A stretch of 64,000 nt of DNA from Hysterangium stoloniferum (lineage: Eukaryota; Basidiomycota; Agaricomycetes; Hysterangiales; Hysterangiaceae): the NCBI GenBank assembly GCA_015178975.1, contig WHVD01000119.1, positions 1 to 64,000 on the forward strand, read 5' to 3'. A program made the translations under genes and the position numbers. Under the pieces are notes generated by a model. That model was not told the DNA's origin and did not search any database. It saw nothing but the letters and a program-made list of their open reading frames with translations. Shown here one piece after another: positions 1 through 64,000 of this stretch (position 1 is its first letter; every line of letters starts with the position of its first letter).

Positions 1-17
1 TTATTAGGGCTTCAAAA

Positions 18-3000
18 ATGGATGGGTCCCAGGCGTTCACTATCAACTTAAAAATTGATGAAGCAACTGGACATTTCTCAACCCCAGTATCCGAATCTGA
101 GCAAGCTGCTGACCTAGAAGGCGTCCCAGAGAAATACCATGACTTCGCGGATGTTTTTAGCAAGCGAAAAGCTGACCGGCTTCCGCCTCACAGAGAATAC
201 GACTTAAAAATCGATCTTGAAGATGGCGCCCAGCCACCCCTAGGACATATTTACCCGCTTTCGTCCACCGAACTATCCGCAATCCGTGATTTCCTGGATG
301 AACATTTGTCCATAGGTTTTATTCGACCCTCAAAGTCTCCTTTTGGAGCACCTGTTTTGTTTGTCAGAAAAAAGGATGGATCCCTTTGACTATGTGTTGA
401 TTTTAGAGGACTCAATGCTGTCACCAAAAAGGACAAATATCCACTCCCACTTATATCTGACCTGCTCGATGCTCCGCGGAATGCCCGGATTTACACCAAA
501 ATAGATCTCAAGCACGCCTATCATTTGGTCTGGATTGCCGCGGGCGACGAATGAAAAACCACTTTTAGAACCCGCTATGGGGCCTTCGAGTGGTTGGTCA
601 TCCCTTTTGGACTCACTAATGCCCCGTCTGTTTTTCAGTGTTTTATCAACGACATTTTCTCCGACATGCTCGATGTATGCGTCATTGTTTACTTGGACGA
701 CATTCTTATCTACTCCGAGAATCCCGCGGAACACGACAAACAAGTCCGTGAGGTTCTCCGGAGGCTCAGACAACATGGTTTATTCGCAAATGGTAAAAAA
801 TGTACTTTTGACACGGACTCCGTGGAATACCTAGGTTTCATGATGGGACCCAATGGACTCCGCATGGACGAAACTAAAGTACAAGTCATCAAAGATTGGC
901 CCGAACCCTGAAAAGTTAAAGATATACAATCCTTCCTCGGCTTTGCCAATTTTTATAGACGTTTTATCCGTGGATATTCCGACATCACGGTACCCCTTAC
1001 CCGTCTTACGCGTAAGGGTACTCCGTGGAACTTTAACGATAAGTGTCAAAAAGCTTTCAATCTTTGAAAAAATTCTTTTTCCACAGCTCCTATTCTGTCG
1101 CATTGGAAACCGGACTTCCCGCTCATTGTTGAAACGGACGCCTCCGACTATGCACTTGGAGCCATTCTCTCTATCCAGGACTCCGACGGAGAAGTTCACC
1201 CCGTGGCGTTTCTGTCCCGGACTTTTACCGGAGCAGAGCTCAACTACGACGTTCATGATAAAGAACTTCTGGCAATCTTTTCAGCTTTCAAAGCGTGGTG
1301 ACACTATTTGGAAGGTTCAGGAGCTCCTATTGACGTTGTAACAGATCACAAAAACCTGGAATACTTTTCTACCACAAAACTCTTGACCCGTCGGCAGGCC
1401 CGCTGGTCTGAATATCTCTCCGCCTTCAACATGATTATCCGTTTTCGACCCGGCCGTCTCGGCGGCAAACCCGACGCTTTAACTAGACGATGGGACGTCT
1501 ATCCTAAAGAGGGGAGCAACGACTATGCAACAGTAAATCCGCACAACCTGAAACCTATCTTCACGAATCAACAACTTACCGCATCGGTCCGCGCAACTTT
1601 CCTCATCAATCCCATTGTCCGTGGAATTATCATTATGGATATCGAAAAGTTACATCAAGATATTCTATCGGCAATTCCGCTAGACCCAGTTACTAAAGCT
1701 CATCTGGACAATCCCGTGGACCCCGATCAACCTCGGTGGTCTCTTGATCAACATGGTTTCATTAGACTTGACAATAGGATCTATGTACCGGACTCCGACG
1801 GCCTCCGCCTCAGGATCCTTCAATACAAACATGATCATCCACTCTCAGGACATTTCGGGTACAACAAAACTCTATCATTAATAAGAAGAGAATATACTTG
1901 GCCCGGACTCCGTGGATTCGTTAAGCACTATTGTAAATCTTGCACTACTTGTCCCCGCTCGAAATCTCAGCGACACAAGCCATACGGCCTTTTGAAACAA
2001 CTCCCGGTACCGGAACACCCGTGGAATTCTATATCTATGGATTTCATTGAACACCTACCGGATTCCGAAGGCTTTTCCGCCATTCTAGTCATTGTTGACA
2101 GATTCTCAAAACAAGGTATATTCATCCCTACTTATGATACAATTACGTCCGTGCAGTTAGCGGAACTTTTCATTATCCACGTATTTTCCAAGCACGGAGT
2201 TCCGTCCCACATGACTTCTGATCGAGGATCAGAGTTCGTGTCTCACTTCTTTAGATCCCTCGGAAAATCCTTGGACATGACATTACATTTCACGTCCGGA
2301 CATCACCCGGAAGGTGACGGACAAACCGAACGCGTCAACCAGACATTGGAACAATACCTCCGCGTATATTGCAACTATCAACAGGACAATTGGAAAACCT
2401 TGTTACCACTTGCAGAGTTTGCTTACAACAATGCACCCTCGGCCACTACTGGCGTTTCCCCGTTCTTTGCAAATAAAGGATATAATCCAAACATTACAGT
2501 ACATCCAGAACGAAATCTCGCCTCTGTTCGTGCTCAAGAGTTCACCACGGACCTCCACGAGCTCCACGAGGAACTCCGGACTGCAATATTGTCCGCCCAA
2601 GAGCAATACCAACATTCAGCGGACAAACACCGGATCCCGCCACCAAACTTCAAGATTGGCGACCGTGTTTATGTCAAAGCTCAATTCTTCCGGACTACCC
2701 GTCCATCAAAGAAGCTTGCTGAAAAATATTTAGGTCCCTTTGAAATTATCGCACAAGTAGGTTCAGTTTCTTGGACTCTACGGCTTCCGGATAGCATGCG
2801 CGCGGTACACCCAGTATTTCATGTCTCTATGCTAGAACCTTGTACTGCTAACACTATCCCAGATCGCGTGCAATCTCCGCCTCCTCCTGTCGTCATTGAC
2901 GGAGAACCCGAGTTTGAAATCTCGCAGATTTTAGATTCAAAAATTGACAAGCGTCGACGCACTTGTAAACTGCTTTACTTGGTCAAGTGGGCGGGTTACG

Positions 3001-3119
3001 AGGGCACCGATGAAGAAACCTCATGGATTTTGGCCACAGAACTCGGTAATGCCATGGAAATCGTTACTGACTTTCATACAGCTTACCCACTCAAACCTGG
3101 ACCATTATCGTCTCTCTGA
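18..3119 (+). pseudogene. Chromovirus pol (RT, RNase H, integrase, chromodomain)
   Basis: The open pieces show reverse transcriptase with the catalytic YLDD motif near 690, RNase H, then a long open stretch from 1308 to 3119. That stretch holds a zinc-binding H2C2 region (CKSCTTC), an integrase core (MDFIEHLP with DRFSKQG, then a TSDRGSEF block) and a chromodomain (YLVKWAGYEGTDEETSW) just before the stop. The same order occurs in the related copy at 12302-15847. The gene is broken and serves as a fossil. Confidence 0.93.
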
Positions 3120-3327
3120 CCACACTCCGCGGACCCCGTGTTACGTTTGGACTCATTTTCACTATTCCCTGTCGCCCTATGTCTCTCTTTGCTTTTACAG
3201 GTTCTGACATGTCTTGTCAAGTCTTTAAGCGGATTCCCCGCGGACTTTGGCTTTGACTTTTAATTTTTATGTTTTTCTTTCACGCTTTGCTTTTATGATT
3301 CAAATTATTTTATTCTATACTACTTTT

Positions 3328-4341
3328 TCAGTCTACATTTATGGGACTGTTCTTTTTCCCTGCTTCCTCAGCTATCTCCTCTGGGAGCTCCGCGACCTCC
3401 GCGGCAACCCCGTCCTCATCCGATCCGGCATCCTCGGAACTCCCGACTTGCGGCTCCTTATACACATAGCCGCCATACTCTGCCAGGAACTTCCAAAACT
3501 CCTCGTGGAGTCCGGACAGCTCCTTTGCCACCACAATTTGGACCTTGTTGCTCTTCCGGAGCAACTCGTTTTGGGCCTCGATGCCCTCAGCGATCCATCC
3601 AAGGACCTCGTCCAACCCGGACAACCTGTCCGTCCCGGATCCCATGGCCTGCTCGTGCACAAGCGAGCACCTCGCCTTGAGGTGCGCGCATTGATAACAT
3701 CCCGGCCCCTGGCCGGCCTTTCGGTTGCATTCCGTGTTCCGGTCGTTGCAACCGGAACACCGTGGCTCGTTCCGCATCGGAAGACGGACTGGCGCCGCCT
3801 TCCTTGCCTTCTGTTGAAATGGTCAGTTTCCGCGGGTATTCCTTGGACATGAGGCCTACCTTTTGGGGGCTCTCTGGCTCCCCCTCGGACTCGGACTCCA
3901 CCTCTGTCGCTTTGCGCTGAAAATCACAAGTCAGTAAAAGTCGACAAGTTGAATATTGGGACTTACCTTTCCCGCAACAATGGCGGCCCTCTCCGCGGCC
4001 AACCGGGCTTTCTCCGCAGCCACCCGGGCGTTCTCCGCGGCCACTCGCGCAGCCTCCTCCGCCTCACATTCCCTCTCCTTTGCGGCCTCTTCCTCCGCGG
4101 CCAATGCTTCCTGGTACTCTCTGTCCAGGGCCTCCTCGGCCTCCCTCGCCTCTCTCTCTGCTGCTTCACGAAGCTGGCGCTGCTCTTCTCGCCGCGCCAA
4201 CAATTGGGCCGCCGTCCACGGCGCCCGATAAGGAGTGCCCGTGGAGGGCCCTGCTGTCGGCATTGGCTTGCGTGATGTTGGTTTTGGTCCCATAGTGACG
4301 AAGATGGGGGTAATAAAGAAGAAGAAATTTCTATTTTTCAA
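3328..4341 (-). CDS. Antisense coiled-coil / zinc-cluster ORF of chromovirus
   Basis: Open blocks on the strand opposite to pol fill the space between the pol stop and the 3' LTR. The first block (about 4294-3970) is Ala/Glu/Arg-rich and predicted coiled coil, starts MGPKP and ends at GKV. A short acidic middle block follows near 3920-3860. The last block (about 3777-3328) holds six cysteines spaced C-x2-C-x6-C-x9-C-x2-C-x6-C, the spacing of fungal Zn2Cys6 clusters. Blocks are separated by short GT...AG intervals, consistent with introns. The same arrangement recurs at 11082-12224 and in part at 18055-19028. No function is known to me; the basic residues typical of Gal4 DNA-binding clusters are sparse. 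Confidence 0.6.
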
Positions 4342-4502
4342 TTTTTTATATAGGCTCGTCGCGTTTGAACCTTACCTTCCAGATCACATGACTCTTTGAC
4401 ACATACGTGTAACCGACATGACTTTTGACACATGCGCGTAGCCGACAAGAACCTTATTTAGGTCTAGAGCCTCTTTGGGACTTCGGCATAAAGGGAGGAT
4501 AC

Positions 4503-5322
4503 TGTTACGACCGGACAAATCCCGCCGGACTCCGGGTACTAACTCGTACGCCCCCACGCGCTACAAGCACCAATCGTCTGTTTATAGGATTTCCCGCCCG
4601 GACTCCGTTACGTCAAGACTCGTTACGTTCGACCTCATTAAGACACATATCAGTCACCGGACTTCCCCCGGACCCCGTCTCTGTCTATGTCCGTCTTCGT
4701 CCCACGCATCAGTCACCGGAACCCGCTTAGAATCCCGTCACCGCTCTAATCGAGCCCCGTTCCCGTTTTAGTCAAATGACCTGTCACGATTTAGGACTCC
4801 GCTCCCGCTCCGTTTCCTGTTATGGGTTATGCTTTGTCACGATTCAGACTCCGCTCCGTTCCGTCCCGTTCCTAACACCAATTTGGTGTTTACTATTCCC
4901 GTTTTATGTTTTGCTCGTTTCGTCTCATTATTACTGGATTCGGTATGTCATGCATTCCACGGTCTATATAAACTGGCAGATGTTGTACATACAATCCAGT
5001 CAGAAAATTAGCTTAGATTCCCCCCAGTAATCTAATACATTTTCCTCTCTAAAACCCTACTCTTATCAGACCGCTCGCACTAGTCGGAGCCCACGGGCTC
5101 CGGCGCATCTATCTCTCTCGACTATCTCGATTCACGACTCTCGACTCACGACCTACGACTCACGACCCATGAACCCCCACCCGGACTCCCCGGGATTCCC
5201 GTCCGCCTGTCTGAAATTGGACAACACGATCTAGCGAGGGCGCAGCCTATAAGCTGAAGCCAAGTCCTACCGGATATCCCGCGGGTTGCTCCGGAAACCC
5301 GGCCTGAGTGTGTATCCTAACA
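4503..5322 (+). repeat. 3' LTR, family A (820 bp)
   Basis: It starts TGTTACGACC and ends ATCCTAACA. Further copies, all in the opposite orientation, lie at 9754-18049 (interrupted), 22254-23069, 34345-35151, 36678-37478 and 40608-41433, with a fragment near 34070-34270. This copy is the most CpG-rich. It contains a TATA box at 4965, a GAGCCC/GGGCTC hairpin near 5083-5100, the shared module at 5236-5265 and a hairpin at the very 3' end. Confidence 0.93.
4965..5008 (+). promoter_or_regulatory. LTR promoter: TATA box and predicted transcript start
   Basis: TATATAA stands at 4965-4971. The 11-mer AGTCAGAAAAT begins at 4998, 33 bp downstream, where an RNA polymerase II transcript would be expected to start. 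The same 11-mer is complementary to the primer-binding site of the family A element at 34345-37478, as in self-priming Tf1-type elements. The start site is inferred. Confidence 0.6.
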
Positions 5323-5397
5323 GGAGGTTCATGATGCTTCACTGTGGCCAGATAGTGTAAGACTCGGAATTAGGATCTTCCCATGCTGCTAGTTTAT

Positions 5398-6025
5398 GGA
5401 GGATGGTCACACTTTATTGAATATACAAAATTTTACTGAATAATCCTCATATTTTCTAAGTGAGTCTATTCCTTCTGCCATGACAACTTATTCTATGAGT
5501 TTATATTTAATTACCTGAAATTTCATCTTTAAAATGTGCATGCCTTTTTAAAATACACACAAATGACATACAGTAGTTACACAAGATTATTTGGGTTAAC
5601 CTAGATTATTTGGGTTAACCTAGATTATTTGGGTTAACCTAGATTATTTGGGTTAACCTAGATTATTTGGGTTAACCTAGATCATTTGGGTTATGACTTA
5701 ATCTTTGGATTATGATGTATTCTCTTGTATACAAGCAAACTTTCAAATATATTTCATATAATTTAAATTTAGTTGGTTTAGAGAGTTAACCAGAACTACA
5801 ATATCTGGGGTACCAATCCCCATTGTGCAATTTATTCCAAAAGAATAATCTACAGATGATTGTTTGACTAAATTTTGTCAGATATAGGATAAATATTAAT
5901 ATTTTTGCATTCTTCAGAGTGATACCTAGTCAACTGAATTTGATTAAATATTAATTTTACAACAAACAATATAAATATATATACTTTAGTGGATAAATAA
6001 ATTTTAAAGTTTTGGATTATCCTCC
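5398..6025. mobile_element. Non-autonomous TIR element R1, copy 1
   Basis: It is bounded by GGAGGAT and ATCCTCC with a 3-bp duplication TAT on each side (5395-5397 and 6026-6028). A second nearly complete copy at 38247-38770 has the same ends and a 3-bp duplication AAA. Partial copies lie at 27361-27560 and, inverted, at 37479-37677. It has no coding capacity and is AT-rich. Short TIRs with 3-bp target duplications fit the PIF/Harbinger or CACTA superfamilies, but I cannot assign it. Confidence 0.7.
5585..5696. repeat. 19-bp minisatellite inside R1
   Basis: The unit GATTATTTGGGTTAACCTA is repeated nearly six times head to tail. The R1 copy at 38247 has only about two degenerate units at the same place, so the array expanded (or contracted) after the copies separated. 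Confidence 0.9.
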
Positions 6026-6924
6026 TATGGGATCTAGCAGCATACACAATGCTGTGAGCCTTCCTGGCCAGGATGTATACTCTATACCCATATACCCCCC
6101 CATTTGCAATATTGTTGTTCTACAGCAATCTCGCAAATTAACCATTGTTGTGCACAGTTAGGTTGCAGTATGTGTTCCCAAAAGGTCTAGCCCATGGCAG
6201 GTCTAGAAAGTGTCCAGCAATGCTTTGAGTAGGTGGGCAAGTCCAGAGGAAAAAGAAAAAATCACGAAATTGACTGAGTTCAGTACAATTGTAATAATGG
6301 ACCCAAATACGGCACTGAGGTTGAGTCACATAGTTCTGTCCAGATGTATCTGATCTAGGTGTTGCCCTGCAAGTTATTGAACATTTTGCAGCTAGTCAAC
6401 CACTGACAAAAGTAAAGTGGAGGGGTGGAGGGGAAAGGGTCCATGTGTGTTGGCAAGAAGTTGTCAGGGCACAGTGTTGCAAGGCATCACACACTGAACC
6501 CAAATCTGTGAATGCCTCATCAGAAAGTGTTGCACGCTGAGCCTGAAAGTCGCGAAGGTCAAGAAAGGCAAAGCTCCGACTATTTCAGTGTGAGGCTTTA
6601 ACCATGAGGAAGGACCTTGTTGAACAGTGTGTGCTGAACCTGTAAGTTGCAAAGGTTAGAAGAGCAAATCTTCGACTATTTCAGTGCGAAGCTTTAGCAG
6701 AGGGGAAGGCTAAGAGTAGGTGACATTGAAAGTCAAGACAGTGTGATTGTTTCACTGTGGGGTGACATGGCCCTACACCCACATGTGTCCACAGGTTTTG
6801 GAGGTCAGTCCTTTAGTCTGTTTCATGCTCGACTGTCGACCTCATATCCTCATCGTTTGGAAAGACTGGGTAAGGTATGTCCACCTCTCTGGAATCACCT
6901 TGCTTGGTGATGCCATCCACACAC
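6026..6924. other. Intergenic, no recognised gene; small duplications
   Basis: I see no gene. A segment near 6537-6630 is repeated imperfectly about 97 bp later (6633-6720). A block around 6085-6130 (TTGCAATATTGTTGTTC) recurs near 7880-7925, so the pair flanks the satellite array between them. Confidence 0.5.
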
Positions 6925-7830
6925 TGACTTGTACACCTGCACAGCACACCCTCAAACCGCCGCACAGCATGCCCTTGAACTGCTGCACAGCACACCCTTG
7001 AACCACACCCATGCTGCACTTGGTGCACCTGTGCACCACACTTTGTACACTCACACGGCACACCCTCAAATTGCACCCATGCTGCACTTGGCACACCTGT
7101 GTACCACACTTTGTACACTCATGCGGCACACCCTCAAATTGCACCCATGCAGCACACTCATGCACCTGCACAATGTGTTGGCACACTCGCGCAGCGTGCT
7201 TGTGCACCCACATGATGTGTTGATGCACTTGTGCACCCGTGTGGCATGTTTGCACACCCATGCAACGCACTTGCACAACTGTGTGATGTGTTGGCACACT
7301 CACACAGCATGCTTGTGCACCCACATGACATGTTGACGTGCTCGCGCAGTGTGCTTGCACACCTGTGTGGTGTGTTTGCACACCTGTGCAACTGTGCAAC
7401 ATGTTGGCACACTCACGCAGTGTACTTGCACACCCACATGACGTGTTGACATGCTCACGCAGTGTGCTTGCACACCTGTATGATGTGTTGACGTGCTTGC
7501 ACACCCATGTGGCATGTTTTCACACCCATGCAACACACTTGTGCACCCGCATGACGTGTTGGTGCGCTCACACAGTGTGTGATGTGTTTACACACCCACA
7601 CAGTGTGCTTGTGCACCTGTGCAGCTATGTGCTCACACACTGCATTCAGCTCTCAACCATTTCATCAGTGAGACTGGTGACATAGTTGTTTGCACACTGC
7701 CACACCCATATCCATGCACTGCACCCATACTCCCACACACTCACACCCATGTGCTCACGCACTGCACCCCACTCTCGACTGTTCCATCAGCGAGACTGGT
7801 GACGTAGTCATTTGCATGCTCTTGCTGATC
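6925..7830. repeat. Complex GTGCAC-rich satellite
   Basis: From about 6940 to 7150 there are about 68-bp units. From about 7150 to 7620 there is a 21-bp period alternating versions such as GTGTTGGCACACTC and GTGCTTGTGCACCC (42-bp higher unit). From about 7630 to 7830 a longer unit ending GTGAGACTGGTGAC is present twice. A 21-bp period is a multiple of three, so long Cys/His/Thr-rich frames stay open on both strands; these are artefacts of the repeat, not genes. Confidence 0.85.
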
Positions 7831-8128
7831 ATAGGTGACGATCTTGTATGTGCCTTCTCCTATACCCCCTATACTGCCCCCCTGTTGCGATATTGTTGTT
7901 CCAGAACAATCTCACAACATAATGATTGTCCCCCATATGACATAATTTTTGAGGGAGTGTCCCAGGTCAAATGGGAATGTATCTGTCCTCGACTTGGTCC
8001 CTCAAGAGGTGTCCAGTGCAGTGTGTCTGTGATTGCCTTCCATTTGCAGAAACTTCATCAGTGCCCCCCATTCTGGGATTAAGGGTTTATGTCAACGAAT
8101 TCCCAGTGGTGTCTCCATGGGAAGGCTT

Positions 8129-8851
8129 TGTTAAGAACTAGAAACTGACTAATGTCGGTGGCCGACGGGGACCGATCGGAAGGACTTGGCTTCAGCTTAT
8201 ATGCTGCGCCCTCGCAAATATCCGTAGGTTGTCCTTAAATTTCGGACAGGCGAAGACTAAATCCTAAGAAGAACTTTTCGGCAAGACACCGATCGGAACC
8301 GAAGGAAAAGTCAGGTGTCGGGCCAAGGGGTCGGGGCCGAGAGTGGGCGAGCGCACGCGAAGGCGGAAGAGAGATTCTCCTAGTATGAGACTGCTACAGA
8401 CGTATGAGGGTATTCTGAGTCGATATTCTGATTGCCTAGTAACTACAATTACAGCGAGTTCATATACAAGTAACAGGCGTCTAGAAAGTACTAATGGGGA
8501 GGAGGGCGGAAAACGGCATTAACAATAAGCTTGACTAGGAACAGGAAGTTTATGATTAGTTCGGAGGCCGATGATAACCGAGAATGGAAATTACGATAAA
8601 AGGAAATAGTTCGAGGACTACAAATATAGTTAGACATATGTGGAACATAAGATGAGACGGATCAACATGATGAAAGGGACATATCAAAACATAACCAGAC
8701 AGAAAGGCGTAGTCGGGTTTGATTGACCGGAGAGCATACGTCAGCGTCGGGGGTCTGACGGCTTCCGAGGTGTTGTATTGTCGGAGACGTATAACGAGGG
8801 TATTCCGTCGGGGGCCGTCGGTTTGCGAAGGGTTACGACACAGTCGTAACA
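8129..8851 (-). repeat. Solo LTR, family C
   Basis: It is a 723-bp LTR bounded by TGTTAAG and CGTAACA, flanked by an exact 5-bp target duplication GGCTT (8124-8128 and 8852-8856). It is oriented minus, judged by the shared module near 8181-8215 (reverse complement of the GCGCAGC...AAGCTGAAGCC motif). No internal region adjoins it, so it is a solo LTR left by recombination. Confidence 0.85.
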
Positions 8852-9689
8852 GGCTTTTGTTGAGCTCTGTGAGATGGGATGGCTTTACCGTGGGTGAGTC
8901 CTGTCCCAGGCCTTTTCTATCGTCAAAACCATCATCTGATTTCTGCTCCCCAGTTCCCAAGCCTCTATCGCAATCCCAATCATTCGAGCTATTGGACGAC
9001 TTATTGGAGGGTCCACTCGGGGGATTAAATGGGATAGGATGGATGGGTGATGGATGGTGAGATCCATCAGGACACTGTGAATCTTGACCTGAGGATGATG
9101 GGGAACTGGAGACAACTTTGACTGTGACCTCACCTAGATTTTGGAAGTGGTTCTCATTTCCCATTTTGGATAAGTGGTCGATGCCAATTTAGAATAGTGA
9201 AAGAATGAAAATGGAAAATGTGGCTAAAAAAAAGCTGTGGAGCCCTTTCCATGAGAATCACAAACTGCAGAGTTTGATGTACCACCCCAGAGCCCTTCCT
9301 GTGCAAGTACTGCAGCTTCTAAGCCCTTTAATACAGCTGCCTACTCCTGCAAGTTCACTGTATCACTCTGGAGCCCTTCCCATGTGAATACTGCAGCTTC
9401 TATACCCTTCTATACAGCCACCTAAAAGGATACAATGAGTAACTACTTGAAGGAATGGAAAATGCATCACAACAAATCTAAATGATAAGTCTGCAGGGCC
9501 AATAACCTGTTGATGCAAAGGTGGGGGGTATATGTCAGTACACCATGGATGTGAACAAAAAGCATTGAGATTACTACATAAGCTATATACAGAATTACAT
9601 AGTTTAGCACAAAGTATTCTAGGACCCACAAATGTCATTACATTAAGATTATTACTGAGTGGCCATAACTTCAGCAAGCAATCCCTGTG
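8852..9689. other. No recognised gene
   Basis: A Ser/Pro-rich frame on the minus strand (about 9164-8850) shows no known domain. A segment near 9287-9340 (TACTGCAGCTTCTA) is repeated imperfectly near 9371-9425. Nothing else is supported. Confidence 0.4.
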
Positions 9690-10332
9690 GACCACCCACT
9701 TACCTTTTGTTGTGGAGTCTCTGGCTCCCCCTTGGCCCTGGACTCCACCTCTATGTTAGGATACACACACAGGCCGGGTTTCCGGAGAAATCCGTGGGAT
9801 ATCCAGTAGGACTTGGCTTCAGCTTATAGGCTGTGCCCTCGCTAGATCGTGTTGTCCAATTTCAAATGGATGGACAGGGATCCCAGGGAGTCCGGGCAGG
9901 GTTTGTGGGTCATAGGTCGCAAGTCGGGGGTCGTGGGTCGTAAGTCGGAGGTCGTGGATCGTGAGTTGGGATAGTTGAGAGAGATAGATGTGCCAGAGCC
10001 CGTGGGCTCTGACTAGTGCGAGCGATGTGATTTAAGTAAGGTTTTAGAGTGGAAAATGTTATTAGATTACTGGGGGGAATCTAAGCTAATTTTCTGACTG
10101 GATTGTATGTACAACATCTGCCAGTTTATATAGACCATGGAGTGAATGACATACCAAATCCAGTAATGGCGAAACGAAACTAACAAAACATGAAACGGGA
10201 GTCCGAATCGTGACAAAGCATAACCCATAATGGGAAATGGAGTGGGAGCAGAGTCCTAAATCGTGACAGGTCATTTGACTAAAATGGGAACGGGGCTCGA
10301 TTAGAGTGGTGACGGGATTCTAAGTGGGGTCC

Positions 10333-10897
10333 TGTTAAGTGCCGTGTCGGGAACTTATTCCGGAACTATCGGGAAGTCACCGGGAAGTCGGAAACTCGTG
10401 GATAGGGTCAGGACGTCGGCTTCAGCTTATGTGCTGCGCCTCTACGCAAATGCTCAATGTCCTTAATTTCGGAAGTGAACTAACGACGGAAGATATGGAT
10501 ATTCAGAGTTCCGAAGAGTTCCAAATATCGAGCGTACAGAAAGATGGGAGGAGGAATAAGAAACTAAGTCGATATCAGATCTAAAGTAAAGTACAAATTC
10601 GCGGAAACTAATATAAGTCTACTCGTTATTGTACTACAAACTGAGACCATAATAAGATGGAAACGGAAGTATTCTTAAAACGGAAATACAATAAGACATA
10701 TTAGGAAGACAATATTCCGAGACGGGAATACAACAACAAACGAGTGAATACTTGTCAACGGAACAAACGAAGAACGCGGATGATATGGTAACTATGATGT
10801 TCCGTAGTCGGAGGTCAAAGTTGGAAGTCGGGGATCGGAAGTCGGGAGTGGGAGACCGGAAGTCGGATATTGAAACATCCGGGAACGGGTCGTAACA
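10333..10897 (-). repeat. 3' LTR, family B (565 bp)
   Basis: It is bounded by TGTTAAGTGCC and GGTCGTAACA on the plus strand. It is nearly identical to 17249-17831. All the substitutions I noticed between the two are transitions. Confidence 0.93.
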
Positions 10898-11081
10898 GTA
10901 CCCCCCTGTTAGGCCGAAATCCCATAGAGGCGATTAGGTACTGAGTGTTTGAAGCGACGGCTGACTGTTATGTGTCGTGAAATTTACGCAATTATGGAGG
11001 TGAGAGTTTCGGTTATTATTCTGAGTATAAAAACCTCCAAATATTCGAATTAATGTTTTTGTTTCTTTATCCACGACTTGT

Positions 11082-12224
11082 ATGTCGATTCGTCGGCCGT
11101 TATTCATTACTACCCTGGAAAACTCAGATACCGAAATATCCATCCTGCAAAGAATGTCGAAGGTCGCAGAACTTCAACAAAAACGCCAGAAAATGGAGGA
11201 GTTGAAGCGACGACAGGAGGAGGAGGAAAAAGCGTTGATAAAAGAGTTGAGGGATGCGGAAGAGGCGGAAAAACGGGAATTGGAGCGGGCGAAGGCGGAA
11301 AAAGAAAAAGAGTTGGCGAGGTTGCGGAAAGTGATGGAGGATCGGAGGTTGAAGGAAGAAGAAGTGAAGAAACAACAAGAAGCTGAGGCGGCAGAAAAAC
11401 GTAAGGAGGTAAGGGAAGGAAAGGTGAGTCCGATTCCATAGATTTCCGTGGTTACAACCGATAACTGTTGTGTACAGTGAAAAGCCATGGAGGTGGAAGT
11501 AGAGGGAGAAGCTGGGCCTTCGAGTCCTAAAGTAAGTGCATCTACAAAAGGTCGGTAATTGACTAATCTTCCGCAACAGAAACAAAAGGTCAAGGCTCCG
11601 GAACGGATGGAAATTGCCCATGACACTCCATGTGTTCGATGTTCCGTATGGGATATAACGTGTTGGAAACAGAAGGTAAAATGGGGTGGAACTTGTTATC
11701 CTTGCGCGGTCCTCAAACTTCTGTGCACTCTTGCTGCGAAAAGGGTTCCGAAAAGCGAAAAGGCTCAAAAACCTACCATCGCGGAAGGTTCAGGAGCGAC
11801 CAAAACTGCGGAAACTAAGGTGCTGAGTACGGATGGTATGGGCGTTGAGCTCCTTAAGGAATTGGTCGATACAATGGTCTTCATCGGGGTTGAGATGCGG
11901 GAAATGCGGGAAACACTGGATCGCCATAATGAGATCCAGGAGAAGGGTTTCCGTTCGTTGGTCCGGAATTTCTGGAGGCAAAACGATTTCCTGGAGAAGA
12001 TGATGGTTAGTATCGGTGTAATCGCGGTATCCGAACGATTTGCCGATAAGGCAAAAAACCAGCCGAATGATCCATTGGCGGAGTGTGTGGAGCAGAGATG
12101 GGGGTCGGGAAAAGAGGAGAGTGAAGATGAGGAGGTACAGGATATGGTGGAAAGTGCGGAAATTGCTGAAGAGCTGGAGGTTGGGATGGAAGGTGGATTT
12201 GGGGTGTCAGAGACTTTAAGATAG
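11082..12224 (+). CDS. Antisense coiled-coil / zinc-cluster ORF, family B
   Basis: It lies between the pol stop and the 3' LTR of the family B element, on the opposite strand. The first block (11082 to about 11423) is a Glu/Lys/Arg-rich coiled coil ending EGKV. A short acidic block lies near 11480-11532. The last block (from about 11577 to 12224) has six cysteines spaced C-x2-C-x6-C-x10-C-x2-C-x6-C near its start, followed by an acidic tail. Short intervals with GT...AG borders separate the blocks, in the same relative places as in the copy at 3328-4341. Conservation of order and cysteine spacing in divergent families argues for a real protein. Its function is unknown to me. Confidence 0.65.
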
Positions 12225-12301
12225 ATTTAATAATATTTTTTTGACTTGCAAAACCTAAAACGAGTGTGAAAATGGAAGTGTCGGAAACTTGAACAGAAAG
12301 A

Positions 12302-15300
12302 TCAGAGTGATGATAAAGGTCCGGGTTTGCCTGGATAAGCCGTGTGGAAGTCAGTAACAATTTCCATAGCATGTCCAAGTTCCGTGGCCAATATCCATGA
12401 AGTTTCCTCGTCGGTACCTTCATAACCTGCCCATTTGACTAAATAGAGCAATTTACAAGTACGTCGGCGATTGTCGATTTTAGAATCCAAAATTTCGGAA
12501 ACTTCGAATTCAGGTTCTCCATCAATGATGACCGGAGGGGACAGAGGTTGAATACGTTCCGGGAATGAGTTAGGAACACAAGGTTCTAGCATGGAAACGT
12601 GGAAAACGGGGTGGACTGCTCGCATACTGTCGGGAAGACGGAGAGTCCATGAAAGTGAACCGGCTTGTGCTATAATTTCGAAAGGTCCTAAGAATTTCTC
12701 AGCGAGTTTTTTAGAAGGTCGGGTAGTACGGAAGAATTGAGCGGTTACAAAAACCTGATCACCAACTTTAAAATTAGGAGGCGGGATCCTGTTTTTGTCC
12801 GCGGAACGTTGATAATGTTCCTGTGCGGAAGAAATAGCTTTCCGAAGTTCTTGATGTAATTCGTCGAGGTCGGTAATAAATTCTTGAGCACGGACAGAAG
12901 CCAAATCTTGTTCGGAATGTACTGTGAGATTCGGATTATAGCCTTTATTGGCGAAGAAGGGAGATATGCCGGTGGTTGCATTCGGAGAGTTATTGTAGGC
13001 GAATTCCGCGATCGGAAGAAGGGATTTCCAGTTGTCCTGTTGATAATTACAATAGATGCGGAGATATTGTTCCAGTGTTTGATTAACGCGTTCCGTTTGT
13101 CCATCACCTTCCGGGTGATATCCCGAGGTGAAGTGTAGTTTCATGTCGAGGGCTTTTCCGAGGGCCTGGAAGAAATGGGAGACGAACTTGGAGCCTCGAT
13201 CGGAAGTTACGTGAGATGGAACTCCGTGTTTGGAAAATACGTGAATAATGAAAAGTTCCGCTAATTGTAAGGACGTGATTGTATCATGAGTGGGTATGAA
13301 AATGCCTTGTTTCGAGAATCGGTCCACAACGACTAGAATGGATGTAAAGCCTTCGGAAGTCGGGAGTTGTTCGATAAAATCCATGGAAATTGAATTCCAA
13401 GGTTTCTCTGGTATCGGGAGTTGCTTGAGAAGGCCGTACGGCTTATGCCTCTGGGTTTTAGAGCGTAAGCAGGTGGTGCATGACTTACAGAACTGAGTTA
13501 CGAAATCTCGGAGGTTGGGCCAAGTGTATTCCCTACGGATTAAACCAAGAGTGTTGTTGATGCCGTAATGTCCAGAGATTGGATGATCATGTTTATACTG
13601 AAGTACGCAGAGTCGGAGATTGTTGGAATCTGGAACGTAGATACGTCCATCGAGACGGATAAAACCTTGAGAGTCTTGTGACCATCGGGGTTGGTCGGGA
13701 TTGTCGGGAACTTCTAAATGTGGCTTGAGGGCTGGATCGGAAGTGAGTGCGGAAAGGATATCTTGATGTAATTGCTCAATGTCCATAATCATGACGCTAC
13801 GCATAATTGGATAGTAAAGGGAAGTTGCTCGGATAGATGCGGAAAGTTGTTGTGTTGTAAAAACCGGTTTCAGGTTATGTGGATTAACAACAGCGTAGTT
13901 ACTTTCCCCCTCTTTAGGATAGACGTCCCATCGTCGAGTCATGGCATCTGGTTTTCCACCAAGACGTCCGGGTCGGAAACGGATAATCATGTTGAAAGCG
14001 GAAAGAAATTCAGACCAACGGGCCTGCCGGCGGGTTAAAAGTTTAGTGGTAGAAAAATATTCGAGATTGTTGTGATCGGTAACGACGTCAACGGGAGTTA
14101 CGGAACCTTCGAGATAATGGCGTCAATGTTTGAAAGCTTCAAAAATTGCCAAAAGTTCCTTATCATGAACGTCATAATTGAGTTCGGATACTGAAAGTGT
14201 CCGAGAAAGGAATGCGACCGGATGAATTTCACCGTCGGAATCTTGAATGGAAAGGATCGTGGCAATTGCATAATCGGAAGCATCGGTTTCCACAATAATC
14301 GGAACATCAGGTTTCCAATGGGAAAGAATCGGGGCAGAAGTGAAAGCATTTTTTAAAGTCTGGAAGGCGGAGCGGCATTTGTCGTCAAAAACCCATGGTT
14401 GAGTTTTACAGGTAAGACGAGTGAGCGGTACTGTAATATCCGAGTAGTTCCGAATAAAACGATGGTAAAAGTTGGCAAAACCTAAAAATGATTGAATGTC
14501 CTTGACCTTCCATGGTTTGGGCCAGTCACGGACAACTTGAACCTTGGTTTCATCCATACGGAGACCATCAGGGCCGATGATGAAACCTAAGTATTCAATA
14601 GAATCCATGTTGAAATAACATTTTTTACCGTTGGCGAAAAGACCGTTTTTACGGAGTCTTCGGAAGACTTCATGGACCTGTTCATCGTGAAGAGCGGGAT
14701 CCTCAGAAAATACCAAAATGTCGTCCAAATAGACTATAACACATACGTCAAGCATGTCAGAAAATATATCATTAACAAAACGTTGAAAAGCGGAAGGGGC
14801 GTTGGTAAGGCCGAACGGCATAACCAACCATTCAAAGGATCCATAGCGAGTCTGAAAAGCAGTTTTCCATTCATCGCCCTCGGCAATTCGGACCAAATGA
14901 TAGGCGTGTTTGAGGTCTATTTTGGTGTAGATCCGAGCTTTCCGTGGGGTGTCGAGTAAATCGGTAACGAGTGGAAGTGGATACTTGTCTTTCCGTGTAA
15001 TGGAATTTAACCCTCTGAAATCGACACAGAGTCGAAGAGAGCCGTCCTTCTTTCGGACAAAAAGGACGGGTGCTCCATACGGAGACTTTGAGGGACGGAT
15101 AAAACCTATCGACAGATGTTCATCCAGGAACTCCCAAATAGATGAAAGTTCCGATTGGGATAATGGGTAAATAGGTCCTAATGGAGGGTTTGAACCGGGC
15201 TCAATATTGATTTTTAAGTCGTAGGGCCTATGTGGTGCAAGCCTGTCAGCTTTTTGCTTACTGAAAATGTCCGCGAAATCATGGTATTTTTCGGGAACTC

Positions 15301-15847
15301 CTTCCAGATCGGCTTTTAGCTCGGATAATTCTGGAGTCGCAAAATGTCCAGATGCTTCATCAACTTTTAAGCTGATTGAAAAACATTGCGAGCCATCCAG
15401 TTTACTCGCCCTAACAAATGCCGAAGCATTGATGAGAGAGATTTTTGGGGGCTCGGAAGTTTCGATAGAAGCCGGAGATGCTGTTGATGCCGAAAAGGCG
15501 TTGGCCGGAAAAGACGCTGCAGGAGGAACGGAAGTGTCGGGAGTCCGGAAAGTAATACTGCCCAATACCCAGTCAATCAACGGATTATATCGGGTGAGCC
15601 AGTTGTATCCAAGAACTGCCGAACAGCTAGAGTCCAACTGTGTTACGAAAAATGTAACCGTCTGGGATGTTCCACAAGGGAACCGGATAGACATGTCGCA
15701 GGCTTGAGTAATTGCCGTATTGCTAGTGCCGTCAAACAAACGCAAGGAAATTGCGGGAACAGAATGGAGTTTCAGATTATGTTTCGTGGCAAAGGTGGTA
15801 TCTACAAAACAGTGTGTGGAGCCGGAATCTATTAGAGCTCGGAACAC
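12302..15847 (-). pseudogene. Family B pol (protease, RT, RNase H, integrase, chromodomain)
   Basis: Reading leftwards from 15847: an aspartic protease core (DSGSTHCFVD), reverse transcriptase with YLDD, RNase H (VETDASDYAI), then integrase with CKSCTTC and DFIEQL blocks and a C-terminal chromodomain (LVKWAGYEGTDEETSW) ending at 12302. The order matches the copy at 18-3119. It is broken at one or two points and is part of a fossil element. Confidence 0.93.
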
Positions 15848-15987
15848 TAAATTTCCAAGAAAGTCAGAGACAAGTTTTACGAATAATGAATTGGGATTAG
15901 AGAGAGCGGACGTGTTGAGACGGACAACCTCGGAAACACGGAGAGAGTCAATGCAACCCTCTTTCCATGCAGATTCCGGAGGGTTGC

Positions 15988-17214
15988 TTACTCTTTTTTT
16001 GACTCCGTGGCGGGTTTTTCCTTAGACGTCGTAGTCGTAATGGAAGTTGCCGTGCGAGCCTTGGAAGAGCTGGATTTAACGGTACAGTCGGAAACCTTGT
16101 GTCCGCCTTTCCCGCAGAAAAGGCAGAGGTCGTTGTCCATACGTCGTTGTTTCTCCTTCGGGGTGAGTTTACCGTCAGTACCCAACAAATGGGAAATGTC
16201 TGGTTTGTCGGAAGTTGACTGTTTTTCCTTGTTGGATTTCTTGTCTTTCTTCCGGTCGGAATTTGATTTGCCAGTATTAGTGCCAGAGCCGGTATTATTG
16301 CCTGAGTTGTTGCCAGAAGACTTGCTAGTTGATGCCTTGTTGTTCTGAGAACGTTCTGTCGGGTTCTCTCGAGAGACCTCGGCTTTTCGTTCCCAATAAC
16401 GGGCATCGGATGTTTGAGCTTTCATCCGCATGAGTTGGAGAGTTTTTGGCTTCCCATCTTTGCAGATTTCGTCTTTAAGGCGTGACGGAAGTCCCATATA
16501 GAAATGGTGCCTGAGGGCGGAATCGTCCCATCCACATCGTGCGGCGAGGGTATTGAACTTGACGAGATAATCGGAAACTCGTTGATTGTCCTTCATCTTG
16601 AGCGTCATTAGTTCGTTTTCTGCTTCGCCGGATTGATCGTAAGGTCCGAAATTAGTTTCCAGTTCTTCCACGAAAGCATCCCAGTCGTCGAGCCATACGG
16701 GTGTCTCGTCGGATATTCCGGATAGTCCGGGTTCGAACCAATCCTGAGCGGTATCCTTGAGATATGAGAGTGCAAAATTGACTTTTCGACTGTCGGATTT
16801 AAAAGCATTGGGTCGATCACGGAAACTGAAACGGCATTGGAGAAGGAAATTCTTCAATTTTTTCGGATCCTTGCCGGTAAATGGTTCGGGTTCTTTGACT
16901 CCGGTGCGGGATGATTCTTTGCTATCCTTAGCGGATTTCAAATAGTCAGCGAATTTCACAATGGAGTTGATAAACAACATTTCAGTCGGTTCGTCGGGAG
17001 ATTTCTTTTTCGATGTCTCTGGCTGATCTTCTGCTTCGTTGTCGGAAGTATGGGGATCATTGGGATCCTTCGTTACCTCGGTAACCTCCTCGGTAACTTC
17101 TTCGATTGAAGCTGATGTTGTCGGCTGAATTGGGGTTTCTGGTTGGGTGGTGTAAAGTTGCAATGGAGATTGAAGTTGGGATGGTCCTTCGGCAGCTTTG
17201 CATTTGGGACCCAT
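15988..17214 (-). CDS. Family B gag
   Basis: A 408-residue open frame starts MGPKCK, 35 bp inside the 5' LTR. It has an acidic N-terminal part, a retrotransposon gag capsid-like region (about residues 110-260) and one CCHC zinc knuckle (CLFCGKGGHKVSDC) near the C-terminus, then a Ser/Thr/Lys-rich tail. Its length and single knuckle are usual for chromovirus gag. It is a virus-like particle component in intact relatives; here it is part of a fossil. Confidence 0.9.
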   Translation of the reverse strand: MGPKCKAAEGPSQLQSPLQLYTTQPETPIQPTTSASIEEVTEEVTEVTKDPNDPHTSDNEAEDQPETSKKKSPDEPTEMLFINSIVKFADYLKSAKDSKESSRTGVKEPEPFTGKDPKKLKNFLLQCRFSFRDRPNAFKSDSRKVNFALSYLKDTAQDWFEPGLSGISDETPVWLDDWDAFVEELETNFGPYDQSGEAENELMTLKMKDNQRVSDYLVKFNTLAARCGWDDSALRHHFYMGLPSRLKDEICKDGKPKTLQLMRMKAQTSDARYWERKAEVSRENPTERSQNNKASTSKSSGNNSGNNTGSGTNTGKSNSDRKKDKKSNKEKQSTSDKPDISHLLGTDGKLTPKEKQRRMDNDLCLFCGKGGHKVSDCTVKSSSSKARTATSITTTTSKEKPATESKKE

Positions 17215-17235
17215 GATGAGCGAGTCGCAGAGTTG

Positions 17236-17246
17236 AGATCTGATAT
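17236..17246 (-). other. Primer-binding site of family B, self-priming type
   Basis: Reading in element sense, the LTR end is followed by GT and then ATATCAGATCT. This 11-mer is complementary to a site inside the element's own LTR (17488-17498 and 10571-10582). The exact match is bounded by mismatches on both sides. It matches no tRNA end that I recognise. Confidence 0.7.
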
Positions 17247-17248
17247 AC

Positions 17249-17831
17249 TGTTAAGTGCCATGTCGGGAACTTATTCCGGAACTATCGGGAAGTCACCGGG
17301 AAGTCGGAAACTCGTGGATAGGGTCAGGACGTCGGCTTCAGCTTATGTGCTGCGCCTCTACGCAAACGCTCAATGTCCTTAATTTCGGAAGTGAACTAAC
17401 GACGGAAGATATGGATATTCAGAGTTCCGAAGAGTTCCGAATATCGAGCGTACAGAAAGATGGGAAGAGGAATAAGAAACTAAGTCGATATCAGATCTAA
17501 AGTAAAGTACAAATTCGCGGAAACTAATATAAGTCTACTCGTTATTGTACTACAAACTGAGACCATAATAAGACGGAAACAGAAGTATTCTTAAAACGGA
17601 AATACAATAAGACATATTAGGAAGACAATATTCCGAGATGGGAATACAACAACAAACGAGTGAATACTTGTCAACGGACAAATTACCAAATGCGGAACAA
17701 ACGAAGAACGCGGATGATACGGTAACTATGATGTTCCGTAGTCGGAGGTCAAAGTCGGAAGTCGGGGATCGGAAGTCGGGAGTGGGAGACCGGAAGTCGG
17801 ATATTGAAACATCCGGGAACAGGTCGTAACA
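17249..17831 (-). repeat. 5' LTR, family B (583 bp)
   Basis: It is the partner of 10333-10897 and carries 18 extra bases near 17680-17698. It is followed by the target duplication GGTCC. Confidence 0.93.
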
Positions 17832-18054
17832 GGTCCAGTGACTGATGCGTGGGACGAAGATGGACATAGACAGAGACGGAGTCCGGGGAAGTCCGGTGAC
17901 TGATATGTGTTGTAATGAGGTCGAATGTAACCAGTCTTGACGTAATGGAGTCCGGGCAGGAAATCCTATAAACAGACGATTGGTGCTTGTAGCGCGTGGG
18001 GGTGTATGGGTTAGTGCCCGGAGTCCGGCGGGATTGTCTGGTCGTAACACTCTA

Positions 18055-18359
18055 TCACTTTGCATTTGTGGGAGAATGTTTTCAGTGAGTAATTACTATA
18101 AAAAGACTCTTCACTTACCTTTCCTACAGCAATCACAGACACCTTGGCATGTTCCACAGCATTCTGAGCAGCCTCCTCTTCCCTCTTTCTCTTTTCCTCT
18201 GCCTCTTTCTCCATTGCCACCACCACCTGGTATTCCCTCTTTAACTCCTCCCCCACCTCCTTGGCCTTCTTCTGAGCCTCTTCACAACAGTGCCATTGCT
18301 CTTCACACTGCTCAAGTTTTTGAGCAGCCATGATCAGTGCCTGGTACATGGCCCCCATG
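18055..18359 (-). pseudogene. Antisense ORF remnant, family D
   Basis: It is the third copy of the antisense gene: a Glu/Lys-rich coiled-coil block ending AVGKV (near 18120) followed by a GGTAAGTGA-like border, aligning with the same place at 3970-4290. The remaining N-terminal part continues at 18848-18900 beyond an inserted LTR. It is degraded. Confidence 0.6.
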
Positions 18360-18847
18360 TGTTAGGACTGGAAAACCTGCCAGGACCCAGACCCCATCCT
18401 ATATGCAATTGACTCTATATCATATGAACCACACACCAGACCCTGCCCAGAAATTCCAGACCCCTTGTTCCCAATCCATCTTTGCCTGTTTGACATCTGG
18501 TTCAGTCTACCCCTTGTTTCTCAATCCATTTGACATCTGATTTATTGTCTTATTATATACCAGTAATGTCTTTTTGTCTCTCTGGATATGTAGTACAATA
18601 ATCTACTAGTCTATATATGTAGTCTAGCTACTATCTGTATTTATAATCTGATCAAAAAATGGACTAAGTATCTATCTAGTAATTTGCTCCTGCATATTCT
18701 CAGAACCCACAGGTTTCCCATCCACTCCTGTCTGAAGTTAGACAACACAATCTTGCAAGGGTGCAGCACATAAGCTAAAGCCAGGTCCTTCCCAAGAACT
18801 TTCATGGGTTTCCCCCAAAGACCCACCTGTAAGCCCCACACTTAATA
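18360..18847 (+). repeat. Solo LTR, family D
   Basis: It starts TGTTAGGACTGG and ends near CACTTAATA. It is related to 19029-19464. It interrupts the antisense ORF of the family D fossil: sequence before and after aligns continuously with 4200-4290 of the first element. A target duplication is no longer clear (CATG/TATG). Confidence 0.65.
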
Positions 18848-19028
18848 TGAAAGACCTGGCAGGGGCAGTTGGTTTGCATGGCATGGGTTTTGGTCCCATT
18901 TTGAGTCATTGATGGGATATGAAAGCAGAAGAAATTTTTTTTTTTTTCAATTTTTTATAGGCTCCTTGCATTTGAACCTTTCCAAGTTCTAGGGCCTCCT
19001 TGGGACATTGGCCTTAAAGGGAGGATAC

Positions 19029-19464
19029 TGTTAGGACTGGGAAACCCACTGGGACCTGGAACCCATCCTATATGCACCTGACTCTCTATATTGTATGAAC
19101 CAGTCACTGGACTCCAACCAGATATTCCAAACCCCCTTGTTCCCAATCTGTTTGACATCTGGTTTATTGTTTTATTGTATGACTGATCTGTCTTTTGTCT
19201 TTCTGGATTTGTAGCACAATAATCTATAAATCTATATAGTCTAGCTACTATCTGTACATACAATCTGATCAGAAAATCAACTAAGTAAGCCCCTCAGTAA
19301 TATGCATCAGCATAATCTCAGAACCCACAGGTTTCCTGTTCACTTCCATCTGAAGTTGGACAATGTGATCTCACAAGGGCACAGCACATTAGCTGAAGCC
19401 ACATTCTTCCCCAGAACTTCTGTAGGTTTCTCCAGAGACCTACCTGTAAGCCCCATGCTTAACA
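19029..19464 (+). repeat. 3' LTR, family D (436 bp)
   Basis: It starts TGTTAGGACTGG directly after the GGAGGATAC tract also seen before the family A LTR at 4503. It ends CATGCTTAACA. It has the shared module near 19375-19403 and a terminal hairpin near 19425-19442. Confidence 0.75.
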
Positions 19465-19910
19465 TCTTACTATTTCATTGTTCTACCAAAGATATATAAG
19501 TAGTAGATGATACTTGACTTTACCTCAGTCCATTATACTTCTTATATGAGACTGAGATACCTTAGGGTCTTGATTTTTAACATATAACACTTGTATAGTT
19601 GATGTATATTCATAATAACAGCCATTATCTGAACAAATGTGGCACCTGAAGGGGGTTTCTCCTAGTTAAGGAGGTAGTATTACAAGGGTCAGCTCGCAGG
19701 GTACACAGAATACTACAACTTCCCTACAATAGAATATAAATTTATAAAATAAAGCTTATCTCATGCTAAATGGTGATATATGGCACATTTGTCAGTGCAG
19801 ATGCATGATTGGCTTTGGAGGCAGGTCAATCTTCGGTCTGTGCCAGGAACAGCTGCAAGTAAACCAGAATCCTACTCCCTGATACATTCAGGACTGACAT
19901 CCAACTGCAG

Positions 19911-20210
19911 TATAAATTGTATTAAAAATAGTATGAGTTGATGCTATTGCAATACACAATCTACAAGGATTTAATAAGCTTGTAATAAAAGTACTTGTGT
20001 CTCAATATCTTGTGTCAGTTAGTGTAGCACCTCCTGACAATATAGGTTTGGTGCTCTGGTAGGTGTATAGTGGTTCTGACACACATTAGCCTCCAAATGC
20101 ATGGTCCACAATTAGAATCTTCATATGAAAAGTTGCAATAATTGGTGGACCCCCCCTATAAAAAGGTGTGTTTCATCATCAAATTTAACAAATCAAACAT
20201 TATTAGGCCA
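19911..20210. mobile_element. 300-bp repeat element, copy 1
   Basis: The sequence is absent from the matching place in the second copy of the locus (about 44960), which gives an empty site. TGCA flanks it on both sides (19907-19910 and 20211-20214). A diverged relative lies at 51365-51650. No TIRs or coding capacity are visible; it could be a SINE-like or MITE-like element. Confidence 0.65.
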
Positions 20211-22253
20211 TGCATTTTTTTTTTTCACATAAATATATAATCCTCATTTTTAATCGTCAAATCAATCTAGCAGCTTGCTTTTTCAGGGTTGCTGAAGGAA
20301 GGATTCTTTACATTCTTAGAGCAGCCATCCAGTGTGAAGAAGTTGCTCTGGACTGAAACTATTGTTTATTGGCGAGCACTTATTAAAACACAAACTCTGG
20401 TTCTCCCTGGGACTCCCGGAAATATTAATGTTTTCCTTGCATTGGCAGATGTAGCCTGGGATCGGGATTTCAAGGTCAAGGGCTGTTTGCCTAACTGTTA
20501 CCATTGAGAGGAAAATTTCATAATACAAGCTCCCATGACCATGCCCTAGAACCAAGGACTGAACAGCCAATTGTGTGAATATAAGATACCTGTCTAGATC
20601 TGCAGTATCTCTTGTTGTTGGTTCATGGCATATTATTATATTTACGATGATCCGTGATCTAGAAGAGGTGTCGACATTGGTATTTTCATGCTGGACAAAG
20701 TCTTCCCATGCCAGGATCCACTGTACAGCTTTGCTTGCTTCTTTAAATCTGCCTGGGTACCCATGTTGCTCGTGGTGCAAGGAACCTTAAGGTGCAAATG
20801 CATGACTTTATTTTATTTTAAGACACCACTGGGTGCCCTTAGAAAGATGATGTCTAGGATAAGTAATTATGGGTAGTGCAAGTATGAGTCTGCTATGTGC
20901 CTGCATGAAAATATAAATGCCAAGTGATTGTAAGTAATACTGTAATTAACTGACTTGGACCCAGTGTGCTCTCAAGTTCATTTCCACTGGATCGGGAGTA
21001 TGAACTTCTGCACAAATCTCTTGATGGTCTCCTTACAGTTCTGCCTTCACCCCATGCCTTCGCCAGCTTCTCCCCCATTCTCATTGCAATATTCATATAG
21101 GGGTTAGGAGAAGCAGAAAGTCTGCATTGGGCTCAAAAAAGAAACCTACAAAAGGAATTTCCAGGTCCAACAGTGTCGATATCATCTCCCACACGTGCTC
21201 AGATTCAGAAAACACCAAATGTGATCTATTGTAAGGCTGTCGGTATCAGCTTCACTCAGTCAACATGGACAGGACTAAGTTTTCTTTATTTTTAAAATAT
21301 CAGTAGGATACAAGGTGAATGCGAGGTTCCCTAGGGAAGAGTGGGGAAAGGATTAATGGTCAAAGAGAAGATTGATTCTATCACTATAGAATATGGGTTT
21401 TTATATTGTCAAGGTGAATGTGGTGGGAGAACAAAGAACCACATGATCAGGCACAAGGGTGCTACTTAACAATCAAGTGGCAGAACAATGAGTGGTTGAT
21501 GGGAGAGGTTGGTGATGACATACTGTATGTGGTAAGGTGGCCAGGCATACACCCCTCCCCCCCCTGAAAACTTCACAAGGGTTAAAGTTCAATGACATTT
21601 CCGGGGTTCTTGACAGAGCTGAAGGAGGAATCAGAGAAGCTTGTGCTGGAGGAATGGGGAAGATGGTCTTGTGGAAAGGTTTGTAGCCAAGGTATGGACT
21701 GATGGCAAACATCAGGGCATGCTGAGGATGTCCCCATGCTGGAAGTAGGTGAAGGGATCAGAACAGGAATGGACATGATGTAATTATGTGTATGTTGTAT
21801 AAAAACAACCAACCACAAGGAAAGTAGGGGGCAGAGTACATAGTGTACATTGTTGAACTTGCAGGTTCGAAGTGTAGAATGGTGAGATGGGGCCCAGTGA
21901 TACGAATACTCTTGAGTAGAGGGGCCAGTGAAGAGTTGGTGGCCAGGGTTTAAGCTGGTTATGTGATATTTACTATTTTGACGTGATTTCATTGGTGCAG
22001 ATTGGCAAGCTTGTAAGAGGCCAGAAAGGGTTGTGAGCATCCCAGCATAATGTGCATTACAAGACCACCTCAGATTGTGGGCTTGCCGCTGGAGGACAGA
22101 GGAATACATCCAGTAATGCTGGCACTGGAGGTCGAACAGATGAAATACTGAAGTGTGAGCATGTCTGAGAAGGCGGTTTCGATGCCCTGCTGGCCAGCAT
22201 TGGGCGGAATTGTTTTGACGGAGAGACTGTCCTGATGGGCAATGGGTGACATG

Positions 22254-23069
22254 TGTTAGGATACGTACAGGGCAGGTCTCCGGAGAAACCCACGGGATAT
22301 CCAGTAGGACTTGGCTTCAGCTTATAGGCTGCACCCTCACTAGATCGTGTTGTCCAATTTCAGACAGGCAGACAGGAGTCCCAGGGAGTCCGGGTGGGGG
22401 TCGTGGGTCAAGGGGTTGTAGGTCAGAGGTCGTGGGTTGTGAGTCAAGATGGCATGAGAGAGATAGATGTGCTGGAGCCCATGGCCTCTGACTAGTGCGA
22501 GCGGTGTGATTCAAGTAGGAATTAGAGCAGAAAATGTATTAGATTACTGGGGGGAATCTAAGCCGATTTTCTGACTGGATTGTATGTACAACATCTGCCA
22601 GTTTAAATAGACCGTGGAGTAAATGTCATACCGAATCCAGTAATAATGAAATGAAATGAGCAAAACATAAAATGGGAATAGTAAACACCAAATTTGGTGT
22701 TAGGAACGGGACGGAACGGAGTGGAGTCCGAATAGTGACAAATCATAAACCATAACGGGAAATGGAGTGGGAGCGGAGTCCGAATCATGACAGGTCATTT
22801 GACTAAAATGGGAACGGGGCTCTGTTAGAGGGATGATGGGTATTCTGAGTGGGGTCCGGCAACTGATGTGTGGGACGAGGTTGGACATAGACATAGACGG
22901 AGTCTGGTGGGTTTTCCGGTGACTGAAACACAACATAACGAAGTCGAACGTAGACAAGGCTGACGTATGGAGTCCAGTGGGAGTTCCGGTGAACTGATAA
23001 CGGGTGCATATAGGGTGCGGGTGCATATAAGACTGTGCCTGGAGTCCGGCGTGATTTCTGGTTGTAACA
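22254..23069 (-). repeat. Family A solo LTR
   Basis: It is an 816-bp LTR from TGTTAGGATACG to GTTGTAACA, flanked by ACATG and GCATG, a 5-bp duplication with one change. It is nested in the 4.4-kb element. It is CpG-depleted relative to 4503-5322. Confidence 0.85.
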
Positions 23070-23489
23070 GCATGCAAGAAGAGCAGTGAAACCCAAAGTA
23101 TTGACGACAAGCCACAGACCAACGTTGATGGACTATTGGTATGTATTGTCCAGTGGTAAGCATTGGACATTCTTTCAGTTGCTGACCTTGACTTCAAACC
23201 TTAGTCGTTGCCATTGACTAACCATGAGTTTGATCCTTGTTTAATGCACCAGCTATAGGTTGGCTTGGTTCGGTTTGTGGCGTCACTAACGTCTTGGCTT
23301 ATTTTGCCAGTGAGGCCTTGAAGGATGTAGTTTACATTTGAAAGGTTGTGTATTCAGTGTCAGCTTCGGTTTCAGTTTCTGAGGGCTCCAATGCAGTCAG
23401 GTTGGCCAATGTGTTTGTGGCATCTGTGAAGGGATTGACAAGGAGAGGAGGTAGTCCAAGCTGAGGTCTCCTTCTTGTTTCCGATCAAG

Positions 23490-23995
23490 TGAGCAGTGGC
23501 ATCGGTGTAGATGGTGACCGAGGCATAGTGGATATAGTGGTGCAGTAATGCCGATGGATGTAGTGGCAATGGTAGTGAGTGGCAGTGGTAGTGCAGTAGT
23601 GCCGATGGATGTAGTGGCAGCAGTAGTGAGCGGCAGCGGTAGTGGTTATGGTAGTGGTTACGGTGATGGTAGTGGTAGTGGTAGTTGTGGTTGCTGTTAG
23701 CACTTACAGATGTAGTGGTGCGGTAATGGTAGTGGTAGTGGTAGTTGTGGTTGCTGTTGCACTTACAGATGTAGTGGTGCAGTAATTGTAGTGGTAGTGG
23801 TAGTTGTGGTTGCTGTTGGCACTTACGGATGTAGTGGTGCAGTAGCGGTAACGGTGGTGGTGGTATCAGTAGTGGTAGTAGTAATACTGGCCGTGGTGGT
23901 GGTAACAGTAGCAGTAGTGGTAATACTGGCTATGGTAGCGGTAACAGTTGAAATGCTAGGTATGTTGCTGATGAATGCTGTAATGCTAGACTATG
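23490..23995. repeat. GTA/GTG trinucleotide-rich array
   Basis: Irregular GTAGTG and GGTGGT triplets carry a longer unit (GCTGTTGCACTTACAGATG region) repeated about three times. It lies in the interior of the 4.4-kb element. Open frames of Val or Thr here are repeat artefacts. Confidence 0.85.
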
Positions 23996-25966
23996 ATTGG
24001 TGAATAAAATGCAGGGTGATGCAGGTGTTGCTTGGACATCTCAACTTAAACTCGAGGCACTGAATGATGGTGGAGAGGTTGGGATAGAGGCTCCAGAGCA
24101 CCATCTTTCAACCATAGGTTCAGGTGATGCTTGGGATGATGAGGTTGGAGTTGACAGCATGGATACGAGAGATTGTGTGGATATCTCTATCTATGACATT
24201 ATGACAGAATGTTTCCATTTGTGATGATGTGATGGAGGGAGAGAACTATTGGATATCACTGTCCACCTACAAGTCCTCTACATCTCACAGATTCTTCCTC
24301 ATTTCTCCTCCTATCTTGTCATGTGAAGAATAGGTCGATGCAAGCAGTGTTGATGTGTGCTGTTTGGGCAAGTGATGAAATCTATAAGGACCTTGACAAG
24401 CGATGATGCAAACTGCAAGCGAGGCAGAGACAAGGACAAGGATAGTGAGGATGGTGGTGAAAAACCTGCATTGTAGGTTTCTGCTTTTCCTTGGGTGTAC
24501 GTTTCATATGGTTGTGCATATTGAGCTTCATTGTTCGCTTTGGTACTGCAAGCTGATGGTGGAATAGACATGGTAATCACAAGAGGTCACAAACTGGCAG
24601 CGGTTATCCATTGAAGTATTGTGAACCAATGTTGAAATCAATGCTGACTGAAGTCGCTAGCAGGTTCTGGATGCATGGAAGGTGTTGAATGTGGTGCAAA
24701 GGATGTGGCTCCAATAAGATAATGGAGCAGATGCAGCTGTGTCCCAAAATGGAGTTGGTTCAACATTGAAGGGTGTCGGGACATTGATGGGTGGCAGATG
24801 CAATACCAGCCCTGCGATGTGTTGAGTGGTGGACAGATGCGAACAGATGCAATGATGCACCGAAGTGGAGCGATGGTCATTGAAAGGAATGTTGAAGGGT
24901 GGCGGATGTGATATGTGCTGTAGTGGGTAGAGGTGGCGATGTGTTGTAGTGGGACAGACACGAAGCACAAGTAGTTCGACAAGGAGAGGAGGTAGTCCGA
25001 GTTGGGCTCTCCTTCTGTCTCTGAGCAAGCGAGTAACAGTGTAGATGGAAGGTGAGTTATAGGAGCAGTGTGCAGTAGTAGCCTCTTTTCTTTGTCTGTC
25101 AGTTGTGGTAGTGACATGGCCTCGAGGTGAGAGGAGCACATTCAGTGTCTGTATCGGTATCGCTTTCTGAAGAGTGCAAGTCGGTGATAATGGGCATTGA
25201 GGTAGGGGGCGGTGTGAGTGTGGTGTCTGAGAAGGAGTCTACAAGGAGAGGAGGTAGTCCAAGGTGGCATCCCCTCCTCACTTCCTGGTGGGTAAGTAAT
25301 GGTGTTGGTGTGTCAGTTAAGCAAGGCAGGATGGATGGTTCACGGGCATGGGCCAAGCATGGGACAGTTCAATTGGTTTGACAATAATGTTGTATAACCA
25401 ATAGACAGTGGCAAGTGTGTGTGTGATTATGAGTGCAACCATGAGGGTGACACGAAGTTGAAGTTATGATTATGAGGCATTTCAAAATGGCGGTTGATGA
25501 CGACGGCAAAGATGGTGACTTGCATGTGCAATAACTCAAAGGTGTTGAACATGGGTAAAATCAGCACAATGATAAATTGTGGTTGTGAGAGTTGAATGAG
25601 GAGAGGTTGGTGATGACATATGTGGTAAGGTGGCCAGGCTTACATCTATGGTGTTCAGAACACTGTAAGGACTTGAAATGAAGCAAGCAAGTAATCACAG
25701 ACATGAACCAAAGAATGCTTCCCGTATTTCTCACAGGCCATCTCTAAATGCACATAGACTTTTACTTCAGAGCTACTCGTGGATGGCCTTGTAGTTGAAT
25801 GTGGTGTAGGGGTGGTACCCAGCTCAGCTGTGACTCCCAGGGCAAGCACAGGCACAGCCTTCAGCATTTCATTTCCCATCCTCCTCTGTCCCTTCCAAGT
25901 GTCCATTGCCTGCCGGGCCTGATGCGTCTGCATTGTCACCAAATTCAATGTCAACTGTCCATCATA

Positions 25967-27360
25967 AATTGTACATGTAATCTGCTATCAAGTCCTGTTG
26001 AATGAAATGTTTCGCCCCCAGGCTTATGCTATCAATGAGTGGATGTGACTATTGCATACATAGTGGTAAGGTAGATCAACGATTGTGAGCACCCCTTCCC
26101 CTGTACCTTCACCGCTTTCAGGGAGCCTTTCTGGTATGCAAAGATGCAGGAGCAGGCCATGTTCACCCCTCATGGAGGCAGAATAAACTCTTGTATACTC
26201 TTGGTCATTTTCAACCAAGACTTCAGGAAATTTCACATTTGTTGATTCAAATTCTTGTTTCTGCACCCATCTTCTTCTTCCTTCATGCTCAACTGAAGCA
26301 GTGCTACATGAGATATATGACCTCCCCAAGGTATTTTTAATATGGCTAATACTTCTCAAGGGAAGGTGGTGGGAATGTGATGCTGCCAGCAACAAGAATC
26401 AAGCTAGCTTTCTCAGGATGATACATACTTTTAGCCAGTTCAAATGTGGGGGAGCATTTTTACTATTCTTTTAGATGCAGCAGACTAGTAGGTAGCAGAT
26501 ACCTTCACCAGATGTCAGCAGAGGGTCACAGCTTTTCCGGGGTTAGTGGGTTTTGCCAGAAATTCTCCTCCATAAGGATGCCTGCACCTATAAGCTCCCT
26601 ATCACTTGTAAACACATTTCTCCAGGTACTCTTTATGATAAGCTATACTAAAAAATATCTCTCTGTCTGAGGGGGATGAAGTATACTCTATTTCGCTCTG
26701 CCCTGGCATGAGCCAGTTGATCAAGGATTAGCGGGGTTTGGGTGGGTGGCATGGCTGTTGTGCCCTCTCCTCATATGCCCACACAGATAAAGAAAAGACA
26801 AGAAATTGCAGTGTACTGGCATCTATAAATATATTGGGAGAATATCAAGGTCATTGTGGCTGTGGCAAGAGATGTGATTTAGTAATGAGTGTTTAAATTT
26901 TATTTATACAGATCTGATTGAGAGGAGTAGTAGCAGCCTGCTGAATTACTAACTAAAACATTGCTCCAGGGTACTTTAAGAATCCACCTGACACCGTCCC
27001 TCGCATCGATTGAAAGTGATCGCTTGTCCATGGCAGAGCTTTCGCTATAAAGTCACAATCAGATTCAACAAAGATCTTGGTGAGAGCCTGAAAAAGACAA
27101 ATGTCGGCATGGATTAGTGAGTGATTGTTGCTGACGGTCTGGTGGGGATGATAGACTTTTAAATGGGATCCTTTGTAATGTTACCATCGTCCATAGATCC
27201 AATGCACTTTCCTCCAAGGCTAGAGTTCACAATATGTTCACCACTAGTCTAAAGAGGTTACAGGGACTATACAAAGTGAATGTATGCACTCCTAAATTCC
27301 CCCAACTACTGCGGGTTTCTCTGGAAACCCTCCAATAAGCTCCATGCACGACTCTTAACA
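25967..27360. other. No recognised gene; LTR relic at the right end
   Basis: A minus-strand frame at 26395-26024 (123 residues) shows no domain known to me. The last 150 bases (to 27360) end CTCTTAACA and contain a GGGTTTCTCTGGAAACCC hairpin, so they look like the 3' end of a decayed LTR. Confidence 0.45.
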
Positions 27361-27560
27361 GTATGTATGCAAACTTTCAAATATAGTTCATATTATTTAA
27401 ATTTATTTAATTTAGAAATTTAACCAGAACTATGTGGCCTACCAATCCATGTTGTGGAATTTATCCCCAAAAGGATAATCTACATATGATTGTTGGACTA
27501 CCTTTTGTCAGATACAAGACTAATATTAATATTTCTCTATTCTCCAGAGTATGAAGGACA
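27361..27560. repeat. Partial R1 element
   Basis: It aligns with the central part of R1 (about 5735-5915), starting at the end of the LTR relic. It is truncated at both ends. Confidence 0.7.
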
Positions 27561-28750
27561 AGAGCCACTGATAACTCTTAGTTGTAGATGGGAGACAAAT
27601 GACCTTTGAGCTACATAACTACTATGACAGAGCTAGGGTGCAGAGATGGAGATGGAGGAGAGTAAGGCTGATAAAGGAGATAGAGTGAGGCAGCCAGACA
27701 GATAGACCATGGCAGAGACAGATAGACCATGACAGAGACAGAAGGTGAGGCAAGGTGAGACAGAAGCTGATATGAAAATGGAGCCTGATGAATGGACAGA
27801 TGAGGACGAGGGCAAGGTCCAAGATAGAGGTAAGTATCTCTGTCACATAGTTCAGACTTATTTTATTTATAACTAAAGCACAGGTGTAGCCCCTGAAGTA
27901 AAAGCTACATTCTGGATAGTCACTTACTTGATAAATTGTGTATGATGCCCAGAAAGCTCAAATCCAAATACCTGAGCCAAGAGACAGCCAGGAACAGATA
28001 ATTGACGAACTGAAAAGGCATGTGACAGAAGCATGATCACAGAGCCATGACATAATTATGTGCTGTACACATGATGACAGGAGGATGGCATGACAGACCT
28101 CTGTCATCTCTGCTGGTCACAGAGCATGTACAGTTTACCACAGAGATAATTGACAGAATGTCTCAGATGACCCACAACATGAGTTAGTTGCCTTGTAACT
28201 CCTAGTCTCTGGCCCCATGGTGGACAAGCTAAGGGTCACAGCTATGTATTCTACATGCTTCTGATTTGTTTCAATATACTGGAGCAGCCAACCATTTGAG
28301 CAAGAGTGCAACATGTAAGTTGAAGCCAAGTGTGACTTATTATAGAGAAACTGGTCAACAGTGGTATGTACATACTAACCCCTTCAAAATCATCAGTTTC
28401 AGTACTTAACATGTGCTAGGATCAATTTCAATAGGCTTGTATGACAAAAATAGAAGTATGAATGAGGATTATATTGGGGTTTTCCCATCTGAACTGAATG
28501 GGTGTGTACTCTCCCTGATTGGCTTCCCTATGCTACATGTAAATACTATAGTCAACCAATGTGGGTGTGAGATGATCTTTATGGAAATGATGCATTTGTA
28601 AGTGACATACTGTAGGGTGTGGCCTACATACACTGGACACAGTATTTGAAAAAGAGAGAGAGAAAAACTGGAAAAAGGAGAAATAAATATTTAGCCTTCC
28701 ATGTTTGTCTTTCCCTTCCCATATGAGAGGATAACTTGTTAAACTTCACC
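27561..28750. other. No recognised gene; second LTR relic
   Basis: Short imperfect repeats of GATAGACCATGGCAGAGACA lie near 27700-27740. A relic near 28295-28411 carries the shared LTR module (GTGCAACATGTAAGTTGAAG) and ends ACTTAACA. Nothing else is supported. Confidence 0.45.
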
Positions 28751-31676
28751 CTGGATGCCAGAGTCTCTGGGTGCTCAATCCCTAAAATTCACTCCCTGGC
28801 CTCTAACAGCTGGACCTGGAGTCTTTCTGCATCTTGCCATCTTCCCATATGGGAATATGTCCATGCCAAGTCATTCTTAGAGGTCAGGGTCTCTGGATGT
28901 TCAAACCCTAAGATTCGCTCCCTTGCCTCTAAAACACAGACCTGCAGTCCTTCAGCATCAGACAATTTTCCAATATTGGAATAGGTGTTTTCCAAGTCAT
29001 TTCTAGAGGTCAGGGTCTCTGGGTGTTCAAACCCTAATATTTGCTCCCTCACCTCTAACACATGGGCCTGCAGGCCGCTGCATCTGGCAATTTTCCAATC
29101 TTGGAATATGTGTTTGCCAAGTCATTCCTGGAGATGAGAGTGTGGGGATGTTCATTCCCAAGGACTCTCTCCCTGCACTCCAAAACCTGGACCTGCAGCC
29201 TTTCAGCATCTAGCCATTTTCCCATGTTGAAATATGTCTTTGCCAAGTCATTCCTGGAAGTAAGGGTGTGTGGGTGTTCAGTCCCTAGGATTCTCTCTCT
29301 AGCCTCCAACACCTGGATATGCAGTCTTTCTGCCTCTGACCATCTGCCCATTTTTAAATATGTGTTCGCCAAGTCATTGCTGGAGACTAGGGTGTGTGAG
29401 TGTTCAGTCCCTAGGATTCTCTCTCTGACCTCCAACACCTGAACCAACAGTATTGCTGCATCTGCCCATTTTCCCATTTTGGAATATGTGTTTGCCAAGT
29501 CATTCTGGGACATCAGGGTGTCTGGCTGTTCTTTCCCTAGTACTCTCTCTCTGCCTCCAATGCCTGGACCTGCAGTATTGCTGCATCTGGCCATTTTCCC
29601 ATAGTTGAATATGTGTTTCCCAAGTCATTCCTGGAGATCATGGTGTCTGGGTGTTCAGTACCTAAGATTCTCTCCCTGGCCTCCAATACCTGGACTTGGA
29701 GTCTTTCTGCATCTGTCCATCTTCCCATATGGGAATATGTCTGGGCCAAGTGACTCCTTGCAGTTAGAGTGTATTGATGTTTAGTCCCTAGGACTCTCTC
29801 CCTGGATTTCAACACATGGACCTGCAGTCTTTCTACATTGTGCCATCTTTCCATATTGGAAAATGTCTGTGCCAAGTCAATCCTAGAGGTTTGGGTGTAT
29901 TGGTGGTCAGTCCCCAGAATTCTCTCCCTCACCTCCAACACCTGGGTGTGCAGTCTTTCTGCATCTGGCCATCTTCCCATGCTGGAACATGTATTTGCCA
30001 AGTGATTCCTGGAGGCAAGGGTTCTGGGTGTTCTGTTCCTAGGATTCTCTCCCTGGCCTCCAACACCTGGACCTGCAGCCTTTCTGAATCTGGCCATCTT
30101 CCCAGATTGTAATATATCAATGCCAAGTCATTCATGGACATTAGGGTGTATTGATGTTCATTCCCTAGGATTCTCTGCCTGGCCTCCAACACCTAGAGCT
30201 ACAGTCTCTCTGCTTCTGGCCATCTTCCCATATGGGAATATGTCTGGGCCAAGTGACTCCTTGCAGTTAGAGTGTATTGGTGGTCATTCTCTAGGACTCT
30301 CTCCCTGGATTCCAACACATGGACCTGCAGACTTTCTGCATCTTGCAATCTTCCCATATTGGAAAATGTCAGCGCCAAGTCAATCCTAGGGGTTTGGGTG
30401 TATTCATGTTCAGTCTCCAGAATTCTCTCCCTCACCTCCAACACCTGGATGTGCAGTCTTTCTGCATCTGGCCATCTTCCCATGCTGGAATGTGTATTTG
30501 CCAAGTGATTCCTGGAGGTAGGGGTATCTGGGTGTTCTGTTCTTAGGATTCTCTCCCTGGCTTCCAACACCCGGACCTGCAGTCTTGCTGCATCTGGCCA
30601 ACTTCCCATCTTGGCATGTGTCAAAGCCAAGTCACTCTTGGACATTAGGGCATATTGGTGTTCATTGCCTAGGATTCTCTCCCTAGCTTGCAACACCTGG
30701 ACCTCCAGTTTTTCTGCATCTAGCCATTTTCTCATATTGTAATAAGTCCTTGCCAACTCTCTCCTAGAGGCTAGAGTACTCTAAGTGTTCAGTTCCTAGG
30801 ATGTGCCCCTGACCTCTAACACCTGGACCTGCAGTCTTTCTGCATCTGGCCATCTTCCCATATTGGAATATGTCCATGCCAGGTAACTCTTGGAGCTTAG
30901 AGTGTATTGGTGTTCAGTCCCTAGAATTCTCTGCCTGGCTTCCAACACCTGGACCTGCAGTCTTTCAGCTTCTGGCCATCTTGCCATTCTGTAATATTTC
31001 CAAGCCAAGTGGCTCTTGGAGTTTAGGGTGTATTGGTGCCCAGTCCCTAGGATTCTCTCCCTGGCTTCCAACCCTGGACCTGGAGTCTTTCTGCTTCTGG
31101 CCATCTTCCCATATTGCAATATGTGCTTGCCAACTCTGTCCTAGAGCCCAGGGTGTCTAGGTGTTCATTCCCTAGGATTTTCTCCCTCACCTCTAACACC
31201 TGCAACTGCAGTCTTTCTGCATCTGGCCATCTTCCCATATTAGAATATGTCCATGCCAAACTACTCTTTGAGATTAGGGTGTAATGGTGTTCAGTCCCCA
31301 AGATTCTCACCCTTGCTTCCAACACCTCAACCTGCAGTTGTTCTGCATCTGGGTATCTTCCCATTCTGTAACATGTCCCAGCCAAGTCACTCTTGGAGGT
31401 TAGGGTGTATTCATGTTTATTCCCTAGGATTCCCTCCCTGGCTTCCAACACCTGGACCTGCAGTTTTTCTGCTTCTGGCCATCTTCCCATGTTGCAATAT
31501 GTGCTTGCCAACTCTCTCCTAGAGCCCAGGGTGTCTAGGTGCTCATTCCCTAGGATTTTCTCCCTCACCTCTAACACCATGCATCTGCAGTCTTTCTGCA
31601 TCTGGCCATCTTCCCATATTAGAATATGTCCATGCCAAGCTACTCTTTGAGGTTAGGGTGTATTGGTGTTCAGTCC
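28751..31676 (-). pseudogene. Kinesin-light-chain-like TPR array, broken
   Basis: About 23 tandem 42-residue (126-bp) TPR units occur on the minus strand, with consensus pieces DLANTYSNMGRWPDAE and LEARERILGTEHPDTL. Such TPR_10/TPR_12 arrays in fungi usually form the C-terminal sensor half of NB-ARC or NACHT proteins. No nucleotide-binding domain is present here. The reading frame changes at least six times between 28789 and 31601, so it is a pseudogene. Higher-order copies exist: a four-unit block repeats at about 504 bp (29717 and 30220), and a three-unit block at 378 bp (31244 and 31622). The upstream end is cut by a LINE at 31677. Confidence 0.88.
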
Positions 31677-33175
31677 TTTATGGGTCCTGAGGATGGCGGA
31701 GGTGGACAGGTCCTGAGAGGCATCAACTAGGAGGTGGTGGTGTTCCTCATATAGAGGGCACTCAGTCAAGACATGAAGGTGGACTGGATGGCTGTTGTGC
31801 CACAGGGGCAGGATGAGGGAGGGAGAAATCAGCAGTAGTACTCACCAAAGAAACAATGGCCGATGATTGCCTGGATGATGCGAGTGTGGATATGGTGGGG
31901 CCCTCCATATTCCTTGTGGAACTTTGACATTTGCAAGGTGGGGGGTTTGTGGAGGGCCATGGTGGCAAGGTTGGTGTGGGGGAGGTGGAGCCAATCCTTG
32001 CACCAATGCTTCAGAGCATGAGCCTTCACATGCTCCAGGGCCCAAGAGGTGGTGGAATGGAGGGGGGGGGGGATGGCAGTTGACCACCTCTTTTGCAAGG
32101 GCATCAGCCTCCTCATTGCCATGGAAGCCGTGGTGCCTAGGGCTCCAGGAGAGGGAGACATGGCAGGAAGGGTCCAATAGTAGTGAGTCAATGTGTTTCC
32201 AAAATATAATGGAAGCACCCTGGGCAGGGTGGCCTGAGAGATCATCAATGGACTTCAGAGCCACTTGGTTATTGGAGAGGAATAGGAAGTGCTTGATTTT
32301 GGGAAGGTCAGGGGTGATGACAGGCAAAGCAGCACAGGCACTTACTAGGACAAACATCTTGGCATTGTAGATGCCTGCCCATTTTCCCAGGCTAATTTGA
32401 TGCTTTTGGATGGGGGCACCAAGGTGGTGGATGGAGTAGCCGGCACCAGTATGGTGGGAGTTGCCATGTCCTTTGTGGCAGGAGCCATTGGTGTAAATGA
32501 TGAGGGAGGATGGGTCTAGGTTGGCCTCATGGATGGTGGACCTGAGTGTCCTGAGGAAAGTGGTGCAGTCTTCAGGGGTGGAGAAAGCTCCAGGGATACC
32601 TTTCATGAGGCAGAATCCCCATGAAGGGTGGCAAGAATATGGCAGGGCATAGTATGGAAAATGTGTTCAGCTGGGGCTGGACAGGGAGGCAAGGTGGTGA
32701 ATGATGGTGAGTTGTAGGCAGGGTCTATTGGTGGGGGAGAGGAAAAATCCAGTTGGTTGGTGTCCCTCCCAGTTGGGTGGTGCTCTGGTGAGGACTTGGG
32801 ACGAGGCAGGGACATGCCTAAAATAAATAGCAGCATTAGTTGAAAGTTTGTGGAGCAGATGGGGGATGGGGAGGATGGTACTAATGTGGTGCAGTTCTAC
32901 AACAGGAGATGTGTGAAAGGCACCAAGGCACCACTGGAGGGCTTCATTCTGGGCTCTCTCAAGGGGTTTCAAGAGGAGCTTTTGGTGGAAACCTGTGTAC
33001 CAGACCAGGGAAGCAAAGATGAGGATGGGATGATGACTGTGCGGTATAGGAGTCTCACATTGGCTATATTGAGGCTGCAGACACATTTGGTGAGGATTTT
33101 GAGGCCTGTGGTAGCAGAGCAGGCCCGGTTGGCCTCACGTGCATCAGCTGTCTGTAGAGGAGTTCACTGTGATCA
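31677..33175 (-). mobile_element. Non-LTR retrotransposon (LINE) 3' fragment with RNase H
   Basis: Reading leftwards: the end of a reverse transcriptase ORF (KPLERAQNEALQWCLGAFHT near 32960), then an RNase H domain at 32606-31842 with IIYTNGSCHKGHG, the YNAKMF helix, a FLSNNQVAL block and GFHGNEEADALAKE. The order and spacing fit Tad1- or I-like LINEs of fungi. It is 5'-truncated, with at least one frame change between RT and RNase H. At 31677 the 3' end joins a TPR unit directly, so it inserted into the TPR gene. No poly(A) tail is visible. Confidence 0.85.
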
Positions 33176-34069
33176 AAAGGTACTTTGAATTCTGGTTACA
33201 ACCGTGTGTCCGCCATCACATCTTTTCATCCTGCTGACAAAGACCAAAACAGACAAAATCACCAGCAATGATGTTTGTATGGACATAATGGAAATCGTAT
33301 ACTGCTTCTCATGAATTGCATCCAACAAGATGCATGGTTTTGAGATATTGCTAGAGCTGTATTGGAGGTTATAGTGGACAACATACCCTTGAATATTGCA
33401 TCCTTGACACTTCACGATCATTTTAACACATATTTACTGTTCACTGATACCCAGGCCATGCAACTCTTCTTCTTCAACAGCATACTTCGCACTGATCACA
33501 TCAGCCAGCTAAATGTGGTGTCTTCGCTCATTAGGCCCCTCCTACGGTATGTTTACAATGTTTACCATCCAGTATTGGCTTACCTCCTCTCATGAAATTC
33601 TCCTACCAGTCTTATTTTGATGCAAACAAGTCCAGATCAGCCACTCTTAGCATCTGGCAAACAAATAATCTCGGTTACTCTGCAGCTGATAGCTGGATCT
33701 TCCAACCCTGAATCCACATGTATGTACAGTACCACTGTGCACAGCCTCAATAGCATCGCCATTCTTCTGCATCTCCTTCACCATTGTAAAACAATGTGTG
33801 GTTCAATCAGCAACCCACCTCACCTTGAGTGTCTTGATTGTTTAGTTCTCATCGCTCGTTCCTTCTTATGCATAATTGCCACACCTTTCACTGGTGTGTC
33901 AGTAACATCGAACTCGAGCTTAATATCGGTGTTGAAGACATATGGTTCACCTTCTGCACTATCAATTTGGCTGAGTTTTTAATCATCTCGGATAACACCT
34001 ACATATCCCAACCAAACCAGCATCGTTGCCCTTTACCTAACCTGCTCTGGAGGCGGATTGCCAGTAGGA
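33176..34069. other. No recognised gene
   Basis: Several short frames are open on the plus strand (33362-33595, 33838 onwards) with no recognisable domain. It may be another decayed element. Confidence 0.35.
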
Positions 34070-34270
34070 CTTGGCTTCAGCTTATAGGCTGCACCCTCAC
34101 AAGATCATCTTGTCCAATTTCAAATGGGCAGACAGGAATCCCAAGGAGTCCAGGAGGGGTTCGTGGGTTGAGAGATTGGGGAGTTGAGATAAATAGGTCA
34201 GAGAACGAGTGATAGATGGGTCAGAGTCCACGGGCTCCAACGAGGTCAAGTGGTGTGTTTCAGTACTTGA
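34070..34270 (-). repeat. Family A LTR fragment
   Basis: About 200 bp matches the 3' portion of a family A LTR, closest to the copy at 36678-37478. It is truncated at both ends. Confidence 0.75.
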
Positions 34271-34344
34271 GTGTTATGTATTTTAGTGATTTTTCCTTTA
34301 ATTTCCCCTCCAAAAACAAAGAGAATTGAGAAATTGAATTAAAA

Positions 34345-35151
34345 TGTTGGGTTTCCAGAGAAACCCACGGAATATCCGGTAGGACTTGGCTTCAGCTTAT
34401 AGGCTGTGCCCTCACAAGATCATGTTGTCCAATTTCAGACAGGTGGATGGGAATCCCGGGGAATCCAGGCAGGGTTCATGGGTCGAGGGGTCGTAGGTTG
34501 GAGGTCATGGGTCAAGAGGTCGGGAGTCGAGATAAATAAGAGAGATAGATGTGTCAGAGCCCATGGGCTCCAACTAGCGTGAGCGGTGTAATTCAAGTAG
34601 GAGTTTAGAGCGGAAAATGTATTAGATTACTAGGGGAATCTAAGCCGATTTTCTGACTGGATTATATGTACAACATCTGCCAGACTATATAGACCATGGA
34701 ATGAATGACATACCAAATTCAGTAATAATGAAATGAAACTAGGAAAACATAAAACGAGAATAGTAAACACCAAATTTGGTGTTAGGAACAGGACAGAATG
34801 GAGTGGAGTCCTAATCATGACAAATCATAAACCATAATGGGAAACGGAGCGGGAGTGGAGTCCAAATCATGACAGGTCATTTGACTAAAATGGGAATGGG
34901 GCTCTGTTACAGGGATGACAGGTTTTCAGAGTGGGGTCTGGTGGCTGACATGTGGGACGAGGTCAGACATAGACAGGGACGGAGTCCAGTGGGTATTCCG
35001 GTGACCGATACACAATGTAATGAAGTCAAACATAGACAAGTCTGATGTACGGAGTCCGGTGGGAATTCTGGTAAACTGACAATTGGTGTGTATAGGGCAC
35101 AGGTGCATATAAGTTAGTGCCCAGAGTCCAGTGGGAATTCCAGTCATAACA
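34345..35151 (-). repeat. 3' LTR of gag-only derivative
   Basis: It is a family A LTR ending CAGTCATAACA. The outer end is shortened (TGTTGGGTTTCC, without the usual bases after TGTT). Confidence 0.85.
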
Positions 35152-36652
35152 TAAGTTGACAACAGATTGTTTTGTGTGAATTTTGTATCTAAAAAACAAT
35201 GAGTCGAGCTGGAATCCATGAGGGCTGAAAAAATGAATTTCAGAATCATATTAGACATAAGTTTAATAAAAAACAAATCAGAATATGAAAGAGTGGATGC
35301 ATTGAGATGGGTAAACTCTTGAATGCGTGGAGAGGCAACGCAACCCCCAACCCACGTGGAGTCCGCAAGGTTGCTCACTCCTTTTTTGAGTTGGAAGCCA
35401 GTTTGTCCTTCAACCAAGTTTCCGTGGAGGAAGTCTTGGCTGTTCAACCTTTTGCAGAGTTTGCTTTTGCCAGTGGACATTCTGGAACTCGATGACTGGG
35501 TTTCCCACACAAGAGACAGAGGTCATTGTCTATACGATGTTGGTTTTCTTGTGGGGTCAATTTGCCATTGGGTCCAAGCTTGCCTGTGAGGTCCGGTTTT
35601 CTGGTTTGCTTGCCGGACTGTTGACCTTTGTTGTTGTTGTTGTTGTTGTTGTTGTTAGAAGACTTTTTATCATTCTTCTTGTCAGATTGCATGGAGTTTT
35701 GGTTGCTAGTTGATGAGTTGTTGTTGTTGGTCTTATTGGCCGTGGACTTGTTACTTTGTCTGCAGAGGTCTTGCAGGTAACTTCTGCGTGACATTCCCAA
35801 TAACATGCATCCACATTTTGAGCCTCAAGGCGCATATGGGACAGGGTTTTTGGCTTGCCATCTTCTCCTTTTGAGACTTTGTCTTCAAGGCAGGATGGCA
35901 GACCGGCATAGAATTGGTGGCAGAGAGCGGGATCACCCCACTGACAACGAGCTGCAAGATTATTGAATTGGACAATATAGTCCATGATGTGCTGTGTCCT
36001 TCATACAAAGATTAGTGAGACTGTTCTCGGCTTCTCCGGTTGGGTCATACAGGCCAAAATTGGTTTCAAGCTCCTCAACAAAAGCATCCCAATCTTCAAG
36101 CCAGAGCAGCTCTTCTTCGGAAAGTCCACTAAAAGCCAGTTCAAACCATTTCAATGTGGATCCCAACAAGTATGAAAGTGCATAGTTGACTTTTCAGGAG
36201 TCTGTGGAGAACAGTGGATCAATCACAAAAATTGAAGTGACATTGCATGAGGAAAGTGGAAAGTTTGTTTGGGTTGGAACCCGTGAAGGGTTCCGGAGCA
36301 TTGACTTTTGATCGCAGAGGTTCCGGATCCTTCTTTTTGCCTTCTCCAAGCATATGATTCATCAACCTTTCTAAAGTGATTGCTAAATACTCAGAGGCAG
36401 GGTCCGAAAGTGGCAGTCGATGGTTAGATGGAGGATTTTCGACACCTTTGCCCTTGTCAGGGGCCATGGACGCGTCCTCATGCTCAGATTCATCCTGGTT
36501 TCCCGGGACTTCTTCAATATGGGCTTCTTCAATGGTGTCTGGCTGGTTTGTGAGTTCTGGCTGGTATACAAAGTTAGTGGGGAATGAAGAGTTGACCGTC
36601 CAGGTAATGATGCCTGTGCATGTGCTTTTCTTCTTGGTGGCATATTGAACAA
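35152..36652 (-). pseudogene. Gag remnant with CCHC knuckle and start of protease
   Basis: Pieces resemble the gag at 15988-17214: a similar N-terminal region (MPPRRKAHA), capsid-like blocks and one CCHC knuckle (CLLCGKPSHRVPEC near 35500). A GTT microsatellite (35631-35657) gives an Asn run. Near 35250-35160 a protease-like piece (STHCFLDTKF) precedes the LTR. It is broken. Confidence 0.85.
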
Positions 36653-36664
36653 TCTGTGAGTCTT

Positions 36665-36675
36665 AGTCAGAAAAT
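36665..36675 (-). other. Primer-binding site of family A, self-priming type
   Basis: In element sense, the LTR end is followed by GT and ATTTTCTGACT, complementary over exactly 11 nt to AGTCAGAAAAT in the family A LTR, about 33 bp after its TATA box. Confidence 0.72.
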
Positions 36676-36677
36676 AC

Positions 36678-37478
36678 TGTTAAGGTGCATACACGGAGGG
36701 TTTCTGGAGAAACCCACGGGAAAGCTGGTAGGACTTAGCTTCACCTTATAGGCTGCACCCTCACAAGATCGTCTTGTCCAATTTCAAATGGGTGGATGGG
36801 AATCCTGAGGAGTCCGGGCAGGGTTCGTGGGCCAAGAGGTCATGGGTCAAGAGGTTGTGGGTCGAGAGGTTGGGGAGTCGAGATAGATAAGTCAGAGGTT
36901 GAGTGATAGATGCGTCAGAGCCTGTGGGCTCTGACTAGTAAGAGCAGTGTGTTTCAAAGAGGAATTTAGAGCAGAAAATATACTAAGATTACTGGGGAGA
37001 ATCTAAGCTGATTTTCTGACTGGATTGTATGTACAACATCTGCCAGACTATATAGACTGTGGAATGAATAACATACCAAATCCAGTAATAATGAAAATGA
37101 AACTAACAAACATAAAACAAGAAAATAAACACCAAACTTGGTGAATGGAACAGAACAGAACAGAACAGAACAGAGCAGAGCAGAACAGAGCAGAGTCTGA
37201 ATCATGACAGGTCATTTGACTATAATGGGAATGGGGCTCAGTTAGAGGGCTGATGGGTTTTCCAAGCAGGGTCTGGTGACTGATGCGTGGGATGGGGATG
37301 GAGATAGACAGGGACAGAGTCTGGTGGGTGATTGATACATGAAGTAATGAAGTCAAGCGTGGACAAGTCTGACGTACAGAGTCTGGTGGGAATTCCGGTA
37401 AACTGACAATTGGTGCATATAGGGTGTGGGTGCATATAAGTTAGTGCCCAGAGTCTGGCAGGAATTCCGGTCATAACA
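36678..37478 (-). repeat. 5' LTR of gag-only derivative
   Basis: It is an 801-bp family A LTR from TGTTAAGGTGC to GGTCATAACA. Confidence 0.88.
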
Positions 37479-37677
37479 TTAGGTAACAACCCAGACAATC
37501 TTGTTTAACCATGACATTTGTGCATATTTCAAAAGAGCATATAAGTCTTAAAGATGAAATTTTAGGGTAATGAAATATAAACTCATAGAATATGTCTGCC
37601 AGAAGGAATAGTTACACTTAAAAATATAAGGGCTTTTCAAAGAAATTTGTATATTCAATAAATTGTGACTATCCTCC
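37479..37677. repeat. Partial R1 element, inverted
   Basis: It ends ATCCTCC at 37677 and aligns in reverse with about the first 200 bp of R1. Its inner end is cut exactly at the LTR boundary (37478). Confidence 0.7.
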
Positions 37678-37999
37678 TGAGGAGACTATTTAGTGATTTG
37701 TCTCAGGATAGCATGATGCTTATTTTTGACATCAACAGTTAGTGAACCAAAATTGGACATTGAATCAATTTGATGCTAGTGCATTCTCATCAATAATGCT
37801 TTGAGTGGGCATAGGCATGCAACTCTGTGTGACACTTGCAACACTGTGCAACTTTTTGTGACACTTTGTGACTTTGTGTGACACTTTGCAACTTTGTGTG
37901 ACACAGTGTGTAAATGCTGGCTTCCAATTCAAGACCCTGATTAATGAATTCCACTTTCATCAGTTCTCCAAGTTTGGATTCTCACTCCTCAGCTACAAT

Positions 38000-39073
38000 A
38001 TCCACATCTTCTGCTTGCCGAAGTGCCTGCAGGATTTCCTTGTATGACAATGCTGAGGATATATTAGCTATCAACATCCAGTAAAACAAGTAGAAGCACA
38101 GACTATTCTTTGGACATGCAAGGGGTTGGTCTCATTGTGCAGATCTTTCTCCCATTTATCCAACTGTGCAGTCCATTCCTTGATTTGTCCTGGATCAAAG
38201 CTCTGGCTGAATTCCTTCAATGCATGTTGATGTTTTCTTTCAGAAAGGAGGATGGTCACACTTTATTGAATATACAAAATTTTACTGAATAATCCTCATA
38301 TTTTCCAAGTGAGACTATTCCTTCTGGCCATGACAACTTATTCTATGAGTTTATATTTAATTACCTGAAATTTCATCTTTCAAATATGCATGCCCTTTTA
38401 AAATACACACAAATGACATAGTTACACAAGATTATTTGGGTTAAACAAGATTATTTGGGTTATGATGTATTCTCTTGTATACAAGCAAACTTTCAAATAT
38501 ATTTCATATAATTTAAATTTAGTTGGTTTAGAGAGTTAACCAGAACTATCTGGGGTACCAATCCCCATTGTGCAATTTATTCCAAAAGAATAATCTACAG
38601 ATGATTGTTTGACTAAATTTTGTCAGATATAGGATAAATATTAATATTTTTGCATTCTTCAGAGTGATACCTAATCAACTGAATTTGATTAAATATTAAT
38701 TTTACAACAAACAATATAAATATATATACTTTAGTGGATAAATAACTTTTAAAGTTTTGGGTTATCCTCCAAACAACAGCTTCTTTGAGCTTCTGAAAAA
38801 GGAAGTCTCCTGTTCAAATATGTGAGAAGATATTTAAGGTACATTGGACTTAACTTGACTTATTTGTATGCACAATTTTCTGATAATTTTGATGGTTGAT
38901 TTGTTGGTGAATTGATCTTGCCGATGGCAAGTATCAGGCATCATCTTCCAAGTGCTTGGGGCTGATGAATTGTTCTCTGACCATAATTGTTCAACAGCTT
39001 TACCACAGTTTTGGCCAATCCCTGGCAACCAATTGAACAAAAATGGGCCCTGGCACCTATCACTATGGACTGC
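38000..39073 (-). pseudogene. KDZ-type transposase relic
   Basis: Two minus-strand pieces resemble the C-terminal part of Kyakuja-Dileera-Zisupton transposases of basidiomycetes. One near 39040-38870 has KAVEQLWSEN followed by a TW/H-x-x-Q region. One at 38259-38071 has a tail like ALKEFSQSFDPGQIKEW and LDKWEKD. They are separated by an R1 insertion. The upstream part is cut by a Tc1 element at 39074. It is fragmentary; the assignment is from remembered family features. Confidence 0.5.
38247..38770. mobile_element. Non-autonomous TIR element R1, copy 2
   Basis: Its ends are GGAGGAT and ATCCTCC with 3-bp duplication AAA (38244-38246 and 38771-38773). It is about 100 bp shorter than copy 1, mainly because the 19-bp array is short. 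It interrupts the KDZ relic. Confidence 0.75.
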
Positions 39074-39770
39074 TACAGTGACTCAAAAAACCCTTCCAAT
39101 GTTTGGTACTTCAGATGTATATCCTTGATAACTCAAAGGATAAAATTGCAAGAATATCAAAATTATTTGTGAATATGCTCTATTATATCTAGATTGTTGA
39201 CATACACTGTCATTACATAAGCTCCAAATATGGAAATACTACAAATATATATATATAGGAGACTCATTGGAAGGGTTTTTTGGCTGACAACTCTGACCCA
39301 CAAAACTACTTATATTCAGTACTTAGTATGGCCATCCTTTTCCTTCAACACACCTGCAACCCTCCTAGGCATATGTACTCTCAATCAAATTCTGACACAC
39401 CTCTGCATCAATCTTGTTCCACTCTTCCTCTACCCTCTCCCACCACTCCAGTATTCCTTAGCCTCCTCTTTTTATGATCCCACAAGTGTTCAATGGGGTT
39501 GAGGTCTGGAGACTATACTGGCCATGGGAGGAGATTAAAATCATTATCTTGAAACCAAGTCTGGGCCTTCTTGCAGGTGTGTTCAGGGTCTTGCTACAAG
39601 ATGACATCATCCACAAATTTTCCATAATAGCTGAGGCTGGCTTGAAGGTTCTCCTCCATAATCTTGAGATAAAGGTCCCCATCCATCCTCTCATCTATCT
39701 TGAAGGAATACCCAGGTTCTCCCCACAGCATATAGCCCCATAACATCACAAAACCTTCTCCAAACCTCAC

Positions 39771-39978
39771 AAAAAATCCCTTCCAATGAGTCTCCTATAT
39801 ATAAATATTTGTAGTATTTCCATATTTGGATCTTATGTAATGGCAGTGTATTTCCATAATATATATATGATAGAGCATATTCACAAATATTTCTGATATT
39901 TCTGCATTTTTATTCTCTGAGTTATCAGGGATGTAAATCTGAAGTACCAAACATTGGAAGGGTTATTGAGGCACTCCC
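39771..39978. repeat. Extra copy of the Tc1 terminal repeat inside the gene
   Basis: About 200 bp, starting CCCTTCCAATGAGTCTCC and ending CATTGGAAGGG, stands where the middle of the transposase should be. It is nearly identical and in the same orientation to the right terminal repeat (40405-40607), and inverted relative to the left one. CCCTTCCAATG occurs at both ends of each unit, so each unit also looks like a small MITE. Confidence 0.75.
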
Positions 39979-40607
39979 AACCATATTGAGACTATTGCAC
40001 ACAGTTTGGACACAGATGGACTGTTTGGTGACATTCTTAAGAGCTTTGGCCACATCAAAAGTGGTGTCAGCCTTCCCAGAGCTGATGAGATGCTGTGCAT
40101 AGTGAATATTGGTAGGGGAAAGCTAGGAGGGGTGACTATCAATGGACTTAGAGAGATGACAATGATGCTTGGAGTGAAGTCTAGAGACTGTGCCAATGCC
40201 ATGGCTGGTAGGAGCTGCAATGTGGCTAGCTGTATGGCCAGCTGCGAGCAGTGAGAGAATATGATTCTGGCTGGTAAGAGACAAAGTGCACATTTTGGGA
40301 ATTGGGACATTGCTAGTTGCTAAAGGCTATGTATTTATACTCCACCACAATGTGGTCATGTGACATCACATGACCATAAGCATTCACAGCCATCAAAGCA
40401 GCCAGCAAAAAACCCTTCCAATGAGTCTCCTGTATATAAATATTTGTAGTATTTCCATATTTGGAGCTTATATAATGAAATTGTATTTCCACAATCTATA
40501 TATGATAGAGCATGATCACAAATATTTTTGATATTTCTGCATTTTATCCTCTGAGTTATCAAGGACATACATCTGAAGTACCAAACATTGGAAGGGTTTT
40601 TTGAATC

Positions 40608-41433
40608 TGTTAGGGTACGTAGATGGTGGGTTTCCGGAGAAACCCACAGAATATCCAGTAGGACTTGGCTTCAGCTTATAGGCTGCACCCTCGTGAGATC
40701 GTGTTGTCCAATTTCAGACAGGCAGACGGGAATCCCGGGGAGTCTGGGTGGGGGTCGTGGGTCCAGGGGTTGTGGGTTGGAGGTCATGGGTCGAGAGGTC
40801 GTGAGTTGAGATAGGTAAGAGAGATAGATGTGCCAGAGCCCGTGGGCTCTGACTAGTGTGAACAGTGTAATTCAAGTAGGAGTTTAGAGCGGAAAATGTA
40901 TTAGATTACTGGGGGGAATCTAAGCCATTTTCTGACTGGATTGTATGTACATACAACATCTGCCAGTTTAAATAGACCGTGGAGTGAATGACATACCAAA
41001 TCCAGTAATAATGAAATGAAACTAGCAAAACATAAAACAGGAATAGTAAACACCAAATTTGGTGTTAGGAATGGGACAGAATGGAGCAGAGTCCGAATCG
41101 TGACAAATTATAAACCATAATGGGAAACAGAGCAGGAGCGGAGTCCAAATCATGACAGGTCATTTGACTAAAATGGGAACAGGGCTCTGTTAGAGGGATG
41201 ACGGGTTTTATGAGCAGGGTCCAGTGACTGATGCACAGGATGAGGTCGGACATAGACAGGGACGGAGTCCGGTGGGTATTCCAGTGACTGAAACACAACA
41301 TAACAAAGTTGAACATAGACGAGTCTGATGTACAGAGTCCGGGAGAATTCCGGTAAACTGACAATGGGTGCGTATAGGGTGCAGGTGCATATAAGTTAGT
41401 GCCTGGAGTCTGGCAGGAATTCTGGTCATAACA
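40608..41433 (-). repeat. Family A solo LTR in the Tc1 terminal repeat
   Basis: It is an 826-bp LTR from TGTTAGGGTACG to GGTCATAACA. The target duplication is GAATC (40603-40607) and GAGTC (41434-41438). Removing it restores the Tc1 end, which shows that the left copy of the duplication carries the change. Confidence 0.88.
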
Positions 41434-41444
41434 GAGTCACTGTA

Positions 41445-41918
41445 AATGGAGTTTAGGAATAGCCAGTACAATGTTAATTTTTTTGATCTAGGTTGAGTTG
41501 TAGCTCTAATGGGGAATCTTGTATTCATTTTGGGAAATTAATGAACCATTTGCAAGCAATATCATATGAGATGATGATCAAGAAGGAAGAATTGTGACTT
41601 AATGCAGAGAGAACTACAGTATGTATGAAGTCTGAAGTCACAAAACTGCTGTGGGAATGAGACTACTACTCAGGCTGACTGAGCAATTTGCACCATTCTC
41701 TATGATCCAGCCTTGTCCAATTCAGACTGATATGTGTGAAAGCTGTATGGTTGGGTAGGGGGAGAGTGTTAGCTCTCCATGTATGCATGGGAGGACTCAC
41801 TGCTCACCCACTAAGGCTGCCTACAAATGTGGCAAGGACACTGCCCACACAACCCTAGGCAGCTACTGATCTGGATGACAGATTCCTTAAATGTCATGAT
41901 GTGATCTACTCGAAGGCC
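41445..41918. other. No recognised gene
   Basis: Nothing recognised between the Tc1 end and the recombinase relic. Confidence 0.4.
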
Positions 41919-43006
41919 CTAATGTACATACATTTGATATGCCAATGATTTCCATCTGCCAGCTAATCTTACTATTTCAGGGTCAACTCCCTGTGCCAGG
42001 AAAAAGAAAGCACCACCAATACAGAATGAGTGGCCAAAGGAAGTTCCCCATCCTTTTTCAGTGAGGATTGAATTTATCCACTTGAGTGCTGCTGATCTTA
42101 CTACTGGTCTGATATCACCCTTCCTATCTTGCCAGCAGAACAATGGGTCATTGGGCCCAGCCAGCACCACTCTTGATAAGTTGATCAAGGCTTCAATCTG
42201 GCACAGTCCCTGTTGCTCTGTCAAGAATACTGATTGTGTGCTACCAGCTTTGGTGGTTTTTGCTGCAGGTAAGTCTAAGTGTGCATAGCACTTTCTATTG
42301 TCATCTTGACTAATCAGGGCATCCTTTCACTTCAGATGCTTCCTGGTGTCAAAATGCAACCTAGATGGTACTGTGACTTCTCCAATGCATCAGACCCCAA
42401 AAGGTGCATGTTGATACTGCCCAAATGCAGGCATCAAAGGGGTCCTCTAGATTCAAGGTTGTTCTTAGTGTGAACAACATATTCAGCTTCACTGGGGTTC
42501 TTGGAGGTCATCTATGTGCACTACCCTGTAGGTTATCTAGCCCCCACAGTGACCATTCTACCCTTGCCCACTCATCATCTGACAGTGGCAGTGGCCAACC
42601 TTGGGATATGTGCCAGGCTCTAATTACTGATAGATATTGTCTCAAAGGTGGTCCCAGCAACTAGCTCCTCTTCTAGCAATGACAGGTCTGCTGCTGCCCA
42701 TAATGCAAATGAGTGTAAGACTGGGAAGGAAGCTAGGAGCCTGCCTGATTTGGGCATGGAGAAAATGTCACAGAAGATGTGAACCTTGTGCAGGCTGGCT
42801 CTGTAACCATTTGCTTCCCTAAACAATGCTTCCAAGGCTAAAGATGTGATTGCCTGCAAGACTGGGTACTGTACTGTGGAGGGCAGCGGGATGTGGATCC
42901 CTCTCCATCTGAATAGTCTCAGCAAGTTATGGTTATGGAGTAAAAAGTGTCTGAGTTCTCTGTTATGCCCACTAGTGTACATAAGATGAAAGAAGTATGC
43001 ACCCAC
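41919..43006 (-). pseudogene. Crypton-like tyrosine recombinase relic
   Basis: The C-terminal piece (42224-41919) holds the catalytic-domain signature region GHSF-x-IGG followed by LAQGVDPEIVRLAGRWKS and a tyrosine a few residues on, as in basidiomycete Crypton-like recombinases. The N-terminal piece (43006-42620) fits the SAM-like DNA-binding half in position, and between them lie patches such as RAWHISQGWPLP and PFDACIWA in other frames. It is broken, with several breaks. Origin as a stand-alone recombinase gene rather than an element is possible. Confidence 0.65.
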
Positions 43007-43149
43007 AAGAGTCTATGTACCCACAGGTGTACATGGATCTTTGAACTAATGTACATAAATACATACATGTAAACAAAAAGTTTACTTAGTCAAAAAATAG
43101 TAGAAAAATAAAGGAAAAATATAGGAAAAATAATACAATAAAACAGTTA

Positions 43150-44496
43150 CATTCCCCCCAGAGAAGGATATCCCTCACACCTGCTCAACATGTAAACAAT
43201 ACTTTGCCACCTTATACCTTTTAGTATACTTTAATTACATTGTATTCACTTTCAGTTTGATCCTTATCCCTTTCCATGTTTCCTTTGACCTGTAACTACT
43301 ACTCACTTCCTTGATCAGACCTCCACTCATTCATTACACCTTCATATTGTTAGGATCCCCATCATTTTTGGACTCCTGCAACTTGTTTTGGACTCAATAC
43401 CATGGTATTACCACTCATGGCATCCCCAACACTTGTTTCATCATAGTTTTTACCTTTTAGCTTTCCATTCTGTCTCCATTCCATTCACCCCCCCCATTGT
43501 ATTCTCCCTTTACATGTCTCACTTGCCACCTCAGACCCCTTTAGTATTGTTTAATATATTACATTTAGTCTCCCCACTTTGTCATTGACTTCTTATGATC
43601 CATTTCACCCTTCACTTCCTTGATCAGCCCTCCAGTCATCCATCACATTGTAGCATATAATCTCCTTCATGTATGTACATATGTTACATTTCTTTAGTTT
43701 GAAAATCAACTTAGATTACCTTCTACTAGTTTTTAGTCTCTTTCCCCCTTCCCAATACCCTCGAAGACATTCTTTGGCAAGCCGTGAACTCTAATCATAC
43801 AACTCTTAGTATTTTGGCCCTCTGGTCAATTGAGCTAAGTGTTGATCTTCATCTTTATCCTACCATCTGCTCTGTTTGAAATACCAGAGCACCCTAACAG
43901 TTCATATGAGGGCACAACACATAAGTTGAAACCAAGCTCCACTACATTTATAGAGTTGGACCTCCTGACTAGTACAATCTCTATTGTTGGCCCCCCAATT
44001 AGTTCATTTCTTATCATTGGCCCCCTGACTTTCCTCCCCTTTTTAACTTAGATCTTAACACATATAAAGTTTCTACCATGTATGTATGCTACTACTCCTT
44101 AGTTCTAATATCAACTTAGATTACCCCTGTTTAGTCTTCAGCCACTTTACTCCCTCTCTAATACTCTCAAAGACATCATTGGCAAGCTGCAACTCTTTAC
44201 CTTATGACTCTTAGCATTTCAGCCCTCCAGTTAATTGAGTTAAGTGTTGTCTCTAGTCTTTATCATACTATTCACTCTGCTTGAAATACTGGAGCACCTT
44301 AACAGTTCATATGAGGGTGCAACACATATGTAAGTTGAAGCCAAGCTCCCCCTGTTTTATAGAGTCAGACCTCCTGACTAGTATGATCTCTATTGTTGGC
44401 CCCCCAACATAGAGCCCCCTTTGCCCCTTGCATAGACCTTAACAAGTTGTATCACTTAACCAACTTCCCTTTGTTTTGCCATTTCCTTGTTCTGCT
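43150..44496. repeat. Tandem LTR-like relics (family E)
   Basis: TGTTAGGATCCCC near 43349 begins an LTR-like block. Segments near 43655-44058 and 44065-44455 are similar to each other, each with the shared module (GGGCACAACACATAAGTTGA near 43912; GGTGCAACACATATGTAAGT near 44325) and each ending CTTAACA. The segment 43190-43345 resembles 43490-43640. This looks like two or more overlapping LTR copies. No internal genes are seen. Confidence 0.5.
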
Positions 44497-45789
44497 ACTT
44501 ATTGTTCTTACTATTTCATTGTTCTACAAAAGATATATGAGTGGTAGATAATACCTGACTTTTCCTCAGTCCATTATACCTCTTATATGAGACTGACATA
44601 TTTTAAGGTCTTGATTTTTAACATATAACACTTGTATAATTGATATATATTCATAATAACAGCCATTATCTGAACAAATGCGGCACCTGAAGGGGGTTTC
44701 TCCTAGTTAAGGAGGTAGAATTACAAGGGTCAGCTCGCAGGGTACGCAGAATACTGCAAATTCCCTACTATGAAAGGTAAATTTATAAAATAAAGCTTAT
44801 CTCACGCTAAATGGCGATATATGGCACATTTTGTCGGTGCCGAAGCATGATTGGCTTCGGAAGCAGGTCAATCTTCGGTCTGTGCCAGGAACAGCTGCAA
44901 GTAAACCAGAATCCTACTCTCTGACACATATTCAAAACTGACATCTAACTGCATTTTTTTGTCACATAAATATATAATCCTCGTTTTTACATAATCGACA
45001 AATCAATCTAGCAGCTTGCTTTTTCAGGGGAAGGATCCTTTACATTCTTAGAGCAGCCTTCCAGTGCGAAGAAGCTGCTCTGGACTGAAACTATTATTTA
45101 TTGGCGAGCGCGTATTGAAATACATACTCTGGTTCTCCCTGGGACTCCCGGAAATCTTACTGTTTTCTTTGCATCGGCAGATGTAGCCCGGGATCGGGAT
45201 TTCAAGGTCAAGGGCTGTTCGCCTATCAGGTAATTCTATCTGTCACCATTGACAGGAAATTTTCATAATACAAGCTCCCACGACCATGCCCTAGAACCAA
45301 GGACTGAACAGCCAATTTTGTGAATATAAGAAACCTGTCTACATCCTCACTGTTTCTTGTCGCTGGTACACGGCATATTATTATATTTACGATAATCCGT
45401 GATCTAGAAGAGGTGTCGACATTGGCATTTATACTGGACAAAAGTCTTCCCGTTGTACATCTTTGCTTGCTTCTTTAGATCCGCCCGAGTACCCATATTG
45501 CTCGCTGTGCGACGAACCTTAAGGTGTATATGCATGACTTTGTTTTATTTTAAGACCCCACTAGGTGCCCTTAGAAAGATGATGTCTAGGATGAGTATGT
45601 ACGGGTACTGCAATGTGCCTGCATAAAATATAAATGCTAAGTGATTGTAAGGAATACCGCAATTAACCGATTTGGACCCAGTGTGCTCTCGAGTTCACTT
45701 CCACTGGATCGGAATTTAGTCCCAAGTCTTCCCGAATCAATGTGTGGTTCTGACTTAAGAAACACATTACCAACCGCCTCATTCGGAAA
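44497..45789. other. 3' flank of the glycosyltransferase gene
   Basis: This flank is shared with 19465-20930 and so belongs to the duplicated locus. A minus-strand frame at 45441-45226 lies in it, without a recognised domain; the duplicate does not support a shared reading frame. CpG sites are retained here. Confidence 0.5.
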
Positions 45790-48211
45790 TCATTCATTAA
45801 GAATGAACTTCTGCACAAATCTCTTGATGGTCTCTTTACTGACACCGCCTTCACCCCAAGCCTTCGCCAGCTTCTCCCCCATTCTCATTGCATTTTCCCG
45901 CTTATTCTCCCCATCCGGCCCGCGAGCTCTGCCAAGTATATCACGGAACTCAGCGCGGACCGATGAAAGTGGTATTTCCGAGTTGAAGGAGGAACAGCCG
46001 GGGGCAGGCGTCGAATTGGGGGAACCGTGACGGTACATTCTTCGACGGCCAACTCCCGTACGAACTTGGATAAGCTCGTAGCTTACGTTGAGGGATGTGG
46101 TGAGGTAGGCAGCGTTGGCTGGTTGGTCACCTTCCTGTGGCCAGCAGATTCTGAACTATTGATCAGCTTACGGAAAACGAAGACGAAAGAGAACGTCTCA
46201 ACAAAGGGACACCGTGGTACAAGCTCTCTAACACACTGTTGGCGCCGCAGTGACTGACAAACCAGCCTGTCGCCTGTGATAAAGGGAGTGAGTGCCGAGG
46301 TACTGAGTTTAAAGCGAATCAAAGGCACTTGATGCTCCAAAATATCACCTTGTGGAGTCCACTCCAACATAAGCCCGACTCCCGACTCCCTAACGCGTTC
46401 TGTAATACACTGGGGCACTGCCGTGTCAAGTGACGCATGCGAGAAGATCTGTGGGTGCGACAGTATCTTTGAGTGGTTTGGTATTCGTATAAATTGAAAG
46501 AAGGGGTTAGGAGAAGCAGAAAGTCTGCATCGGGGTCAAAAAAGAAACCTACAAAAGGAATTTCCAGGTCCAACAGCGTCGATATCATCTCCCACACGTG
46601 TTCGGATTCTTTTGGCCAGAAAACACTGCCAAATGCGATCTATGGTGTTCAGAACACCGTAAGGACTTGAAATGAAGGAAGCAAGTAATCACAGACATAA
46701 ACCAAAGAATGCTTCCCGTATTTCTCGAAGGCCATCTCTAAATGCGCATAGACTTTCGCATCAGAGCTGCTCGTGAGTGGCCTTGTAGTTGAGCGTGGCG
46801 TAGGAGTGGTACCCAGCTCGGCTGTGACTCCCAGGGCAAGCACAGGTGCGGTCTTCAGCATTTCATTTCCCGCCCCACTCACTGACCCTGTCCCTTTCAA
46901 GTGCCCACTGCCCGAGTGGCGCGATGCGTCCGCACTGTCACCCAATTCAATGTTCACTGTCCCCACTCCGACACAAAAGAAGTCCCGCCCGTCTTCGGCG
47001 AACCATTCGTGAACAGCGCGTGCGCTAATGGGTTCGTATGCTTCGCAGCTAAGGGAGAGTGCACCTGATGCGAGTTGTAGGGAGCGGTAGCCTGATGTTT
47101 CATATCAACACAGAGACATAGTGAGCGCAATCCTTAGGGAGCGGCTACCTTTGTGGATTACCCATGGAATTCGGGATGGCGAGCGGGGTTCTTGAGGGTG
47201 CCATTCGTAGTCGTAGTGATCCGGCAAGCCGGGAACTTTGATGATTGAGCCGCGGCAGGATCTGTAGATCTATAGATAAAGCAAAATAAAACGTCAGATA
47301 CAATAACTATTCAGGTTTTATTTTTTTTTTTCTATTTTTTTTCTTTTTCAAAAAAAGGACAGCGTACCTCAGCCGCAACATCCTCTCTCTTCCGATCCCC
47401 ATGCAGGTATATCTTTTCTTCTATCATACCTTCTAGATCTCCGATCCCGCCTCTCATCTCTTCACCAAATAAGCGGAGAAGGGATGAGGCCGGCGTGGCC
47501 ACCCATGCAAGGACGGGGACGGATTGACCTGAGATTTTGCGAATCGAGCTGATAGCGAAGTGGGAGCAGATCTGAGATCAATAATAATAATTAAAAATAC
47601 AATAAATTATCAGAGTAAAATTAACCGTACATCAGCAATAACAAGTGTTGGTCGTATCCACGGTTGGTATAAAACCCCCGTCCAGGCGCATGTCATTGGT
47701 AGAGTCTGGCGCATATTCCGGTACATAGATTCATATGTATCTTGTATACTTCCCATCGAAAATATATGTTGTTCTCGAGAGAGGGGGACAAGTGACCCCA
47801 GACCTATTACGCTAGAAACCAAAGTCAGCTGATGCAAATTCCAGTCTTGTGTGTATATTAATCATATATTTATGATACAAGAGATACATACCGAATATAT
47901 CGCATCAAACCTTTAACCTGAGGCGCACGAAAATACTGTGCTAATTCCGCCTTGACACGACATATGTTGTCGCCCGCGATGAGAAATGTTACCCAGGCAG
48001 GCTGGAGCTGTACAACGCGAGCGATAAATGCACAAAGAGGACGGACATGCCCCCTATATTCAGACAAATAGGGTTATAAATTTTACAATCACCGCAAGAA
48101 GGGGGTAACATGCCATGCAGGAATAGGCATCACGACAAGATGTGCACGAGCGTCATGTAATTCTGTTGGAGGTTCTGCACACTTTGATGGAGTCAGTGGA
48201 CGACGTGCCAT
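45790..48211 (-). CDS. UDP-glycosyltransferase, GT1 family, 599 residues, 10 exons
   Basis: It transfers a sugar from a UDP-sugar to a small acceptor, probably a lipid, sterol or secondary metabolite; the acceptor is unknown. Exons (minus): 48211-48114, 48053-47892, 47811-47631, 47571-47368, 47269-47149, 47091-46697, 46639-46553, 46448-46329, 46273-46203, 46150-45790. All phases join to 1800 nt without a stop. The N-terminal PIPAWGHVRPL holds the catalytic-type His35. [10 protein letters not shown] starts the donor domain. A PSPG box of exactly 44 residues runs from Trp446 ([11 protein letters not shown], then FVSHCGANS) to Asp488-Gln489 (WPQEGDQ). No signal peptide is seen. Intron 1 is GC-AG, the others GT-AG. 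A decayed partial duplicate lies at 19465-25966. Exon calls are by eye. Confidence 0.88.
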
Positions 48212-51200
48212 TGATGGGGCTATCCTATACGAGCAGGAGAAATGATCCTTAGAAGAGACGTTACGCTTTGCTTTTAAGCATGTTTCTCACTCGGACTCAA
48301 TGATGCATTTTCCGACTGCATCTGCATATTGCCCGGAGCTCACTTCTTCCTTGAACTGGAAAGCTTGACTCCGAGGGAGAAAATTGATCTGGAGCGATCA
48401 AGCAGTCGATTCACGCAGTTGAATTATCGCCGAATGTGTAGGTACAGCTTTGTGCCAGTCTTCGGAATGCACCCCGTCCGAATGCGAAGCACGAGATGTC
48501 AGCCTGGAACCGCCGGACTATCAATGCCGTCTAGCTTTGACGCCTCAGCCGGTCCTAGGCAGGCCATGAATGACAGAAACTAGTCCATACGTTAAGTAAA
48601 TGAATAGGCCGATTCAAAAGATTTCAAGTCCCACGCCGCTTACTTTGAGGCACGCAATCTTCACCTTTGCCTCAATGTTCATGTAATCGCCGATTCCCGG
48701 TGATGCGGGTGGTTATGCTGTGACAAACGTGACTGGTGTAAAACAGCACGTGTCCTATATTTTCTGATTGAAATTCCGGCTGAAAGCCTACCATATTTAT
48801 CACAATGACATCATCTTGATTTAACACCCCAGATTGAGGCGTAGTCTGGTCGCCATTTATCCTGGTCCATAACGTAGAAAATATTGGACAGAGATCCGAT
48901 GAATGGAAGCTCAGGAAATCTATTAGTGGTGCAGCAAGCATGCAAGTGAATTGCAGAATGCAGCAGAAGCCTTCTCCAATGCATGCCCAATCCACCTCAA
49001 GTTGTGTATCTTGCCCTGAGCCCGATCTGTCGGAACACATACGCGTTATGATCCAAAATAACTTTAACAAATAATGCCGTATATGAGCCTTAGGCGCATT
49101 GCGCTTTAAATTACTCAGATACAGCGACAATCTAATATGTTGAATTTCCATAATGTGTTTATGGAGGTAATATGAAGCCACGTGTATCCTTTCAGTTTTA
49201 TTTAATGAGAATTCCATCAGTAGCATACTGCTAATTTCCAACATCGACTATCGAGGTAATTGTTCAATCGGAGTGGTACCATCATGTCTGGGTACTCATG
49301 ACTATTCTCATGACTATCTTCTTGTCGCAAAACTAATCCACATTTTCGTCCCAGAATTTTTCCGCCCATCTACCCTATACCCTCCCAAAGACGGCTTCTG
49401 ATTTTACGGATTCAAGATGACCCTGAGAGAGGATTCAACAACCATATAATCATAGTTACAAAAGAGTAACATTTTTTATATTGAGTGAGCCGACCGCCGC
49501 TTCCTTCATTATCGCCAACAAAGATATCAATATCAGCCCGATGGACTCCGGTAATCACCTCTAAATGGCATTCAGTAGAGACATTGATGGTCAAATTCCG
49601 AACCCACCCGTCCTTTCCTCCGATGCCATAAACGCTCTCGGAGGTGCATTTTACACAGCTTTCTTAAGTGAAGTGGGCATATTCAATTATCAGCGCTAGG
49701 CAGACGTATCTACAGCTATAATATCAGCTATTGTGAGCACCCTTTCTTCTCTCCCTCCATGATAGATTTGCAGGTTGTTTCCGCTAGTGCTAGAAAACTG
49801 TATTCCAAATTGTCGCCCACAGAGTGTTCTTGAGACGGTAGTGTTCGGACCGGTGCGGCGGGGTGACTGGCGGAGGGTTTAGTTGTGCAACCTATTTACT
49901 TTCGCTTCCACCGTATAGCTATCCAACACGTCATATTTACGGCTATCCTGGACATTAGAGGTAACTCAGTCTCACGAGACATGTGCACATTTTTCTTTGT
50001 TCCAACACACATCTTATGTTTTAATTTCTACCCCAGTTCCTGCCAGATATGTTATATCTTTCTGCTTATAAGCCACCACAGGATGCTTTAATTGATTTAA
50101 TCATCGGGCTAGAGGGGTTGAACCGGTAAATTATTGAGGCTTACTTCGTTCAATACCTCTCTGAAATCATTTATCCGCGGGCAAGGGATGCCTTGGTAGG
50201 CGCCGCAGCGGCCCTTACCCCTACTACCAGGCTGTTAAGATATCTGTCCGTTTGGTGGACAACCCATTCACAAAAAGGTAGATTTAAGTGCCCATCGCCC
50301 GGGAAAAATCCCCCTGATTTCCAATGAGATCCTTAGTAGTTATTGTTGCGGACATACCCTCCCTCCATTGTCACTGTCCTGGATGTGCTCGATATCCACT
50401 ACAAGTTCGCGCTTGTTCAGGGAAATCCATTTTCACATCTGAACACATATACGAAGGACTCGATGAACGGTATTCAATCACATGTCTCAGCGATGGCGTT
50501 CTTTCTATTTGAAAGCCGACCGTATTAGATCAAATTAGGGTCGCGAGCTCACTGCTTTCGTGAATCTTCCGGAATTCTTGAGTGCATAGGCGCAGTATTC
50601 ATACATCAATTTATCAACCACATTTGGGGTTATTATTTTAACATGGTACGTTCTGGACAACTCAAAGGATCGTGACTAACAGCCCTGTTAGTACATACAT
50701 ATCATGACATGATTTATTTACGCCTTGACCGACTCGGATGTGATGGATTTGTGAACCATCAATCGGGGCAAAGAGAGTGGGGCTTCTCCAAAGCTTTCCC
50801 TTGGGGCCCAGCAGTTCTCGAAATCAATAATATGCATACAATAACGCAATATGTGATCTATCTTATGCAATATTTAGGCACTGCTAACCCTTTCTCGCGC
50901 CTCTCGTTGCAGAGGATCCCTCGCTTTTGCCAATCTCCTTGTCCCTTACGCCCTCAGGTGTTGTAAGTCCAGAAGCCAAAATCCGATGCGGAAACGGGGA
51001 GTCTATCACCGATGTCTTGATTTGTTATAAACCCATGTTGAATCAGACTCAAATCATAGGGGTCGAGAAAAGGGAGTTATTGAAATCCTGAATTGGTTGT
51101 AACAGGACAATCGTAAGGGTCAATGGAGGGTCACAACTTTGCGCAATGATATCCAATATTTTACTCTCAAAGGACCAGAAGGAAAAGCCTCATCCTAACG

Positions 51201-51364
51201 ACCTTCCATAATGCTCACTTGGTGCAATGGTATATAAGGAAAGGGTAAGGTGAGTCGGATGCCTAGAAACTATTGAGCTATAGGAATACCTCCCGTTATA
51301 GACCGTTTCTGTTAAGTAGGTATGTTGTTGACCTCGAAGGCAACCGGCGAGGTTGGAAAACAGT
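48212..51364. other. No resolved gene
   Basis: CpG is normal and several frames are open, but none shows a domain that I recognise. A minus-strand frame around 49640-49490 (YGIGGKDGWVRNL, then ADIDIFVGDNEG) has protein-like composition and possible splice borders, so a small multi-exon gene may lie at about 49930-49380. Confidence 0.3.
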
Positions 51365-51650
51365 CACGAAAATAATATATTGAAAATAGTATGAGTTGGC
51401 TTATTGTAATACACAATCTACAAGGGGTTGTAATGGAAGTACTTGTGTGTTCATTAGTGAATCACCTTCTGACACGATAGGTTTGGTGCTAGTTTAAGTG
51501 TACATTGGTAAAATCATGCATTAGCCTCCAAAAACATGGTCCACAATTTGCATTTTCATATCAAAAGCTGAAGGAATAGGTGAACCGCCCCTAGGAAAAG
51601 GGTATCATAATTTCCAACATAATAAGGGCCAAACACTTCGTATAATATTG
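51365..51650. repeat. 300-bp repeat element, copy 2
   Basis: It aligns along its length with 19930-20205, including AATAGTATGAGTTG and ATTAGCCTCCAAA. It is diverged, and its ends are unclear. Confidence 0.6.
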
Positions 51651-52169
51651 TTAACCCAAACTTTGAAATTAAACTAGCGGCCTCTTGAAAGATAGTTCAC
51701 TGCCCGCATACATGCAGCGCCAATTGCTTGGGCGCCTTTACATATAATATACCTCCATTTGGACTGGGCAAATCAGTCTGAGGATCAACATGCGCCTCGT
51801 TGGAGCAAAGAAGATACAAACCCTCAGGGTTCATTGGGAAATAGTGCTAACGCTAAGTGCGCAGTTCTTTTAGGAATTCTTAGTGAGTGACAACTCTACT
51901 AACATACGCTCTCGATCGTATTACTATATTTTATATAGGGGTCGCACAAGCGAGCCCGAACTATACAAGTGAACCAACAATATGTCATATCTCGTTCCAG
52001 CTTAGTTATATCTCAACAAAAGTACTTCTGTAACTAGGTGAATCATTGAAACCAATTTACGCTCGATGTTTGTAAGCAGGTCGACGACTTGTTCAAACCC
52101 AATCACATCACATTACTACTATAGTAAGATCTTAGTAAGACCATTGGATATACCATAAGTATGCCAGCG
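51651..52169. other. No recognised gene
   Basis: AT-rich sequence without a supported feature. Confidence 0.35.
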
Positions 52170-53590
52170 AACTTTCTCTCTTGACAATGACCTCACAACA
52201 TATTAGAACATACACTATGGATTAGTATTGCCACTATCAATCAAATGAATTTCGTCCCATGATATCGATCATTGTCTTGTACAGAATGCAATATCTTACA
52301 AATAAATGGTACAACACAACGTGGGCTCTCCTAGTAAATGCTGTCTTCTGAGCCAGATTGTAAGACACCCTTCGAAAATTACTTCCAAGGCCCCGTGGGA
52401 CGGATTTATGAAGAATCGCTGTTAGAAACGATGTCGTTAATACTATAATGTACAGGAAGTGAACTGCTCACTCGGACTGGAGGCTGCGCCCGTTCTGGTG
52501 CGTGCCCCGTGGTTTGAAAACTCATTTTCCAACCTGCCTGGTATATTTCGGAATAGTTCTTGGTCCGAGCCCAACAAACAAGCCAAATGCGCTTTCAATC
52601 GGGCGTGATATCCATGGGCATAAAAATGAGAATATCAAGTAAATCAACTTGGCCCCTTGACTGCTCTTCAGATGACGGTCGTCGAACGGTTGCTTAATAA
52701 ATCAAGCAATGTCTTTCAATAAATTTTTTTGAGACATGTGGTGGAGACGGACAGTCCTCGCGCTTCATAAGCTTCAAGGCAGGCCTGGAGTACTGACGCA
52801 GCTGCGGGCGATGTTGACTCTTTGACAACATCTCGTGTGCGCCAGTGGTGTAGCAAGCGATCAGTGCCATGGGCTTTTGATGCAGCTTTAAGAAGCACAC
52901 CTTTCCATGTTTACATACGATGTATTTAAATCACCAGAAATTATTTACAATGATGTTGTAAATTTTGGCAGTCTCAATATAGGAGAGCGGAGTACATTAT
53001 AGTATATAAGTACATGTTTTATATCCCTTACTAGTAAGTATTCGATTGATTTCAGAATGAATCACCCAAGACAACCTCCTAAATCTACCAGTCTCGAAGC
53101 TTCTACGGCTCGCAGGTTTCGGCAAAGAATTTGTCAGTATATTTGAAGGATCATGCCCATTCACCGATCTTTCATTCAAATTGTTCTTCGACAACTCAGG
53201 CCGCAACTGGAAAAATCAACCAGTCAACAATGGTTTACATCTATCGCTCTTCCTCGATCCCTATTTCAAGCTTGTTTATAGATCGGCAAGATGTTGTCAC
53301 TCCTGAATTCATTAATGCAGATGAGAACAGCCTGAGCGCAGGCTTGCACATTTCCCTTTAATTCAAAGAGGATCCCTTGGATCTTTCGAGCATATTAAAG
53401 ACAGAAATGAATCCAGTTTGTCGTATATACGACATAACTGAAAGTGCCATTCAATATCTGAAGAAAATTACGTCTTGTATCTATCAGTTGTGTAAATTAG
53501 GCTTGCGTTATTTTTGCACCGTAGCCTACATTTCCGACCATGGGACTGTTCAAATTTTTGAAAATACATCAGGAATTCATATTCCAAAGA
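52170..53590 (-). pseudogene. Broken tandem duplicate of the PPxY/CaaX gene
   Basis: The segment 52170-52900 matches the 3' flank, last exon and part of exon 2 of the gene at 53961-55439. Exon 3 is almost wholly deleted (junction near 52525) and exon 1 is missing. 52900-53590 resembles the upstream flank of the intact gene (55600-55870). The two blocks lie head to tail, so this is a tandem duplication that later decayed. Confidence 0.75.
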
Positions 53591-53960
53591 ATTCTCTGGG
53601 CAGTTCCAAATTGAATTCATCCGGAATAAATTTTTAGTACGGACATGTCCTCATGTTGAATTCTCCTGTAAGGGTTATTCAACTAGTCGTTGATGTCAAT
53701 TGAAGGGCACACTCCATTCGTGAAAATGGGTAGAAGTACGAACATTCGAACTTCAATGTTGCATTAACACTATTGGGGACAGGAGGTATGGACTTTCTCT
53801 CCCCACAACAATGCCTGACAACAACATATTATAACGTAAACTAGGGTCAACATTGTCACACTATCTAACAAATGAATATCATCCCGTAAAATCCAGTGAT
53901 TATCCTTGTACAGAATATAATATTTTACAAATAGATAGTACAACCCAAGGGTAGGTACTC
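53591..53960. other. Spacer and 3' flank of the next gene
   Basis: No gene is seen. Bases from about 53810 on are shared with the 3' flank of the duplicate (from about 52200). Confidence 0.4.
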
Positions 53961-55439
53961 CTAACAAATGATGCAGTCTTCTCCTGCTGACTTTGGTTTT
54001 GTAAGGCTCCCTTCGAAAATTACTTCCAGGGTCCCCGTAGGATTGATGTATGAAGAGCCGCTATCAGAAACAATGACGTTAATAGTTAAATGTACAGGCA
54101 GTGAGCTGAGCTACTCACTCAAACTGGAGGCTGCGCCCGTTCTCGTGCGATTCCAGGGGTATTATGACTGACTTTCCAGGAGCAACTATATGTTTCTGAA
54201 AATCCGCACCCAAAGAGGAAAACTGAATCGGTTCAATCCTTGTCATTGATGTAGCGCAAGGTAGCACGATGGGTGGCTTTAGGACGACCTTTGGGCTGGG
54301 AGGTAGTCGCCAAGCCATGGATCTTCGTGGCTTTTTGGCATTGGAAGACTCTTCCTCCACTTCCGGGCCATCTTGAGATTGATTCGAAGGTAATAGTGGA
54401 GATTTATAATCCAGGATGCGGAACCGACCGTAAATATCAGAAGATGGCGAGGGCGCAAGGACGGAAACGACTGCGACCCAGCTACCTGCTTTGATATATG
54501 GCCATGAAGTATTGTTTTGGAGCACAACAAATGCAAAAATCCATATTCTACCTGATTTCCCATATTAATCAAATAAATACGTGTCCCTGCTCTCCGAAAA
54601 TGAACGAACCTCGTGCAACTACTTCTGTACTGACACTACCAATGTGCCGCATCCGCTTTTGAAACTGAGAAATTTTCCAAATAATTCGAAATTCCCCAGC
54701 ATCTGGATCTCCGAGGAAAGATTGGATTTCATCCTTGGATTCACCTTCTCCGAGTAATAGTTCATAAGCACCGGAAGGGCCGCTTGTGCCTTCGCCTGGT
54801 ACATGTCGTAATCTTTGAAATAGTTTTTGGTCGGAGACTAACAAACAAGCTAAATACGCTTCGGATCGGGCGGTCATATCCATTGGTATGGAAAGGAGAA
54901 TGTCAAGTAAATCAACTTGGTCGTTCGACTGCTCTTCTGATGACGGTCGTCGAACGATGACCCAATAAATCGGGCAGTGTCCTTCAATAAATTTTTGACA
55001 CATTATTGTGGAGAAGGACAGTCCTCGCGCTTCACAAGCTTCAAGGCAGGACTGGAGTACTGACGCAGCTGCGGGCGATGTTGACTCTTTGACGACATCT
55101 CGTATCTGGAGGAAAACGAGAATATGTAAGAGTTATTTTTAGGGCACATCCCAGCTGACTCACGAGGGATTGGACTGTCTCTTTTACCTGCTTATCCGAA
55201 TCTCTTTCGGCAAGCCATGAATACCACCGTTTGTTTACTCTTGGCCAAGGCGATTGAGGAGGACCAGACGATGTCCCGGCTACAGCGTTTGGTGAGCGCT
55301 GAATAGTACCAGTGTCTCGTAAAGATGAGCCCCTATCGCTCTTTTCATCACTTGGTATAGGTTGAGTGTTCGGCACGACCTCCTCATAAGCCGGAGGGGT
55401 TTCGGTGGTTTCAGACAAAGATTCTTTGGTGAAGATCAT
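53961..55439 (-). CDS. Unrecognised 434-residue protein with PPxY and CaaX motifs
   Basis: Exons (minus): 55439-55164, 55105-54610, 54551-54119, 54060-53961. They join in phase to 1305 nt including a TAG stop, and all three introns are 58 nt with GT-AG borders. I do not recognise the family. Visible parts: a PPAY motif at residues 15-18, as bound by WW domains of ubiquitin ligases; a Ser/Pro-rich acidic N-terminal region; a middle helical region (exon 2); a basic patch KKPRR in exon 3; and the terminal four residues CIIC, a plausible CaaX prenylation box. If prenylated, the protein would sit on a membrane; this is inference. The start is the first ATG (GTG codons upstream were ignored). A broken tandem copy lies at 52170-53590. 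Confidence 0.72.
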
Positions 55440-56259
55440 GGAAGGGGATAGAAAGCTCGACCCACTGCGCACTCTCAGCTCTAAGCGACAAAAGCTGTGT
55501 CGACGCTATTTAGTGTGCTGCGTCAGCGTAGATAAATCGTGCCGCGATGGCGGTGGCTACGGCGTAGCCAGCCGGTGCCATGGGCATTGATATACTTGAG
55601 CTTTACTAATCAGAAATCATTAAATGATCTAAAAAAATAATGAATTATTCTAATAGTTTATGACTCGGAAAGATATTTTTACTTCTCAATTGATTGATGA
55701 ACCTAGATGAGAACGCGCGCGTCCTTGTACATTTCCAGTGAATTTAAGGAGGACCCACTGGATCCTTCGAGCGTGCTAATGGAAGAGGCTCGTTAAATAT
55801 ACGATACAACTGAAAGCGCCATTTGATATCTGAAGATACATCAGGAAAGTGGGGAGATCAGTAAGTATGCAGTCTATATTGTCTAGGAGAGCTAGCTAGC
55901 TCGGCTAGACACGGCTAGACACACTACTTTCACGAGATCCCTATTGACTAGTCGTATAAAAGCTTACTATGACATTGAGGACCGCTTCCCAATTTCTGAA
56001 TTTCTCATCCCCCTATATCATGGAACAGCTTCCGGTTACGCGACACAATGGCCAGCGATCGTTTTCCTAATGCAGCACGGCATTGCTGATCCCCCAGGTC
56101 ATCACAGCCATCATTCATTGTGCGACAAGCTCAATTTTCTACATCAAGTCGCATTTGGTGTGACGTTACCATATAATTAACGTTTGCTGTCCACTATTCG
56201 TAAGTAGTATGATCTACTTTGAAGCACATCATTACCGTCGACCATGCGATAAATAAGGC
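55440..56259. other. Upstream flank; no further gene recognised
   Basis: About 55690-55870 is shared with 53320-53580 (for example GATACATCAGGA, AAAATACATCAGGA). No gene is supported. Confidence 0.4.
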
Positions 56260-56700
56260 TGCTTTTTTTACTCTGATAACTTCTTGGTTGTAAATACCAC
56301 ACAGTATGGGTACGGCAACAGCCTTGGACAGGCGAAACACCTATTTATTCGCACTGATCCACTATCTGTCTTTTACGAACCATCACCATGAATATCGCTG
56401 TTTTTATTTATTGAAGATATACATCTCGGTGATGCGTCCATCGTCGTCTTCTCCGCCCAGCTAAACACCCAATTTTATTGCAGTACATTGAGGTTGTGTA
56501 CGACCTATTGATTACTGCATACGTTTCTGTATTAGCAACTTATCTATCGATCGACTAAACAAATGACTGCGGATATATTGACGAAACCACTCTCCTCACC
56601 CATTCACTATAATCACACAGAACGTTTAGGACTTACTTCTTCAAAACTCGAGGAGGAGTATTAGGTATAACGAGTATTGCAGAAGTAAACGCGCGTATGA
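56260..56700 (+). mobile_element. Ty1/copia fossil, end of pol
   Basis: The open pieces carry the RNase H end typical of copia pol: an SDN near 56275, AKHLFIR near 56335 and TKQMTADILTKPL near 56570. A stop follows, then a purine-rich tract GAGGAGGAG (about 56653) that would precede the 3' LTR. The LTR itself is not clearly bounded. It is broken and old. Confidence 0.65.
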
Positions 56701-59700
56701 AAAAGTACTTAAACGTCTTTAGGTATTGTATAATACAGCGAACATTTATTCGCTGAGATACTTAAACGTCTTTATTCTGAGTATTCGTATAGAGCATCTG
56801 TTTTTCATCAAAATACAGGAAAAATATTGCTGAATCGCCTTTTGATGATGCAAAGAGTGTGAACACCAAACGCATTCTTGACCTTTACAGTTAAATGTTC
56901 TTTTTGGTGATGTAAGTGGCCTGTGGCGTGGCGTTGGACTAAACGGTTGAAAGTCAGCTTGTTATCAAGGAGGCATCCCCTGACATCTTTTCCATAGGCA
57001 TTTTTTCTTCATGTTCCACCGTTGCTTTCGACCGCATTCTGTTGGAATAACGGGCGTGTCATACTCCTGGTCTCTGAATGGCATGGTCGGAACAAAGGCT
57101 TAGACTTGTTCCTTTGCATCTCTTTTGTTCCCCGAAAATGGTCGTTTTAGTTAACATAAATACGAGCTTCGTAGATTGTACACTTTATCTATTTGGCATC
57201 TACCTGCAAATACTGAGTTGTTATCTTGTATCTAGCTTATCTTTAATTCTCGCATTCTACAGGGACAAATACCCTTCAAAGCACGACCTCCACTTTGTTT
57301 TCGACGCCTGAGACAGTGCAATAGCTCACATCCCCAGACTTATTAATGCCATTATCCATGGGTTCTGTAGTACCCGGGTTAGAATTATTATGGGCATTAT
57401 ACACTCAAAGACTCGATTGCGTATATGAGACGTAGAATAACAATATTTTGAGGTGCATAATATGCACAACCTCAGGCTGCACCCCGACACAGGATGGATG
57501 ATTCGAGCCAGGCAACATGCCCAACTTCACGAAACTACGTTTTGGATGTTGCGCGGTTCGAAGAGCCGCTTGAGAACCCACACATCGAGCGGCATTTCGA
57601 CGCATCTCAAGTTGATATTATCTTGACACTGGACCCAGGCTGCGGGGTGCACCACGGGGACAAATGATACCACCCTCATCCCAGGATGCCCTAAGCCTAC
57701 GACACTCGTTTTCCCTTTCCCTTCAACTCGGAGGCAGCTACAGGCCACGACAACTCCGTTTAGTCGATTTTTGTGATTCTGTTGCAAGTCTGCAAGTTGG
57801 CTGGTCTGGTTGGGTTCGTGCCAAGAATTGTGGTAAAGCTCACAGGGAGGAAATCAAAGTTATGTATACGTGCTCGTTGGGTTGCTAAACGCCGACGTCA
57901 ATGGAAACTGTTCGCACATTCCGCCCCTCGCCCTTAATCATGAGACCCAGGTACAATGTTCAAGGTACGATGTTCAAGTTGGTCGTAACTTGTCCATGGA
58001 GGCTTCGCTGCCTCAGGAAGGTAGGTCCGCGGTAACCTAAATTACCTCTACTGCTGTATCAATCGACTAATGAAAATTTAGCTCTCCTACCATAGTACCA
58101 CGGTTCAGGACGGACGGCTCTTTATTGGATTATTTTAAAGTACAGTGATGAAATTCGATGGACTTGTCGTTCTTGTCACACACAGTCGCACTGCTTATGT
58201 AATGTCTAAGCGCTAGAAAAATCGCTCTCTTGAACAGTCACCTAGAGTGCTTCGTCACTAAAACTTTTGCGCATTCAGGCTCGCCTGGCGTTATATTGTA
58301 TACAAGACTATAATGGGCGTTGTTGTGTGATGATGATACTAAAAGCCCGTTCGGCTGTCCCTTGTGATCTGATATCCTGATTTTGACGGTGAGTGGGTCG
58401 CACAGCTCAGCGTAATGGTGACTTCTGAACCTGGTAGTCGCCACACAGCGCAGAGTTTCGCATGCCCTTCCCGGCGCGCGGGAAGCACCCGACGAGAAGT
58501 TGGTGCTGAAGGACGATCGATGGTGGCCTCGTGTGCGGTGGTCCAGCCGCGGTTAGCTGCTGGGATGTCGGGTGTAGAGAAGGAGAAGGCAGGGGGTGCT
58601 TGGGGCGACTGAGGCGGAGCGCGGTATCGAGTAGCGAGAGCACCGCGCAACGCGCAACAGCGGGAGAAGGGAGAAGGGGCGTGGTGATTGCTGTGATTGT
58701 TGCACACGCTCTGTAACATCGTGGGTCGGCTGTGCGTGATTCAGTGCCGCGATCGTCTTACCGACCAGCGCACAACCGCACACGAGTGCACATAGCTCGG
58801 GATCCTGTTTTATTCTGGCGGGGGGATCGCACGCGCACAGGTTCCAGGACAAGAGACTGTACAGGCAGAACGTAATCGTGCATGATCCACTCTGAGCAGC
58901 CGTCTTGCGTCTGCAGTGTCGAGTGTTTTACCAAGTCTGGCTATGCCTCGAGGCTGGCTTGATGTATTTTCTGCGTCACTGTGCTAGGCAATGAGGTCGG
59001 TCGAAATACTCGCGCATGGATTGGCCCATCCTCGTTAGACGCATGGCCCTGATTCTCGTATTATTCTAACTTGTTAGTTTGCAATGAATGCACTGCCGCA
59101 TCTAATTTCTACTACACACTATCGGAGATTCGAGATGGATCACGAGATTCGGCGTGCACGGCGACATGTAGGGATTCATGGTGCAGTAGCGCCGACTGCA
59201 GATTAATTAATTGTGAATTCAGCGTGTCCGAAAATAGCTGATATGATGATGGTATGGATCGATAACGAACAAGGGAATTGAGTTTCTGGCGCACGATGAC
59301 TGTAATATGGTTTGGGTCATGGCTCGGGAAGGTTTGTGCGGGCTGTATCTTCCAGCACTGCTTAGTGTGTATTTGCAATGACATGGTACAGGAGTGAGAC
59401 ATCTGTGAACGGTAGAGAAACCTGGCTTGACAGGTGGAGTTGCTTATTCCGTATGGTTGGCATTTCGACATGAGAAAACAGGTAATTGCGGTATAAGCCG
59501 ACAGTGATTGATCTGGAAGCGTGACAGACTCTCAGGACTCCCGGCACTGGCATCCGCGTTAATATTTCCGAGCAGCAGGCACCAGCCCTGAATGGCGTAA
59601 TGTGATATGTAATGCAGAGATAATGGCTAAACGGCAGGTCTCAAGGATTTTCAGCGAGCTTAAAGGAAGGTCTGAACATAAAGGGGTCTCATGTCTATCG

Positions 59701-62700
59701 CGCCATTAAGGTAGCTCCTGTGCAAAATGAACAGCGGGCGAGCCAGAGCTATCGTGAGCCACTTGCTTTATTACACGTTTCCGGGGCCTCTACTGCTCCG
59801 AAATCGCGACCGACGTTTATTAATGGAAGTCGCCAGCCCTTGCATTTGAAATGACTCTGCGGTAACGCACGTTTCTGTTCTGGCCGTTGGGGGCCCGGGG
59901 ACACGTATATCTGGCTGTGCTTCCTGCAATAAACGTACATGTACGGAAGATGGCAGGGGTGCGGTGACCGGCATTTCGAACGGAATAAAATCACATTGTG
60001 GACTGGAGCTTGGTAGGGGTATGGAACTGCAGTTAACGGCATAGCAGGGGTAACTATCAAAGTAGCGTTCGGATCCAGTTCGAATGGCTGAGCGGACGCC
60101 TGGCAAACTAATGGAAGACCAGTCATAACCTTCCGACGACCCTATCAAGGATAACATTGATTGCTGCGTAATATCTCCGAAGAGGTTCTAAGCTTCAGAA
60201 CTCGGTGACCGGGTCTTGAGGGAAAACGCCTGCATAGATGAAGTAGCCATAAGTCGAAAGGGATCGCCGATAAATAATCTCAGACATCAGATAAAATGAA
60301 TCCATTAAAACACTAATAGGGCCGTCGCGTCCACAAATAATATACCGTAAACCTTAATGAACCGGAAGCAGATTGTCAGAGAGATTGAGCAAGGAAACAT
60401 GAACAAGCTTCAGTTCCCGAAACCGAACCGCACAACTGTCACCGGGTCTTTCTCGCCCAAACAAGCAAGTCCTCGAAGAAACACCAGAATCTGTCTTCTG
60501 TTCCATGCTTCCACATCTGAGGCTGAGCACGGAAACATTAACAAGCTTCAGTGCCCGAAACCGAACTGCACACAACTGTCACCGGGTCTTTCTCGCCCGA
60601 ACAAGCAAGTCGTCGAAGAAACACCAGAATTTGTCTTCTTTTCCGTGCTTCCCCCGTCTGTGGTTGAAAAAAGAAAGGGGCGCGCGTATGATATCTCCTT
60701 TCGTTTCTGGCATTGATACACGTGCTGGGTAGAAAAAATACGTGCGTTTGGGCGTAGGGTGGGGTGGTACGCCGGGAGAAATAGGTGATGAGTGGAGAGG
60801 AGCTGCCTAAACCGGGGGTGTATGTTGGAATAATATATGTTTCGAGCTTGCGCCGGATCATCGTTAAAGGAGTAAGAACAAGGATTCCCGGAGGATCACG
60901 CGAAGTAAATGACCCAAAGTGGGGTGCTGCATTTCGGAGAAGAGAAGGCGTCGGAAATGACCCTGCACAATGTATCTCCTGTCTCCCAACTGGATTCACG
61001 GTTTCGCGATTAATGTCCCTCATTCGCTGCCACTGTCCGCATATGGAAGATGTGATCAGAGATGCTTCGGAATCAGAAGGACTCACTGTATGCGGGAGTA
61101 TATCGGCAATTTGACCCAGCATTGTGGGTGCGTCCCCACGTGCTGGGGTTGCTGCCGAGCTGCTGCAGCCGAACTGGGCTGAAGCGCCGAGGGAAGCAAC
61201 GGTTCCGGGGGAGAGACCACCAAGGGCATCCGGCATCCCGCCTGAGTCGCACATTGTCCCAAAAAGCAGCACTGCACGCACGCACGGCCGCCCGCCGCCT
61301 GCCGTCGTCGCTGCCCTCGCTGCCGCGATCATCGTGACTCCCAACGCCGGATCCCTGACTCGGGACTTCTGGCACTTGGCGGGCAGGCACGCGCCATGAG
61401 GCGTTTATTGGCACTTGAATGGGTGGGGTGGTGACAGGTCCCGTTTCAAACGCATTTTTCGTTCATTTGAGTTGGACAGGCTGTGCGCTGTGTGTCGGGG
61501 CCGAGTCTGAATGCTAGTGCAATCGATGTCCGGGTGCAGACCTGGCCATCGGGCAGATCGAGATAGGGTTTTGACGAGGCCAATTAATGAATCCAGGTTC
61601 CGTTGTGATCGCGCGATGTGGAGTTGATTTCCCATCAGAGGAGAGCGAAGTGCAGTGATTTCCATTGTCCGGCGCTGTTCTTTCAAAAAAGCTTTTCCTG
61701 GTACATACTTTACGTACACACGCGTGCTGCACTTGACAATGGCATAGGGAAAAGTGCACTGTGGACTCTAGGCCAGACTAGCACACGCCATCAGGCAGAG
61801 ATAAATGTCGCCAGCGAATTCTCTTGGCACACCTCCCGGGAAGGATTCGGAAGCGGAGTTTAATAAGAGAGTGTGTGAAGCTCGCATATTGACAGTCAAT
61901 GATGGGAGTGGGCTTCTGATGCAACGAATAATTCAAACGTTCATGGAGTGCCATACTAGTCACATTTTACAGCATCAGATATATCTTTGAATATGCGCCT
62001 TAATAAATGTCGTGACCATGACCTGAGACCTTGGCGGAGTTCAGCTGAACATGAAAGTTCAATGTATAGTCGGTTAGGTTAAAGTTCGCAGCCAGTGTCG
62101 TGATAAACTTTCTTCCGTTGAATTACCGTAGTCTACTTTCGGGGTCTGACCGGAACCACTTATCGTGTTTCTCCGCAATTGATCGTCCACGTTAGGCTAG
62201 ATGATATTCAGGTTAATACCCCCCAAATCAACCTACACAACACATATTCTCACTCCGAATAATGATTGTGGATCGAGGGACATCTTGCCTTTTGCCAGGG
62301 CCAGAGCGTGGTTAAATCCCGGGACGTCTATTTTAATAAAGTTGCCTATCTTCATAAACGCCTTTTACTGGTGCCCGGTGAATAAACAACAGAGAACATA
62401 TTTGCATTTCCCCGAGTCAACGGTGCCGTAATCTTTTACCTAAACCCGCAAGATCTTGGGTCCAATTCCAATCCCATGTGAAGCGCGAGCATATTCTGAC
62501 CACTGGCAGGGGAGGGAGGAAATCATCTAACGCAAAATCTTCACAATTCGGTATTTCAATTAAGAAGCGTGTAAATGTGTTACTAGCTGTATTAAATAAA
62601 ACCATCAAGTCTCAAATGAACAATGGGCTTCTTCCTCTCGAAAAACTGTCTGATAAATAAATATAGGACCGTCCCGTCGTCACATCTCGGTCGAGTCCAG

Positions 62701-64000
62701 CACGTATTGCTTTCGTTATTATGCTGATTGTTCCTTGCCGATTTAAGGAGAAGCCCCAACATGAATTCGATGACATCGGATATCGGCATCCATCGGAGAA
62801 TTCTCATTAATATTTTACATGGATGTGAGCTCCTACTAGGAAGCTTGTGCACGGATTATTCTCGCTGTATGCGCGTCTCCTATATATAGCGGATAAACAG
62901 CGAACAAATAACTCTATGGTGGTCCTGTTATTATGTTCGACGACGATTTTTGGACGGGATAGGTAGCTCCTACTTTGCGTGACTGATGGATGTATTCACG
63001 CGGTCAGAGGTCAAGTCGCTTCGCCGGATGCACGATATGCCCATCGCCCATCTAAATCGAGATCGTGCTGGGATCACATTCAGTCCAGATCTCATCGATG
63101 CAAGCAGGCAGGGACCGTAATACCCCCTCCCCCGTGAAAGCAAGCGAGTCAGCCTCCAGACCTCCAGCGAATCGATCAAAAAGCACCAGCTACCGAACAG
63201 AATGGCGCACAATAAATGGGGCCAGCATGCATTATGGGGATTCGCGAACGGGCTGGCCAGGGTCTTCTATCCTGGCCAAACCGTATCTGCAGCCGGGATC
63301 TAATTCGCCATTTCCCGAAACCTTAATGAATCTGAGCACTGACGAAATCTGAATTCCGAGGTAACTATAATGGGCCTGTTTCGTCGACCCTGCAGTTTCG
63401 GGCTTCGAAATTCAGTCGCTACGGAAAATTCGCCTCTTGTGCTGGGCGGTGTGGCTATAGCAATGGGGATACGCTGCTCTCTATTCTGTTGCCATCACGG
63501 GTAACACGAACGAAAAACGATCTCGGTCGCTGGCGTGTTGAGCCAACTCATCATGACGTCACGCGTTACTTGATGGGGCTTTTTTTTTTGCTCGGTTCTT
63601 AATTTTGGGATAGGGGCTGTGCGTTGGGGACAGATGGAATAGTGTTTCGGATATGTATCAGGCGACCCTGCAATTATATGGTAGATTTCCGCACTACAAA
63701 GCCCACTTCCATTGTATTTCGTTTCAAGTTGACTGTTGGGCTGTGTATATGGCTAGTGGGTTTGGGTTTAGAATGTGGGCTGGATTAGGCTTTGGAATAC
63801 TCGTTGTGCTTCGCCTCCACCCTTGTTCTTCCCATATGGGATACGACAATAAGAGTTGCAGCAGAGCGATCAGTCGGGAACCACGAATCAGGAATTGAGC
63901 TCAATGTGTCATTCCGTGGGGCCTGAGGGGCTGACCCCAGTTCTTAGATTGAAATTTGTCGTGCCGGGCTCTTCCTCGGTCCTTGCCAGGCTCGGTCGGC
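56701..64000. other. No recognised gene
   Basis: CpG is present at normal levels and base composition is mixed. Many short frames occur; the longest (61344-60538, minus, 268 residues) shows no domain and overlaps a tandem repeat. I could not recognise protein families, tRNA genes or rRNA in this stretch. Multi-exon genes with small exons could be missed by eye. Confidence 0.35.
60393..60668. repeat. 138-bp tandem duplication
   Basis: Unit 1 starts GGAAACATGAACAAGCTTCA at 60393 and unit 2 starts GGAAACATTAACAAGCTTCA at 60531. The units are about 90 percent alike. 138 is a multiple of three, so frames run through both. Confidence 0.88.

Follow-up and report, generated by a model that had tools for sequence, protein, structure and literature searches.

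Two related families of chromoviruses, here called A and B and both represented in the window (the whole stretch of 64,000 nucleotides that was analysed), were shown by sequence comparison to carry a conserved antisense protein gene with its own TATA box and under purifying selection. The best explanation, to which we give about an even chance, is that of a selected antisense gene whose product reads the CGGA words of its own family and either counters silencing or drives transcription.

Elements A and B and their antisense gene

Element A lies on the plus strand of the window and element B on the minus strand. A Pfam domain scan gave matches to rve, SH3_Tf2-1 and Chromo in pol of both, and these integrase, SH3_Tf2-1 and chromodomain matches identify A and B as chromoviruses (chromodomain Ty3 elements), with the Ty3 order of domains and the chromodomain after the integrase. 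The pol proteins of A and B are 78–82% identical, the two are best regarded as related families, and their LTRs did not match each other in blastn. Element B is flanked by a 5-bp target duplication.

Other features of the window were observed around these elements. Element B (10333-17831) sits within an A-type LTR that continues on either side of it (9754-18049), and more A-type LTRs, which share about 82% identity with that of A, are found at 22254-23073 and 40628-41434. At 34349-37481, a pair of A-type LTRs surrounds a short internal region that matches gag (at most 60% to that of B) and, over 25 residues, the beginning of the B protease-reverse transcriptase; this element looks non-autonomous or deleted. 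A 126-bp unit (42 codons) is repeated in tandem about 23 times at 28800-31676, where the minus-strand frames are open and the wider region has a CpG ratio of 0.17, and a TTATTTGGGTTAACCTAGA-like unit, read by eye, recurs in a short tandem array at 5590-5690.

Table 1. Features of elements A and B and of copy C in the window. Fractions refer to the genomic copies analysed per family.
Feature	Positions	Strand	Remarks
A pol, reverse transcriptase to chromodomain, CGGA-loaded	1..3119	+	5 in-frame stops before end
A exon 3 and stop: six-cysteine block, helical stretch, acidic tail	3328..3810	-	
A intron 2, 49 nt	3811..3859	-	GT-AG in 33/34
A exon 2, 19 aa, acidic	3860..3916	-	
A intron 1, 50 nt	3917..3966	-	GT-AG in 34/34
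A exon 1, 109 aa, alanine/glutamate-rich coiled coil	3967..4293	-	
A antisense TATA box, 57 nt 5′ of ATG	4345..4350	-	33/34 copies
A 3′ LTR (ends approximate)	4503..5330	+	21 CGGA/TCCG per 828 nt
B 3′ LTR	10333..10897	-	98.2% identity (aligned bases) to B 5′ LTR 17249-17831
B antisense TATA box, 56 nt 5′ of ATG	11026..11031	+	34/34 copies
B exon 1, 114 aa, coiled coil	11082..11423	+	
B intron 1, 54 nt	11424..11477	+	GT-AG in 32/34
B exon 2, 18 codons, codon 1 a stop in the window copy	11478..11531	+	
B intron 2, 48 nt	11532..11579	+	GT-AG in 33/34
B exon 3 and stop: six-cysteine block, long helical stretch, acidic tail	11580..12224	+	
B gag, protease-reverse transcriptase and integrase-chromodomain frames, CGGA-loaded	12302..17214	-	domain matches, word counts
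Copy C, TATA box and exon 1 only, split by inserted LTR	18119..18959	-	

The gene consists of three exons, opposite to pol and between pol and the 3′ LTR in A and B alike (Table 1), so that the location originally predicted, antisense to pol and just before the 3′ LTR, is true of both. In A it runs on the minus strand from an ATG at 4293 to a stop at 3328, and in B on the plus strand over 11082-12224. The order of blocks is the same in the two elements: a coiled coil ending in GK(V), an intron, the acidic exon 2, a second intron and the six-cysteine block, which is followed in exon 3 by another helical stretch and then by an acidic tail (the last 45 residues contain 13 D/E versus 3 K/R in A, and 15 D/E versus 3 K/R in B). 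In the window copies of A and B both introns measure 48–54 nt, are bounded by GT-AG, interrupt the frame in phase 0 and fall at matching places, in accordance with the earlier description of GT...AG intervals. The cysteine spacing is C-x2-C-x6-C-x9-C-x2-C-x6-C in A, with x10 in place of x9 in B. In the window copy of B, exon 2 opens with an in-frame stop. Directly 5′ of the antisense TATA box of A, two imperfect repeats of about 30 nt were seen by eye at 4380-4460; they are possible regulatory sites.

Concerning the third copy (C, 18055-19028), the original prediction had attributed to it the same order of blocks and the same cysteine cluster as to the other two. The common order was borne out for A and B, but C contains exon 1 only, and the cysteine cluster is thus present in two copies of the window and not in three. 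What copy C displays, on the minus strand, is a TATA box followed by an exon 1 that begins with MGPKP and reaches its donor (18899-18119); an LTR 76–79% identical to the one starting near 19029 is inserted in this exon. After the donor the sequence passes into an A-type LTR. Exon 2, exon 3 and the cysteine block were looked for at this locus and none is present. A relative of copy C elsewhere in the genome (L077) keeps the three exons up to the cysteine block, with one cysteine lost.

Conservation of the gene in genomic copies

Copies were searched for in a genome of 111 Mb in 554 contigs, whose short introns and Zn_clus genes point to a fungus. Of 1355 candidates for A exon 3 and 877 for B, 150 each were scored; some 110 of the scored A candidates, as counted from the table of results, were without stop. 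The 34 A and 34 B copies analysed as full genes were the 30 best matches plus four chosen diverged copies per family, L077 being excluded; since they were chosen mainly from the best matches, they lean towards young copies. The GT-AG borders of both introns are kept in nearly all of them, as is a TATA box at −50 to −70 (Table 1), and the ATG is conserved in 33/34 A and 34/34 B copies. Each of the six cysteines is kept in 33–34 of the 34 copies in either family, so the spacing was not lost in most copies, which had been named as an outcome that would speak against the gene. After splicing, 24/34 A and 20/34 B copies have a frame that stays uninterrupted until at most 12 codons before the reference end. 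An AATAAA lies within 100 nt 3′ of the stop in 26/26 A copies with full exon 3, and in 0/27 B copies. Taken as a whole, the pattern in A and B is far more than chance would give. An enrichment of copies near contig starts was judged an assembly effect.

The association with intact elements was considered through pol. By eye, 31 of 150 SH3_Tf2-1 matches were counted as having pol open over 1150 aa or more; after subtraction of two loci too near a contig start and of one belonging to another family (L084), 28 were assessable, all of them A-type. In 27 of these 28 elements exon 3 adjoins pol on the opposite strand (by eye), and 24 of the 27 exon 3 copies are without stop. A frame between pol and the 3′ LTR in most copies, as in Ty3 elements with an antisense accessory gene, was therefore found, the count being of A-type elements. 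The exception (L085, C2:325080-326500) has an intact pol and an internal deletion that joins exon 1 to the last part of exon 3 without a shift of frame; an intact pol without the cysteine block indicates that the antisense gene is not needed in cis.

In four loci of other chromovirus families (L078-L080 and L084), which are about 37–41% identical to the B integrase, the antisense cysteine block was not found in the stretch fetched; L078-L080 are decayed. A search of IMG/VR with alignment A4 gave 94 pattern matches, none of which was confirmed.

Selection on the antisense protein

The dN/dS ratio was computed over the whole gene for 27 pairs of copies. Between diverged in-frame copies it was 0.18–0.22 in A and 0.19–0.36 in B, and thus not near 1 in the antisense frame, which upholds the suggestion of selection on a protein. 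Very close pairs gave 0.19–0.49, and pairs with L072 gave 0.50–0.57, values that are inflated because exon 1 of this copy is out of frame.

A context-matched null was also used, in which the substitutions of six chosen exon comparisons were placed randomly among sites of the same trinucleotide. Synonymous changes of the antisense frame exceeded this null in 6/6 tests (z 2.0 to 6.0). One other frame showed an excess in 6/6 tests; its third positions are common with those of the antisense frame and it contains stops, so that no open rival frame had a synonymous excess throughout the six comparisons. That the antisense frame is a chance frame opposite a sense gene, for instance the 201-aa plus-strand frame 3247-3852, is hardly credible: this sense frame is open in A, but it displays there a synonymous deficit (z about −2), and its counterpart in B has three stops. 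The same two facts rule out 3247-3852 as a real gene. It is very improbable, too, that the antisense RNA rather than a protein is what matters, by way of double-stranded RNA or transcription interference. For other elements, PMC7264820 raises the possibility of regulation by antisense RNA, but the dN/dS values of the diverged in-frame copies and the maintenance of cysteines and splice sites argue for a protein.

Exon 3 of A and exon 3 of B are homologous (hhalign 95%, E 2.9e-8), and B members are 27–34% identical to window A in a mixed alignment. Compared with the 78–82% identity of pol, this means that the accessory protein diverges much faster than pol; within each family it is, as judged from the substitution pattern, constrained despite this fast divergence. 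An antisense, spliced-looking, protein-coding gene under selection is thus strongly supported by the sequences.

Nature of the six-cysteine block

The Zn2Cys6 domain (Pfam PF00172) has the pattern C-x2-C-x6-C-x(5-12)-C-x2-C-x(6-8)-C, with which the spacing of A (x9) and that of B (x10) agree. The idea of a Zn2Cys6-like cluster holds for this spacing, but the profiles do not assign family membership: in the HMM check that had been proposed, the block of A scored 10.5 bits (E 0.69), below the Pfam Zn_clus cut-off of 21 bits, and B gave no match. Among nine family members, five had Zn_clus matches, all with E 0.69 or worse. Comparison by hhalign with five host zinc-cluster domains gave a weak match (probability 10%, E 0.003), and in a PDB profile search Ppr1 appeared at E 6.3, behind four coiled-coil or unrelated chains. 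Structure models were poor (mean pLDDT 53); in the low-confidence model of B, short helices begin at both C-x2-C motifs, as expected for such a cluster. The block is accordingly called Zn2Cys6-like here. Apart from the elements, one host locus (L002) contains several zinc clusters in tandem.

The position equivalent to Lys18 of Gal4 was counted from the second cysteine with the Gal4 numbering. It is occupied by Asn in 34/34 A copies, and by Asp (19), Asn (14) or Ser (1) in the 34 B copies. The loop between the second and third cysteines of A and B is less basic than in Gal4, and the one between the third and fourth is longer. According to PMC5559640, the typical targets of Zn2Cys6 proteins are CGG triplets, bound by dimers that form through the coiled coil after the cluster, and Pho7, with Asn where Gal4 has Lys18, reads TCG(G/C)(A/T). 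From this CGG-binding habit, the Asn of Pho7 and the residues at the Lys18 place, we infer that the antisense protein would bind the CGGA words of its own family.

CGGA words in the DNA of A and B

CGGA/TCCG accounts for 10.3% of CpG tetramers in window A and 10.9% in B, versus 3.5–4.1% in two host sets. Its density is 19–32 per kb in pol, antisense gene and LTR of A and B (25 and 32 per kb in the LTRs of A and B, respectively) versus 6–7 per kb in the host. The words are found on either strand and in each of the three codon phases, and are sparse in the internal noncoding stretches that contain the antisense promoter. Autoregulation of that promoter through CGGA was considered and is unsupported, there being few words at the promoter.

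The excess in coding sequence survived two synonymous-codon nulls. When protein and codon counts were kept constant, CGGA was the top over-represented tetramer of A pol (64 versus 43 expected, z 3.8), and in B gag-pol (93 versus 58, z 5.7) it came second, behind GGAA (z 5.8). With junction dinucleotides also fixed (strict null), the figures were 64 versus 50 (z 3.0) in A pol and 93 versus 74 (z 3.8) in B. Single 6-mers pass a plain shuffle and lose significance in the strict null. The LTR counts are explained by an order-2 model and not by an order-1 model (p 0.0015 and <0.0005). The persistence of the pol excess when the protein is held constant bears on the notion of a Gal4-like activator, acting on the LTR promoter or on host genes only, with the words of the gene body as by-products. 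Such an activator would agree with the acidic tail, the coiled coil and the CGGA density of the LTRs, but is made unlikely by the excess in pol.

In the genome, CGGA is first among CpG tetramers in 60/60 young A/B loci (L009-L068), with shares of 9.2–13.5%. Nine diverged A/B copies (L069-L077) have shares of 7.2–11.5% and ranks 1–5, on few counts, and the A element without cysteine block (L085) has 6.8%. In decayed copies of chromoviruses without the gene, the share is 0 in L078 and L080 and 6.8% in L079 (3/44 tetramers). Sixteen controls were taken: seven copia loci (of 150 listed), one other chromovirus and eight host zinc-cluster loci. In 16/16 the CGGA share was 0–4.1%, with ranks 10–22 or none, and their longest frames gave z −3.2 to +0.2. 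The comparison with controls took 11 of the 60 A/B loci, and the strict-null and rank run took all 60 plus the diverged copies.

Two alternatives concern the meaning of the words. One sees in the CGGA load a by-product of mutation or codon context in young CpG-rich DNA, unrelated to the antisense protein. The common ancestry of A and B in pol, which brings them close to one observation, the failure of single 6-mers in the strict null and the order-2 account of the LTR counts all agree with it. Nevertheless it seems improbable, as the tetramer itself passes the strict null, the A and B LTRs are both CGGA-rich in spite of having no mutual blastn match, and no CGGA excess occurs in host genes (CpG 0.85–1.02) or in four copia loci (CpG 0.63–0.84). 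The other, somewhat less doubtful, is that the protein acts on the RNA, the particle or the cDNA of the element, as a nucleocapsid, a Rev-like or a nuclear-import factor, while CGGA serves independently as a signal of packaging or composition. Proteins that bind RNA or take part in assembly would equally be suited by six cysteines and coiled coils, Pfam does not accept the block as Zn_clus, and the words lie within transcribed pol; against this stand the cysteine spacing, equal to that of a DNA-binding cluster, and the distribution of the words over both strands and all codon phases. The reading of the product as a regulator that binds its own DNA finds in the CGGA load a support that is unexpected and indirect.

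Family-specific words and shared ancestry

Window A contains 16 instances of CGGASTCC and B a single one; for TCGGAA the counts are 30 in B and five in A. The CGGA of A is followed by C or G in 39/64 cases in pol and 17/21 in the LTR, and that of B by A in 49/101 cases in gag-pol and 14/18 in the LTR. Candidate family words are CGGACTCC and CCGCGG for A, and TCGGAAGT for B. When synonymous codons were swapped between A and B pol, GGAA was B-rich (z −4.4; null 95%, 3.1) and no 6-mer passed; when all differing codons were swapped, CGTGGA and TCGGAA barely exceeded the null (3.0 versus 2.9). In aligned pol, 22 CGGA sites coincide among 63 in A and 60 in B, a fraction of 0.36 versus 0.215 for the median CpG tetramer. 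This above-median fraction indicates that common ancestry accounts for part of the load, which appears to have been partly inherited and partly turned over at equal number.

CpG content and decay

The CpG ratio is 0.97–1.32 in 60/60 young A/B loci, 0.20–0.89 in the nine diverged copies and 0.63–0.84 in the four copia loci, which are without the gene. The high CpG of the young loci fits an escape from methylation-driven decay; the diverged copies do decay. In other copies, the decay of CpGs within CGGA was 10% versus 11% for other CpGs in A, and 20–24% versus 17–20% in B; CpGs of CGGA decay as fast as the others, and so no local protection is seen. Four other gene-less retroelements with long open frames (L084, L087-L089) have a CpG observed/expected of 0.19–0.25, as if adapted to CpG loss.

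Proposed role of the product

According to the preferred reading, in which the selected antisense gene encodes a reader of its family's words, the product would dimerise through its coiled coils, fold a Zn2Cys6-like cluster, carry an acidic tail and enter the nucleus, where it would read CGGA-type words spread over the LTRs and the body of its own family. Binding to many words would mark the family's own copies and either counter silencing or drive sense transcription, and protein and word set would change in concert, each family's protein serving that family. The product would be, then, a self-recognising DNA-binding regulator, possibly anti-silencing; the effect of binding may be activation, to which the acidic tail points, or an anti-silencing action like that of VANC. 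The strict-null result strengthens this main reading, while the fraction of shared sites and the Asp found in most B copies weaken it.

A more specific proposal, put forward tentatively, is that the antisense zinc-cluster protein knows its own family by CGGA words sown over LTRs and coding sequence through synonymous choice, and shields that family from silencing or activates it in spite of silencing, as an LTR-element counterpart of VANC with co-diverging protein and words. The low CpG of the four gene-less loci (L084, L087-L089), compared with that of young A/B loci, fits this counterpart of VANC; the values of the four gene-less copia loci and of the diverged A/B copies are against it. If true, an LTR retrotransposon would tag its own DNA, coding sequence included, for its own protein, and A and B would illustrate how a protein and its motif diverge together when host and parasite are in conflict.

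Comparison with known systems

The antisense protein resembles Gal4, Ppr1 and Pho7 in its cysteine spacing, in the coiled coil that follows and in the CGG-type words, and Pho7 in particular by the Asn at the Lys18 place in A and in some B copies. It differs from all three in having an N-terminal coiled coil and no significant profile match, and in being encoded antisense in a retroelement.

HBZ of HTLV-1 and APH-2 of HTLV-2 are spliced, with a coiled-coil zipper, and are not known to contain a zinc cluster. Both, named in PMC11963269, are antisense regulatory proteins encoded at the 3′ end of a retroelement. The HTLV antisense promoter lies inside the 3′ LTR (PMC7264820), whereas the antisense TATA box of A and B is internal.

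VANC proteins are, according to PMC5735166, fast-diverging anti-silencing proteins encoded by VANDAL elements, which recognise short family-specific motifs accumulated in their own family. The likeness resides in an element protein combined with family-specific short words in the element's own DNA, and such a word load is present in A and B. On the other hand, VANDAL elements are DNA transposons whose motifs lie mainly in noncoding tandem repeats, and A and B are LTR elements; loss of methylation was shown for VANC (PMC5735166), and would be a prediction for A and B.

The closest positional parallel is with the plant Ty3 elements Retand, Grande and RIRE2, which have additional antisense ORFs (the TRP28 domain; Grande gene23), placed after pol and before the 3′ LTR on the strand opposite to gag-pol, and shared by almost every cluster of the Retand lineage; for the Grande antisense gene, an own promoter and a nuclear protein are reported and DNA binding is suspected (PMC11963269 and PMC7264820). 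In the main texts of these two papers, the words zinc, fungi and intron are absent, and a search of exon 3 of A and B for TRP28 gave no Pfam match at E up to 10. The plant elements are non-chromoviruses, while A and B are chromoviruses of a likely fungus, with three exons, a six-cysteine block and dispersed CGGA. In the literature searched, in which subscription papers were sparsely covered and which included PMC3248453 and PMC5408684, no fungal antisense accessory gene, or one with a zinc-cluster-like block, was found; antisense accessory genes at this site are known from plants, and the fungal, zinc-cluster-like case appears to be new. The antisense accessory genes of plant Ty3 elements are without known function, and here the cysteine block and the family words turn the question of function into a test of binding.
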